The notes under the pieces are model-generated. The model made no database searches, was not told where the DNA came from, and was given only the letters and a program-made list of their open reading frames with translations. DNA of 64,000 nt. Source: Ectocarpus siliculosus. Lineage: Eukaryota > Sar > Phaeophyceae > Ectocarpales > Ectocarpaceae. Positions 1-64,000 of the stretch are shown here, piece after piece. The stretch lies in contig FN648707.1 in the NCBI GenBank assembly GCA_000310025.1, forward strand, positions 553,137 to 617,136, written 5' to 3'. Positions within the stretch are counted from its first letter, which is position 1, and every line of letters starts with the position of its first letter. Made by a program: the position numbers and the translations under genes.

Positions 1-1516
1 TTAGGGATAACAGGGGCTTATCCTTTATTTTTTTTTCGGGGGTTTTTATTCCCAGAGACAAAATTTTTCACCATGGTTTAACTCCCTGGGGGTGGTTTGA
101 TTATTTTCCACACCGCGGTGCGTTCTTCCCTTTTGTGGGGGGGGGGGTTTCTCGCCCCCCCTCCCTTTCTGGTTAAAAAATAAAAAAGGGGAAAAAAAGG
201 GGTTTTCTTGTTTCCGGAGACCAGAAAGTGTTCGCTTTTTTTTCCCCCTTCGCTCCCAAGGGAGAAAAACCCATTCTGGATGGCAAACCCCGGGGGGCCC
301 TTCGGGGGGGGGGGGGGGGGTGCGGGATAATTCTTATTGTTCTTGCATGACCCAAAAATGCCAGACCCCCCCCCCAAATCCCCGAAAAAGAAACAAACAA
401 TTGAAACGTATGGAAAAAATGCACATGTACAAACTGTACATGTAAGACCCTAACGGAGGCCCAGTGGGGTAGACTAGTTGCCATGCACTTGGGTTTCCCT
501 TCGTCCACTCCTCTCAATTATTGCCGGACGTTGGCGATTGGTGATTGTGCACGAGGAATAGAAAGTCGAGAGGACGGCGGCAAAAGAGGTCACCCGTTTT
601 CATCCTGTACCGGAGAGCTACTTAGGGTTAGTAATACTGTATTACGGGCCCCTTATTTTCGACAACCGTTGGTGTACCATGCCCACCAACGTCGTCCTGA
701 ATAGATGTTTGGCCACACACGCGCACATGACCCTATGATCATGAGCGCACACAGTAATACTGCCCAACGTAGCAATCACAAGTTGTCTAAGACGTGTTGG
801 GGCAACGTCATGCTTTCTACCCATCTGCGGCGTCAATGCGGATACATTGAAACCCTGTGTTGTAGGGCTCTCCCGCTTTCCCCCACATATGCCGCAGGCT
901 AAACCCCTGAAGCTGTGTGATTGAGTCAACGGACGCTTTGCACGAGCGGGACGTTACCGCGAGGCATGTATTCTCCTCGACGTTATTTCCCAAAGTCTCG
1001 CCGTACCTTTGTCCCCCGCCCGGCTGACGTCTTTTCTTCGCTTGGCAACGACATTGTACAGCACGCCGATTGCTTCGTGCGGTCCACAACCAGTGTACCA
1101 CTATGTTATTGTTCTTCCTCATTTTGTTTTGCGGCAACCATGATGGTGGTCGATGACAATGTTGTGTGGGGTCGAGAGCCCTCACTCCGTGCAAAGGGAT
1201 GACCACACCATGTTGTGTTAAGTTGGCCAAGCACCGTCGAGGCAGTTGCACAGTGTTTTTATCTGTCTCTGTTTGTGAAAGCACCAGAAAAAAAACAAAT
1301 GAGACCATTCGCAGCTGTCATCCGTATGCCAGGAAGTACGCACAAGATACCCAACACCCTTACCAGGATGCAGCGCACCCTTCAAGCGACTCTCCGTGTA
1401 CCTCACGGAGCTTCGCGCTTGGTGATGGCGAGCCTGGTCCTGAGAGGGCCCGGTGTGCTCCGTCCCGGCTTTGTAGGGATGCGAGGTCCATCGTTTAATG
1501 ACTATGGCATGCACGA
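1..1516 (+). mobile_element. Foldback/TIR element with ~375 bp inverted arms (left arm cut by window edge)
   Basis: The stretch 1137-1516 is the inverted complement of 51317-51690, the left arm of the paralogous copy. The remains of this copy's own left arm are visible at about 1-170. The arms end outward with a shared TCGTGCATGCC. About 1 kb of unique sequence lies between the arms, and no transposase-like frame is visible. The full element would be about 1.7 kb. Long arms with no coding capacity fit a non-autonomous TIR or foldback transposon. The superfamily is not determined because no clean target duplication can be read. Confidence 0.7.
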
Positions 1517-1589
1517 TTTTGAGTACTCCCTCCACCTCCCAGGAGAAGACGACCGCTATAAGGGCTGAAAAGTAAGCGGGCTGAAACGC

Positions 1590-1695
1590 CTGGAATTTCT
1601 ATCGGTACGAGAGATAGGATATGGAAACATAATTTGAACCACCTTTGGCATGGTAGGAAGGAACGATTGGCCATCAGTGATCGGTCCTGTAGGCG
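1590..1695 (+). pseudogene. 3' fragment of a LINE ORF
   Basis: About 60 bases around 1630-1690 match the reverse complement of the C-terminal coding end of the LINE at 44.1-48.2 kb. The shared peptide reads as HLWHGRKERLAISDRS here and HLWKSRKERLAIGDRS in the longer copy. Only the extreme 3' coding part is present. A telomere-like run follows about 100 bp downstream. Confidence 0.6.
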
Positions 1696-1787
1696 TGACG
1701 GCCACCTGGTTGAAAAATTCGCCGCCCACCCCTTTTTGGCGGGACGGACACCGGGACGTAAACATGATGTGCGTTATAGTAGAAACA

Positions 1788-1802
1788 GGGTTAGGGTTAG
1801 GG
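1788..1802 (+). repeat. Interstitial telomere-like repeat (GGGTTA)n
   Basis: Two and a half units of GGGTTAGGGTTAGGG lie 95 bp beyond the small LINE fragment. Similar short runs occur at 5139-5158, 6770-6793, 39190-39222, 55237-55258 and 58123-58146. Together they point to a TTAGGG-type telomere in this organism. Confidence 0.75.
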
Positions 1803-2158
1803 AATGTTTGGGGGCCTTGATGCGGGAACGTTTTACTGCCGGGTACGTGATAGCGACGTGTCTGCCTTGGGTCGATGACAGGTAGCCAAGGGACCTTAAA
1901 CACGAACAGCGAACCCTTTGAGGGCCACGTCTAGCAATATGTGTTGTTCGTCGCCATCACCCCACCACAAGCCCAAGTAGTAGTGAAAGATCTGCATTCC
2001 GTACTCAAGGATACTGAAACAAGGAAAGAGAAGAGGGTCGTGCTCAAATTTGTACGAAGCCCAGCTCGATCGTGCCCTGTCCTACACTTCAACACTAAAG
2101 CCAGGCAGCATGGGATGCGACGCTAACAGAAACGACATGCTTAAGCACGGTGCCACGT

Positions 2159-2539
2159 TCATTCAATATACTCTTCATTCCAGGTTAGGTCCTCGATCCA
2201 TGAGCTAGGCCCAACCGCATGACCACGGACTGCTTGATATCTGGCGTTAGGAAACCCACACACGGGCGTCAAAATAAAGAAGGCGCCCTGCTCTGTGACG
2301 TCCACTATCTCGGTATTCTGCTGAGCGCGGATCAACCACATATGGCAACTATAGGTGACGAGGGCCTGGGGGCGACGTAGTGGTCGTATGGGTGCCATAC
2401 CACCGCCTGTAGTAGTATGTTCTTCTCCACTGGGTATGAAGGGTGACGAAAAAGGGGTACCATCAATAAGAAAACGACATTTTTGTTTCCGCAAGAGGTG
2501 CTGAACCCCCCCCCAAACTCCACGATATGTATGAAACAA
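2159..2539 (-). CDS. Uncharacterised 126-aa ORF
   Basis: An open frame of 126 codons lies in the part of the left duplication that the right copy lacks. It includes GTPFSSPFIPSGEEHTTTG and ends WIEDLTWNEEYIE. I recognise no family. The composition is not low-complexity, so it may be a captured gene fragment or exon, but no splice or promoter evidence supports it. Confidence 0.25.
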   Translation of the reverse strand: MFHTYRGVWGGVQHLLRKQKCRFLIDGTPFSSPFIPSGEEHTTTGGGMAPIRPLRRPQALVTYSCHMWLIRAQQNTEIVDVTEQGAFFILTPVCGFPNARYQAVRGHAVGPSSWIEDLTWNEEYIE

Positions 2540-4118
2540 GCAAAATATTGAAAACGCCTGCTGAAGGGATTGGGTACGTTGGACACGTTTGGTATGTTAC
2601 TGCTCACGTTGAAAGATGGATAAGGGTGAATCAACGTGCAGTGACTGCGCATTGTGGTGATCGTATACCAATAGAGCCGAAAACGTAGTCGTCGGAGTTT
2701 TCCCTCCTTTTAAGAGCCTCCCCCCCCCATCACCTATGTATTCGGGTTGGAGGCGTGAAATCGGAGTTTCCCCCTACGAGCAGATCGTATTTCTCCCCCC
2801 TTTCTCGATTCCCGCCCGGGGGGAGGTTGGTGTCAGAAAAAGAACCCACCTCCCGGCGGTGGAAAACCTAGAACGATAACGGTATTCAACCCACCGAAAG
2901 GTCATTGAATACTAACGACAACTGCGCAATCGTTGGAGAATGAAGTAATCAATCTGAGCCGCGTGTACTTGAAAGTCAACGGGGCCACACAAGTTGTATG
3001 TAACGTTTCTGTCGCGTCACGACTAATCATGACCTACTTCATCCCCCCCAACGTCAACTTCACCCTCCCCCGTCTTATCCACAAGCATGGGATTTCCCTC
3101 TGTAGGTAAATGGCAGATCAAGAGTGTCTTGGCGTTCGTCTGCCCAGTGATAAGTGTAAACTTCTTTTGCACGAATGCATTTAGCACAGCTTCAGGTGCC
3201 GACTATGTTGTCGTGGGTGTGGTGCCTCGAGACGATTGTTAGCACGTTCGCATCTGTCTTCGGTCAGCCGGCTGTGAAGGCATTCGAGGACAAATTTCCA
3301 TACAAAGTGATGGGCACGAGAAGAAATTACGATGGTTCCTAAAAATGGTAGATAATGTGTCGGCGAGCAGTCAAAAGCGCTGCAAGAGTCATGTAACGAG
3401 GAACACACGCAGGAAGTAGGTACTTGGTTTCGATCGGGATGACGGTAGAGTAAACTCCAGCCTAACGATTTCACGACAATATCAAATGGGCTGACGAGCC
3501 CGAGTCGAGATACAAAAATACAAGCGGTCCACAGCGGCACGGGAATAACTGCTCGTCGGCGACATGTATCTCCTGGCCTGAACGAGGAGGAAGATGGGTC
3601 GACTCCGATATTCAAGCATACCATGGTGCCCCCGAAGTGATGTTGTGTCGTCGGAAGTCAGGCATCGCCTGTTTGGTGCCGCGTTGTCAGTACTTGCCTA
3701 TTTTTCGTTGTTGTTCCGGTAGTAGAATGGAGCGTTCCGAGGGAACCTCCGATCTATATCGCCTTCATATCCGTTGTCTTTCTCTCTCTGTTTATTTTCC
3801 CTGATTCTTTTTCTCTCTTTCGTTGTGGTTCGTTCCTTCATCCCTTTTCTGATCGGGGTCGATCGTCTGTACCCCGGTTAGGAACCTTTTTTCCTTAGTT
3901 GTTTCCTTTTTCTTCTTTTCGTTTAGGTAGAACAAACAAAATCGCGCACGGGAGGAATTATTCTGGTGTCCATTTTTTAGTTTTAGAAAGGTATACCCCG
4001 TTTGGGGCAGTTAGCTTGTGACCACGGAAGGCGTGCGCGTCAGTTGTACCAGTACTATACTATAGTATACGGATGTTAAAATGTACTGAGCGGAGACCGG
4101 AGCGGTTTTATTGTGAAG

Positions 4119-4149
<31 letters not shown>

Positions 4150-4840
4150 CCACAAGCAACGGCTGGGAACTAGGAAGGTATGAAGGCTTGAGACGCATGT
4201 CGTCGTGCAGCTAGATGCCACACTCACACGGGTCATTTGTGATATTTCGTTCAGCAGGTAACTTCCGTGAGCAAGCGGTGACATGTTCATAAGAGATTTA
4301 CCATGGGCACTACCACTTGCGGTTCCTTTTACCTCCTTGGCAAGACCCCAAAAGAATGCCGGTACCACTCCCCCCCCCGCGAAGATGTCCCACATAAGGG
4401 GTCTGCATTAGTGCAAGACCATTCTTTTCGCGCACCCATGTTTCAGCGACTCGGCTCGGCATCTTTGCATTCATTGACAAACGCGAGAGAGATGCCATTG
4501 TTAGGTGGTATGATGACTACGACGAAGATAGTTTCTTGAGATCATGCGTTGTTTATGATTCTTGGATGGTAGCCAATAACGAAGGATTCTTTAGTCCCTG
4601 CGGAAGGAGGATTATTGGGCATGTATCGGGTGCGAATGGAGTCAACTCGACACCCGCCAACGAGACGCTAACACGCAACAGCAACCATCTCCATGCATCC
4701 GCCTTGGCCAAAGCCGTTGTTAGGGCGGGAATTCCACACAAGGCGCCCATGTGGGTCTTGTATCGGCGTCGACGAGACACTTTTCGGTGAACCTTCCACA
4801 TAATTGTACAAGAATATGCTTGGGGACACAAAAGCACCGT
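2540..4840. other. Duplicated non-coding stretch, no recognisable gene
   Basis: Present again at about 52680-54940. ORFs of up to 147 codons occur but are not preserved as clean frames between the two copies. It holds pyrimidine tracts at 3780-3920 and a (CAA)n microsatellite at 4119-4152, which is shorter in the right copy near 54260. Confidence 0.6.
4119..4152 (+). repeat. (CAA)n microsatellite
   Basis: About eleven CAA units in a row. The paralogous site near 54257 has only about five, so the tract has changed length since the segmental duplication. Confidence 0.9.
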
Positions 4841-4843
4841 TCG

Positions 4844-5421
4844 CTGCACGTAGGGTCTCCCAAACTTTCTACAGTTTTCCCAAAGGACCCATGGGCCACG
4901 TAAGGGCACCCCGTTAGGCCCATGGGCAGTCAATAAGTCACCAATAGGTCACCCATGGGTCACCCATGGGCATGCCCATGCCCATGAGCATGGGCATGCG
5001 CTTGGGCAGCCCATGGGTACCCCGTGGGCGGCCCATGGGCAGCCATTAATAGAGCCCTTCACCCAACCAGTGTACTCCTACGCAATACGTTATCTACTTT
5101 GCAACGGGCACTCACTATAGCGGGAAACAACCCTAGCGCTAACCCTAACCCTAACCCCAAGCCCACACGATACGTGCTAGGTTGGCGCTGGTAGCTAAGT
5201 TCTAGGTTGGTGTGAAGGTGGCTAACTTCTAGGTTGATATTCCGGTGGCGACGTTCTAGGTTGAAGGGCCCACGGTAGGCACGTCATGGGCCGCCCATGG
5301 CCCGCTCATGGGGATGCCCATGGGTGGGCCATGAAGTGCCCATGGGCGGCCCATGGGTGAACCATGGGTGTCCCATGGGCGGTTTAAAGAAAACGATCAG
5401 TAGTGTGGGAGGTTGTGCACG
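4844..5421 (+). mobile_element. Composite CCCATGGG palindrome element, copy A
   Basis: The outer ends are imperfect inverted repeats of about 45 bp: TGCACG then TCTCCCAAACTTTCT on the left, and AGTAGTGTGGGAGG then TTGTGCACG on the right. Inside lie two arrays of the palindrome GCCCATGGGC and close variants (4885-5045 and 5285-5390). Between them come a CCCTAACCCTAACCC run (5139-5158) and several TTCTAGGTTG repeats (5180-5265). Copy B at 54943 is its segmental-duplication partner. Copy C at 38914 lies in unrelated flanks, so this unit has moved independently. No protein is encoded. Confidence 0.65.
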
Positions 5422-6706
5422 AATACCCCAAGAGTTTGTGCGTACGCCCTTTCTTCACGAGGGCCGGGGTGCGATCCCAAGCATCCTCGTTTCCGTTATC
5501 TATTTTTCTTCAATAATGTTGGAGAGTACCCACGCTTTCTAGGTTATTTATTTTTCCTAGGCCGTCTTGGTCGTGGGGATCACGGGAACGTATATTTGTT
5601 GTACATTAGGGACCTTAACCAAAGGTTTTGGTCATCCATGAAAGGATCCTGGCCAAAACTCAGCTTACGTTGTCCAAGTTCCTTTGTCAAGTTTTATTTT
5701 GTCGTGCATTAGAATCCTGCTGAATTTGTTCAATTGCATTTTCAAAATTTGAAAGCCCTCACGGGAGGCGGCGGAGAGCGCCATCAACCCCGTACATCAG
5801 ACAGTATATCGTGGTTCACGACATGTGCCAGGCAGCACCAGAGCCGGCAGGGTGGGGGAGGGGGCGCCGCAAAAAAAACAATCCCCTCGCCGTGCAACAA
5901 ATATGCACTAACTACCGCGAGGGGGCGGTGGTTAGCACATGGGAGAGGGGGAGAGAGAGAGAGAGCTAGGGGCTGTGTGGGGTGTTCCTTATTCGAAACA
6001 CCCCCCGTACACCCTCGTTTCTTATGTAGTAGGGTAGCGGTGCTACTGATTTCTTACTGAGACGTTTCTTATATTGTGGCCCAGATTGAGCTGTGTTTCT
6101 TAACCCTATTTTCTTATTTTTCCTGGAAATTTGAGCCTTTGTTTAAAAAAAATTGTTTAATAATCGCGGGCGCTAACTGTACACTATGGGATCCTTGCAC
6201 TCTAATATTTTATCTACACCCCCTTCGATCAGAGTTGGAAGTCGGGTTTCCTTTCTTGTTTCTTGCTTTCGTAGGTTTCCATCGATTCTCGAAGTTGTAG
6301 ATTGCGTTAGTGCAGACATGATCATCGTTGAACGCAAAAGCGGGTAGGCACGTGGTTGCTAGCCTTTCCGGTGGTTTTGCGGCACTGCTGTTCGGCGTAG
6401 ATGATGTAGTCATTCTTCGCGGTACTGTTTGATTTCCTTCTGCATGTTTTTTGCGGATCCTGCAGCCTAGAAAACGATATCGACAACACCACACATCATC
6501 AGTGGATGGTTAATAAATAGCATTTCCACGAAATTACCCCTTCTTGGGCCCCGCCGTCATCACCTTAACGTGTACCCACCGGACATAACGCATCACGCCG
6601 TGCCTCGCCTTCCAACTCTCACCCGCGCACGGGACATTTTGCTTTCCAACGATGTCATCCCTTTCATCCACTTATCACCGTCCTCGATTACTCTCGTTTG
6701 CGACTC

Positions 6707-6751
6707 GGGCCCCCCGCCTACTGGGGGCGGGGGGGCCCGTCGGTACCCTAG
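6707..6751 (+). repeat. GC hairpin followed by CTAG (Helitron-like 3' end candidate)
   Basis: GGGCCCCCCGCC (6707-6718) pairs with GGGGGCGGGGGGGCCC (6723-6738) across a four-base loop. Nine bases later comes CTAG (6748-6751). A hairpin about 10 bases before a CTRR end is the classic 3' terminus of Helitrons. The next base is A rather than the usual T. Paralogous copy near 58061-58106; a related hairpin is at 32158-32206. Confidence 0.35.
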
Positions 6752-6769
6752 AAATATGTAACGCAACGA

Positions 6770-6793
6770 GTTAGGGTTAGGATTAGGGTTAGG
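6770..6793 (+). repeat. Interstitial telomere-like repeat
   Basis: GTTAGGGTTAGGATTAGGG followed by TTAGG: four units with one substituted base. The same substitution is present in the right copy at 58123-58146, so it predates the segmental duplication. Confidence 0.75.
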
Positions 6794-7010
6794 AAGGGAG
6801 GAGCTCGTGAATGAATTGATTGTTGATCAGAGGATTGTAATTGTAGCGAGACCACGAGGTGCTGTGAGCCCCACCGGGCTCACTTCCAACTATCACTCAA
6901 CATCTCAACTCTGCAGGTAGGCTGTGAAGTGCAGAAGACTGAGAAGAAGAAGAAGTACAAGTCCCAGAGGCGGCATTTTGCAACGACATCGAACTCGGTC
7001 ACTGCCTCAA

Positions 7011-7080
7011 CAGACTTCGGTCTGCACCGACCTCGGTCTGAACATCACACAGACTTCTGTCTAGAACCCTGCATAAAGGC
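7011..7080 (+). promoter_or_regulatory. TTCG-loop hairpins and TATA-like box upstream of gypsy gag
   Basis: CAGAC-TTCG-GTCTG (7011-7024) is a perfect 5-bp stem with a TTCG tetraloop. A close relative, CAGACTTCTGTCTAG, lies at about 7050-7064, followed at about 7072 by CATAAAGG, which could serve as a TATA box. The block is conserved in the right copy near 58362-58430. This may be promoter or leader sequence of the gypsy element; that role is inferred from position only. Confidence 0.3.
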
Positions 7081-7105
7081 TTAACCATGTAGTACCGTAG
7101 CAGAA

Positions 7106-7705
7106 TTGTCGCACATTCTTCACCCTGTAGTGGTGACATCACCACCCTTGTGCCTAGGAAACAGACCTTTTGCTCTAGCGAGTCCCGAAGATCTTTGTGA
7201 CGTATCACGGGGCGTGGAACGACCGCTCATTCTTCATGGACGATTTAACCTGTTGCCGACGTTGTCTCGACCGTTGCAAACCCTTTCCGCTGGCTCCCAC
7301 CCCCACAGATCTCCTTCTCATACTGTGGCCCTTATGCTTCGTCGCGGCCATTCAGCAAGATCCCCACCTCAAGCCTCGCACCTTCAAGAAGTCCGTCACC
7401 AGGGGGGCCGAACGCGCTGCGAGCGTTTCCAGATCGATCGCGCGTGCGGCGCCCATCCGACCCTCCAGCACAAAGAGCCATGCGGACGCGGTAGACGGCT
7501 CCGAAGGCCAAGAAGAAGTGCCCGCATGGGAGGGACAACCCGCTCTACGACAACAGGCCCCCCAGTCAGCCACCAACTGGCAGGACGCGCGCCGCTCCTG
7601 ACGTCGTCCCCAGAGGAGGGCGAAGTTTTTACCCCTTGGGGCCAAGCATACCCCACGAAATGTGAAGGGATAAGCGTCAGGACTTTGAAAGAGGGGGAAC
7701 CATGA
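7106..7705 (+). CDS. Uncharacterised ORF conserved in both duplication copies
   Basis: A 199-codon frame that is also open in the right copy (within 58282-59061). A second frame (7197-7601) is likewise open in both copies and contains CCRRCLDRC. The differences between copies do not clearly favour either frame. Both are rich in Arg, Ser and Pro and look like GC-rich leader sequence of the gypsy element more than a folded domain. I recognise no family. Confidence 0.25.
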   Translation: MSHILHPVVVTSPPLCLGNRPFALASPEDLCDVSRGVERPLILHGRFNLLPTLSRPLQTLSAGSHPHRSPSHTVALMLRRGHSARSPPQASHLQEVRHQGGRTRCERFQIDRACGAHPTLQHKEPCGRGRRLRRPRRSARMGGTTRSTTTGPPVSHQLAGRAPLLTSSPEEGEVFTPWGQAYPTKCEGISVRTLKEGEP

Positions 7706-8139
7706 ACATAGAGGCGAAAGGCCTTGCCGCATAGGACAAAACGCGTTGTCCCTGGTCGGTAGTTCCAGGAGTAGCGGAGAAGGTAGTCATGTAAAGCTTG
7801 ACGGTTGAGCTCGAAATTGCAGGTTGGGCTGTGTTTCAATACCCCTGTGTCAGAAAGGAAATAGCGCTGATTTCAGTTTTATGGCGCGTTCTTCACGTAT
7901 CAACCATGCCTTAACAGCTGCTTCTTGGCCGATTCGTTCTGTTGTAGCTTGTGCTTGCACCAGAAACGGTTTGGGCATCTTTTGCTCGGGTGCTCCTTGT
8001 CGTGTGATTTTTTGTTTGTTTGAGTCGGTGCGATCGATCCCACAGTCACCTCTTCATCGTTTTCCCTTCCTTGTCCCGTAGCTCTGTTTCGTTGATGCAC
8101 GTGGGGTGCTGACAACACCTTCCTTCCTGCCTGGCTGAC

Positions 8140-9099
8140 ATGAAACGAATTCGTTCTTCTGATGGAAAACAATCCTCGAACAACATCTACCCACTTTTGC
8201 CACCTGGGGAGCGCCTTGCGAAGAGAATAGCCTTTACGCCGGCTTTGAAGGTAGGCTTGTTGGAGGGGGGGGCCAAGCCTTCGGATGCGCAAATGCAGAT
8301 AGCTGTTCGAGACTCCATGTTGAAGCAGTTTCCGATAGTGTCGGGGCAGGTGTACAAGGATGAGCAGCCCTCCATGGAAGCCCCGTTTGGGCGACATGAT
8401 TCTTGTCTGAATGACATGTGGGACGTGTTAGACAAGTGTGCGTTCGCGCACACGCCGGCGGCGCATGGAGACGATTTCGTTTCGGTATCTTCTACGAGTG
8501 CTCGGAGTTCGTCTGCTGTTTCGCGTGTTGTTGCTTCTTCGGCGTTGCGTTCGACGACGACTCCTTCGTGGAGCCAGGGCCGTTCGGCCGCAGTGATGAG
8601 TGTTGACCCTCTTCCTAACGATGATCGGGACCCTTTTCTGCTTCACTACAGTGACTGGCCGTTGCAAGGACACTTCCAAGAGGTGTACAACGTCGCTAGT
8701 GAGATGACTCTAACCAGGAATGATCCGCCATTGTTCACCCCCTTGGTCTCGGCTGAAGAAGAACGCCGCAACGGGCATCGACTATACAAGGGCAAGTGCC
8801 TCAACTGCTTAGGCGAAGACCACTCCTTCAAATCCTGCACTCGTGGTTTCGTTAACGCCACCGGTCTGCTCAACAATGACATCAAGTTCTGCATGGAAAA
8901 AGATCCCGCACTTTGGAGTCGGTGGAAAAAGCGCATGGCCTCATATAGACGCCCTGCAGGACGCAACTCACACCGTAGTCACTCCTCAGGACGCGCCCGC
9001 CGCTCATCTGACAGATGGGACACGAAACAGCCCTCACACACAGAGCCCTCGTCGGAGACTTCCACTTCGGCTAAGAGGGGCTGGAGGGGTAAGAAATGA
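8140..9099 (+). CDS. gag: Gypsy-1 Gag-like protein with CCHC zinc knuckle
   Basis: A 319-codon frame. A zinc knuckle of the form C-x2-C-x4-H-x4-C spans residues 220-233 (CLNCLGEDHSFKSC), followed by a basic Ser/Arg-rich tail ending KRGWRGKK. Such knuckles bind the RNA genome in the Gag particle. The N-terminal half has no motif I recognise but has ordinary soluble-protein composition. The start is the first ATG after the leader. In the truncated right-hand copy this ATG is ACG (59491). The frame closes with TGA at 9097-9099, and the following Pol region is in other frames. Confidence 0.85.
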   Translation: MKRIRSSDGKQSSNNIYPLLPPGERLAKRIAFTPALKVGLLEGGAKPSDAQMQIAVRDSMLKQFPIVSGQVYKDEQPSMEAPFGRHDSCLNDMWDVLDKCAFAHTPAAHGDDFVSVSSTSARSSSAVSRVVASSALRSTTTPSWSQGRSAAVMSVDPLPNDDRDPFLLHYSDWPLQGHFQEVYNVASEMTLTRNDPPLFTPLVSAEEERRNGHRLYKGKCLNCLGEDHSFKSCTRGFVNATGLLNNDIKFCMEKDPALWSRWKKRMASYRRPAGRNSHRSHSSGRARRSSDRWDTKQPSHTEPSSETSTSAKRGWRGKK

Positions 9100-9955
9100 C
9101 ATACCGATGGCGGAGTTCAGCCGGTACTACCGTCAACAGCAACCATCGTGCACCCTTTTGGTGTCTCCCAAGATGTTCGTGTACAACCTACTTCTTTGAA
9201 TACCCCACGCTCCTCAATCACATCTAGTTTCTCGGCCCGCCTCCTCGTCGCCCGCCTCATCGTCTGCTGGTCTTGGACATGACAACCCCACTTCGGCAGT
9301 ACCTTTGTGGTGTGGCGACAGGGAGGCAAGACGTCGAGCGGTTCACCCCTGCTCACCTCGTCGTCTCGGGTTACAGAAGGAACAAGAACCTCGTCTTCTA
9401 CTGTTCGCCAAGACTCTCCTGGTGTTGTCAGCCGGGACTCTTCTCGGACCGCACACGAGCCTTCTTTTACACTCGCCGGGACCCCCGTCGATCCTCCTTC
9501 TCTCTCGCGGCTTTCGTTGTCTTCGTCCGTCCGCCGCCCCCGTGTGACAGCACCTGATACGAATGCGTCTTCCTCTGCTGCCCACCATGTGCTGACTGCA
9601 CCACTGCCATCGGGATCGGATGGTAGTGCCCACCATTCGGTGGAAGGTTCGGCTCCTTTGTCAAGGGGGAGTAGTCAAGAGCAGTCCGTGCGTCAGTTAA
9701 CAAACATCCGTCTGCTGCAGGAACGACTTCTCGTAACGAACAGGTCTTCAATAGCCGAATGGCCTCTGCTAACATTGACCCCGCCGGAGCCGTCGCCCTT
9801 AGGCCGTCCTCCGGACCACGGAGCGCGGCGACATTGCCCGCTCCTGCCTCGCTTTCTGGGTCCTCCCCGTCGGAGATGAGGGCCCGTCCGCTTGGTCAAA
9901 CCCCGCCTGTGCCTGGTGCCCGTTCTTTACCTCTTCGCCCAGCACTGGCTCCGCC
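9100..9955 (+). pseudogene. Ser/Pro/Thr-rich linker between Gag and NADAR
   Basis: Overlapping frames (9273-9557, 9307-9879, 9759-10097) are rich in Ser, Pro, Thr and Arg with no recognisable fold. The frame 9759-10097 leads directly into the start of the NADAR domain, so the linker was probably translated with it. Frame changes make the original path uncertain. Confidence 0.4.
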
Positions 9956-9959
9956 GTTA

Positions 9960-10440
9960 GATGACAAGTGCGAGTACGCTTCGGATGACTTCCTCCCCTT
10001 CTGGAAACCTCCGTCCGTGATCTCGCAGTGGACTCCTTCGGCTTTTGACGTATTGGGGGTACGTTCTTCATGTGGTGAGCAACTTTATGATGTCTGAAAA
10101 AGCGAAGTTGTTTGGGGATATGGCGTCGTATGACAATATTAGGGCTGCAGTAGATCCTAAGACACACAAGGTTGTGGGTCGTAACGTGAGTCCTTTCGAC
10201 TATGCTGAATGGGAGCGTCGTCGAGAAGAGATCGTGCTTTCGTATGTAAATTTGCTCAAAACCATGACATGAAACAGCATCTACTGGAGACGGGTACCCG
10301 CCTCCTTGCGGAAGCCAGCCCCTTCGATCGTGTTTGGGGTATCGGCATGTCTGCATGCTTTCCAGAGGCTAGCGATTCATCCATGTGGACGGCTAGCGGG
10401 AAAAACTTGTTGGAAAAAGCTTTGATGGAAGTTCGACGCC
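9960..10440 (+). pseudogene. NADAR (YbiA/DUF1768-like) domain within the gypsy polyprotein
   Basis: Three overlapping frames together give a nearly complete NADAR domain. Frame 9759-10097 supplies DDFLPFWKPPSV through CGEQ. Frame 10045-10272 supplies MMSEKAKLFGD, VVGRNVSPFDYAEWERR and EEIVLS. Frame 10209-12083 supplies KFAQNHDMKQHLLETGT, EASPFDRVWGIG and LLEKALMEVRRLLRG. The family hallmarks are the E-H/Q-x-M-x-x-x-KA block, the GR block, KFxQN, the ASPxDxxWGIG block and the LMxVR end; all are present in order and spacing. NADAR proteins act on ADP-ribose-type N-glycosidic bonds: riboflavin-intermediate hydrolysis by YbiA, and removal of ADP-ribose from guanine in DarT1-linked proteins. Two single-base frame changes break it here. 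The domain lies between Gag and protease, an unusual place. Confidence 0.85.
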
Positions 10441-12083
10441 TTTTGCGTGGTCATCCCTTGTCTGGCGAAGATTTACCCGCTTCTACTTCTCCCGCGCCTC
10501 CCATTTCGCAGCCTTTTCTCCATGGACATCGACGCATCCACGAGGTTGCTACTACAGGTTCGTCGTCTCGGGAGGACCGGGGCGAAGATCCAACCTGTCT
10601 CCGTTTGGACGCTCCGGGGGACCATGCTCCTGGCGTTCATCCGGTGGCATCGACCTCCGCCTGCGCAGATCAACCTCCTCTTCTGGAACATGGGCCCGAT
10701 CTGGTCGGCGGCACGCTCCTGTTGGACACGGACTCATACATCACCCGGGTTCTGCTACATGGAGGACCTACAGCCACTTTCCAACTCATGCGAGTGGCGC
10801 TGCTGGACTCTGGGTCTCCTGCGTCCTTCGTGTTCGACTCCGTGGTCACCGCCATGATAGACGCTGGAGGTTTGACCGCTGGGAGCGTTTGTGTTTCGCC
10901 CTCTCGCCGTTGGGGTGGGTTTGGTGATGGACCCGCCCTTGTGACCACCCGGTCGGTTCGTCTCACCGTCAATTTTCTTCATGGGCATCGAGTAACCGCT
11001 TCCTTGGCGGTCTGGGCCTGTGTTGGTCCAGATGCTGCCATGGGGCACGCCGTGCTTCTGGGTCGTGAGAGATGGATGCGGTTCAACTCCCGCGTGTTCA
11101 CCACGCTTCCTCACCCTGGACCGGATGGCCGCGTTATGGGCGAACTCACGCTTTCTCCGCGTTTTACAGCTGGCGCTTGCCTTTACGCTACGCACGACGA
11201 CGCTCCTGCCTCCTCGTTTCGCCTTACATATGCAGGGAGCTCGGGAATTTCCTTCGGGCCGGAGCCTGCACTCGTTGAGGTGGACCTCGTTCGTTCTTCT
11301 GGCATGCCTGCGTTGATCGGAGAGTATCGGATATCGTCCCGACCCGAAGTCGGTGCGTTTTCGTCCCCAGATGCGTTCGTTTCCAATGGTTTCCAGCGTA
11401 TTCTCCTTGCAGGTTGTTCGGAGCTGGAGCCGGGAGATGTTATTGGAGTGTCTGCCGCGCCGACATTACGAACACCGGTGGAAACCTTGAAGGCGGCACC
11501 ATCTTCGATTCCTACCGGCCCCACGGCCTCTACATCACCACCTCGGGTCAACGTCGTTGACCCCAAGTCCGGGACTCACCGCTCTCCGGACCCAGCCTCC
11601 GCCCCGCCTCCTCCGAAGCCGCCTCCACAAGAACTGCTTGACCGCTTCTCTGAGGCACAGCGCTCCAGCTTCTCACACTTGTGGGCTAGGCTGCCAGCAC
11701 ATGTGCACGACATCGCTTTCGATTTACACAATCCGGGATGGACGCCGAAGGCTATTGATCGTTTGGCCGACGCCCTTGTCGAGTTTTCTGACGTATTCTC
11801 CACTTCGAAAACCGATTTTGGTTCCTGCACCATCATGCCATTCACTCTTTCTGTCCCAGCAGGGACGAAGCCCGTTGCATCACGCCCATATCGTATCAAC
11901 CCGTTATTGCAAAAGAAAGTGGATGCCGTTTGGGACTTGGCGGCAGGACTCATTCAGCATTCCACTTCCGTGGGCTTCTCCTTTGGTTGCCATCCCCAAG
12001 AAGGACGGATCGGTTCGCATCACCGTCAACTACAAGCGTCTCAACGCCCTGGTGGATTTGGATGGGCAGCATCTCCCTCGTGA
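10209..12083 (+). pseudogene. pol: Gypsy-1 Pol frame: NADAR C-half, retropepsin, RT fingers
   Basis: The frame opens inside the NADAR domain. After a Pro/Ser linker it carries an aspartic protease: ALLDSGSPASFVF with the catalytic Asp codon at 10806-10808, and LLGRERWMRF about 80 residues later, the retropepsin ILGRD-type block. From about 11640 it becomes the gypsy RT N-terminus (FSDVFSTSKTDFG, then FTLSVPAGTKPVASRPYRI). Near 11970 the RT continues in another frame (11557-12261), marking a frameshift. Retropepsin would cut the polyprotein; RT copies the genomic RNA. Confidence 0.8.
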
Positions 12084-12757
12084 GGACGGTATCCTGGATT
12101 CTCCGTACACCGGGAAAGTGTTCCCCATCTTCGACCTCAACTCGTCTTTCCACCAGATCATTTGTGATGAAGACACTGTCCCGCTCACCGCCTTTTGCAC
12201 TCCCACGCAGCTGTTCGAATGGCTTCGGATGCCGCGGGGAGCCAACGCAAGTCCGTCCTGATTCGTCAAGGTCATCAACAGAGTGGTACACGGCCTGGAG
12301 CGTGTGCTAGCGTTTCTGGACGATGTCACCTGTTTCGATGAGGAACCTCTGGGACACGTATCTGTTTCGATGAGAAACCTCTGGGACAGCATATCTGGAC
12401 GATGTCATCTGTTTCGATGAGGAACCTCTGGGATACGTGCTCAACATGATCGAGTTCTTCAAACGGTTGCGACAGTACAACCTCAAGCTGTCTCCGGGGA
12501 AGGTTCGCGTCGGCGCCACACACGTAAACGTCCTGGGTTACACCATCTCCCCGGCCGGTGTTAGCCCTGATGGCGTCAAGGTTAGGTCGCTCACGCACAT
12601 GCCGCCGCCAACGAGTGTTCAGCAACTTCGGACCCTTCTCAGTAGACTCAGCTACTACCGGAAATTCCTCAAGAATCTCGCCACCAAGGTACGGCCTCTC
12701 AACTCTCTTCTCAAACAAGGCGTCCCCTTCAAGTACACCCCGTCAAAACGTTGTTAA
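11950..12757 (+). pseudogene. pol: Gypsy-1 reverse transcriptase palm and thumb, broken
   Basis: Visible motifs are PLVAIPKKDGSVRITVNYK, PIFDLNSSFHQI (motif A Asp), FCTPTQLFEWLRMP (motif B) and AFLDDV (motif C catalytic Asp pair, about 12312-12327). A TGA at 12258-12260 replaces what is usually an aromatic residue in 'P-x-F'. Directly over motif C the sequence is locally triplicated (12316-12441), which shifts the frame. The thumb region resumes at 12437-12757 with LGYTISPAGVSPDGVKV and LRTLLSRLSYYRKFLKNL, typical of gypsy RT. Confidence 0.85.
12316..12441 (+). repeat. Local triplication over the RT FLDD motif
   Basis: Unit 1 is 12316-12361, unit 2 is a shortened copy 12362-12394, and unit 3 is 12395-12441. 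Units 1 and 3 both begin CTGGACGATGTCA and share GTTTCGATGAGGAACCTCT. The 79 extra bases are not a multiple of three, so Pol is frame-shifted at its catalytic site. Confidence 0.9.
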
Positions 12758-13689
12758 GCGAACTCGTACGCCCCCCGATTTTGGTCTTCCCGGATTGGGC
12801 GGCGGTCGAGGACAACAGCCGTACTCTACGTTTGTGCTCCGACGCTTGTATCGACGGCTTTGGTGCCTCCTTGGAACAAGAACAACTCGATGGCTCGGTG
12901 CGACCCGCTGTGCATATCAGCCGCGCTACTCTTCCTGCGGAGCGTAACTGGACCATTCTTGATCTGGAGGCTGGTGGTATTGTTTGGGCCATCAAACGTC
13001 TTCGTGGTTATCTGTGGTCGACCAAGTTCATCATCTATTCGGATCACAAAACCTTGGAGAGCATTGGCAAGGTTGGTGAACACAACGCTAGGGGGCAACG
13101 GTGGCTCGAGTTTCTGTCCAATTTCACCTACACCCTGGAATGTCGGACAGGTTCGGCCAACGGCAATGCGGATGTTCTTTCGCGGCTGCCTTTACCAGCA
13201 CAAGACACGGTCAAACCGGCCCTGATTGCATTGATGGTGTCGATCAAGCGGGTGTTTTCCTCATTCGGGCTTGCGGGCTCAAATACCACTCTTCGTCTAC
13301 GCCGGAGGTCGGTTTGGGTGGGCTCCGCCCTCCTTGCCCGGCGGGAGTTTTTTCGCCCCCCTGCGCTGCAGCCTTCCGATGTTGGGGATTTTCGCCGGCA
13401 TCACCCGCGCCGGTTGGATGCTCCGACGGACTCGACGACTCCCTGCGATGATTCTCGGCGATCTCCGGGGGTCTTCATGGTCTCGCCTGTCCCCGGATCT
13501 TCAGGGCCTGTTTCCCCGTTGACTCCTGCTTCGTCCCGCGTGATGTCTTCGGTCGTGTCTTCGGCGACTAGGTATGTGCACGTTTTATCTTCGCTTCCGG
13601 AGCGGGGACCGCTCATTTTATCCATTGGTGCATGTAGGTACTCCTTGAACCCAATCCCTTTCAACATGCCGTACTTCTTCACCGACTAG
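12751..13689 (+). pseudogene. pol: Gypsy-1 RNase H and following spacer
   Basis: The first ~150 codons are a Ty3/gypsy RNase H: LRLCSDACIDGFGASL, WAIKRLRGYLWSTKF, SDHKTLESIG and GNADVLSRLP, which removes the RNA strand after reverse transcription. The frame stays open to 13689, but the remainder is Ser/Pro/Arg-rich and looks like the start of the long spacer before integrase. The frame differs from the preceding RT thumb, so a break lies near 12740. Confidence 0.85.
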
Positions 13690-14412
13690 GGCCAAGACTA
13701 CCGCTGCTTCCGGAGGCACCGTCACCGGTCCCGCCTATTTCGGACCCCAGCCGCGGGCTACCATCGTCTCTCGGACATCGTCGCCTGTCCGTCGCTCTAG
13801 CAGGTCCTGCTCGACGACCAAGACCACCCGTACCGCCGCGCGTTTGCTGCGGCCATCCGCGACATCGGCATCGGCGGTGTCGTCGACTGCCCCTGCGCCA
13901 CTGGTGTCTTCGCCGTCATCGGAGCACCCTGCACCCCCGGTTCGCCTTCCATTCAGGTTTCGCTCGGGACTTCGCCCCTCATGATGTCCTTCACGGACAT
14001 CGCCGACTGCGGCTGCCTTTGTCGCTGAGGCTTCTCCTTCTCCTGAGGCTTCTCCTTCTCTTCCGTTGGATCGCCTGACTTTCTAGTGGAATCTACTGAT
14101 TTGGACACCTCCCACTTGCGGGCTTGTGTCCAGACTGTCAGCACTGTGGATTGGGTTAGGGAACAACAGCGGAAGAGCGAATGCGTCGTGGCTATGCGTT
14201 TTTTGTCTAGAGGTTCTCCCTCCCCATCCCCTCCTGACTTGCTAACTTTCCGTGCTCCTCTTCCTTCTCCTCGGTTAGACAATGTGCTTGCGTTGGCGGC
14301 GAAACCCAGATCGCACACGACCGACGATAACATCACCCTCCTAGTACAGAAATCGACGCCGTCGCCGATTTGGCGCTCTGGCGGCAGGACGACTCGTTTA
14401 CCGGATACTTGA
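13231..14412 (+). other. Ser/Pro-rich spacer between RNase H and integrase
   Basis: About 1.2 kb with no known fold. Near 14086-14280 the peptides SHLRACVQTVSTVDWVREQ and CVVAMRFL resemble the antisense gypsy-2 (ADLDVRASVERFSHTDWARE and CDAAIRFI near 63.15-63.25 kb). The spacer is therefore a conserved part of this gypsy lineage and not an insertion. Confidence 0.55.
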
Positions 14413-15542
14413 GTGCCCCGTGTCTACATGCCAATGCTGATGCGTCCGTGGGTCCTCCGTGCATTCCATACCGCCGCGTCCTTCCATCTCGGCGTTCATC
14501 GTACACAGCGTCTGCTCGAGCGTTTCTACTGGTGGATTGGTTTGGACACTTCCGTTGGTGGCTTCGGGCGTGTTAGGTGTGCCAAGCTCGCAAGACTTCG
14601 CATCAGACTACTCGGTGGCCCGTCATCGCTATGCCATTGCCGAAGGTGCCTCGTACGGTCGTCGGGGTCGACTTGTTCGGACCTCTGCCGGTGACTGCCA
14701 AGGGCAACTTCTACATCTTGTTGTTCACAGACCGTTTCAGTCGGAGAGCCGACATGTGCGCGGTCACAGCGGCTGAATTCACGGCGAAAGGGACGGCTCA
14801 CATATTCATCCACCAGTACATGACCAAATGGGGATGTCCGACTACGTTATTGTCGGATAACGGGCTGCACGTTTGCTCGAAGCTCCTCCATGGCAATCTA
14901 CGAGGAGATGAAAATCAAGAAAGTCACCACAGCTCCTACCACCCGCAGACCAATGGAGGCACGGAACGCGTCAATCACACGATGGCACAGATGCTTGCGG
15001 TGGTGGTCAACGAACAGCAAAACGATTGGGACGTGCATCTCCCGCACGTCGAGTTCGCCTACAACAATTCCGTGAACCAGTCTACTGGGTTGGCGCCAAA
15101 CGAGATCCACATCGGGTGCATTCCACGACTTCCGCTTTCGGTCTTCGATCATCCCACGGTCGGTGGTCATCAAAGCTTGGCCCGGGACCAACTCGAGTAT
15201 TGCAACCTGGCTGTTGATCGCCAGCGCCGGGCCTACGATCTTGTCCGCGAGTACAACGCTCTGAATATTTCGCGAGTCGAACGCCGCAATTCATCCCTGC
15301 TGGACGCCATCCATAAGCTCCCTCAGTTTACTGTTGGCGGGTGGGCTTGGGTGTACAACACGGCTGCTCCGATTCGACACGGTGTGCGGAAGGACACAGA
15401 CCAACAGGTGCTCAAGGACAAATTCGCACTGTCCTGGACGGGGCGTTACAAAGTCTTGTACTGGTCCCGAGAGATTTGCCACAGCAAGCAGGTAACCGCA
15501 CTTGTCGAGTGGCTCGGACTCGCGCGGCACAGCGGGAGCTAG
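14413..15542 (+). pseudogene. pol: Gypsy-1 integrase
   Basis: The His pair of the HHCC finger (FHLGVH) is in frame 14413-14694. The Cys pair lies in the next frame, split by TAG at 14574-14576 (C, stop, V, C). The core from 14577 has VGVDLFGPL (first Asp), LLSDNGLHV (second Asp) and YHPQTNGGTERVNH (Glu), the DDE triad that inserts the cDNA. Then come LPHVEFAYNNSVNQSTGLAP and LKDKFALSWTGRYKVL, typical of the gypsy integrase C-terminus. There is a frameshift near 15500. Confidence 0.9.
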
Positions 15543-15910
15543 CCCGGAATCGTGGCGAACGCTATTGGCCTCCTGCGGCTGATCTTGTGCTTCACGAGAC
15601 ATGGCTTCGTCGTTTCAGCAATTCGCCCCTCCCTGTGGGCGCGCGACTGTGGTACAAGGCCCGCGATGGCTTGTGGTGGACCGGACGTATTGGTGCTCAT
15701 CAGGACGGCTCGTACATCTGTCGATTCTTGGATGACCCGGGCCCAAGCGTTCTCCCTCTGCCGGCGCACCTCTACTCCACCGCCTTGGACGCCGTCTGTG
15801 GATCATGGTGTTTAGAGAAACATCGTTCGCGCCCTTTGGGCGACACCCGTGGTCACCCTCCGCTCCTTACTGACTCCTTACCGTCGGCTGTTCTCAAGAT
15901 TTCTTCTTAG
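15500..15910 (+). pseudogene. pol: SH3/Tudor-like C-terminal tail of gypsy-1 Pol
   Basis: After RNRGERYWPPAADLVLHETW the frame encodes VGARLWYKARDGLWWTGRI and DGSYICRFLDDPGP, then a short tail to the stop at 15908-15910. The V-G-A-x-x-W-Y-K-x-x-D-G-x-W-W-x-G-x-I pattern followed by a strand and an Asp-rich turn looks like a small SH3-fold/Tudor-like barrel. The same block occurs in the diverged antisense gypsy-2 at about 61.30-61.42 kb. Gypsy tails often target chromatin with a chromodomain; none is visible in this copy. The Tudor-like label is inference from pattern only. Confidence 0.55.
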
Positions 15911-16099
15911 CGTCGACGTTTTTGTGTACGGGTTGGCCTATTTTGGTCTTTTGTGGCCTCCTTCTCGTCGGCGTTTGGCTTTTTTTGCCTTCCGTTTTGT
16001 TTTCTTTTGGTTGTTGTTTGTTTTTTTTGTCTTGTCTCTTTCTTTTTTTTTGTTTTCTTCTTGATATGACATGTTTGCTTGTTTTGTGTTTTGAACGTT

Positions 16100-16104
16100 G
16101 GGGC
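16100..16104 (+). repeat. Target-site duplication GGGGC (left)
   Basis: The five bases directly before the copia 5' LTR, identical to 21332-21336. Confidence 0.9.
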
Positions 16105-16353
16105 TGTTCGTGGGTCTGCGAACATTGGTGTTGGATACATGTGCTGTATGACTTGATGTCACGCAGATTGGCAAGATTGCCGTTTGGTAGGGGGCACCGT
16201 GATGAGTCACGGGGCCCCTCCTTGCTGCTGGAGCTGCTCTGTGTGGAGCACTCCCTCTTTCGTCCGTGTGAAGGACGGTCGCCTACCTCTCGTGAAGTGA
16301 ATACATCACCGAAACAGTCTCACTCGATAAATAAGTGGCGTAGGCCGCAAACA
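16105..16353 (+). repeat. Copia 5' LTR
   Basis: 249 bp, TGTT...AACA. It aligns end to end with 21085-21331; it has two extra bases (TA in GGATACATG) and seven substitutions by my count, about 97% identity. Confidence 0.95.
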
Positions 16354-16398
16354 CTCAAACACTCTAGAGTTTTGCCCCTCGAGGGAAGCCACATTGGG

Positions 16399-17463
16399 AT
16401 GAGCTCTACCGGAGATGAGGTGCCCACTGCTGCGAGCGGAGAACAGATCCGCCCGCCGGTGGAGGAGGGCCGCGATGCAGAGCTTGCAAGTTTGCAACTG
16501 CAGATTTCGCAATTGGCGGCCCTGGTGGAGGAGTCGATGAAGAAGAAGGAGCCTGGCAGCGTCGTGGCGGATGCAGCCAGTAGTGGCGGCTGGGTTGCCG
16601 CCACCGGAGGCCAAGATCAGCCCCTGCAGCCGCACGGCGGAGGCGGGGGATTTCTCCAGCAGCAAGCGAGAGATGGTGGGCAAGAAACACGGCAGCTGCT
16701 GGAAGGCGGCTGGGCCAGCAGATTGGGAGCGAACCCTGCGAGACCAGCCGGAGTGGGACCGGGCATAGGACCGGACTACGGGGAAGCGAGGGGGTTAAAC
16801 CCCCCAGGTGAGATACCCGTGATTCGAGGAAATGGAGAATACCTCGACGGCTACAACAGTAGCCACCAGAAAAGAGTGACGGTCAATGCCCCGCTTCTAG
16901 ACGGAAAAAGCCGTAGCCACGGATATTATTCGTGGCGAAAATCGTTCATCCAAGCTCCGAAGACCATCGACTTGGACGGGCAGTTTGTAGGGGATGCAGA
17001 GAGCAGTATCCTCGTGGGCGACCCAAACTTGCCGACTTCCGAACTGCTCCGTAGTAGGGGGCACACGAGAGCAGAAGTCCAACGAGGGCTTCAGGCGTTC
17101 CATTTTGTCACTACTGCTGTGGTAAAAGAAGCTGACAAAGCAATCGTCAGTAACTGTACGTCGGCGAAAGAGGTCCTCGCGGAATTGGAAAAGGTCTACG
17201 ATCCAGAGTCACAGGGGTCAAAACAGTCCTTGATGCGGAAGATGTTCGACTATGCAATCCCCACACACGGCAACAGCAACCCCATCGAGCACCTCTACTC
17301 ACTCGAGCTGCTGTATGCCCGCCTGCGTGAAAAGGGGCTCAATGCTGAACGACCCTTCGTTCTCGCCCACTTCGTCGGTTCCCTCCCACCCGAGTACAAC
17401 AAGCGAAGTTCCTGTTGGAGACAGCGACGGCGCTGGATAGAGCCGAGATCGTCAGGACCGTGA
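16399..17463 (+). CDS. gag: Copia Gag N-terminal part
   Basis: The frame is open through the LTR, but the natural start is ATG 16399, 45 bases after the 5' LTR. A coiled-coil-like segment (ELASLQLQISQLAALVEESM) is followed by a Gly-rich linker. The copia Gag/UBN2-type core then includes GYYSWRKSFIQAP, FHFVTTAVVKEADKAI, AKEVLAELEKVYDP and NPIEHLYSLELLYARLREKG. The frame slips after LPPEYNKR and stops at 17461-17463; the zinc-knuckle part continues in other frames. Gag forms the particle that packages element RNA. Confidence 0.8.
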   Translation: MSSTGDEVPTAASGEQIRPPVEEGRDAELASLQLQISQLAALVEESMKKKEPGSVVADAASSGGWVAATGGQDQPLQPHGGGGGFLQQQARDGGQETRQLLEGGWASRLGANPARPAGVGPGIGPDYGEARGLNPPGEIPVIRGNGEYLDGYNSSHQKRVTVNAPLLDGKSRSHGYYSWRKSFIQAPKTIDLDGQFVGDAESSILVGDPNLPTSELLRSRGHTRAEVQRGLQAFHFVTTAVVKEADKAIVSNCTSAKEVLAELEKVYDPESQGSKQSLMRKMFDYAIPTHGNSNPIEHLYSLELLYARLREKGLNAERPFVLAHFVGSLPPEYNKRSSCWRQRRRWIEPRSSGP

Positions 17464-17687
17464 GCACGGTGCACGCGAGCCTCCCGTAGGGGAGGAAGGC
17501 CCCGAAGGGCCAGGGAAGGGCGGAGCATGCTATCCTCGCGAGCGATGGTAGCGGCGGGGGAGGAGCGCCGGGCCGCGGCAACAGCGGCCGCCGCAAGGGT
17601 GGCGACGGCGGCGGCAACCAGAAGGGGAGAGGGGGCGGCGCGAAGGCTGGTGGCGGCGGCGGAGGCGGCGACGACGATGCGGGTAGC

Positions 17688-18326
17688 ATGCGCGGTCGCT
17701 GTTTCCGGTGCGGCAAGAGGGGCCACCAGGTGGCCAACTGCCCCGAGAGCAAGCCCGTGCGATGTGAGACATGCAAGGGCTACGGGCACGACAAGAGCAA
17801 ATGCCCGACCGAGGAGGCGGTGCTCGTCGTGGAAGTGCCGGCGGGGGGGGCGTCTGCGGATGCCACAGCACTGGACGTGGCAGAAGAGGCGCTGGTGGTC
17901 GGTGACATCTCAGGTGAGTGTCACAGAGTCGTTGGTCGAGGGGGTGTAGAGCAGGCTAGGCGGGGGAGGTATGTTGCCGATACCGGCGCTACCACCTACA
18001 TGTTCGCGAACTCAGATGGGTTCGTTCGTTACGAAGAGTGTGATCGACGTGTGCGCGTCGCCGCAGGAGAAACCTTCCCTATTGTAGGGTATGGCGACGT
18101 GACGGTAACCCTTAGCTCGCGCGACGGTACTACCGACCTGTTGTTGAAACGGGTTGCACACGTTCCCCGACTAGATTACAACCTAGTATCTTTCACTTCC
18201 CTATTCGACGACGGGTTCGAAAACAAAACCCTCAATAAACACGAGTTGGAATTGGAGAGAGGGGGGGGGGAGTCGGTGTACTTCCCCCGATGCGGTGGCC
18301 TGTACGTTCAGAACGGTTTCCGATAA
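17688..18326 (+). CDS. pol: Copia nucleocapsid knuckles and protease
   Basis: Two zinc knuckles lie in tandem near the start, CFRCGKRGHQVANC and CETCKGYGHDKSKC, both C-x2-C-x4-H-x4-C. About 75 residues later comes the retropepsin active site YVADTGATTYMF, then VGYGDVTVTL and HVPRLDYNLVS, the usual end of the copia protease leading to the GAG-pre-integrase region. The frame stops at 18326. The apparent ATG is internal to the original Gag-Pol frame. Confidence 0.85.
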   Translation: MRGRCFRCGKRGHQVANCPESKPVRCETCKGYGHDKSKCPTEEAVLVVEVPAGGASADATALDVAEEALVVGDISGECHRVVGRGGVEQARRGRYVADTGATTYMFANSDGFVRYEECDRRVRVAAGETFPIVGYGDVTVTLSSRDGTTDLLLKRVAHVPRLDYNLVSFTSLFDDGFENKTLNKHELELERGGGESVYFPRCGGLYVQNGFR

Positions 18327-18329
18327 CTG

Positions 18330-19300
18330 TCCGAACAAGCCTATGCCGCAATTGCTCCTGGTAGCGCGAAAGCGCCCAACACCCCCGTTGACATCAAATA
18401 CTTCCACTGCGCGCACGGCCACTCCCACGAGGTGCTGCTGAGGACCACGGCGAAGCAGCAGGAACGACGCTGGAGGGCGAGCTCCGGGAGTGCCTGGGGT
18501 GCTCGACGGCGAAGGGGCTTTCCAAGCCCATCCCCACAAGACGTCGACCCGAGCAGTTAATAAACTGCAGCGAGTGTTCGTGGATTTGAGTGGAAAAGCT
18601 AGGGTGCAGAGCTTGGGGAGGGGAAGTGGTACACTCTCATTGTCAAGGATGATTACACAAGGTGGAACCGTGTCTATTTCCTGAAGCACAAATCAGACGC
18701 CGCTGAGGCATTCGAGAGGTACCTTGCAGAAAACCGGGCAGACGGTGCCCCGTCCGATGTCATGGTCGTGAGATCCGACAATGGAGGAGAGTTTTTTTGA
18801 GGGAACGTTCTTCAAGGTGTGCCGGAAGTACTGCATCAAACAGGAGTTAACCCCCGCACACAGCCCAGAATACCACGGTGTACCTGAGAGAGCACTGGGT
18901 CTGATCAAGGATGCAGCACTAGCCGCCCGTATCCAAGCGCCAACTCTTTACCCCGGAGCACCGAACTACCCCTCCCTTAGGGGCTAGGCCATAGCTTGGG
19001 CATACAACGCCCTGAACTGCACCTCCACCACATCCAACCCAGAGAAGAAATCGCTGTACGAGATGTGGCACGGGCACCCTCCCCTCCGGGGGCGACGTAC
19101 CCGTTCCTCAAACCTGCCGTATACAAGGTCAAGCGCACACACAAGTCAGAGCGGAAAGCCCAGAAATGTTTTACCTCGGCCCTGTAATCAACACCAACCG
19201 TGATTGCGTGCGCATCCTGAACGAAAAACGCCAAGCGATAACAACTCGCAACTTCACCTGGCAATTGTACCCGCCGCCCCCACCGCCCTGCCACAGTCGC
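18330..19300 (+). pseudogene. pol: Copia integrase, frame-broken
   Basis: A GAG-pre-integrase/HHCC region lies at about 18400-18540 (HCAHGHSHEVLL, then a Cys pair before STAKGLSKP). The core has VFVDLSGKA (first Asp), VVRSDNGGEFF (second Asp, about 18770-18795) and YHGVPERALGLI (Glu). One T too many in the run at 18792 changes frame after GGEFF. Further along are AYNALNCTSTTSNPEKKS and YEMWHG, standard copia integrase tail motifs. Several frames are needed, so no enzyme is made from this copy. Confidence 0.85.
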
Positions 19301-20856
19301 TGCCTCCCACCGCAGAGGAGGAAGAGGAATTCGCGACTGAGGAGGACGAGGTTGGGGAGGACGCGTCGAGCCAAGGTGGAGGGAAGGCGGAGGGAGAACC
19401 TGTGGATGGAGGACCAGGTTTCAACCTTGGCACGACGGCAGCCCCGAGTCCCGCGGGGCAGCCCGCGCCCCAGGAGTCGGGCGCGGGCGACGCTGGCGAT
19501 GGCGCCCTCTCGAGCAGGGAGGGCGCGAGCGTCGCCCCATCTACCACATCGGCCGGCATGGTCGATGTGGGCGGCGGCGAGGACGACCGCCGCAGCAGCA
19601 GCAGCAGCCGCGGTAGCGGCGGCAGCGGCAGCGGCAGCGGCAGCGGCAGCGGCAGCGGCAGCGACAGAGGCAGCAACAGCAGAAGCGACAGCGGCATCAA
19701 CAGCGGCAGCGGCAGCGGCAGCGGCAGCGATAGCGACAGCGACAGCGAGACGGATCTCCTGGCGCTCCGCGGGCCAGAGGCCCGGCGGCTCGCCCGCTTC
19801 GACAAGCTGGCGGAACTCACCAGCCGCCGCACCAGGGAGAACCCTCGCAGAAACCCGAGGTACGAGTCGCCCCCGTCGCCGACAAGTGCCGAAGCCCTGC
19901 TCGCCTCGGTGGCGAGCCTGCCCGTCAGCAGCACGGAGGAGTTCACCCGCTGGATGCTCTCGGCGGTACTTCACGTGACGGAGGGGCTAGAGGCGAGGGT
20001 GGTGCGAGAGTTGCTGTTCGAGCGCGCGGAGGAGGCCCACGCTGCGCGCCAAGAAGCGGAGGACTTCCTGCTGGGTGCGGTGGACCTCATGCTCAACTCG
20101 CCAGACGCCTTCGAGACGGCTCTGGCGTCCCACGAGCTAAGTGAATCCCCCATAGGACCGAAGCGAGATGATGAGAAGGGAGGGGAGTGGCCGGTGAGGG
20201 AGGCCATCCGCAGCATGATGTGGGTGTCGACGTTCTCGCGTCCAGACGTATCGTTCGCCGTGCGTGCGGTAGCGCGCCACGCCCACGCCGCGGCGAAGAG
20301 GCACTGGGATGCAATACAGGAGATCCTCGGCTACCTAAAGCAGACAAGGGACCTCGGCATCACCTACCAACGGGGATCGGGGTTAGGGCTGGCCGTGTAC
20401 GTAGACGCTAGCTATGCCGACACGGAGGACAGGCGTTCGGTGTCAGGGTTGGCAGCGACGGTTGGAGGTACCGTAGTCAGCCATAGTAGCAAGACACAGA
20501 GCATTGTGTCTTTGTCTTCGACGGAAGCCGAGTACGTTGCTGCTGGGGAGGGCGTCAAGGAGGCGTTGTTTGTGCGTGCTGTGCTTTCGTTTGTTGCCCC
20601 AGAGACCAGTGGTAGCAGCATCCAGGTCCTTGAGGACAGCCAGGGGGCCATAGCGTTGGTGCAGAACCCCCTCAGCTCAGGTCGCACGAAACACATCGAC
20701 GTGAGGTTTCATTTTATCCGCGGATTGTTTAGGTCGAGGGATATTTCGGTCAAGTTCGTTCCGACAACGGAGCAACACGCGGACATCCCAACCAAAGCCC
20801 TTAGCAGGGCCAGTCTGCAGTACCACCGGCGCAAGTTGATGAATTTGCCGGAGTAG
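19204..20856 (+). CDS. pol: Copia Pol C-terminal ORF: acidic/Ser-Gly linker fused to RNase H, RT core missing
   Basis: A 550-codon open frame. Residues ~35-110 are acidic and Gly/Pro-rich, ~130-185 are a Ser-Gly-Asp repeat (from (GGCAGC)n DNA) and ~200-320 are Ala/Glu-rich. Then come the post-RT connection (EWPVREAIRSMMW, FSRPDVSFAVRA, ILGYLKQTRDLG) and RNase H with all four acidic sites: VYVDASYA, SLSSTEAEYVA, EDSQGAIAL and QHADIPTKAL. Copia RT (about 240 residues with a YVDD site) should lie before the connection and is absent. The junction is near HELSESPIGPKRDDEKGGEW, about 20150-20190. The deletion kept the frame open. Confidence 0.85.
   Translation: MRAHPERKTPSDNNSQLHLAIVPAAPTALPQSLPPTAEEEEEFATEEDEVGEDASSQGGGKAEGEPVDGGPGFNLGTTAAPSPAGQPAPQESGAGDAGDGALSSREGASVAPSTTSAGMVDVGGGEDDRRSSSSSRGSGGSGSGSGSGSGSGSDRGSNSRSDSGINSGSGSGSGSDSDSDSETDLLALRGPEARRLARFDKLAELTSRRTRENPRRNPRYESPPSPTSAEALLASVASLPVSSTEEFTRWMLSAVLHVTEGLEARVVRELLFERAEEAHAARQEAEDFLLGAVDLMLNSPDAFETALASHELSESPIGPKRDDEKGGEWPVREAIRSMMWVSTFSRPDVSFAVRAVARHAHAAAKRHWDAIQEILGYLKQTRDLGITYQRGSGLGLAVYVDASYADTEDRRSVSGLAATVGGTVVSHSSKTQSIVSLSSTEAEYVAAGEGVKEALFVRAVLSFVAPETSGSSIQVLEDSQGAIALVQNPLSSGRTKHIDVRFHFIRGLFRSRDISVKFVPTTEQHADIPTKALSRASLQYHRRKLMNLPE
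19609..19745 (+). repeat. (GGCAGC)n microsatellite within the copia linker
   Basis: Runs of GGCAGC/GACAGC hexamers encode Gly-Ser and Asp-Ser dipeptides in the Pol frame, and poly-Ala in both other forward and reverse frames. The long antisense and shifted ORFs over this stretch are by-products of this repeat. Confidence 0.9.
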
Positions 20857-21084
20857 CTGTAGCTGATTTTAGCACTTGCACTGGACTTTCTAAGAAGTGC
20901 GGCCGTTGTGATCCGCTGTGAGAGCGACGGTTTCTTTTGTGGTGGTAGGGTTTTTTTTTTTCGAGGGGTTTTGCCCGGACGCCGGGTTTCCCCTCCACAT
21001 ATTACCATGTTGGTATTTCTGATGTATCCAGGGGCGTTTTTGCCCCATTGATGGTTAGTCACTTGCGTGAAGAACCAGGGAGGG

Positions 21085-21331
21085 TGTTGGTGGGTCTGCG
21101 AACATTGGTGTTGGACATGTGCTGTATGATTTGGTGTCACACAGATTGGTAAGATTGCCGTTTGGTAGGGGGCACCGTCATGAGTCACGGGGCCCCTCCT
21201 TGCTGCTGGAGCTGCTCTGTGTGGAGCACTCCCTCTTTCGTCCGTGTGAAGGACGGTCGCCTACCTCTCGTGAAGTTAATACATCACCGAAACAGTCTCA
21301 CTCGATAAATAAGTGGCGTAGGCCGCAAACA
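21085..21331 (+). repeat. Copia 3' LTR
   Basis: 247 bp, TGTT...AACA, preceded by a purine-rich tract AGGGAGGG (21077-21084) suitable as the plus-strand primer. Followed by GGGGC, the target duplication. Confidence 0.95.
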
Positions 21332-21336
21332 GGGGC
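21332..21336 (+). repeat. Target-site duplication GGGGC (right)
   Basis: The five bases directly after the copia 3' LTR, matching 16100-16104. Confidence 0.9.
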
Positions 21337-22914
21337 AACACCGCGCCAAGACAAGCGGTGTCACTTGTCCGCCTTCACCGCTCGATACTTGAGAGCCCGG
21401 CGATGGCCTCCCCCTCTCGGTCGGGTTTCCCGGTTTGTCCCTTTTCGGGCGTTCGAGTGATCCTTCTTCTTTGTTGCCTGCATTCGTCTCAATCAGTGAA
21501 CTGCCGCGACTTGGATATACGTCCTCTCTCTCGCCTTTTTCCTGCTTTTTTTGTTGTTGGTCCTTGGTTCTCTCGACGGGCTTCCTCTGAAGTTTCGTCG
21601 GTGTTGTTTGCCTCTGAACACTAGGAAAAAGAGTTCCCCAAGCTTCCTCGGTGTTTTTTGCCTCTGAATACTTGGAAAAAGAGTTCCCCAAGTTTCGTCG
21701 GTGTTGTTTGCCTCTGAACACTTGGAAAAAGAGTTCTCCAAGTTTCGTCGGTGTCTTTTGCCTCGGAAAACTTGGAAACAGAGTTCCCCGCGTTTCCTGG
21801 TTCGCCTTTTTGCCAACTAATGTTTGTCTCTTTTAGCTCCATCGTGCCGCAGAAAGAAGTGTCGCCTACGCCTATTGCTTCGGGATTCCATACCGTTGCG
21901 TCGCCTTCTCCCGTGGCCTTTGTCGACTCTCGCCGTCGCCCACACTTCGTTCTACTTCGTCTCCATCATCGCCACCTTTGAGCGACGCCTTCATCACCGT
22001 CGAGCTTCTGAGTCGTTGTATTGTTGTGTGTATATCTCTACGACTTTTCTGTGTTTAATGTCTTCGTACGTTGCGTATCGCCAGCGAGACGTGGCGCGGT
22101 TCGTCAGATCGCTTCTCCGGCTTTGATCGTTCGTGCTTTGCGTCATTGGTTCTCTTCATGTCTTGCCTTTGCCGTCTCTTTGTGCGGTTTGGGTAACCTG
22201 GCCAGCTGGGAATTGTTCTCGGTGCCCTTGCCTGCCGTTCATTTCTTCTGCCCGTCCTTGACGTTCTCCAAGATTGCGTTGGGTTTCCCTTCGCGTCGGG
22301 TCCAGTATCAAAGGCCGTATTCGTTCGGAAATTTGTTTTGGTTTTGAGTTTTGTTGACGTATTTTGGACTCTCTCGTGTGTCGGCCTTCATTCCTCCAGT
22401 TGTGATACGCGCGGGTGAGCGTAAAAGAGTAATGTGTGGCGTTTGGATTTTAATTTTGTTTTCTCTGTCGTCGTCTGTTGGGAGTAGTGTGCTCTGCAGC
22501 AATATTCTTCCTAGCTTTATCCCTTCATTGGTGTAAGCGTTGTCATTGAGATGTCGATGCGTCGTCTTGTGATCGTCAGCGTCCTTAGTCTCAATGGTGG
22601 TGTGGGGGGTAGATTCGGGATATTGCTACAACTCACCCTCCTTTTTGATATTTTGTGAAGAGTCATATCTTCGATTCAGGATCAAATATCATCAGCTAAA
22701 TCTTATTGTAGCTTCTAGGATTTGAGCATTGAATCTTCATTCATACGTATATAATGATATTCAGGGTGGGCTAGTGTTAAGGAGTGTGGCTGCTCGCATG
22801 AATAGGGTTCATCATATTGTTCATAGGATGTGGCATGTGGTGGGATGGTCGGGAGGTATTCCTTCTTGTACCCGTGCCCCCCCCACTAGAATTGTCTACT
22901 CTGTGTGCCCCCTG
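21337..22914. other. Flank resuming after the copia insertion; no recognisable gene
   Basis: This continues the sequence interrupted at 16104 and may be the 3' untranslated part or LTR of gypsy-1, but it matches nothing upstream of gag that I can see. It is pyrimidine-rich with short ORFs only. A 50-bp minisatellite lies at 21591-21790. Confidence 0.4.
21591..21790 (+). repeat. 50-bp minisatellite, four units
   Basis: Units 21591-21640, 21641-21690, 21691-21740 and 21741-21790 each begin AGTTTCGTCGGTGT or a close variant and contain GCCTCTGAA and GGAAAAAGAGTTC. The period is exactly 50 bp throughout, with a few substitutions per unit. Confidence 0.95.
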
Positions 22915-23088
22915 AGATGAACTTGGATCCCCACTTCATCTCAGACCCTTGGTGATCGTCTCTGAGCAATAACAAGCAACGTTCCCATCTCTACGTGGCC
23001 GTGGACAAGAGTATCAACGACAGAACCTTCATCTACCCCTAGGAGCAAGCTACCGTCTACGGCTTCGCCTCCTTAAAACCCTTCTGAC
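22915..23088 (+). pseudogene. Gene-like remnant with in-frame stops
   Basis: One frame reads LDPHFISDPW, stop, then NNKQRSHLYVAVDKSIND, RTFIYP, stop, EQATVYGFASLKPF, stop. Codon third positions are strongly G/C and the composition is protein-like, unlike its surroundings. Two internal stops (TGA, TAG) suggest a dead exon. I recognise no family. Confidence 0.3.
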
Positions 23089-23229
23089 GAGAGAAATGAA
23101 GGAAAAGATCGCTGAAGGAAGGCGGAGAAAAAACCCGGGTAGCTTCCTCCTGTTTGACACCCGGCCGGTGCGTCCGAAAAAAAATTCCCTGAAAAATAAG
23201 TTGAAAAAAGAACGACGTCCAGCAGATAT

Positions 23230-24070
23230 ACAAGTAGGATATCACTTCAGTATCTCGGTACATTTCATAAAAAACACCGCAACGGGCTGGTGCGCCCAGA
23301 AAGTTGCCGACCGAACACTGTAGAACATGACGTCCAGAACAAATTGGATGACGACATAAAAACGCCCTATTACACACACAGGTACAGCAGCAGCAATATC
23401 ACCAAGATCCACCCACCACCCCACCATCTCTCCACACACACACCGCGTTGCAGGGCATCGGGGAGGAAGCAACGGCCGTCAATATTTCCATCTCACTCTG
23501 GATGGACTACTACTATATATACTGAAGGGTATTGAGTCGCAAACATTATCGAATATATGTATGTTGGGCCCTATTCATTCGCAGGGTATCCGTCGATTGA
23601 CTTTTACCAGAATCGATACACCTGTTCGAACAATCGCACCTCTAACGTCCCCCCAATATTCGAACTATTGTGGAATATACCACCTGTTGAAACGATGGAG
23701 AGTGGCTGCACGAAATCTTTCTTACCGAAGAAAATGCGGATTTCAGCAACCCATTTGCGTCGGGTAATTTATTGTGGACGTCACTCTCCATTTCCACCCC
23801 CAAAATACCGATAGATGCACACAAACTGGTGCGTCCGGAAATTGTTGCATCTGCATACCGTCTATTTTTTTTTTTTTCCGTCTATGCAAGATATGGTCAA
23901 AGAATAGGCAGAATATATTGGATGCCGACAAAAGAACGCCCCCCATTGACACACACGCACTCCACAGCAGCAGGATCATCACCCGTATTCTCTCACTCTC
24001 ACCATCTATCCGCACACACACCGTTCGTTGTCGCGGGGCATAGGGGAGGAAGCGACGGCCGCAAAACAAT
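23230..24070 (+). repeat. Two-unit diverged tandem duplication (~550 bp)
   Basis: The stretch around 23270-23490 and that around 23820-24065 share a run of matches, for example ACACACACACCG followed by GGGGAGGAAGC and ACGGCCG in each. Divergence is substantial, with indels. No coding frame spans either unit. Confidence 0.6.
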
Positions 24071-24074
24071 TCTC

Positions 24075-24750
24075 TGAAGGCGGACGAGCGAAGAGGGACG
24101 AGAATGTGGTGAGTGCCCGTGTCTCGCGTGGGCTTCGTCAGGCTTGCAAGGTTGCTCCTCTCCCTCGTGAGCGGGCCTGCGTATGGTATGCCTACAGCGT
24201 GCAGCATGCATGCACGCACAGAAGAGGTTGACGTCGCTGCCGTGTTTGTGGCTAGTGGTCGCCACCAAACAAAGTCCCAGGCGGAAGTACTTCGTGGTTG
24301 GGGTTAGGGCGGGGTCGGTGTGTCGGGGTCGGCATGTGTGTGATGTGTTCACCGTCGGGGTTGTACGTGTGCAAATGTTGTGAACATTGTGAACTGTGGG
24401 TTGTGAACTGCACTTTTTGAAGTATGTATGCACATTGTACCAGCTTCAAGAACATCATCCGGTCGGATTTTTTTATGCAGCCAGCACAATAGTAGAGCAC
24501 AAGGCCAACAGCCGACAGACAGTCTGCTGCTGTGATTTCGACGGCAACCCTCACGGCCTGTCTGTGCTTCCACCATGAACCACCAACCTGCTCAGATAGA
24601 TAGATACCACACAGTAGTCGTCGGCAAGGCGAGGGGCGCGCCCCTCCGTGCGAAAGAAGATAGTAGACCTATGTATATTGCGGCTGCCGGTTTCACCGTG
24701 TCGTGTCGCCACAGACCGATGCCCGCAGCGACAAAGTCGAGATCGTCACC
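24075..24750. other. No recognisable gene
   Basis: GT-rich in places (24290-24400) with one TTAGGG-like scrap (GGGGTTAGGG near 24299). A minus-strand frame at 24252-24554 includes GLVLYYCAGCIKKSD, which could be a membrane segment, but nothing else supports a gene. Confidence 0.4.
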
Positions 24751-25079
24751 ATTATTTGCCGTTTCTGTAGTTCGCCAGCGGCATCAATTCGCTTCTGCCG
24801 CTGATGAGTTGATGCATTCTCTTGGGTTTTGACACTGAACGCAGGAAGCCGAGCCAGGTGGTTGAATCGCACAGGCGTCGGGCGGTGGTGGTTTGGACGG
24901 TGTCGGTGGTCGCCATCATCGCATGTGAGCGCATCGACACAACTCGATAGTCATTGTACAAAACGTCGAAACCGCACACCGTGTAACCATGTGTACATGT
25001 TACATACTGTAGAACACGGTCATAGATCTCCGGCACAATCAACCCCGGAGGTCTCCCGCAAAAACAACTTCGGACCATT

Positions 25080-25187
25080 CCCGAGGCCTTCAGCAGCACA
25101 GCCAGCACTGCTGCAGTGATAGCCAAGACACCACCGACGACCATGGCATTCGAAGTGCCCATGTACTCTCCTGTGAGTATTGTGTAA
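25080..25187 (-). CDS. Possible exon encoding a membrane helix
   Basis: On the minus strand, after a candidate acceptor (TACTCACAG), the frame reads EYMGTSNAMVVGGVLAITA then AVLAVLLKASG: a hydrophobic stretch of about 22 residues suitable as a transmembrane helix. The open frame continues to 24752, but the later part is not convincing. No donor or partner exon could be fixed, and no family is recognised. Confidence 0.3.
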
Positions 25188-25199
25188 AGCGCTCCAGGT

Positions 25200-26260
25200 G
25201 GTGCTTCCCCGCGTCCTCAGACAACATGGATCGGTATTGTTGTCGTACGAACATTGCATGCCAAGGGGCACCAGGCGTTGATCGTTCGCATGTGTTGCGA
25301 CGTGTATCTGTTTTTTGCGGGTTTTCATTTGGTATTCATTCAAACGTCGTTGGTTGCTGAATTGCTTGTTTCGCGTGAACTATGGTTGTCGTGCAGCCGC
25401 AATCGACAAAATTCGACCGCGTGAAGATAGAACATAAATGTACATGTTTTCGTTTCCACCTCGTTCCCTTGGCCATTCTCGTTGATGCTATGAACTACAC
25501 ATACACCCCGGGCGGTACTGTACACGTATTTTCCGGCTTCGCAAATCCTTCTGCCTGTTCTGAGGGCAGCATCTGCATGTGCCCCGAAAACCGTCCCTGT
25601 CCACACAGACAGACAGTGGCTTGTTGCCGTTTGCTTGTTGCCTTCTTTCGTTTGGTGCACTGCGAAAGACTAACGTCAGGTTCGGTCTTGCACGTTATTA
25701 CCCTTCCTCCTGACAAACAGTCGACACGCTCCTCCATGTCCAATGTTTGTTTCTCTCTTTGCACAATGCCTACCCGCCTCTTTCGCCTTGCTCTTCGGGC
25801 CCCGCCACCCACAATGAATGCTTTGGTTCATTTTTTTATGACACATCAAGTCGTAGCGGCACGGGCTGGAAGAATGAAGGAAGGTGTCAGGAAATACAGT
25901 CTATCATGTTATATATACAAGGGCTCCGGACTTCGGGCGCAGAGGCGCCCTCGTCCTCAGTAGTAGGCTTAAAGGGAAGGTGTGAAGGCTGTGCACAGCA
26001 TATACCAAGGGCATGAAGCCGCAGGGTGACCGAATGAACGGTCTAAAGATGTTCGCGCTGTATTCGATAAATGTGCCGTTCCCGGTGTAACATGAAGCCA
26101 AAAGAGTTGCGTGTACGTGAAGTTTTTGCCTAGCTTCGCCCGGTGCGGACGAAAGAGAGATGTAAGCTACGGTCGCCTCCCTATTCTTGCGCCGGTAAGA
26201 ACGTAGTCACACTCTCAGGCAACGTTCTCTTAGTGGCTTTGCGGTGGCCAATATCCTCTC
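25200..26260. other. Unassigned; one Cys-rich plus-strand frame
   Basis: The frame 25382-25963 (193 codons) contains NYTYTPGGTVHVFSGFANP and a Cys-rich GSICMCPENRPCPH, which could be part of a secreted or extracellular protein. The rest of the frame is unconvincing and no homology is recognised. Confidence 0.3.
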
Positions 26261-26267
26261 CAAAGGG

Positions 26268-26612
26268 GCCAAAGAAAGAACGAACACTGCAATTGTTCGA
26301 CGGTATTGCCGGTAGTTGATGGTGTGTTGCCGCCTAGCTCTCACATTCAAACTTCTTCAGTGTCGCGCCTTTATCTAGTATCCCCCTCTAATGTTCTGGA
26401 GCTATTATTCTAACTTCTTCAGTGTCGATCCGCTCTAATGTCGCGCCCTTCTCTAATGTCCCCCTCTAATGACGCCGATATGCGGTATCCCTCACATTGT
26501 GAAAGGAGTCGAACACCTACAACATTCAGATAAAGAAAGAACGAACACCACACGCAATGGTTCGACTGCGTTGCCGCTACTGTAGTTGACGGTGAAAGTT
26601 GACGCCTCCCGC
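26268..26612 (+). repeat. Partial tandem duplication (~265 bp spacing)
   Basis: AAAGAAAGAACGAACAC is followed by a TTCGAC, GTTGCCG and GTAGTTGA string at 26270-26330, and again at 26533-26605. Short CTCTAATGTC repeats lie between (26390-26470). Confidence 0.65.
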
Positions 26613-26919
26613 CTCGGGTCATCGTTGCCCCTTACGGCCCTGGTGGTTATTGCCGATTACCACTGCGGAAGGTATGGTTTCGTTTGCAGCCTTGTACGCA
26701 GGTCTCGAGCTTCTCAATGTTGAAGCGCGACGGTGATGTCGGTGATGGTGCAGGCGGTAGGGTGCCTGCGCTGGCGGCAGAATGCAATTATTGGGGAGAT
26801 GGATGTAAGAGCGTGTACGTGTCAAAATGCCTAGATGATACCGTATAACGTAAATTTAAAGCAGAAGAAAGAGGTTCTTGGGGAGGAGGTAATGTGGAGG
26901 CAATAAATAAAGTGGATGC

Positions 26920-27813
26920 TTATCTGAGCATCAAAACTTCGTTTAGCTGCGATGATTTCTTCGATACGGAATAGTTCTCATAATGTTGTTGGAGGCCGAA
27001 TATGCGGTGGTAAGCACGTCCATGCAAGGTGAGCATTGAAGGGGCTGGCGGTTCAGTCCATGTCTTTCTTTGAATACCGCCTGCGCCTAATGCAGAAAAT
27101 CCGAAAACCCCGTTGTACCTTCTTTGAGCAGAAATGAATTTAGTAGTTTCAAACAGCGCCATAAGATGGTAGGGGATAGATTTGAGAGGATGGATACACG
27201 ACTTGCCTTTGTTACAACAATTTAATCTCTTTTCTTCTTTCCAAAGTTGAGCATTGCAGTGAGAACATGTGATGTTTTGTGGATCATCCAAATCCGTGTG
27301 TTTTAGCTCGAAAGGTGCCGAGGGGAAGTCGAATGATTGCGAGTCAATGTCTTGCAGTCCAAGGCGGATTTGGTCATTAGCATAACCGCGATGGCTGTCT
27401 AGGCTGGGTGCCGGTAACCTTAGTGCACGATTCCTCATTTGGCTAAAATGTTGACGTATCATATCGCGTTCAGGGTCTGAGTCGTGTGGTGTGTTATTGT
27501 TTGCATTGGGACGTAGACGTTCCCCTAAGATTTCAGCTTGCGCGTTATCCGGACAGGTTTGTGGTGTTCGAGTTTCAGGCGTCGTTCGTGGTTGGGTGAG
27601 CGACCTTCGTTGGGTATTTCGACGAGCTGAAGGTGTTCGTCGAACTGGAGTTGTTTGTACGTTCCTTGAGGGAGTGTCACTCTGGCTGGGTGTGGAACTT
27701 TGGTGTGGATTGTGACGTGCAGTATGTGATCGTGTTTGGCGATTTTGAGATGCGGCTGCTGAACGAGTTACCCGATGAATTGGCGTCGGCGGACATCGAT
27801 GATTATCAGACAT
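26920..27813 (-). pseudogene. Truncated Helitron-type protein, N-terminal zinc-finger part
   Basis: A 297-codon frame. Residues 1-115 are Thr/Pro/Arg-rich and disordered. Residues 183-205 are the paired-Cys motif CSHCNAQLWKEEKRLNCC followed by NKGKSCIHPL. Then come AQRRYNGVFGFSALG, PPAPSMLTLHGRAYHRI and a stop. This C-x2-C, W-x-x-E, CC-x-x-G-K, YN-x-x-F-x-FS, G-x-x-YH order is the hallmark of the region preceding the Rep domain in Helitron Rep-helicases. Full proteins exceed 1000 residues; here the Rep HUH nuclease and PIF1-type helicase are absent, and I find no trace downstream (below 26920). It is probably a truncated or captured piece. Confidence 0.75.
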
Positions 27814-27929
27814 GGGGTGATATCTTTACTCTATTGATAGATGGCGAAAGCCAGTTGAAGGTGGCAACAATGTGCCTTGAATAACTTGAGACATTTACTT
27901 TTTTCTGAAATGGAAACACGCGTCTTTCT

Positions 27930-28144
27930 TTAGAGGTCGGCGTGGGTAGTTCCCAGGTCGCGGTGCTCGTCGGTCTTGTTGAGGATCTCGTTGATGGTCT
28001 GGTCCCACAGGCGGCGGGCGCACTGGTAGTGCAGCGGCGGGGAGTCTCAATCCTTGATGATCAGGTCGTCCTCGACGATCTCGCCCTTGCACCCGTCGGC
28101 CAGGTCTTCCTCGCTAGTCGCTGCGTCGGAACACTCGCAGTGCA
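27930..28144 (-). pseudogene. Terminal exon-like frame with one internal TGA
   Basis: Reading from 28144 down: HCECSDAATSEEDLADG, KGEIVEDDLIIKD, TGA (28049-28047), DSPPLHYQCARRLWDQTINE, ILNKTDEHRDLGTTHADL, then TAA (27932-27930). Codon thirds are G/C-rich on both sides of the TGA, so the whole is one exon with either a nonsense mutation, a sequence error (TGC would give Cys) or a recoded UGA. A candidate acceptor (CTGCAAAAG) precedes it. It probably belongs with the exons at 28491-28639 and 28801-29153. Family not recognised. Confidence 0.45.
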
Positions 28145-28169
28145 CTTTTGCAGTGGATTTCGGATGGGT

Positions 28170-28415
28170 GACAGGGGAAAATATATGGAATAAAATTTCA
28201 CATGGTTTTTTCGATATAAAAAAATGAAATTTGTATTTACGACGTCGACGGTTGAACTCGGTGTACTCCCCAACATCTGTCGAGGACGATTCCCTCTTTT
28301 CTACAGACAGGGGAAAATATAAGGAGTACATGTCACATGGTTTCCCCATACTAAAAAATGTTAATTTTTTTATGACGTCGACCGGTGAACACGGTGTACT
28401 TTTGTGACATATGGG
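28170..28415 (+). repeat. 136-bp tandem duplication
   Basis: GACAGGGGAAAATAT begins at 28170 and again at 28306. Both units contain TCACATGG and end with GACGTCGAC, GGTGAAC or GTTGAAC, and CGGTGTACT. On the minus strand it falls in the presumed intron between two exons. Confidence 0.85.
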
Positions 28416-28490
28416 TAACTAATTTACAGCAACAGCCGGATGCATCCGCGCACCCATATCTAGGTTACTACACACACACACGACTGGTCA

Positions 28491-28639
28491 CTACACAATC
28501 ACGTTCCCATGTAAACGGGTGTACACATGATTTTCCCCGATAAGGCTGGCGGGGGCGACGGTGACGTGCTTGAACTTCTTGCCGTCCGAAGACTTGGCAC
28601 CAGCGCAAAGACACCACACCGCGTGGATACTATTCCACT
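28491..28639 (-). CDS. Internal exon of an unknown minus-strand gene
   Basis: After a good acceptor (TTGTTGTCAG, ending at 28640) the frame reads WNSIHAVWCLCAGAKSSDG then KKFKHVTVAPASLIGENH, and stops at 28493-28491. Codon thirds are strongly G/C up to about 28530, so the true donor may lie near there. It sits between two other G/C-third, Cys-containing frames on the same strand, which suggests one spliced gene. No family is recognised. Confidence 0.45.
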
Positions 28640-28800
28640 CTGACAACAACAGCAAGCAAAAAGGGCATTGTTGTGGAGAGATTTTAGCGGTTGCGGTTGC
28701 GATGCAGTTTCATGTCAGGCCTTCATGCAACACCTGAACAACATTCGGGCACACATCAGGCGGAATTACTTGATGTAATTAAAGAGAGAAATTTCTTTTC

Positions 28801-29153
28801 CCTTTGTAGCCGCGGCTGTTGACCTGGTCGGTTGGGATCCCGAGCGAAGGAGTACCTCCCACCGGGGCGAGGCAGAGCTGGCACGGCTTGGGGTACGTTG
28901 TCGACGGGGTGAGGATGGTGCAGGATGCGCTACAACTGTCCGCGTCGCGGTTGTTGTTACGGTCACAAGGGGCAAACTTGCCTTTACCGTCGCGCTTGTT
29001 TTCGAGCTTGAGGTGACCGCCGTCGTCGCAGTCGGGCCCGGGGCAAGGCCTGTTGGGGTCGCCCTGTTGTACAGGGCGGCGGTACACTCCACTACGACTC
29101 GCTGACTGGGTGGACTTACGCTTTGCTGGGGAGCTACGGGAGAGGGCGGTCAT
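28801..29153 (-). CDS. First exon candidate of an unknown Cys-rich minus-strand gene
   Basis: ATG at 29153 begins MTALSRSSPAKRKSTQSAS, a basic Ser-rich N-terminus. It is followed by RPCPGPDCDDGGHLKL, KFAPCDRNNN, CSASCTILTP and KPCQLCLAPVGG: eight Cys in about 70 residues, which suggests zinc binding or disulphides. The open frame actually starts at 29336, but that extension encodes a repeated LEVGQKLEY from the tandem repeat upstream, so 29153 is the better start. A donor could lie at CAG-GTCAAC near 28828; otherwise the exon runs to the stop at about 28801. Confidence 0.45.
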
Positions 29154-29249
29154 GTTGTGTTGCAGCTGAAGGTCGATGCGGGGATGAGAGGAGAGGATGT
29201 CGAAAGTGAGAGTGACCGGGATGTGCACTCTTTCATTCACTCTGCACAG

Positions 29250-29455
29250 ACTAACTTCTGACTGAACTTCCAGCATATATTCTAACTTGTGACCAACTTC
29301 CAGCAAATATTCTAACTTCTGACCCACTTCCAGCAATTATCCCATGAAATGGTTTACATAACCCAGAACATTCACTCTGCATAGATTAACTTCTGACTAA
29401 ACTTCCAACAATTATTCTAACTTCTGACTATTGTAACTTCCAGCAATTATTCCAT
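29250..29455 (+). repeat. ~29-bp degenerate tandem repeat upstream of the minus-strand gene
   Basis: Repeated blocks of ACTTCCAGCAATTAT and TTCTAACTTCTGACC, about seven partial units. It lies just 5' of the first exon and could be promoter sequence; only the repetition is seen. Confidence 0.8.
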
Positions 29456-29463
29456 GAAACGGT

Positions 29464-30021
29464 GTGATATCACGCAAAGTTGATCTCTCTTGTTTAACTG
29501 TATGTATACGATGTAGTGCAGTCTACAGCAGCACCTTCAATACAACAACAGCAGTGTTCACAGTATTACAGAAGACATATGCGTACAACCGTGCAGCACT
29601 TGCAGCAAGTGATGATGCTGTGAGATTTGCGTGCATGTTCAAGCTCATAACAAACCAAGTTAAGTCTAAAGTTGTGGCGTACCACAACAACGATCAATCT
29701 ACATTTATTTGTCAAATCTTCCTTGCCACATACAGCTGCAGAATATGTGCATCTTGGAGGGTGTGTGGCATATACGTAGTACGTAACCATCCGTGCGGTG
29801 ACAATGCACGATGCACATACATACTCCAGTTCGCGTTGCTTCCGCTAGATAGAGAAGGCGACAGGATGCATGCATTCCCCACTGTACCTACAACGCATAC
29901 CATATATTACGGACAGTCTGTCGATATCTATCTACAGATGATGAGACCATGCGGAAAAAAAAAGCCTGTGCTTAGGTACTGCATGTATGCCTGTACTTCA
30001 AGTATGTGTCATGATTTATGA
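29464..30021 (+). CDS. Uncharacterised 185-aa ORF
   Basis: An open frame with 14 Cys, including AYNRAALAASDDAVRFACMF and PLDREGDRMHAFPTVPTTH. It is longer than expected by chance in this AT-richer stretch. I recognise no family and see no splice or promoter support, so it may be fortuitous. Confidence 0.2.
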   Translation: MISRKVDLSCLTVCIRCSAVYSSTFNTTTAVFTVLQKTYAYNRAALAASDDAVRFACMFKLITNQVKSKVVAYHNNDQSTFICQIFLATYSCRICASWRVCGIYVVRNHPCGDNARCTYILQFALLPLDREGDRMHAFPTVPTTHTIYYGQSVDIYLQMMRPCGKKKPVLRYCMYACTSSMCHDL

Positions 30022-30094
30022 GTTGACGTTCTCCGAAATCTCGTCCAATGAGCTGCGTGATCCTTGCGTAGACGCGCCCGGATGCACGATATTT

Positions 30095-30440
30095 ACCCGT
30101 ACTTCACGGCGTTATAACTCGGCTCGCCCTTGGAGTCTAGAGCTCGCGACAGGGGCGCTGTGATCGTGAGAGTGGCACGCCCACGTCGGCGAAGACGGCC
30201 GAAAAAGTTGTTTGAACCTCATTTAAAAACAATTAAAACCGTTTTTCCGCACCGCAACGTCTAGCTCAATGACTGAAAAAAAAGTGGTTGCGTGCGTTCA
30301 CCGTGCTGTAACTCTACTCGCCTTTGGAGTTTCGAGCTCGCGACAGGGGCGATGCGATCCAGAGACTGGCCCGCTGCAGCGGGCAACAGCCGGCGAAAAA
30401 AAAGTCTCAAGGCGACCGCGAACTGATGCACCGAAAAAAA
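30095..30440 (+). repeat. Two-unit diverged tandem duplication (~190 bp)
   Basis: TGGAGTCTAGAGCTCGCGACA then GGGGCG near 30134 and TGGAGTTTCGAGCTCGCGACA then GGGGCG near 30324, each followed by a G/C-rich segment and a run of A. No coding frame. Confidence 0.75.
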
Positions 30441-30589
30441 ACGTCTTGCTTTTAGAGTGCAACAATGGTTGAACTCTTGCGTCTCAGGCCTCCGACATAA
30501 TTGTAGTTAAGTCTATACTCACAGGATAGTCGTCGTGACGTGATACATTTCTTGTTATTAGTATGGGGAAAAAAAAAAAGGTGGCTCGA

Positions 30590-31215
30590 TTTTTGTATTT
30601 CTACAGCAGTATGGACCAGACGCCGACTGTACATAGAAGTCGTACGCGTGTCGACTTAGTTGTGCTGTCACAGCATCTTCCACGCACTTCTGCCAGTGCT
30701 GGTTTGTTGATTGGAGTCTTGTAGGTTGAGATACAGCCGTGAGATTCTCGGGTTGTGGAGGCAAAAGTGAACCAGAGCAAAAAATTCCATGCATAGTTCG
30801 ATTACTGCTGTGTTTTGCTACATACAGGAGTATGGACTAGACGCCGAACGACGTCCGCGTACTCCGGCAAACGATCTAACGGGATGATTCCTGTCACCGC
30901 GAACCATAGTACAATGCGATGCAAACATCCGTTCGTGTGTCGTGCGGCTGCCACATGTCGACGACAGGTACACGTAGAACTCTCGCCATGTTGTCGTTAC
31001 CGCGCAGGACCCCTCGGAGATCTTCCACATGGTGCTACAATGACAGCAGTACTACTGTACATAGATGTCGTAGGAGAGTGGAGTTGTGCTGTCACGGCAT
31101 CTTCCACGCACTCTCCTACCAGTGCTTGCGTCGATTGGAGTCTTGTAGGCCGAAATACAAGAGTGGGTTGGGTTCCCGGGTTGTGGAAGCAAACCTGCCT
31201 GCAGCAAAAGAGAGG
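30590..31215 (+). repeat. Two-unit diverged tandem duplication (~440 bp)
   Basis: TTGTGCTGTCAC followed by GCATCTTCCACGCACT occurs at about 30659 and 31083, and GATTGGAGTCTTGTAGG at about 30709 and 31133. Flanking bases match for about 175 bp. A third partial match (GTATGGACTAGACGCCGA) lies at 30830. Confidence 0.8.
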
Positions 31216-31219
31216 CGGT

Positions 31220-32150
31220 GTTCTATGTCCTACGGTATCCAGCTCAACTTTTTTTTTTGTGCGACATGTCGACATGTGGTTGCATATTTCTTTGCCACTG
31301 CCGAAAAAGACCGCTGGATCTTTACGCAGTCCATCTTTCGCACTTATCATTACAAACCGAACGACGCAGGACGGGTCGACCTTCATCGTTGTTGTTGTTG
31401 ATGTGTCTTCACATTCGAAACCGTTCCGATCTCTCTCTACCCAGTACCTTCATAGGTCCGTACTTACTTGTGGATTACCTGTTGGAAATTGTGGGAATCC
31501 CTTCATTCCGAGAGAGCCATAGGTCGGCATCCGGCCTTTTCTTTTTTGTATGCACTTTTCTTCTTGTGAAGTTTTGACGTTGCGCTTGCCATCGTCGCTT
31601 AAGTTGTTGTGTCTTCAAACCTTCTCAGCCGACCTTCAAAATTATTGTTGGTACGTTTCCGTGGTAACTTCTCCGCGCATGAGTCATATACAGTTGTGAC
31701 CTGCGCTTTGACTTTCACGATGGGTATTTTACCTCCTCCCCGTCTTGCATTGGTGAGTACCTGCGTTATACGGAAGGATCGTTCCACGACGCAAACGTCG
31801 ACGTCTCCTTTTTCTTTTCTTTTTCCTTCGCATTCCTTCCTTGCCGCGGTTTTCACACCGACTTCAAACTTCGAACGTGGGGTGCAATTTCCTCTCTTCG
31901 TACCTTCCTGGTCGGCCTCCTCCATCGTTATGTACATATTGTGTACCTCGATTTTTCGGGTTTTCGATTCCGATAGACAAAACTACGGACTGACATGTTC
32001 CTTTCACCCCCGACGGGACTGCGCGCTCATCGAGTGCCGAAATTCTTCACCACTTCCTTGCCTCTCCCAACACCGTCCCTTCTTCCCGCCCCTACAAATC
32101 ATCTCCCCTTCTTCTTCCCTTCCTCCCGGACACTCACCACCATCCGTCCT
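31220..32150. other. No recognisable gene
   Basis: ORFs of up to 202 codons on the plus strand (31609-32217) and 112 on the minus are Ser/Pro/Phe-rich and pyrimidine-driven. No motif or splice pattern is convincing. Confidence 0.4.
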
Positions 32151-32157
32151 GGATGAT

Positions 32158-32206
32158 GGCCCCCAGCCCCATTGGGGGGCGGGGGGCCAATCCTTAACAA
32201 CCCTAG
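32158..32206 (+). repeat. GC hairpin followed by CTAG-T (Helitron-like 3' end candidate)
   Basis: GGCCCCCAGCCCC (32158-32170), loop ATT, GGGGGGCGGGGGGCC (32174-32188), then 14 bases and CTAG (32203-32206) followed by T. It resembles the hairpin-CTAG at 6707-6751, and both have ACCGTCCT or ATCCGTCCT upstream. The order fits a Helitron 3' terminus on the plus strand. The truncated Helitron protein at 26.9-27.8 kb is on the other strand, so they need not be one element. Confidence 0.4.
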
Positions 32207-32209
32207 TTC

Positions 32210-35200
32210 ATGTGTAGTGACGGAAACGTGGTAAGCATGAAAATGTCGTTCTTCGGACATGGGTAATACTGTAGAAATCAAGGCCTGTCCGCGAAGTAGT
32301 CCGACAGCTATAGTAGGGAGGCATGTTTCCGCGGAGATCGCGGCACGCACAACAGGGAACGTACAGGGACGGACGCGCCTAAGATATACCTTTCTCATGA
32401 CAGGTTCACTCTAGGTGTATTCTCCACACCACACACCACACAAACAAACTTGAGCCGACGCGCGAACCTTCAGACAACCATCTCCTACGACACACACACA
32501 GAAATCATGAACCTTCGCCGATCCCCATTTCGTGCATGCTGCTAAATATTTCATCGACCTTTGTGATGCGTACGTTCGTGGATGAAAGGGTCACTTCTTT
32601 CTCCGCCATGACAGATTGGTACTTATGTACGAAGTACAAAATAAGGGCCGGCAAAATGTTATTGTATTGGGTGTGTTTAATTTTTGTTTAATGTTTTTGG
32701 TTTGTGGGAGACGATTGTCAGCTGGAATTCGAACCTACGTTGATCCGGAGTGATATGCTTGAGGAATAAATTGCGTTTGGAAGTAATATGTGCGTGGAGA
32801 TGGAAGGAACCCATGTGTGGTGTGGGAACCTACATATCTATGTATGCACTTCTAAAAACCTATATTGATCGCCAAAGAAACACTGCAAGCTTGGGAGTTT
32901 TCGAACAGAAGTGAAACACGCTGTATGGCAAACCGTCTACGATCGGTTGAAATGGTATTATTGTACAAATAACTGGCAGAGTTGTATGTGGCCGTGACCA
33001 AGTAGGACGGTAGCAGCAGTTACAGCAGCTGGTGCGCCAGGCCACCGTCAACGCAGTTACTATCAGTTGTGGTCTGCACACCGAAATCTGCTTGATGATC
33101 AATTATCGCGGTCTTGCATGTCGTCGAGTTCTGTCTTCACGGTCGATGTGTCACCGTGACGGGCGGCGACACACACGCAGAAGGGAGCATGTCTTACTTG
33201 CTGAACACACACACGATTTGTCGCACCCTCCGTTTCTCCCCTCGTCTCCACAGGTATTATAGTATGTCGCCAATAGCAGTCCATACCCTCCGGCCTCTCT
33301 CTCGATCTCCCTGGTGCCCCCCTTCCCCCAGCCATGGTTCGTTCTTGTTCGCAATACCTTGTCAGACCAGCAGCAGAACCTGGTGGATTCTAATCCTCCC
33401 TCGGTAGCGTCCATCGGGATCTCTCATTCATTTGGCATTCCTACGTTCACTGCAATCTACAAACTGTCATCGGCCTACTTTTCTTCGAATCTATAGTTAC
33501 TCTGCGGTCATCGTCATCGTACTACTGTAGGTGTGGTGGAATTCTGATCTCTATCGCTCTTACCAAACTGGTGGGGAAGGTGACGGTCAGGATGGCCATC
33601 GGGACAAAAAAAACTCGGAAGAAACTGTGCCGGGGTGATGGATTCGTGTTGCCGTGCATGTCATAATCGGCATTCGCGAAAGGAAAGGTGACCGTGTTAT
33701 TTTGAAGGTGTATCTACCATAGATCCAAAGAGTAACGATAGAGTAGAGACTGGTTGCAGACAAGGCTTGAGCGAGTGATCGAATGAAAGCATGCAGGTAT
33801 GAGTAATTTCGCGAGAGAATGTGATTGGGCATGGACAGAGAGGTGAGATAGGAGCATCAAGTACAGAACGCGCCACACATAAAACCTTGGTTATGTCGAG
33901 CCTCGTATATATGTTGTCTATGCTCACGCCGGCTACATAGGTTATCGTTGTCGGCTTGTTGACTGAATACCTGTTCTTATCACCGAGTTCTTTCATATTG
34001 TATTCTTCGAGGCTCAATTTAAGCTACTGCTCCAAGTGCTTTTAATACGTGGTGGAGCTTGCTGTAAACATCGAGTTTTTCGGTAGACCTTGGTGAGCCT
34101 TTCGGCAGAGAGATGGAAGAGTGAATGAACATATGTGAACATAGCCAACTCGGTGTGATGGTAAACGGATGTGTGCGGTACAGTATCGTCGTACGAAGTC
34201 GCGAAGCCGTCGCGGTTCGCCCAGCGGTCACTGTCGCATTTCTGTACATAACTCGGCGTCTACGCTGTATCTCATTCCGCCTAGTCTACAATTGTATTTA
34301 CGTCTGCATATGTGAGTCCTGAAGAATCGCCGTTGAGAAGGCGACATCCCAGTCATGTGGTATCTTGTACCATATGAGAATTGCATCAGCGGTGGAAGTG
34401 TGATCGTTCTGCCAGAAGTATCTATCTCATTGGACAACAGGCGATGCCCAACAACTGCTGTGTGGCCACGGGTGGAGGATGCATACATGGGAGTGAGTGT
34501 GTGTGTGTGGATCGTGCGTTAAATTTTACGTCTGTCTGAAGTATGAGGTCAAACAGAATAGTCTACACACATCAGGGAAGGAAAAATGTCAAAAAAACTG
34601 CCTGATTTGCGACCTGACGGATATGTACCACCGTTATCTCGCAAATATATGCGACCAAAGCTTACGCATACTGCTGTACGGGTATTGCTCTCAGCATGTG
34701 TGTGAAATTTCACCCGCTGACAAGTCGTTTCGGATGAGTTAGAGTGAAAATACCTCCATGTTCAAATTTGAGGCGAAAGCGCTCGAAACCCATGCCAAAA
34801 GTTAGACATTTGCATTGTTTATTTTCTGCTACCAAGACTGAAGTAATATTTCTCCCCATGGTGCTGTGTGCATGGCAATACGATACACTACTATATACGA
34901 AGTATATCTTTGGTTTCTCGTCCTTCGGAATTGGTTCAATTCTCGTGCCCTTAAACCGCGGTAGGGTCAGACAAACAAGGCCTTTTCGCGTCCGTCCTCG
35001 TTCCGACCTACAGGTCACGTACTACTCTATTTTTTTACCCCTGAATCGCCAGCGGTGGAGGTCACGCGAAGCGCTAAACCCAATGCTCTTCCACAGACAT
35101 GCAGGTACCTGATAAGACAATAATGCCCGCCCGTTCTACTTCGTGATTCAATCAAGCGTTGAATGGTGTGGATATAAAGCCAGACAGTAATAAACGGAGG

Positions 35201-35838
35201 GGCCTACGTTATAGTTATCAGTCTACGATGCATGTATGCACTCAATATTGCTCTGTGCCTTGGGTTTATCCTCCAGTTTGGGCGGTGCCGCCAATCCTCA
35301 AAATCCTTGAAGGTCCATCCTCGATACGTAATATTGTTCCTTCCCGGGCCAAATTCAACAGAGCAAGGATTTCGCACGCGAATCCCACACCGGGAAAATA
35401 CGTGATAAGAGTGAACTGTGGTAAACGTATTGTTTCGTCACATACGGTAATACACGCTACACCACGATCGTTTCCTATACTTGTACGCTACAAGATCCAG
35501 CGCCATCACAACACCTATACCTCGAGAACACGCACACCTTTCACCAAAAGGGTACAAAAGCCCCAATAGGTACATTACCAAACCCTGCACTGTTTGCGCC
35601 GCCAATAAAAGGTACACAAGCCGAAATAACGTACAAATCCTGCAGTACGTTGTGGTTCGCAACACCCATGCAAGGCGAGATAGGTGGCCGTCCCGCCGAA
35701 TCAGGGGGCGGCCGCCCTAGTACGGTGCTACAGTAGACTATACTACACGTGTTACTTCTGTATTTTAGCTTCTTGATGTACTCACATCACACCACGACAC
35801 CATTTCGAATGGGTTCGTTTCTTTCGGTGTCTCCGCAG
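32210..35838. other. Largely unassigned single-copy-like DNA
   Basis: Only short ORFs with no recognisable motif. One dispersed repeat (34175-34300) recurs at 38450-38575. Earlier exons of the 35.8-41.2 kb gene may lie in the last kilobase, but I cannot fix them. Confidence 0.4.
34175..34300 (+). repeat. Dispersed ~125 bp repeat, copy 1
   Basis: Shares GTATCGTCG, GCGAAGCCGTC, TTCGCC-AGCGGTC and CTACGCTG-ATCTCATTC with 38450-38575, in the same orientation. Function unknown. Confidence 0.65.
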
Positions 35839-35960
35839 ATACCGGCTGGCTGTTCTACAAAGCAGCGGAGAAGGCTAAGTCACCCGACACATCTTTCGTA
35901 TTGACGGTGAGGCCGGTCTCCTTATATTACAACCTGGACTGGATACCATGTCAGAAGAAA
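35839..35960 (+). CDS. Exon of an unknown multi-exon gene (a)
   Basis: It begins after the acceptor CTCCGCAG (35838) and ends at the donor GTAAGC (35961). After two bases of a split codon it reads TGWLFYKAAEKAKSPDTS, FVLTVRPVSLYYNL and DWIPCQKK, ending on a whole codon. Splice signals and protein-like composition agree. It joins in phase to the exon starting at 36408. The family is not recognised; the neighbouring exons suggest an extracellular or membrane protein. Confidence 0.55.
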
Positions 35961-36407
35961 GTAAGCTCTCCGATGCCGAAGCTATACACAAATGCCGCTG
36001 CTACCGCTGCGCAACCCAACGGTAACTACGTAGCCAACATCTTGCTCGTGACACATGGATGCTGGGAATCAACTTAGGATTAGTTCCTAAGACGAAGGGA
36101 CAAACGATCCGTGTGGGTGTGGGCAACTGATGCCGCTCACGCATTCTTTGGTGGGAGGGAAAAATGGATGTAGGAGCTGTTGTTTTTTTAGGGCGCGGAT
36201 TGTAACTTCGCGAAGACAAATTAGTCAAACATATGGACTAGATTTATCGTTGCATCGGGAGATGAACTTCACGCCGCCAACTCCCCCCAGGGCTTGTGCG
36301 CGGTGTCCGACGCTCGCCCGCTGCCGCGCAAAAGTCACGAAAAGCAAAACGCGATTGACCCAATAATTTGTCGTTGGTTTATGTCCTGTACTCCGTTGTA
36401 TTTTCAG

Positions 36408-36680
36408 AATGAAGTATACAAGAACCCCGACCTCTGGATCTGCCTGTTCGTGAACTATGGCTGCGACGAGTGGGAACTTGAAAAGCAATGCGTGCATTCT
36501 GCGTGGATGACCGAGGGGGGCGAACCGGACGCGGTGTTCTACCCCAGAGTCAAACTGGGCCAGGAACAAGAAACGACGACCGAGCAACTACAAATCGAAG
36601 CTATTCCTGAAAACACCGATTTTGACAGCGAGGGGAACTACGTGGAGGATGTGAGCCTCGAAATCTCCCTTACTTCCTGA
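36408..36680 (+). CDS. Exon of an unknown multi-exon gene (b)
   Basis: The acceptor GTATTTTCAG ends at 36407. The frame starts on a whole codon, matching the phase of exon (a): NEVYKNPDLWICLFVNYG, CDEWELEKQCVHSAWMTE, PDAVFYPRVKLGQEQETTT, then an acidic stretch to TGA at 36678-36680. It is either the last exon or is cut at the donor GTGAGC (36651), after which VSLEISLTS would be intron. Cys and Trp content is high. No family is recognised. Confidence 0.55.
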   Translation, partial: NEVYKNPDLWICLFVNYGCDEWELEKQCVHSAWMTEGGEPDAVFYPRVKLGQEQETTTEQLQIEAIPENTDFDSEGNYVEDVSLEISLTS

Positions 36681-36699
36681 ATCATGTTGTATTTCTTGC

Positions 36700-37858
36700 T
36701 GCTGGTCTGGGCACGTTTTCACATGAAGACTTGTGGTGTTACCTTGGAATTTTCGGTGGTGCTATCCTTGCGCCGTGCACATGAAATTCCCATGAATCAC
36801 GGGTACAGGCGGGTGGTATACCTCATGTCATGTCGAAAGATGCACCCTGTGCGCCGATTCCATAGCCGATATCTTGACAGCGGGAAGAGTGTCAGCGTCC
36901 AAGATACCTCGTCGACATCTTTTGGAACAACACCATTCAGTGTTTGCGGCCTCCTTGTTGCCGACGGAGCCGTCGAGTTTGAAACCGGTCTCGGCCTCCG
37001 TAGCTGCAGTCACGTCTACAACACATGTAGATCGGATGGTGTACGAGGGGCTACCCGCACTACCGTACCGAAACATTTTTGGGGGGGATAATGGCCACCG
37101 TTTCGTCCTCAATCGCTATCTAGGTTCACGGCAGTCGCTCAAACACCCGAGGACTGGCCGAAACGGCACTCCAGTCCCAAGAATTCAAGTTCGCAACGTT
37201 GAAAGCTGGTATATTTTCGAAATTGACACGTTCGCCTTGTCGTAGACCCTTTCGGGTGTTCCTGTATGTCTGTCCCGTGTGAACGCAGCATCGTCATCCG
37301 CGAAGAACAAAAGGGCATTCAATCAAACTTTGGCGAAACTGCCTAGCGCAAACGTCTCTCCGACGTACGTCATTCTGTGGCCCACAGGGGCGAGCTCCAA
37401 GGAGCCATGATACTTGTGGCCTTGCCTTACAAACATCTAGCGAGACGTCAGTGCATCTGAATATCCAACACTTCCGCTGTATTCGACTTTTGTGCCGTTC
37501 TTCCGGATTCAATGGCGTCGTTGTTGTGGTTTGTAGGGGAGAGGCCAGTGCGTGGTTTTCAAGACGTCGGCTGCGACCGCCTTTGTTGGACAAGAACGGG
37601 ACCCCCACGAGTTCCTGGACTACGTCCATTTGGATGTGAGCTACTTGAACCGCCGAATTTCGACAGTTGCGGTCCACGAAACACTGCTGTAGCGTACATG
37701 TCGTGTTTCCTACATATTGGTTATGTGTTCGGTTTTGCCCGCCGCCCGCCCAGAGCAAGACCTCTTCATACGCCCACGTCTCTGTGGACCTCTCCTTTTT
37801 GTCCTGTGTAACTCCACATGTGATCGAAGTGATTTGCCGTACACGGAGGTAACCCAGA
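36700..37858. other. Unassigned; possible intron
   Basis: Overlapping frames on both strands (36874-37245 plus, 37294-37902 minus, 202 codons) show no motif. If the exons on either side belong to one gene, this is intronic. Confidence 0.35.
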
Positions 37859-38059
37859 GTGTGTGGTGGTTCCCGGCACCAACGATTGGAAGTACATATC
37901 ATCCGAGCCTACAGTAGGACAAAACGTTGGGTTCCACACGAGTTACACAACCCCATACATGGCAATGACACAAGCAAGTCTCCGCTTGGGCGAATAAAGC
38001 ACCGACGGAGGGACGCGAAACTGCCGTGGGGGAAAACTGGCAATATCCCGATAGTCTCA

Positions 38060-38346
38060 ACAGCTCACACGCATGAGTGCATGGGGCTGACGGCTGTACT
38101 GGCTGATGTATGGAAGCAATATATCGCTCGGGCACATATAGATACGGTAGATTCGATCGCCAACGGCTCTCTCAGGCCACATGGGTTGGCAAACATTCTC
38201 GGAGCCACCGTTCGTACCGCTACCCCGGTTGTGGCACCCCGACAACCGTGTATGCCTTTCGCTGAACAGATGTACTGGTACCCCGGCGGCGAATTTGGAA
38301 ACTCTACGACTTGCGTCGCTGATGGAGTAGAGTGGGCGGACCACAG
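38060..38346 (+). CDS. Exon of an unknown multi-exon gene (c)
   Basis: The frame is open from 37859, but its protein-like part starts near 38070: CMGLTAVLADVWKQYIARA, HIDTVDSIANGSLRPHGL, RQPCMPFAEQMYWYPGGEF and NSTTCVADGVEWADH. It ends at a strong donor, CACAG-GTGAAG (38347), with two bases of a codon left over. The next exon (40397) begins with one base, so the phases fit and give Arg at the join. Potential N-glycosylation sites (NGS, NST) and Cys suggest an extracellular domain. The left boundary is uncertain. Confidence 0.5.
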
Positions 38347-38449
38347 GTGAAGATTCGTTGTTGCTGTAACTATGTAGGGTATGGCGCCCCTGGGACGGGA
38401 CGACCGCCGGGATGACACTACTGTAGATGGGTGTAGGAGTAAACCTGTG

Positions 38450-38575
38450 GGCGGTATCGTCGCATGAGCGTGCGAAGCCGTCCCGTTTCGCCGAGCGGTC
38501 TTACATTGCATCTTGGCATTCCTCCCGCGCGTCATCTACGCTGCAACTCATTCTGTTACATGTGTCGATTGAAAA
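38450..38575 (+). repeat. Dispersed ~125 bp repeat, copy 2
   Basis: Partner of 34175-34300, same orientation, moderately diverged; it lies within the presumed intron after exon (c). Confidence 0.65.
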
Positions 38576-38913
38576 ATCTTGGAGAATCGTCTTTGTGAGG
38601 GAGGCCTGCCGAAAAGTAAAATCACAAGTTAGGAAGCACCAGCAGTGACGTGACGCGGTGCAACAGGTGTATCGTTTCACGATAGACGAGTAGCGGGCGG
38701 TTTGAGGTGGAGCTGTACACGATCGTTCCGCGGGAACCAACCATGCGGCGCAATAGTGGTTTATCGGTTGATCTTTGGCAGCAGCAGGTGATGGGCAACC
38801 CGCAACAGCAGGTGGCACCCCAATCCCTAACCCAACTTGTAGCGACGTGTGCTGGAAATGTGTGGATAGTGTGTGAGATCGTACCTCTGCAGTATGAAGT
38901 CAAACAGGGATGC

Positions 38914-39366
38914 TATGTACACAAACCAGGTCTCCCACACCTTCTTACAGTCTTCCCAAACGACCATGGGTGACCCATGGGCCACCCATTGGGTGTTGCC
39001 CATGCCCATGGGCATGGGCATGTCCATGGGCAGCCCATCAGCCCATATGGGTTGCCCATGGGCGATCCATGGGCGGCCCATGGCAACCCATGGGAAGCCT
39101 ATGGGCGGCCAATGAAAGCCCTTCAGCCGAACCAGTGTACTCCTAAACAATGGATTATCTGCGTTGGAACGGGAACTGTAGCGGCTAATAACCCTAACGC
39201 TAACCCTAACGCTAACCCTAACCCCAAGCCCCCACGATACGTGCTAGGTTGGCGCTCGTGGCTAAGTTCTAGGTTGATATGCCTGTGACGAAGTTCTAGG
39301 TTGAAGTGCCCACGGAGGGCACTTCATGGGCCACCCATGGGCGGCCCACGGCTGTCAAAAGGGCGG
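38914..39366 (+). mobile_element. Composite CCCATGGG palindrome element, copy C (runs into gap)
   Basis: The left end reads TATGTACACAAACCAGG then TCTCCCACACC, matching the complement of the right end of copies A and B (TGTGGGA then TTTGTGCATA). It holds the same order as copy A: palindrome array (38963-39112), telomere-like CCCTAACGCTAACCC (39190-39222), TTCTAGGTTG repeats (39240-39303), second array (39330-39360). It is interrupted by N from 39367. The flanks differ from those of copies A and B, so it is an independent insertion. Confidence 0.65.
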
Positions 39367-39452
39367 NNNNNNNNNNNNNNNNNNNNNNNNNNNNNNNNNN
39401 NNNNNNNNNNNNNNNNNNNNNNNNNNNNNNNNNNNNNNNNNNNNNNNNNNNN
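39367..39452. other. Assembly gap (86 N)
   Basis: The run of N falls in the second palindrome array of copy C, where reads would fold or misassemble. Confidence 1.
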
Positions 39453-39940
39453 GGAATCATGCGCTTTATGCTGAATGGGCAATCGTCTCAGCGTGTGTGT
39501 ATTATCATCAGTAAAAAAGCCGTATTAGATTAGTTTGGGCGAAAAATCACAACAAATCGAGTCCAATTTGGGCAGTTGTACAAGTAAAGGCACCAAGTTG
39601 CGCGCGTCATAAGGACTTCTGCTATTTTCCCTCCTGTACTTTAGTGCTGGAAGCCAAAATGTGGACATTTGGGGGATGCAGCACTCAAATGCCTCATACT
39701 GCACCGTAGTCACCATAGGCTCTGCGGTGTGAAGCCCTAAGCAGCGTGAAACACACGTGAGAACCCTTGGACTATCTTACGCTTGGCTGAGGAGGTACGT
39801 TGTGTGAAGTTATGCTGCTGTGTGATGCCTATCCTTGGGCCTCTGACTTGCTGTACACATCGCCCAACTGGCGTGTCCCCTAGTGTCCCCTAGGTCGTAA
39901 AAAAACTGCACATCGCCTAGTATTGGAAAAATTTGCTGAC

Positions 39941-40001
39941 TTGGCTTCAGCATAAAAAGTGTCCCCACATGGGTTGAGGACACTTTTCGTGCTGAAGCCA
40001 A
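39941..40001. repeat. 24-bp inverted repeat (hairpin)
   Basis: Arms 39941-39964 (TTGGCTTCAGCATAAAAAGT, GTCC) and 39978-40001 are complementary at 22 of 24 positions, with a 13-base loop. It lies in the presumed long intron between exons (c) and (d). It could be a small-RNA-like hairpin, a tiny MITE or a chance fold. Confidence 0.85.
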
Positions 40002-40396
40002 ATCACCCTTTCTTTGTCTGGCAGCTCAATTCCTTTTGGGACTGTACTGTACACCCTCGACCTATGGGTGACAAACATTTTAGCCACTTTATGTTTTTGT
40101 GGAGGGATTGGGTACTACTGTACATGTAGGAGAGTTATTAAAGAGGCAAACCGTAGTAGAATATTTTCCCGACCTTGGATTGTCCAAATACACTAGCCTA
40201 TAATGTACTACCATTTCTGTGGTTGGTTTCATGAAATGATTACAGGGATGGATGTCTTCGTTCACCTGCAGATAAACCACAAGGAGTTGTGTCCCTCACG
40301 GTGCGGTCGAAGGGTTTAACATGCCAACATGTTCAGTCGTACCCCGCCTCTGTACATTACTTTACCACCCATTTTCTGCCCGCCGTCTTGCGGCAG

Positions 40397-40514
40397 GGAG
40401 TGGGTTTATGGCTTCCTGAGCGACCCCGAAGACCCCTCGGCGATTTCAACAGGATTTCCGTTGTCCTACAGCTGCATCACGAATACCTCCAACACCCACA
40501 TCTTCAACACGCTT
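40397..40514 (+). CDS. Exon of an unknown multi-exon gene (d)
   Basis: It starts after CTTGCGGCAG (40396) with one base completing the codon from exon (c), then reads EWVYGFLSDPEDPSAISTG, FPLSYSCITNTSNTHIFN and TL. It ends on a whole codon at the donor GTGAGC (40515). An N-glycosylation site (NTS) and a Cys fit an extracellular region. If the donor is not used the frame runs to a stop at about 40555. Confidence 0.5.
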
Positions 40515-40844
40515 GTGAGCAAGAATTCCTCAGACCGGTGTCCGGAGAGGAGTAGATGTTGATGTTTGGCGATGTTGGGGGGGATTTTCAGCTTGGACGT
40601 GGGCAGCCGCGACTAACGTCGCCACATTACCTTCACCCTACGTAGGGGACAATCGCAGCGAACCTATAATAACAAAGAACACATGTTGAGGTGGTCGCGT
40701 TAGTTAGTGTTGTCCTTCTGACGAGCCGGCAATGGTCAGGTGTGCGCAAGAGAAGTCGTTTTCCCATCCTGTCGGCATTATAATTCGTCTCACCATGCTC
40801 TGTTTGTGTACGTCCTTCGCGCCCTTGTGTTGCCGGTGTGTCAG

Positions 40845-40967
40845 GGCATTGGGCTTACCAACCAGAACAAGTTTATGAAGGATGACAAATCGTCATATAA
40901 GGCGCTATTCACGAATTTTGGGCTTCACAAGAATACGGTGCGTCTGACCTGCAGCTGCAAGAGATTC
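40845..40967 (+). CDS. Exon of an unknown multi-exon gene (e)
   Basis: Acceptor TGTGTCAG (40844), donor GTAAGT (40968). Forty-one whole codons: GIGLTNQNKFMKDDKSSYKA, LFTNFGLHKN, TVRLTCSCKRF. The phases on both sides (0 and 0) match exons (d) and (f). Confidence 0.6.
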
Positions 40968-41074
40968 GTAAGTCTCCGTCGCTGCGGTTTGTAGTTGTTG
41001 TTGTTGCTGTCAAGTTGCCCTGCAAAACGTCCGGCACTTCTCATTCGCCCGAAATCGTGTTTCCAAAAATGCAG

Positions 41075-41210
41075 GTGAACCCAAACATCACAATGCCATA
41101 CGCACATCTGTCCCTGGAGATGAAGCAACAGGCTGACTCTTGGGAGATCATCACAGAGTCCAACCCGTACGAGTTCGCCGAAATGTTTGGCAATATTGGC
41201 GGGTTTTGGG
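41075..41210 (+). CDS. Exon of an unknown multi-exon gene (f)
   Basis: Acceptor AAAATGCAG (41074), donor GTGAGT (41211). It reads VNPNITMPYAHLSLEMKQQ, ADSWEIITESNPYEFAEM and FGNIGGFW plus one base. The closing run of aromatic and Gly residues could be the start of a membrane segment continued in the next exon, which I could not find. The only contrary sign is that the frame would stop nine bases into the intron, as expected. The protein family is unknown. Confidence 0.6.
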
Positions 41211-41236
41211 GTGAGTGATACCAAACGAACCGGTGT

Positions 41237-42115
41237 TCATTGTTTTTCTTTCGAATTGCCTTGATTAATATTTTCTGTGGTCTACGGAGGGAGACTTTCC
41301 CCGTACCACACGTCCCCCACGGCACAAAGCCTCCGCGGTATCCTAAAGTGTCTCTGCTACTAAACACAAATATCCCTCCGAATACCACCAGGCGGGACAA
41401 AACTGTTGTGCAGTAGCAGTCTCGGACAATTGAGCCTCCCAATGGTACGCTACCATTCAGAAAACACTCCATGCTACGCTGACTTGCTTCTACATAGCAA
41501 AGGTGGTTCCTCCGAGTCACTGACAACATTAAGAGGCCTCTTCAAAGTGAGCCCTCACTCGTAACATCTCTCCTATCCCCCACCTTCGAAAGAAAAGGGG
41601 TGCGGGCGGGAGAAAAGCCACGACATAATAGCTAGCTATCGTCCAAATTTCGATGTAGCTAGCTGCTGAGAATTTTGCCGCGTGGCCTTCCAAAGTGGGC
41701 TGCATGTTACACATTGTGCCTTTCTCACAACGTGGCCCTTGGGTCCAGTGGACAAGCGTCTATCGAACGCTTGCCGCAGGAGCAGCGAGGCAGCAGAATG
41801 ATAACTCCGTGAGATCTTTCTCTTTTGGGACCCCAGAAAACCGAACGAAGACATCCGAACCAATGCGCCTCCAGGCGGCACAACAAGAACCCGAATACAC
41901 ACGTAGACACGTAGATCTGGGAGATGTTCCGAATTCTTCCGTGCACAATAAACTACTATTCGTTCGGTCTTCGACAACAAACTTTCATTATATTGTTTTT
42001 CTTTCAAATTGCCTTGATGAATATTTTTCTATGCCACCAGACGGGACAAAACTGTTGTACAGTAGCAGTCTCGGACGATTGAGCCTCCCAATGGTACGCT
42101 CCCATTCAGAAATCA
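41237..42115 (+). repeat. Direct repeat pair flanking a dispersed repeat
   Basis: TTGTTTTTCTTTCGAATTGCC with the following CCTTGATTAATATTTTCT (41238-41280), and GGGACAAAACTGTTGTGCAGT onward (41394-41465), recur as one joined block at 41990-42115. The second block lacks about 108 bp present in the first. Between them lies the dispersed repeat of 41625-41795. Confidence 0.75.
41625..41795 (+). repeat. Dispersed ~170 bp repeat, copy 1
   Basis: Matches 49490-49665 closely (CGTCCAAATTTCGATGTAGC, then CACAACGTGGCCCTTGGGTC and GCCGCAGGAGCAGCGA). Within it CAAGCGT-CTATCGA-ACGCTTG (41753-41773) forms a perfect 7-bp stem with a 7-base loop, the shape of a tRNA anticodon arm. No clear B box follows, so a tRNA-derived SINE is only a weak possibility. 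Confidence 0.75.
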
Positions 42116-42119
42116 CCCA

Positions 42120-44079
42120 ATTCGAAGTCGTGCAATAACTGCGTCGGGAGGCAACAGTATATCCCGTCGGGTGGTCCGATGTGGTACAATATGCTTATAT
42201 TTTCAGTACAGAACTGGTACGATACACACCCTGTGTGATATTTGACCGCGAAAAGGAATGTCACAGCTTAGCCGTTGGGCTTCGCGCCGCCCCGCCCGCC
42301 TAAAAGACCCAAAACCGGAGGACTCAGGGAGGTCCTCCACCAAGAAGCACCGGCGAGCGCTACCTCGGAGAGACCCCAGTCTGTCTCTCGGCGGTGGCGT
42401 GCAGTGCCGGTTGGCGATGACCAGCTGCGGGGTACTTCTGTAGGAAGCACTTAGTGTCGTTGGTCTTGCTCTTCTTGATCGCCATGGGCCGGCGCAGTAT
42501 GCTGGTTTTCATGGACTTGATTGATTCTATCTTGTTTCTTTGAGGTCTTTGCGAAATGATCCGCCTGGTGCCTGGCATTTTTCGCTACACGGAGAAACAT
42601 GACGAAAAACACGAGAAAGAAAGAAAAAGTAAGAAGAAAAACGACAGGGATTCGATATCGTGCATCCGGGCCACCAAATCTCGTGGGCATTCGGACATAG
42701 GCTGGACGGGTCGCCATGGGGTCAGGCGACGTGTGCGAGACATGGTATTGTTTTTTATTTTTTCTAGGGGTGGGAGTTCGTGGTGCCGCATCGAATTCCT
42801 TGTGGCGGTTCATCTTACGGCGCGGCCCATGAAAAACAAACAATGGGACTGTACAGCACATGGCTTCATCACGAGAAGGAGTACGATGGCTTGACCGCGG
42901 TCGTCTGTGTTGGTATTAGTGAGCGCTCACTTGATTAGCGCACATGTAGTTCGAACTCGACGCGACACTTTCACAGCTATGCATCGCTGGAGACATGACC
43001 AAGTTCCGTGAGGACATTCCCGGGTATCATGCACCTACAGTAGATCGATTCCAAACATGCGACCGCAACGATGATAGGTGGCGAATACCGCTACACCAGT
43101 AAAATCATCTTCATGATCATCAATACTTGCCCACGAACAATAAACATGCGTGGCGGAAAATGTTGCGTCGTAGAATGTAGCCGTTCTGAGACAGATCATA
43201 CCGGGTGACAATGCTGTACCAGTGGAGGCGTTGGTTCCCCCAAACCTAGGCCCTGATAACGTGGTGTTCGACAACCGAGACACAAAAAGCGGAGTTCGGC
43301 GCCAAGTTAGACTGGTGTGGCGGGGAACGGTCTTGGAACCTGTGTGCGGAAACACCAGCACGAGCCGATGCATGAGGCGCGACCCGCATCTGTCGCCCAA
43401 CAAAAGAAGAAACATACAATCGGCATGGATACCAAAGTCGGGCGCAGGGGGCGTTTTCCCCTCGAAATAGGGTGTCGTGTGGGAAAGGCAACACAAACCT
43501 TTTCTGGGTTTCTTCCGGACATCGTACTCCACTTCAGCAGGTGATAGCTGGAAGCAAACGACGTGGGGCCCTGCGATGATAAGCAGCAGTTTAGGACGTG
43601 GACTATCGGAATCCTATATACAGGTTCATGGTCGTCAGTTTTTTAGCACGGAACTAGGGCTCAATTTTTCTATTGGAGTCTCGAGCTCTGTAGCACGTGC
43701 CGCTTAGTTTCACGCGACGATCCGAAAGCAATATCGGTTACTTTTCCATGTAATTTCAGCAACATCTCCACATTCTGCAAAGCGTCTGCACGCAAGACGA
43801 GCAGCGCGTGTGTGACGTATTGTTGCGTAGTGAAGTCGATACGGACGCAACCGTTTTGCATGAGCGTAGTGAGGAACACTTAGGGAACATACCAGAGATC
43901 GCGTACACGCAAGCTCTTGAAAGCCCCCCCGCGGGAATTTATGGAGAAGGACGCGTGTATTTGTGTAGAGAGTCCAGAAACATCTGTTCGCGCAAGAGCA
44001 CACAAAATTTCAGACCAACTCATGCGGTCGATGTTGTGGTCCCCTCCCCGCCCCCCGACAGCATAACAGCAACAGAAAA
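42120..44079. other. No recognisable gene
   Basis: ORFs up to 165 codons (43035-43532 minus) without motif. A minus-strand frame (42360-42578) with RRPMAIKKSKTNDTKCFLQK has protein-like composition, but no family or splice support. Confidence 0.35.
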
Positions 44080-44152
44080 ATACAAAATGGACGAGATTGC
44101 CTGGTACAGATGGAGGGGGGGGGGTACTCTTATGCTTTGCATGCTTTAGCGG

Positions 44153-45344
44153 TCAGACCGTTGACCACCACGCGTCCTCGACAGGACGGAGCATTTTTCC
44201 AAAAGACCGATCACCGATGGCCAATCGTTCCTTCCTACTTTTCCAAAGGTGGCTCAGAAATATCTTCCCTAGTCTGTCTATCCTAACGATATCCCTTCCC
44301 ACCTTTTCAAACCACTTCGTACTCCCCAGTACAGCTACCGTCCTCTCCTCTCTATTCCATGCCTCAAACATCTCCCTGTACGTCCCTTGTGTATTTCCCA
44401 GCTCAGTCATGCACACTTCCCTCTCCTCTTCGTAACACGGACATTCCGCGACTGCATGAACACGGTCTTCGCATTCGAAGCCGCAATCACATTTGAACTT
44501 GTCGTATTCGTCGTCTACCGTCCTATGTCTTCGTCGACGTTCTCGAAGGCCGATGTCCCCGGTCCTGAATTTGACCTTAAGCTTTGTCCCTGCATCCATT
44601 GGTCCATGCAGGTAATCCTTGGACCCTGTTTCTTCTTTCAACATTCCGCACACTTCTAGACCCTCCTTATCCTCGGTTTCTTTCCCTTAGATTATTTTCT
44701 TCTTTCTCGGCACAAGCAACAGATATCTTCTCCTTGAACCCCTGGAGACCCTCCGTTTCCAGCGTTTCATCTTCGTCGATGTCTAACCCCTTCCATACAT
44801 CCTCTACAACCTTGACCCATTCCGTGGGTGGTCTACCCCTCTTTTTGTTTGCCCACTTCGCCTCCCTTACTATTCTCGGCAACCTTTCCTCTCCCATCCG
44901 GCACATGCGATACTGCCATGTAAGCTTCCTTCCGTCTCTTCCCGACCGTAGGGATTGGATCCCCAATTTTGCCCTGACGGCTGCATTACTTGCGTGCTTG
45001 GAGCATCCTAGGATGATTTTCGCTGATTTCATCTGCGCCGCCACGAGTTCTTTCACTACCTTCTTATTTCCTCCCCATACTTCTCCAGCGGACTCTAGCG
45101 GCGGTACGATTACGCTCTTCAAAACCGTCAATTTGATGCGTGTATCGAGGGGCCGGTTTGCGAGTATTGGGTGCAGCTTCCCTGCTCGTGCTTTGCCTTT
45201 TCCCGCTACCTTGGACATGTGTGCATTCCACGAGCAGTCTTTGCGATCTCTACTCCGAGGTATGTGTACTGGTCCACTAATACAATCTCCTCGACCCCCC
45301 ACTTCCTTCTTTGTTCTACTGGTTCCTCCCTGACCTCGTTGCAC
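44153..45344 (-). pseudogene. LINE C-terminal region with zinc-binding motif
   Basis: Frame 45344-44667: LANRPLDTRIKLTVLKSVI, PLESAGEVWG and AVRAKLGIQSL, the usual thumb-like region after RT. Frame 44653-44153: FKCDCGFECEDRVHAVAECP then CYEEER, a Cys/His cluster like the C-terminal zinc motif of many LINEs, then FLSHLWKSRKERLAIGDRS and a stop. One frameshift separates the parts. Confidence 0.8.
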
Positions 45345-46119
45345 ACCATGACGGCACTCTTCTTAACGTTGGAAGACAATCTCCATTTATCAGTAAACTT
45401 CTTCGCCGCGTCAATTTGTAGTTGCAGTCCCTCAGGGGTGTCCGACATACCAACAAAATCATCCGCAAACAGCATTCCTGACACCGAAGTTTCCGTGTCC
45501 CCTACTTTTACTCCCTTCCGGACTGCCTCTACGACTTCCAACAGATCGTTGATGAACACCTGGAACAATGTTGGGGACAGCGTGCAACCTTGTGGAACCC
45601 CCTGCTTAATGTCGAAGAATTTAGACAGTTGTCCGTCTAGCATGACCGCGCTTTTCGTACACTCTGTCATCTTCTTCAACACTCTCCACATTTTCCCCTT
45701 GATCCCGTACTTGGACAATTGTTTCCACAGCCCATTTCGCCATACGGTATCGTATGACTTTTTCACGGCCAGGAAGAAGCAGTACATCGGCTTCCCGCCC
45801 TCTTTCTACCTTGGATGATTCTCCCTACCGTGAATGCGTGGTCTACGCACCCCCTCTTCTGTCGGAAACCTTCCTGGCCCTCACATATGCTACGTGCCTT
45901 CTCCAATACTCCCACTATCCTATCGTTCAGCAGCTTACAGAACACTTTTCCTACTGTGTTTAACAGTGTGATCCCCCTGTAGTTTCCTGGGTCAGTCTTG
46001 TCTCCTTTCTTAAACAAGTTCACAACCACTCCTTCCTTCCATCTACTTGGCGCATACTCGTTTTTCCACACCCAGTTGTACAGCAGTACCATCAGCTGGA
46101 TCATCCCCCTTCCCCCCAA
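45206..46119 (-). pseudogene. LINE reverse transcriptase
   Basis: The frame 46119-45763 has PSRWKEGVVVNLFKKGDKTD, PGNYRGITLLNTVGKVF and EGQEGFRQKRGCVDH (RT motifs 1-2). The frame 45787-45206 has FLAVKKSYDTVWRNGLW (motif A; Asp of the usual D-x-x-K-A-Y/F-D block partly altered to AVKKSYD), VPQGCTLSPTLFQVFINDLL (motif B) and GMLFADDFVGM (catalytic FADD). The frames overlap with one slip between them. Confidence 0.9.
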
Positions 46120-46137
46120 ACTTCATAAACTCGTTGA

Positions 46138-46755
46138 CTATCCCATCCGCCCCTCTGCTTTGTGGCACTGCAGCTTGTTCACACACGCCTCAACCTCGTC
46201 CTCAGTGAACTCCTTTTCTAGTTCTACGTTCCCAACGTCTGCCTTCGATGTCTCTTCTTCTTTCTGGGCCCATGCGTCCACCTCCTTCTTAAACACTTGG
46301 ACAAAAGCTTCATTCTCCGAAGGCACTCCAAGTCTCTTGTAGTGTCCTGCTAGAACTTCCCATTTTCCCTTCCCACTGCTGACTAGTCCACCGTTCACAC
46401 CTTGCAAAGTTGCTACCCCTGTATCCCCCGCTGGCGCGGTATTTTTTACCATCCCACTAATCAATTCCCACATCTGCTTGGCGTTCCCCTCCAGGGCTCC
46501 GTTGGCCTTCGTCCCAAATGCACTTTTTCTTCTTTTTCACTACAGTCCCTTCACCTGTTTCCTCTTGGCCCTGTACTTTTCCCAACTCTCCTCAGACCCC
46601 TCACTCAGGTACTGCTTGAATACTTCTCTACGTTCCCCTATTTCTTCTTTCAGCTCGTCATCCCACCACTTTACCGATACCCCACATCGTACCACCTTCT
46701 TTCCCACTACTCTCTCTGCCGTTGTGTTCACTATGGACTCCCGTCCTTCAATCAC
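46138..46755 (-). pseudogene. LINE linker between endonuclease and RT
   Basis: WWDDELKEEIGERREVFKQYL, then SWEKYRAKRKQVKGL in one frame and MWELISGMVKNTA in the next. The Trp-Trp, charged-helix pattern is the usual linker before RT in AP-endonuclease LINEs. Two frames are needed. Confidence 0.75.
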
Positions 46756-46825
46756 GCTGTCCCCTGCTGCTTGTACACGTCTACCTGTCCGTCTTCGACG
46801 CTTCTCAGCAGTTTCCTGAATGGTT

Positions 46826-48152
46826 CTACACTACAAGCCAGTCCTTTCTGGAATTCATCCTTGTCCTCTCGTCTCCCAAATGCTCTACTTTCCACCGGAA
46901 CACTGTCCTCTGTTTCTTACTCTCCGTCTTTCTAGACCGGTCCATGTTTGCCCACATGAGGAAATGGTCGGTCGAACCTATATCTATCGAACTTACGTGC
47001 AGCTCTGGGATCTGTGTGCTCCCCCTATCTACCAGGATGTAGTCGAGGATCGAGTATTCATTGCAAACTGTCAAACTGCCCTTGCCTGGCGAACTCCGGC
47101 TTATCGCAAACCCTCCTACCGTTCAACACCATCAGCTCGTTGCTTCCCAAGAATTCAAGCATCCTCACTCCGTTGTCATTCACTTTGTCTTCTCCGTGCT
47201 GCCCGATCGCCTGTCCTCTACTTGAAGCTTTCCCTACTCTGGAGTTGAAATCGCCCACCATGACAACTTCTCCCTTCCTACTGAACCTCTGGACATCTTC
47301 CCCAATTTGTCCACAGTTCTCTTGCGCCTTGCTTGCGACTTTCTTCGACGACGGTGGGACGTATGCGTTCCCTAGAAACAAATCTTTCTCACCCCGCTCC
47401 CCAGGTATCTTAAGCCATAGGCTTTCCTCGAACTCCGTTTTCACCACTACTTCCACCACGTAAAACAAGTGTTCCTTGACCAGGAATCCGACTCCCCCCT
47501 CCCCCCTTTTTTTCGGGTCTAAGCCCTTTCTGACCTTCCCTACCCACCGGTATTTCCCTAGTTTGCTTAACACGTCCCCATCCTTCAGTTCCCACGTCTC
47601 TTGGAGCCCCACTACATCTAGATCGCTTTGTTCTACTTGGTCCACTATTTCCAACCGCTTGTGCTCACTCCTTGCGAACCCGCACACGTTCCACGACCCC
47701 ACTCTCCGCTTGTGCTTTTCCCTATTGGAGATTTTGCGCACTCTATCGTGCGCCTTCCGCTTCTTCTCGGCGTTCTTCTGATTTGCCTGCTCGCCTCCCC
47801 CGCCCGGTCCCTTCTTCGCCTCCATCGCCCTCGCCTCTTGTCTCCTTGACTTCTCTGTTTCTATCATGTTCGCGACGCAACCCCTCCATCCAAACTTCCT
47901 TACGTAGTTCGACGGCTTCTCGATGTCAACCCCCAAGCACTCTTGGCTGTCTCCCTTGGTCAATTTCACCCGGAAATGTTCATGCTCTCTGCCTACTTCT
48001 CCCCTTGCTAGGCAGTGCAGTCCCTCCCTGTCACAACAGTTCTTGAACTCTATCCTCGTCATGTCCCTTGGAATCCCAAACAGCAGCAGCTCCAACCTGT
48101 CTCCCTTCCACAGTTTCTGCTTCCATCCTCCCGGGTTCTTCACCATCCACAT
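46826..48152 (-). pseudogene. LINE endonuclease (EEP/APE-like)
   Basis: The frame 48152-47058 encodes a basic N-terminal region and then the exonuclease-endonuclease-phosphatase fold: RVGSWNVCGFARSE, VVGLQETW (catalytic Glu), GEGGVGFLVKEH, GNAYVPPSS and VVMVGDFNSRVG. The end of the domain is in the next frame (47074-46826): SILDYILVDRG and DIGSTDHFLMWANM, giving the conserved Ser-x-Asp-His. This enzyme nicks the target DNA to prime reverse transcription. Confidence 0.88.
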
Positions 48153-49121
48153 GATCTCTACAGCAACTGGACTGTGGCCACTTCTTTTTCGTGTTTTTTC
48201 AGGAAGGTATACGGAATACTCGGTCTTCCCAATCCGAGTGTCCGGTGGGGGCTGTGGTTCCTTTCAGTTCTTTTGCCGGCTCACCGACGCTAATAGCACC
48301 TCCAACATAGGCTCAAAGTCTAGATCCAAGTTCACACCTCCTGGCACAAGTACCCCAGTCTTGTGCCGGGCGATCTTCTTAGAAAACACCCAGACGTCCC
48401 CCCAACACCCAATTTATCATCTCCGAAGTCCCGTGGTACAAGCTACTTTCCCCCTGGGAGGTCATTTTCACCACAATAAGTTCAGGGATGACTTGCATAG
48501 CCTAAGATCCTCTACTCACACGCCGGGATGGAGCGTACACCAACGTCCAGCTTCTCATGTACGCTCCACCATGGGTTGCTACCCCACTTACGCTCCCGAG
48601 TAGACCTATCTGCGAACGTTTGGCCAACAATTCCGTACTGCTTTGTACTCGCTTCTCTCCAATCGAAAACAATGCATTGTGCGTGCCACACATCTAGCTC
48701 CGCAGTTTTTGCGTGGTTGGTCAGGTCGTTCAGCTTGCTCGACGTGAGTAATAAGCTTTGTTTTGATGGCTCTATGTTTTATTGGTCCACTTCAAGCAAC
48801 GAACACCCCCCCCCCCCCTCCACCGTTCGGTCCATTGTGGATCTCCCGCCGGAGAGGTTTTGGGTGTCTTAGCTCTAAGTCCTCCACCGCCAAATGGGGG
48901 ACTTTAGTCTTCTCTTAATGCCGTACTTATAGGCTTTAACCTTAGGTAAGCTTGTGCTTACTTTGGACTGTACCCTCATCCTCTGGGGAAGGCAGAGGGT
49001 GGGGGGGCGCATGGCCTCTATTTTTCAGGGGGGGTTCGGGTACGGGTTGGGGATCGGGTCTATATGTGTACTGCATTCTCGAATTGTCCCCTCACTATTG
49101 CTACTGTGGATTTTCAATATA
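48153..49121. other. Possible LINE 5' region; otherwise nothing recognisable
   Basis: Upstream of the LINE endonuclease frame on the minus strand. Short ORFs only. A C-run with pyrimidines lies at about 48805-48825 and a G-rich run at about 49000-49050. Confidence 0.3.
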
Positions 49122-49267
49122 CAGCTATCCTCACTCAACGCGTCTATGTGTCCGGCAATCGCAAACATCACTCAACCCATGAGGTTTCATTATGCAGCTA
49201 TCCTCACTCAACCCGTCTATGTATCCGACAATCTTAAATATCACTCAACCCGCGAGGTTATAGTGTG
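49122..49267 (+). repeat. 73-bp tandem repeat, two units
   Basis: CAGCTATCCTCACTCAAC begins at 49122 and again at 49195, with CATCACTCAACCC or TATCACTCAACCC near each end. A third CAGCTA follows at 49268. Confidence 0.9.
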
Positions 49268-49489
49268 CAGCTAATGGTAAGTCGGAGTTGCACCGCTCAC
49301 AAGCTGACACGGTGGCAGTACTCTGTCATGAGATGAGATATTTTGCCAACCCATGATGGGATTTGATACGAAAGAACATACCACACGGGGTGTTGGGTTC
49401 CAGAGTAGTAGCAGTCCCCTACGCGGCAGTGCGCTCCGGCCAAGCATGCTTCATCATCATCCCGCCCTCGTCCCTCAGCCCAGTGAGAG

Positions 49490-49665
49490 AAAAGCCACGA
49501 CATGATTGCAAGCCATCGTCCAAATTTCGATGTAGCTAGCTGCTGCCCTTCTCTGCCGCGTGGCCCTCCAGAGCGGGCTGCATGTTGTACATGGTGTCTT
49601 TCTCACAACGTGGCCCTTGGGTCCAGTGGGCAAGCGTCTATCAAACTCTTGCCGCAGGAGCAGCG
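49490..49665 (+). repeat. Dispersed ~170 bp repeat, copy 2
   Basis: Same family and orientation as 41625-41795. The anticodon-arm-like stem of copy 1 is imperfect here (CAAGCGT against ACTCTTG). Confidence 0.75.
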
Positions 49666-49669
49666 AAAT

Positions 49670-50139
49670 GACAAACAACTTTCTTTGAATGTTCACGATC
49701 CAGTGGTCGGGTGTAATATCTTGGTCACCTCCGTTTGTGGGCACAGCGGTCTATTGTCTATTGTACAACAGAGGCGACCCAACATTATGTATTTCATCTT
49801 TTGTTTGTTCACACACAACCCTCACCATGAATGATGAATCGAGGAATAGACCTACGCTGTTAATCCAACGTCAGACGCTCGGGAGAAGCTCTCGGTACTC
49901 CACAGCAGCTCAGTAGAGATTCGACGCTCGCTCTCTGTCATGGGGTACTGTACCATGACACACCATGAGAATATTCTTATGGTGCCCCAGACTCAATGAG
50001 GTACAACAATTGCCATGACATTTGACCCAATGTGCGACCACAAATGCCGACGCCTAACCCCATAACAAAATTAATTTAGGATCTCTCCGCGGGGGGGGGG
50101 AGCTCCCCCCTGTTGCTTGTGCCAAGAGAACAGATTCTA
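49670..50139. other. No recognisable gene
   Basis: Contains a small palindrome GGTACTGTACC near 49942 and a G-run at 50092-50100. Otherwise no feature. Confidence 0.4.
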
Positions 50140-50733
50140 ACAAAAAAAACAAGGACAAGGTGGTTCTAGAATTGTACGGAACGTTGCAAGAAGGAAGATG
50201 GTTGGACCAATGCATGCCGGGACAGAGCTTAAGGTCAAATTCAGAACAGGGGACATCGGCCTTCGAGAACGTAGACGAAGATTTAGGAAGGAGACGATGA
50301 AGACGAAACGTTCAAATGTGATTGCGGCTCCGAGCACGAAGACGTTCATGTAGTTGCGGAATGCTCGTTGAACAAGACGGAGAGGAAAGTGGACATCACT
50401 GAGCTGCGAACAGTAGAGGGGAGATACAGGGAGATGATTGAGGCATGGAATGGTCAGGAGAAGACGGTAGCTGTACTGGGTGGGTTGAAAAGGCGGGAAG
50501 TGATATCAATAGGATAGATGGATTAGGGAAGACATTTTTGAGCCACCTTTGGCAAAGTAGGAAGAAACGATTGACCATCGGTGATCGTTCCTGTGGGAAC
50601 ACAGTGCTCCGTCCTCTCGAGGACGTGTGGTCAATGGGCTCACCGCCAAGGCATGCAAAACATATGAGTATGCCCTCCCCCAACGCCATACAATTTCCTA
50701 AACAAATCGAGTCCATACAATAAAATCCAGGGG
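50140..50733 (+). pseudogene. LINE 3' fragment (plus strand)
   Basis: Matches the reverse complement of 44080-44690: ACAGAGCTTAAGGTCAAATTC, a Cys-rich stretch (FKCDCGSEHEDVH-type reading, broken), FLSHLWQSRKKRLTIGDRS, then the 3' tail ending TCCATACAATAAAAT near 50727. A typical 5'-truncated LINE copy; the frame is broken. Confidence 0.85.
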
Positions 50734-51316
50734 GCACGTTTCATGCACGGCGGTAATACAATCGACGTAGCCCCTGGGCGAGCTTGCCTGTACTGCAGCC
50801 AACGGCACCGTAGCAGGGGTTGGAGGAGGGTTAAGGGTAGCGTTAGAGTTAGGGAGGAGGAGGGATGATAAAGTCGCTCGAGGCGAAAGCGCTCGAAGAA
50901 GCGGCTGTTTGATCTTGTTGAGGGAGGTGGAGGGCTTCGGGGATGATAAGTACAACGTACGGCAAATTGAAATTGTTACGGGTGTTGCACGTGGCCAAGG
51001 TAAAGCCACCACCGTAGGCTCCTCGCCAGCCCCTCTCCTGTGTGTTGCCGGCTTGAGAAAGCTTGGATTGATGATGTTCCACGCATGGTTTAAGTGTGTT
51101 ATTTGGTTCTGGTGTGTCGTGTGTTGATGTTATTTCGTCATATTGGCCCCAAGGTCTAATGGTCGTGGTGGACTTGTCCCAAAGGCTTTGAGACGTTCAG
51201 GGCTCTGCAGCTTGGGGGATTGTCCCAAGCACTGCTGTATTCTTCAAGACTTTAAAACCAACAAATGTACCGCGAAAAAAACAATCTTCGCGGCCCTCCG
51301 GGGGGGTGTACGTTAG
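50734..51316. other. No gene; degenerate telomere-like scrap
   Basis: GGGTTAAGGGTAGCGTTAGAG then TTAGGG (50828-50855) is a degenerate interstitial telomere repeat. Remaining ORFs have no motif. Confidence 0.45.
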
Positions 51317-52664
51317 TCGTGCATGCCGTAGACCATGGACCTCGCATGCCGGGACGGAGCACGCCGGGTTTTCGCCGGACCAGGCTCTCACATCACCAAG
51401 CGCGAAGCGCCGTGAGGTATTCGGCGAGTCGCATGAAAGGTGCGCTGCATCCTGCTAACGGTGTTCGGCATCTTGCGCTTACTTCCTTGCGTACGGATGA
51501 CAGGTGCGTATGCCTTAGTTTATTTTCTGGTGCTTTTACTTCCAGAGACAGTAGTTATCAGCACTGTGTAACTGCCTCGAGGTTCCTTGACCAATTCAAC
51601 ACACCGCGGTGCGATCATCCCGTTTGTGTGGAGTGAGAGTTCTCGACCCCGCACAACATAATCTACTCGACCACCATCCATTCATGGTTACCCCAAAAAA
51701 AGAAAAAAAGAAAAAAAAAAGCGGTAACCTGGTTGCCGAGATCACGAAGTGATCGGCTTGTTTTACACCATCGCTGCCATCGACGAAAACCCAGTCCTGA
51801 TGGCAAACACCGGGGCCCCCTCCGGGGGGGGGAGGGGGGGGGGGGAGGTGTGCGGGATAATTCTTTTTGTGCTTGCATGACCCAAAAATGCCAGACCCCC
51901 CCCCCAAATCCCCGAATAAGAAACACGCAATTGAAACGTATGGAAAAACACACATGTACAAAGTACATTCTAGATGTACATGTAAAACCCTCACGGAGGC
52001 CCAGTGGGTTAGACTAGTTGCCATGCACTTGGGTTTCTCTCCGTCCACGCCTCTCAATTATTCCGGACGTTAGCGATTGGTGATTGCGGACGGCCGCAAA
52101 AGAGGTCACCCGTTTGCATCCTGACCGGAGATGTAGTAATACCGTATTACTGTATTACGGGCCCCTTGTTTTCGTTTTCGACAACCGTTGGTGTGCCATG
52201 CCCACCAACATCGTCCTGAAAAGGTGTTTGGCCACACACGCGCACATGACACTATGATCATGAGGGCACACAGTAATACTGCCCAACGTAACACTCACAA
52301 GTCGTCGAAGACGTGTTGGGCAACTTCATGCTTTCCACGCATCTGCGGCGTCAATGCGGATACATTGAAACCCTGTGTTTTTAGGGCTCTCCCGCTTTCC
52401 CCCACATATGCCGCAGGCTAAACCCCTGAAGCTGTGTGATTGAGTCAATGGGTGCTTTGCACGAGCGGGACGTTACCGCGAGGCATGTGTCCTCCTCGAC
52501 GTTATTCCCCAAAGTCTCGCGTACCTTTGAACCCCGCCCGGCTGTCGTCTTTTTCTTCGCTTCGCAACGACATTGTACAGCACGCCGATTGCTTCGTGCG
52601 GTCCACAACCAGAGTACTGTTGTTCCTCGTCCTGTTTGGCGGCAACCATGATGGTGGTCGATGA
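51317..52664 (+). mobile_element. Foldback/TIR element, right duplication copy, right arm truncated
   Basis: The left arm is intact (51317-51690) and its inverse is seen at 1137-1516 of the other copy. Here the right arm keeps only about 25 bases (GATGGTGGTCGATGACAATG) before the sequence jumps to the equivalent of 2530 in the left copy. Confidence 0.7.
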
Positions 52665-54942
52665 CAATGAAACAAGAAAACTATGGAAAACACCTGCTGA
52701 AGGGATAGGGTACGTTGGAAACGCTTGGTATGTTACTGGTCATGTTGAAAGATGGATAAGGGTGATTCAACGTGCGGTGACTGTGCCCATTGTGGTGAGC
52801 GCATACCAATAGAGCCGAAAACGTAGTCGTCGGAGTTTTCCCTCCTTTCAAAAGCCTCCCGCCCCTATCACCTATGTATTCGGGTTGGAGGCGTGAAATC
52901 GGAGTTCCCCCCTACGAGCAGATCGTATTTCTCCCCCCTTTTTCGATTCCCGCCCGGGGGGAGGTTGGTGTCAGAAAAAGAACCCACCTCCCGGCAGTGG
53001 AAAACCTCGAACGATAACGGTATTCAACCCACCGAAAGGTCATTGAATAATAACGACAACTGCGCAATCGTTGGAGAATGAAGTAATCAATCTGAGCCGC
53101 GTGTACTTGAAAGTCAACCGGGCCACACAAGTTGTATGTAACGTTTCTGTCGCGTCACGACTAATCATGACTTACTTCATCCCCCCCAACGTCAACTTCA
53201 CCCTCCCCCGCCTTATCCACAAGCATGGTATTTCCCTCCGTACTATGCATACAGGTAAATGGCAGATTGGCGTTCGTCCGCCCAGTGATAGGTGTAAACT
53301 TCTTTTGCACGAATGCATTTAGCACAGCTTCAGGTGCCGACTATGTTGTCGTGGGTGTGGTGCCTCGAGACGATTGTTAGAACATTCACATCTGTCTTAA
53401 GGTCAGCCGGCTGTGAAGGCATTCGAGGACAAATTTCCACACATAGTGATGGGCACGAGAAGAAATTACGATGGTTCCTAAAAATGGTAGATAATGTGTC
53501 GGCGAGCAGTCAAAAGCGCTGCAAGAGTCACGTAACGAGGAACACACACAGGAAGTAGGTACTTGGCTTCGATCGGGATGACGGTAGAGTAAACTCCAGC
53601 CTAACGATTTCACGACAATATCAATTGGACGAACCCGAGTCGAGATACAAAAATTCAAGCGGGGCACAGCGGCATGGGAATAACAGCTCGTCGGCACCAT
53701 GTGTCTCCTTGCCTGAACGAAGAGGAAGATGGGTCGACTCCGATGTTCAAGCATACCATAGTGCCCCCGAAGTGATGTTGTGTCGTCGGAAGTCAGTCAT
53801 CGCCTGTTTGGTGCCACGTTGTTAGTACTTGCCTATTTTTCGTTGCTGTTCCGGTAGTAGAATGGAGCGTTTCGAGGGAACCTCCGATCTCTATTGCCTA
53901 TATTTCCGTTGTCTTTCTCTCTCTCTTTCTTTTCCCTGTTTCATTTTCTCGCAATCGTTGTGGTTCGTTCCTTCATCCCTTTTTTGACCGGGGTCGATCG
54001 TCTGTACCCCGGTTAGGAACCTTTTCCCCTTAGTTGTTTCCTTTTTCTTCTCTTCGTTTAGGTAGCAAAAACAAATCGCGCATGGGAGGAATTTTTCTGG
54101 TGTCCATTCTTTAGTTTTAGAAAGGTATAACCCCTTTGGGGCAGTTAGCTTGTGACCACGGCAGGCGGCGGCGTCAGTTGTACCAGTACTATACTATACT
54201 ATACTACACGGACATTAGAAGGTACTGAGCGAGACCGGAGCGGTTTAATGTGAAGACAACAACAACAACAAGTTACGGCTAGGAACTAGGAAGGTATGAA
54301 GGCTTGAGACGCATGTCGTCGCAGCTAGATGCTACACTCACACGGGTCATTTGCGATATTTCGTTCAACAGGTAGCTTCCGTGAGCAAGCGGTGACATGT
54401 TCATAACAGAACTACCATGGGCACTACCACCTCCGGTTCCTTTTACCTCCTTGGCAAGACTTCAAAAGAATGCCGGTACCACTCCCCCCCCCTGCGAAGA
54501 TGTCCCAAATAAGGGGTCTGCATTAGTGCAACACCATTATATTCGCGCATGTTTCAGGCATCTTTGCATTCATTGACAAACGTGAGAGAGATGCCATTGT
54601 TAGGTGGTATGATGACTACGACGAAGATAGTTTCTTGAGATTATGCATTGTTTGTGATTCTTGGATGGTAGCCAATAACGAAGGATTCATTATTCCCTGC
54701 GGAAGGAAGATTGTTGGGCATGTATCGGGTGCAAATGGAGTCAACTCGACACCCTCGAACGAGACGCTAACACGCAACTATCTCCATCCATCCGCCTTGG
54801 CCAAAGCGGTTGTTTTGGCGGGAATTCCACAAGGCCCCCATGTGGGTCTTGTATCGGCGTCGACGAGACACTTTTCGGTGAACCCACCTTCCATGATAGT
54901 ATGAAAATTGTACAAGAACATGCTTGGGGACACAAAAGAACC

Positions 54943-55522
54943 GTGCACGTAGGGTCAAACTTTCTACAGTTTTCCCAAACGACCCGTGGGCCGCGTAAGG
55001 GCACCCCGTTAGGCCCATGGGCAGTCAAATGGGTCACCCATGGGTCACCCATGGGCATGCCCATGCCCATGCATGCCCATGCCCATCAGCTGATGCCCAT
55101 GAGCATGGGCATGAGCGTGGGCAGCCCTCGGGTACCTCGTGGGCGGCCCATGGGTGGCCAATGAGAGCCCTTCGCCCAACCAGGGTACTCCTAGGCAATA
55201 GATTATCTACTTTGCAACGGGCACTCACTATATCGGTAACCCTAACCCTAACCCTAAACCCAAGCCCACACGATGCGTGCCAGGTTGGCGCTGGTGGCTA
55301 AGTTCTAGTTTGGTGTGAAGGTGGCTAACTTCTAGGTTGATGTCCCGGTGGCGAAGTTCTAGGTTGAAGTGCCCACGGTAGGCACTTGATGGGCCGCCCA
55401 TGGCCCGCTCATGAGTATGCCCATGGGTGGGCCATGAAGTGCCCATGGGCGGCCTATGGGTGACCCGTGGGTGTCCCATGGGCGGTTAAAGAAAACGACC
55501 AGTAGTGTGGGAATTTGTGCAT
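54943..55522 (+). mobile_element. Composite CCCATGGG palindrome element, copy B
   Basis: Duplicated counterpart of copy A. Ends GTGCACG and AGTGTGGGAATTTGTGCAT; arrays at 54985-55160 and 55390-55490; CCCTAACCCTAACCCTAA at 55237-55258; TTCTAGGTTG repeats between. Confidence 0.65.
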
Positions 55523-55738
55523 ACGCCCTTTCTTCACCTGGGCCGGGGTCCGATCCCAAGCATCCTCGTTTCCGTCCTCTGTTTTTCTTCAATAATGTTG
55601 GAGAGTACCCCCACGCTTTCACGGTTCTTTATTTTTCCTAGGCGGCCTTGGTCGTGGAGATCACGGGAACGTATATTTGTTGTACAATAGGGACTTTAAC
55701 CAAAGGTTTTGGCCAATCATAAAAGGATCCTGGCCAAA

Positions 55739-57006
55739 CCGTATTTCCCTCTACTTCTGCCCACGATGGGTGGCCCACTGGTATGCCCAACATGTTCACC
55801 ATGGTGGGCTGTGCCCCACGATGGGCTGCGCATATTGGGGTACCCATGGGCATTGTAGGCTTGCCCGTTGGGCATGACCATGGGCGGCCCGTTGTGACCA
55901 AAAATGCAGCCCATGGAGTGCCCGCCATGAGCTTCCCACGGGCTGTCCATGGGCTGCTCATGGGCGGGCGGATGATCAAAACCCCGAAAGTGTGGGAGAG
56001 CCATAGCAGGGGGGCGGGCGCGCTTCAACATGAACAAAAGGAAACAAACGTGATCCGTCTGGTGGACAGTGGGCTTCCGAACACTTACCCGGCCGTGGAC
56101 ATGTCCGTGGATATTTCCGTGGAAAAGGGTCCATGGACATGCTCCTGGACTTGTCCGCGGACGTCCACGTGGACGCGTTCATGGACGCCCGTGAACGTCC
56201 GCGGACAAGTCCAGGAACATGTCCATGGACGTCGTCCACGGAGATGTCCATGGAAATGCCCACGGACAACGTCCACGGACATCCACGGACGTCCGTGGAC
56301 GTCCGTGGACGTGTCCTTGGACGTCCGTGGACATCCTTGGACGTTCACGGACGTGCCACGGACGTGTCCACGGACGTCCACAGACGTGTCCATGAAATGG
56401 TCAAATAATGTACATAACCCCATTTGTACTCTGAGGCTCGCTGGTACGTAAGTAAGTCTAAGTCTGAGGACATGGTTATATTATCTAGGTTGTTGCGGGA
56501 ACGCCAAGGCGCATACATTGCGCCTTTCGTTGCATCAGTGTGGGCGGTACCACCTTCACGAACATTTAACTATGCACGCTTTCGCCCCACTCATAGCCAA
56601 AAAAAAAATCAACTTTGCTCTGCCCTGCATCATCAATGTCGCCTTTTGTGTCCTTTTCACCTTGTGTGTCATTCGGGCTTCACTGGGCGGGGGAGCCTTT
56701 CGTTACCTCCATAAACTATGTAGACGCATAGTGTTGGGGTTACTTGAAGAGGGGCCAAAGCGATTTCTTGCAAACAGACGTCAAGTCGTCCGCCTTCATG
56801 TCACATTGTGATTGACTCGCGTTTCTGTCCGTTTGGGTCGTTTTGGGTCGGGTTGTACCCTTGGGCGTCAGTAGCTATATCGTTCGTACAATATGTTCCA
56901 TCCGTTGAGCTCGTGTTATGTTCGTTTCACATCAATCAGTAGTTTTGTCCAAACAGTTAGCGCCCGCGCCAATTTCCGGCCCAGCCTCAAGTTCTTTTTG
57001 TGGGCT
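55739..57006 (+). mobile_element. 1.27 kb insertion with 4-bp target duplication CAAA
   Basis: The left duplication copy reads GGCCAAAACTCAG at 5651-5663. Here the same site reads GGCCAAA-[1268 bp]-CAAA-ACTCAG, so CAAA (55735-55738 and 57007-57010) is duplicated. This is an insertion into the right copy after the segmental duplication. It contains a loose CCCATGGG-type array (55755-55975), a GTCCACGGAC array (56090-56400) and about 600 bp of other sequence with a 97-codon frame (56518-56811). The termini (CCGTATTTCC and TTTGTGGGCT) show no clear inverted repeats. Confidence 0.8.
56090..56400 (+). repeat. GTCC-(R)(Y)-GGAC palindromic 10-mer array
   Basis: More than twenty near-copies of GTCCACGGAC/GTCCGTGGAC/GTCCATGGAC at roughly one helical turn spacing. 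A longer inverted repeat lies inside it: 56141-56164 against 56195-56218, 23 of 24 matching. All six frames stay open over it, so the ORFs here are artefacts of the repeat. Confidence 0.9.
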
Positions 57007-57007
57007 C

Positions 57008-59624
57008 AAAACTCAGCTTACGTTGTCCAAGTTCCTATGTCAAGTTTTATTTTGTCGTGCATTAGAATCCTGCTGAATTTGTTAAATTGCATTTTCAAAA
57101 TTTGAAAGCCCTCACGGGAGGCGGCGGAGAGCGCCATCAACCCCGTACATCAGACAGCATATCGTGGTTCACGACATGTGCCAGGCAGCACCAGAGCCGG
57201 CAGGGTGGGGGAGGGGGCGCCGCAAAAAAAACAACCCCCTCGCCGTGCAACAAATATGCACTAACTACCGCGAGGGGGGGGTGGTTAGCACATGGGAGAG
57301 GGGGAGAGAGAGAGAGAGCTAGGGGCTGTGTGGGGTGTTCCTTATTCGAAACACCCCCCGTACACCCTCGTTTCTTATGTAGTAGGGTAGCGGTGCTACT
57401 GATTTCTTACTGAGACGTTTCTTATATTGTGGCCCAGATTGAGCTGTGTTTCTTTACCCTATTTTCTTATTTTTCCTGGAAATTTGAGCCTTTGTTTAAA
57501 AAAAAATGTTTAATAATCGCGGGCGCTAACTGTACACTATGGAATCCTTGCACTCTAATATTTTATCTACACCCCCTTCGATCAGAGTTGGAAGTCGGGT
57601 TTCCTTTCTTGTTTCTTGCTTTCGTAGGTTTCCATCGATTCTCGAAGTTGTAGATTGCGTTAGTGCAGACATGATCATCGTTGAACGCAAAAGCGGGTAG
57701 GCACGTGGTTGCTAGCCTTTCCGGTGGTTTTGCGGCACTGCTGTTCGGCGTAGATGATGCAGTCATTCTTCGCGGTACTGTTTGATTTCCTTCTGCATGT
57801 TTTTTGCGGATCCTGCAGCCTAGAAAACGATATCGACAACACCACACATCATCAGTGGATGGTTAATTAATAGCATTTCCACGAAATTACCCCTTCTTGG
57901 GCCCCGCCGTCATCACCTTAACGTGTACCCACCGGACATAACGCATCACGCCGTGCCTCGCCTTCCAACTCTCACCCGCGCACGGGACATTTTGCTTTCC
58001 AACGATGTCATCCCTTTCATCCACTTATCACCGTCCTCGACTACTCTCGTTTGCGACTCGGGCCCCCCGCCTACTGGGGGCGGGGGGGTCCGTCGGTACC
58101 CTAGAAATATGTAACGCAACGAGTTAGGGTTAGGATTAGGGTTAGGAAGGAAGGAGCTCGTGAATGAATTGATTGTTGATCAGAGGATTGTAATTGTAGC
58201 GAGATCACGAGGTGCTGTGAGCCCCACCGGGCTCACTTCCAACTATCACTCAACATCTCAACTCTGCAGGTAGGCTGTGAAGTGCAGAAGACTGAGAAGA
58301 AGAAGTACAAGTCCCAGAGGCGGCATTTTGCAACGACATCGAACTCGGTCACTGCCTCAACAGACTTCGGTCTGCACAGACCTCGGTCTGAACATCACAC
58401 AGACTTCTGTCTAGAACCCTGCATAAAGGCTGAACCATGTAGTATCGTAGCAGGATTGTCGCACATTCTTCACCCTGTAGTGGTGGCATCACCACCCTTG
58501 CGCCTAGGAAACAGACCTTTTGCTCTCGCGAGTCCCGAAGATCTTTGTGACGTATCACGGGGCGTGGAACGACCGCTCATTCTTCATGGACGATTTAACC
58601 TGTTGCCGACGTTGTCTCGACCGTTGCAAACCCTTTCCGCTGGCTCCCACCCCCACAGATCTCCTTCTCATACTGTGGCCCTTATGCTTCGTCGCGGCCA
58701 TTCAGCAAGATCCCCACCTCAAGCCTCGCACCTTCAAGAAGTCCGTCACCAGGGGGGCCGAACGCGCTGCGAGCGTTTCCAGATCGATCGCGCGTGCGGC
58801 GCCCATCCGACCCTCCAGCACAAAGAGCCATGCGGGCGCGGTAGATGGCTTCGAAGGCCAAGAAGAAGTGCCCGCATGGGAGCGACAACCCGCTCTACGA
58901 CAACAGGCCCCCCAGTCAGCCACCAACTGGCAGGACGCGCGCCGCTCCTGACCTCATCCCCAGAGGAGCGCGAAGTGTTTACCCCTTGGGGCCAAGCAAA
59001 CACCACGAAATGTGAAGGGATAAATGTCAGAACTTTGAAAGAGGGGGAACCAAGAAGATAGAGGCGAATAGCCCTTGCCGCATAGGGCAAAACGCGTTGT
59101 CGCTGGCCGGTGGTTCCAGGAGTAGCGGAGAACGTAGTCATGTAAAGCTTGACGGTTGTGCTCGAAATTGCAGGTTGGGCTGTGTTTCAATAGCCCTGTG
59201 TCAGAATGGAAATAGCGTTGATTCCAGATTCATGGCGCGATCTTCACGTATCAATGATGCCTTAACAGCTGCTTCTTGGCCGATTCGTTCTGGTGTAGCT
59301 TGTGCTTGCACCAGAAACGGTTTGGGCATCTTTTGCTCGGGTGCTCCTTGTCGTGTGATTTTTTGTTTGTTTGAGTCGGTGCGATCGATCCCACAGTCAC
59401 CTCTTCATCGTTTTCCCTTCCTTGTCCCGTAGCTCTGTTTCGTTGATGCACGTGGCGTGCTGACAATACCTTCCTTCCTGCCTGGCTGACACGAAACGAC
59501 TTCGTTCTTCTGATGGAAAACAATCCACGAACAACATCTACCCATTTTTGCCGCCTGGGGAGCTCCTTGCGAAGAGAATAGCCTTTACGCCGGCTTTGAA
59601 GGTAGCCTTGTTGGAGGGGGGGGG
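57008..59624 (+). pseudogene. Truncated 5' end of gypsy-1 in the right duplication copy
   Basis: Near-identical to 5655-8272. The gag start is ACG (59491) in place of ATG. The frame TKRLRSSDGKQSTNN, IYPFLPPGELLAKRIA, FTPALKVALLEGG ends in the G-run at 59616-59624. No later gag, NADAR or pol sequence follows. Confidence 0.85.
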
Positions 59625-61250
59625 GCATACCACACGGCGGTGTACATATTATGTACGTATATGGATCGAATTTATCGAAATGAGGGCGCCGAATGATGCT
59701 TTCCTGCAGACGGGGTAGAGGGTACGGTATCGGGTCGGCATAGGCGGGTTTAGAGTATGGGACGTGCGCAGTTGACACAAGATTGGATTGTGGAATTAAT
59801 TCCAACGCCTTGATTTCGTCAGGGTATCCTTTGCACTCGGCCCTGGTGACGAGTGTTCGCGGGGTCGCAAACAGAACTGAGTGTAATGAAAAATTGTATG
59901 TTGTTTTCTCAAGCACTACATACTGTACGGTGATTGAATTCGGGACCTACGATCGCGACGAAAGGGCACTCACTAAACAACGATCGTGTAGTGTTGGTTT
60001 CGTTGACCGAACAAGAGGATCGACACGTTTTACGGCATTGGGTAGGCTGGATGACTTAGGACTTGGTCGTGGTGTTATTCTTGTGTTCCTGCGGGAATTG
60101 TACATTTTGAGTTCTTCGAGAGGTAAGCGAGCCTGAGAAACGAGCGAACGCACGTTGGTGCTCGCATTTGCTGTCATGGAGACTACTCTTGTCATGTTTG
60201 TTTGATGGCGCTCGTGTTGTGTCTATATCTCGTTCACCAATTCGCAAATTGTTGACTTTGTTTAGTTTCTATTGTATAGTCCGTAAGGGAACCCAACCTA
60301 TTTTGATATCGACCATGTGTCGACTGATATTGAAAGAAACCGCAAGAGCACCAGAACCTTCACACGAGACGCACAAGACCAGTCGGAAGGCATCGGGACG
60401 AACAGAAATCGTTGATTCTCGCACTGGGCGGCAGTAGCGGCTGCTCGAAACATACATATCATGACTCTACCTCCACACGCCCCATTGGAGTCAAGAAGAT
60501 ATTTCACACCAGTATTAAATTCAGGTCGAAAGAGCCAAGACGTAGGCGCTCAAGGAAGGCCAGTTTAGCATTCCAACTGCGCGTAAGAACTTTATCCGTA
60601 GCGGACACCATGAAGAGGCGTCCTGTGTGCTGGCACATTCAGGGTTGCTTCTTGGATGGTGATATCAAGAATCGTAGCAATGGCTTACAGTGCAATCTCG
60701 GCAAAAAATCCGCAAATTTGACCGAAACGTGTCTTGTACTCACCTTATGCCCCAATCTCCCGAACTGCGGCGTGACAGCAGCAGCTGATGTCACTACCTA
60801 CTGCTGACGACCCGCCGTTCAGAGATTTTCGGTCCGTGGCGGTGAGCACAAGCAGTACAAGATACTGGGCGTTTGTCACTGTTGCGGAGATTTGCGGAGA
60901 TTATAGGCCATTGCTACGATCCTCGATATCACCACCAAAGTATTATGCTATTGCGCGCAGCAATCCCTGAAGACCCTTCCTTGGTGAAGACTCACTTGTT
61001 GATTCGTCTCTTTGGGCTCTAGTGCATCCGGTTTCCTTTCTCTTTGTGGTAGACTGAGCATTCGGGGGCAGACCAGCTCCCTCTACATAGTCCCCTCCTT
61101 ATCCTTCAATCGGGAGCTACATCTTCCGCACTTTCCTCTGGGCATTAGCCGGCACTACCGGTGGCACTTTCGTACACATTCAAATACCACAAAACTAGCC
61201 CACCCTGGAGGTTCTCAAACGCAGATACTTAAAACTCGGAACTTGATAGT
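59625..61250. other. No recognisable gene
   Basis: Unique sequence between the duplication end and the antisense gypsy. ORFs up to 221 codons (59251-59916 minus, largely within the duplicated part) show no motif. Confidence 0.4.
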
Positions 61251-61289
61251 TACTTGTCGAATCCCAAAATGAGAACACTGTAACGTGGC

Positions 61290-61430
61290 GGTCTAGGGAT
61301 CTTGCCTAACCACCCGAAATCATCGTGCGTTTTGCGCCAGAAAAAGGCGCCCACAGGTTGAGGAGTGGCAAAGCGACGGTCCCATGCAGAACGAGGGACG
61401 AGCGAGCAGCCCGAAGGCAAGGCTCTTTCC
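61290..61430 (-). pseudogene. pol: SH3/Tudor-like tail of gypsy-2
   Basis: SLVPRSAWDRRFATPQPVGA then FFWRKTHDDFGWLGKI and PRYSVLI correspond to gypsy-1 DLVLHETWLRRFSNSPLPVG, ARLWYKARDGLWWTGRI and GSYICRF. Here the block follows a chromodomain, so the two domains were originally in series. Confidence 0.6.
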
Positions 61431-61539
61431 CCTTTTTGGACGCGCCAATGTTCGGGTGGCCGCACCCATGCCCATCGCACGATAACAGCGATTCGTTTGT
61501 CAATGTAGGTCATGCGAACCCGCCCAGTACCGGAGAATG

Positions 61540-61750
61540 TGCTGCTTGGAGTGCTGTAGATCCATCTCATGCTCCCAAGAAGGGCGAAGAAGACCTTTCA
61601 ATGTGTCTGGTACAAGACAGCCATGGTGCCACCACGACCACGACCGGATGGTGTCCGCCAACGCTTTCAACCCCGAGAAGTTCGACCGGAGTCGACACGT
61701 CGTCTTCCGTAACATGGTAGAGGGGAGAGTTGTTCGCATAAGAGGTCAGC
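61540..61750 (-). pseudogene. pol: Chromodomain of gypsy-2
   Basis: The frame from 62067 gives SPLYHVTEDDVSTPVELLG then VESVGGHH. After a frame slip, LKGLLRPSWEHEMDLQHSKQ and HILRYWAG follow. VE-x-x-x-GH, K-G-x-x-x-x-x-W-E-x-E-x-D-L and ILRYW are the chromodomain landmarks; in chromoviruses this domain directs integration to marked histones. One stop (TGA at the usual W of WKG) and a slip break it. No equivalent is visible in gypsy-1. Confidence 0.7.
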
Positions 61751-61925
61751 ACGTAGGGGGTAGGATCGGAAGGCAGAAATCGTGGCAGATCATCGCTGTC
61801 ATGCGGGTTAGCGCAAGGCTTGCAACGCACAACTGACACGCGACGTTTCGAGTCTTGGCCCGGCAGGCCCGACGGGAGATCCACGTAGAGCAACATCACG
61901 GGACAAGGGACGGCCATCGGGGGCG

Positions 61926-62246
61926 TCAGGACACGGACCCACAGCCAAAACTTTGAACGTGCCAGTCCAGAGCAAAGACAGCTCGTCTTGTGAACATTAT
62001 CATCCGGGCCTGAACGAGCCCCTTGGCTAATGGTGGATTCGGAGTTGCATACCCAAACCCAGTGCAAGAGCCAAGCCTAAGGAAAGCGTCCGAAAGAGTG
62101 GAATTTCGCTGCTCGATCCGTGAAACGGACAAGTCGTGCTGTGCATGCACCAAGGCGAAAGAACGGCGTTGGCGATCAGTAGCAATATTACGATTCAAGC
62201 ATTTGTGGCCGCGAGCATAGGGATGCTCAAAGGCAGTCATCGTCAA
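61926..62246 (-). pseudogene. pol: Gypsy-2 integrase C-terminal part
   Basis: FEHPYARGHKCLNRNIATDR, QRRSFALVHAQHDLSVSRIE and QRNSTLSDAF align with gypsy-1 FDHPTVGGHQSLARDQ, DRQRRAYDLVREYNALNISR and VERRNSSLLDAI, confirming that the two elements are of one lineage. Confidence 0.8.
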
Positions 62247-62790
62247 ACGCGGTTCGATTCATGTGCACCTCTTTGGGCGCAAACCAGTAGCTACACCAAC
62301 CGAACTTGGTAGCGAACTCGGCGTGCGGCAGATGAGGGTCGCAACCATCTTGCCTGTAGTTGACGACCATGGTAGCTGACATCTGAGCTATGTGTGATTG
62401 ATACGCTCCACACACCCATTACCGAGGCAAGAGCTAAGTAGATTTTGCGAATAGTAAGACGGACGTACACAGCTTGCGGCAGTTTAGAACGAAACTGACA
62501 GCCGTTGTCAGAAACGAGACTCAACGGGCAACCCCACAAAGGGATATACCGGTTCATAAGGGCCTTCGGCGGTGAATTTTGCAGCCGTAACCGCGTACAT
62601 GTATGTGTTTCCACGTGGTGTCAACAGAAGAAGACCGAAGCAGTCGACACTCACCGACATACCAATGTCCGAAGGCAAAGGACGGCACAGAGTAGGCCAT
62701 CGAGAAGTCTGACGAGATGATTTTCGGGCTTGGCATCACAAACAATGCCGCACCCACCACTTCGTGCATACCCTCATGCCAACCCACCAA
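62230..62790 (-). pseudogene. pol: Gypsy-2 integrase core
   Basis: Pieces in several frames: a D1 region equivalent to VSVDCFGLL-type reading near 62640, RYIPLWGCPLSLVSDNGCQF (second Asp, 62500-62560), and PHLPHAEFATKFGW (62290-62330), matching gypsy-1 YMTKWGCPTTLLSDNG and LPHVEFAYNN. The frames are broken between motifs, so the Glu block is not cleanly readable. Confidence 0.75.
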
Positions 62791-63022
62791 TAAAAACGTT
62801 CCAGCATGCTAAGCGTGCGAGTGGCACCGCGGCGGCAGGACGGGTCGGCCTGGCAGACTGGCATGATTCACGGACGCATGAGCATGGGAACATAAATCCG
62901 GATAGGTTCATCGTTGAGGAGGCCAGCAGCACGTCTGCCGGGACGTGTGGATGTAGGAAACGGGGGCGCGGTCGGCTTGCGAACAAGTAAGACCAAATTC
63001 ATCATCGTCAACGTGTACCCGG

Positions 63023-63481
63023 TCAGTCACGAATCTCCAACAAAGAAGGCCGAGCGGACGGAATATGATCCATCCAATCCGAAGGGAGGACCGGAAGCCG
63101 ACCCAGAATGATGAAACGAATTGCTGCATCACACACAGATTCGTTGCGGTGCTCGCGAGCCCAATCAGTATGCGAGAAACGCTCGACAGACGCCCGGACG
63201 TCCAGGTCCGCCGACGAATGAAATGGGGCCTCAATAGAAGAGGGGGCCGACTCTTGAGGCGTCGACTCCAACCCTTCAGAAGGTAGAGCAATGGATACCG
63301 AAGGCGAATTCGCGCGAGCGGTCGAAACTAAACTCGGTGGAGACTCCGAAGAGTCGGAGGCAGCAGAATATTGCAGAGTAGGACCAACCGAAGTTGCAGT
63401 ACGCGTCAGAGACACAGAATCCAATCCACGAGTCAGAGCGCGGAAGGAGTTGGGGATAAACCACCAGTACAAGCTGTCCAA
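63023..63481 (-). pseudogene. pol: Gypsy-2 spacer before integrase
   Basis: A 152-codon frame ending ADLDVRASVERFSHTDWARE then HRNESVCDAAIRFIILGRL. It parallels gypsy-1 14086-14280 (DLDTSHLRACVQTVSTVDWV). This conserved helix-like block between RNase H and integrase has no name that I know. Confidence 0.6.
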
Positions 63482-64000
63482 ACCAAACTTGGCAGATGCC
63501 GCCGACGGTGCTGAGCGCGCTGTCGGAGACCGTCGAAGCGGCCGAGGCGAAGCGGAAATCCGTGTGGGACGCGGGAATGCGGGTTGTCAGAGAAACCACA
63601 ATCAACATACGGGAGCGGCTTGCCGGCCACAACCGCCGCGAGTTCGCCTAGCAATCACTTGAGGAGGATCGAGGGTCCGCCGTGGTGTGGCGACTGTCGT
63701 AACGGTCGACGGAGACTCGGGCTCGAGAGTAAAAACATCATCCGAAGACGGATGCAGAAAGTCAGATGAAACGACAAGACAGAAGGTCGATTGAGGATTG
63801 TCCAACCAAACGAAAGGACGAGCGTCGCGGGAGGCCAGGGAGCTATGTTCCAGGCGCCGGCCGAAGGCGTAAAGCCAGATGGTGGGAGACTCGGACCGTG
63901 ACGACGAAAATCGACGAACTTGGTCGTAGAGGGGGCAAGTTCACCCAAGACCGAACAAGCCGGGAGAAGCCCACCCAAGCAAACACCCGCGGACTGATGG

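Follow-up and report, generated by a model that had tools for sequence, protein, structure and literature searches.

NADAR domains have already been described in retroelements. One paper (Genome Biol 2025 26:320, PMC12477816) reports NADAR in one of the four Gypsy lineages of Ectocarpus, for example Gypsy-12_Ec32, and in ORF1 proteins of Tx1 LINEs in Crassostrea gigas, guesses at a role in RNA processing and proposes horizontal transfer from bacteria as the source of the domain. A search of open-licence PMC papers by title and the start of the abstract brought up no further report of NADAR in transposons. The elements analysed here resemble Gypsy-12_Ec32 in carrying NADAR within an Ectocarpus Gypsy, a likeness drawn from the published description rather than from sequence, while the Tx1 LINEs, likewise known by description, share the presence of NADAR in a retroelement but belong to another element class. 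The core finding, NADAR in Ectocarpus Gypsy, is thus already published; what is new here concerns the joint between Gag and Pol, the likely origin of the domain and its presence in other retroelements.

Outside retroelements, a NADAR from Phytophthora nicotianae, described as a stand-alone protein, has a structure (8bau) in which 11 residues contact ADP-ribose (PMC11543638). Sources on NADAR biochemistry describe hydrolysis of ADP-ribose from guanine by other NADARs, not by one from an element, and describe E. coli YbiA as acting on riboflavin intermediates. A glutamate at the position of E125 in the Phytophthora enzyme is given as the mark of the YbiA subfamily (PMC11543638, PMC11125620); the DarT1-linked antitoxins (BC4488) carry an aspartate there.

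A decayed Ty3/gypsy copy in the window

We analysed a window of 64,000 nucleotides of the Ectocarpus siliculosus genome (contig FN648707.1, positions 553,137 to 617,136) and identified a Ty3/gypsy element at approximately 8274-23079, all of its features lying on the forward strand. The element is decayed and truncated at its 5′ end, and a Ty1/copia insertion divides it. Its homology to the intact genomic copy L041 begins at 8274, and a 5′ LTR was not found. With the 5′ part missing, it opens with the C-terminal part of a Gag frame (8274-9096, within an open frame at 8113-9099) that gave no Pfam match. Gag is closed by an in-frame TGA (9097-9099) followed by C, a readthrough-type context that recurs at this joint in 23 of the 43 loci, and a possible 6-bp stem, drawn by eye, pairs 9108-9113 with 9130-9135 (9108-9135 overall) and starts 8 nt past the stop. 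Pol begins with a poorly conserved linker (9100-9995), which changes frame near 9685 and was matched in tblastn pieces (9106-9995) at 72 % and 75 %.

The NADAR domain is encoded at 9999-10457 in a reading frame broken by two compensating frame shifts, and matches the NADAR of L041 at 63 % (tblastn). The original prediction, made from the letters of the sequence, had placed a NADAR between Gag and the protease and proposed an HMM search against PF08719. This search bore it out, with pieces 10021-10269 (E 7.6e-11, profile 39-95) and 10209-12080 (E 3.9e-18, profile 95-163) both matching above the curated Pfam cut-off; the N-terminal piece (9675-10094) gave no Pfam match when scanned alone. The domain had been read in three frames. 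There are only two: one is shared by the pieces starting at 9675 and 10209, and the piece between them, which starts at 10021, uses the second. The last frame had further been thought to run open into protease and reverse transcriptase (RT), and it does span the protease and pre-RT regions (10209-12083), but the RT homology (11989-12360) lies in a different frame.

Downstream of NADAR, the Pol pieces of L041 follow one another in the window in their proper order (tblastn), the reading frame changing both from piece to piece and inside pieces. The protease region (10455-11369) is 90 % identical to the intact relative, although the aspartyl-protease family RVP_2 was detected in a sister copy only and below its cut-off (E 0.043). 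It is followed by the intervening pre-RT region (11367-11969, 88 %), RT in two frames (11989-12550, 91 %; RVT_1 at E 1.8e-5 in one piece, below cut-off), RNase H (12724-13134, 92 %; RT_RNaseH at E 1.1e-24) and integrase in two frames (14308-15233, 85-86 %; rve at E 0.0002, below cut-off). The 3′ part is interrupted by a Ty1/copia element at 16101-21331, delimited by LTRs at 16101-16353 and 21082-21331 that form a 96 % pair and containing a copia-type gag just below the Pfam cut-off (E 5.8e-6). Gypsy homology picks up again past this insertion at 21590, and the remainder (21590-23079), including the 3′ LTR at 22774-23079, is 80 % identical to L074/L075, whose own LTR pair measures 299 nt. The window copy is a dead member of a Ty3/gypsy lineage.

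Other features were also observed in the window. Tandem repeats of 50 nt at 21540-21839 are partly common to the 3′ region of the intact gypsy copy L074. An integrase piece of another gypsy element, which resembles the NADAR lineage distantly (36 % identity to the L041 integrase), lies on the reverse strand near the window end (62157-63008). The stretches 3858-3935 and 53993-54065 are 85-87 % similar to sequence that lies immediately beyond the 5′ LTR of the copy on contig C476, and are probably a separate repeat.

NADAR-bearing Ty3/gypsy families in the Ectocarpus genome

A NADAR search of the host genome (189 Mb, 492 contigs) returned 230 candidates, of which 150 were scored, so that the genome has at least this many matches; all 150 scored above the family cut-off, and most of the matches listed cover the profile from position 1 or 2 to 163. 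The window copy is not among the 150 listed. The search for intact gypsy copies with NADAR that had been suggested at the outset was productive: at least 22 of the matches listed lie in open frames of at least 2,000 codons with no stop inside the match, a count that excludes two frames (10,887 and 6,365) stretched by runs of N and includes one on contig C89 with a frame-shifted NADAR middle and at least one other containing some N. We followed 44 loci (L001-L044), representing 39 distinct places, and labelled the element families a to f by sequence; NADAR is present in at least six. Thirteen copies were chosen from the 44 loci for an alignment (A1), with broken copies such as L037, L038 and L039 omitted, and it contains 62 invariant columns.

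The lineage shows the Ty3/gypsy order of protease, RT, RNase H and integrase behind Gag, with LTRs, the protease resting on the match at E 0.043. Two Pol frames each contain Pfam matches to NADAR, RVT_1, RNase H and the zinc-binding domain of integrase, and one of the two also to rve; a third frame, which is shorter, contains NADAR and RVT_1, and two Gag frames of the lineage gave no Pfam match. The LTR pairs of the two copies compared were 99.0 % (315 nt) and 99.7 % (299 nt) identical.

Mean identity across six family representatives (15 pairs) was 64 % for NADAR; RT (70 %) and RNase H (72 %) were somewhat higher and the protease region (57 %) somewhat lower. In the same 15 pairs the stretches flanking NADAR were 26 % (linker before) and 40 % (spacer after) identical. 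Estimates of dN/dS for NADAR in four overlapping family-c pairs were 0.14, 0.12, 0.12 and 0.21. Families d and f gave 0.06 with dS near saturation (2.9), the family-a pair L035/L032 gave 1.22 on only five changes, and dS was saturated in four wider pairs. Since the between-family identities are comparable and dN/dS is low in the family-c pairs, NADAR is conserved about as tightly as the core enzymes, and the sequences indicate that intact relatives keep the domain under selection.

These data bear on whether NADAR is a passenger or a chance match, that is, a host gene fragment present in one copy only, a reading to which the frame-shifted state of the window copy might seem to lend itself. The window is 89 % identical to L041 at the DNA level from 8274 to 12359 in a single BLAST piece, and because this piece passes through NADAR without a break no flanking insertion scar is seen. 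Together with the many copies in at least six families and the core-like conservation, this continuous alignment refutes the passenger reading, which we consider scarcely conceivable. The domain is therefore the element's own, as had been proposed.

The joint between Gag and Pol

In the longer frames Gag and Pol occupy one frame split by a single TGA. In 43 loci, corresponding to 38 distinct places, we scanned upstream from NADAR for the first in-frame stop and found it to be the Gag/Pol TGA in 23 loci or 19 places (family a, 6; b, 2; c, 6; d, 2; e, 2; f, 1); a different stop lies nearer to NADAR in the other 20 loci. Across these 23 loci, from all six families, the TGA is always followed by CA or CT, and in seven of 13 longer loci Gag continues 5′ of the stop over 340 to 1,254 codons without leaving the frame of Pol. 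A UGA-C joint between Gag and NADAR-Pol in six families is new here: the terms readthrough, stop codon and frameshift are absent from the main text of PMC12477816.

UGAC is described as a leaky stop context, and type II readthrough, known from alphavirus and tobravirus replicases, as using UGA with CGG or CUA as the next triplet and, in most cases, a stem-loop that begins about 8 nt 3′ of the stop (PMC3542737). The elements resemble this type in UGA-C and in a possible stem at about 8 nt, but differ in that the triplets are CTN or CAN rather than the CGG or CUA listed there, and in that the stop joins Gag to Pol. A stem of 5-10 bp about 8 nt past the stop could be drawn in all six families, using one copy of each. 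Against shuffled sequences it gave a probability product of 0.018, a post hoc value not clearly above chance, and one of the two family-d copies (L031) breaks one of its pairs. A common stem after the Gag/Pol stop may thus be considered a possibility. A stimulatory RNA structure past the UGA drew no support from 21 single-sequence folds (seven sequences, three lengths), whose z values ranged from -2.2 to +1.5.

Rare readthrough of the UGA would produce a Gag-NADAR-Pol fusion, through which NADAR would be packaged with RT in the virus-like particle, making the UGA-C joint a testable route for entry of the enzyme into the particle. In the Tca2 element, as described in PMC2194720, the flanks of the UGA alone gave no readthrough in yeast and the stop may be bypassed otherwise, so Pol could possibly be made here by a route other than readthrough.

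Active site, subfamily and possible function

We mapped 8bau onto A1 via a HMMER alignment, in which the chain numbering runs two above that of the paper and all 11 residue letters agree. Nine of the 11 ADP-ribose contacts (E43, K50, K75, R79, W89, R93, E125, D130 and W133) are identical in all 13 copies; the Y84 equivalent is F in all 13 and the D86 equivalent is variable. The equivalents of the catalytic residues E43, K50 and E125 are also legible in the NADAR pieces of the window. On the evidence of these residues, the predicted active site is nearly complete.

The fold was tested on a model of P0007, a database protein from a short contig, rather than on the window copy; P0007 groups with family c in the tree, from which we infer that it sits in an element. 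The model (pLDDT 96) has as its best PDB match the ADP-ribose-bound NADAR 8bau (E 6e-13, TM 0.91) and as its second YbiA (2b3w). The element NADARs are therefore like the Phytophthora enzyme in nine of 11 contacts and, through P0007, in fold, and unlike it in residing within retroelements. They share with the DarT1-linked antitoxins the fold family, the catalytic E and K and the lysine matching E. coli C7 K115, but the subfamily-defining position is Glu in 13 of 13 A1 copies, as in YbiA, rather than the Asp of BC4488. Also unlike the DarT1-linked systems, the five element frames scanned contain no ADP-ribosyltransferase (DarT1-type) domain up to E 0.1.

From a domain, a degree of conservation and a place behind UGA-C that can all be read in the sequence, we infer a packaging, a substrate and a benefit. 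As a tentative reading, which we hold to be a real possibility somewhat short of probable, a packaged Gag-NADAR-Pol fusion would act as an ADP-ribosyl-guanine hydrolase that keeps element RNA and cDNA readable, the domain having been captured from a host gene. NADAR would hydrolyse ADP-ribose, or a related N-glycosidic adduct, off guanine of the element RNA or single-stranded cDNA and so remove adducts at which reverse transcription would otherwise stall, whether they come from host ADP-ribosyltransferases or from damage. In bacteria DNA ADP-ribosylation is a form of defence, and a lineage with an apparently complete hydrolase offers a place to test for a eukaryotic counterpart.

The YbiA-type glutamate in all 13 chosen copies could instead point to a NADAR acting on small molecules near RT, such as NAD or ADP-ribose derivatives or reactive nucleotide or riboflavin intermediates. 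Such a role can be likened to that of the dUTPase of some retroviruses, which cleans the nucleotide pool. Riboflavin intermediates are the substrate described for E. coli YbiA, and a survey (PMC9503650) argues that soluble ADP-ribose derivatives may be the preferred substrates of viral NADARs; the same text, however, sees macromolecular ADP-ribose as the target of NADARs in polyproteins of eukaryotic RNA viruses. A Gag-Pol fusion would also keep the enzyme in the particle, an arrangement better suited to a bound nucleic-acid substrate, and we regard the small-molecule role as rather unlikely.

Alternatively, catalysis may be irrelevant and NADAR may serve as a module binding ADP-ribose, RNA or DNA in packaging or integration targeting. 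Nematode SNA-3 is an example of the RNA-handling proteins described as containing a NADAR (PMC9303266), and Ectocarpus Gypsy lineages are reported in PMC12477816 to carry chromatin-reader domains as well. The invariance of the E43, K50 and E125 equivalents in six families is perhaps more than binding would need, an argument tempered by the use of the same three residues in ligand binding; a pure binding role nevertheless strikes us as quite unlikely.

Origin of the element NADAR

The host also has a cellular NADAR gene, L051 (contig C24:2125000-2127300), which we read as four exons, three of them 83 %, 90 % and 95 % identical to a protein of Ectocarpus sp. 13 and the fourth 62 % identical in an alignment that covers part of it. 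A cysteine-rich stretch at the N-terminus of L051 was noted by eye.

An unrooted tree of the core domain (73 rows) placed 16 element-type NADARs in one group (100/95), comprising 12 from elements and P0007, P0008, P0018 and P0030, assigned by their place in the preceding tree. Six cellular NADARs, namely that of the host, four from named brown algae and P0022, grouped at 100/100. Joining the element and brown-algal-type NADARs gave a tree 2.64 log units worse than the free tree (AU p 0.435). The core tree thus keeps the two apart yet does not reject their union, and the core alone is not decisive. In the earlier tree of 80 rows the gypsy NADARs had fallen apart and long-branched rows had clustered together; seven rows (four viral loci, P0005, P0006 and P0042) were dropped. 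Both trees used the first 48 of the bacterial or unassigned rows returned, and many rows counted as bacterial are metagenome proteins.

Outside the core, an EY motif exactly nine residues upstream of the core FW occurs in 11 of 116 proteins (nine of 117 with a stricter pattern). Its carriers are the element-type P0001, P0003, P0004, P0007, P0008 and P0018 and five brown-algal-type proteins, with none among the 105 others; at the motif position genome families a, c, d, e and f carry EY and family b EH. When the N-terminal motif columns were included, element and brown-algal-type NADARs formed one group (100/90), which adjoins Chrysoparadoxa (99/96), with P0010 the nearest among 50 bacterial or unassigned proteins. 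This tree, likewise unrooted, was built from the first 50 remaining matches without P0026, P0027, P0042, the viral loci and second family copies, and since the motif had been seen beforehand its support is partly post hoc and comes from few columns.

Because the motif-inclusive tree joins the element and brown-algal NADARs, capture of a host gene is favoured over direct transfer from bacteria, and the element NADAR was most likely captured from a stramenopile host's own NADAR gene. If true, this origin would replace the direct bacterial transfer proposed in PMC12477816. Direct capture from viruses is not suggested, as the seven viral NADARs in the core tree form their own group (100/99); they derive from 22 NADAR loci found on viral contigs, of which 12 were taken and 11 passed a length filter.

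NADAR in other putative retroelements

Searching long proteins with the gypsy NADAR gave five matches, three of them gypsy-type by their domains, and a search with P0006 gave eight, P0006 included. P0133 (2,178 aa) contains NADAR at 155-307 followed by rve, SH3, a Tudor domain and RVT_2, a domain content that identifies it as a Ty1/copia polyprotein. P0006 combines NADAR with RVT_1; among PDB structures, those of Ty3 and retroviral RTs match its RT. P0005 contains NADAR and a C-5 cytosine methylase. P0130 contains NADAR together with SET and matches Phage_integrase below threshold (E 0.00048); neither of these two has an RT match. The C-termini of P0005 and P0006 show, by eye only, a tyrosine-recombinase-like HxxR...Y pattern that drew no confirming profile match. 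The equivalents of E43, K50, R79, W89 and D130 are all kept in P0133, P0006, P0005, P0130 and the polyprotein P0132; among these five, R93 is kept only in P0133, which has Y in place of W133, and P0005 lacks E125.

It is conceivable, if doubtful, that NADAR has been captured repeatedly, by Ty3/gypsy elements, by the Ty1/copia element represented by P0133 and by the candidate tyrosine-recombinase elements P0005, P0006 and P0130, the placement of P0005 and P0006 being unreliable in the one tree that holds them (80 rows). The Tx1 LINEs in print would add one more capture. Repeated capture, if true, would imply that retrotransposition is impeded by a so far unrecognised barrier, the ADP-ribosylation of RNA or cDNA of retroelements, and that NADAR serves to counter it, a reading we hold to be equally doubtful.

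Other long proteins also carry NADAR. The Tudor domain of P0133 is PTM/DIR17-like and placed after the integrase. Two abalone (Haliotis) proteins with NADAR, P0127 and P0128, measure 4,719 and 4,240 aa, and the high score of P0127 suggests that its NADAR is repeated within the protein. P0131, a polyprotein of 3,927 aa, combines NADAR with SET and several further precomputed domains and possibly represents another mobile element or a virus.
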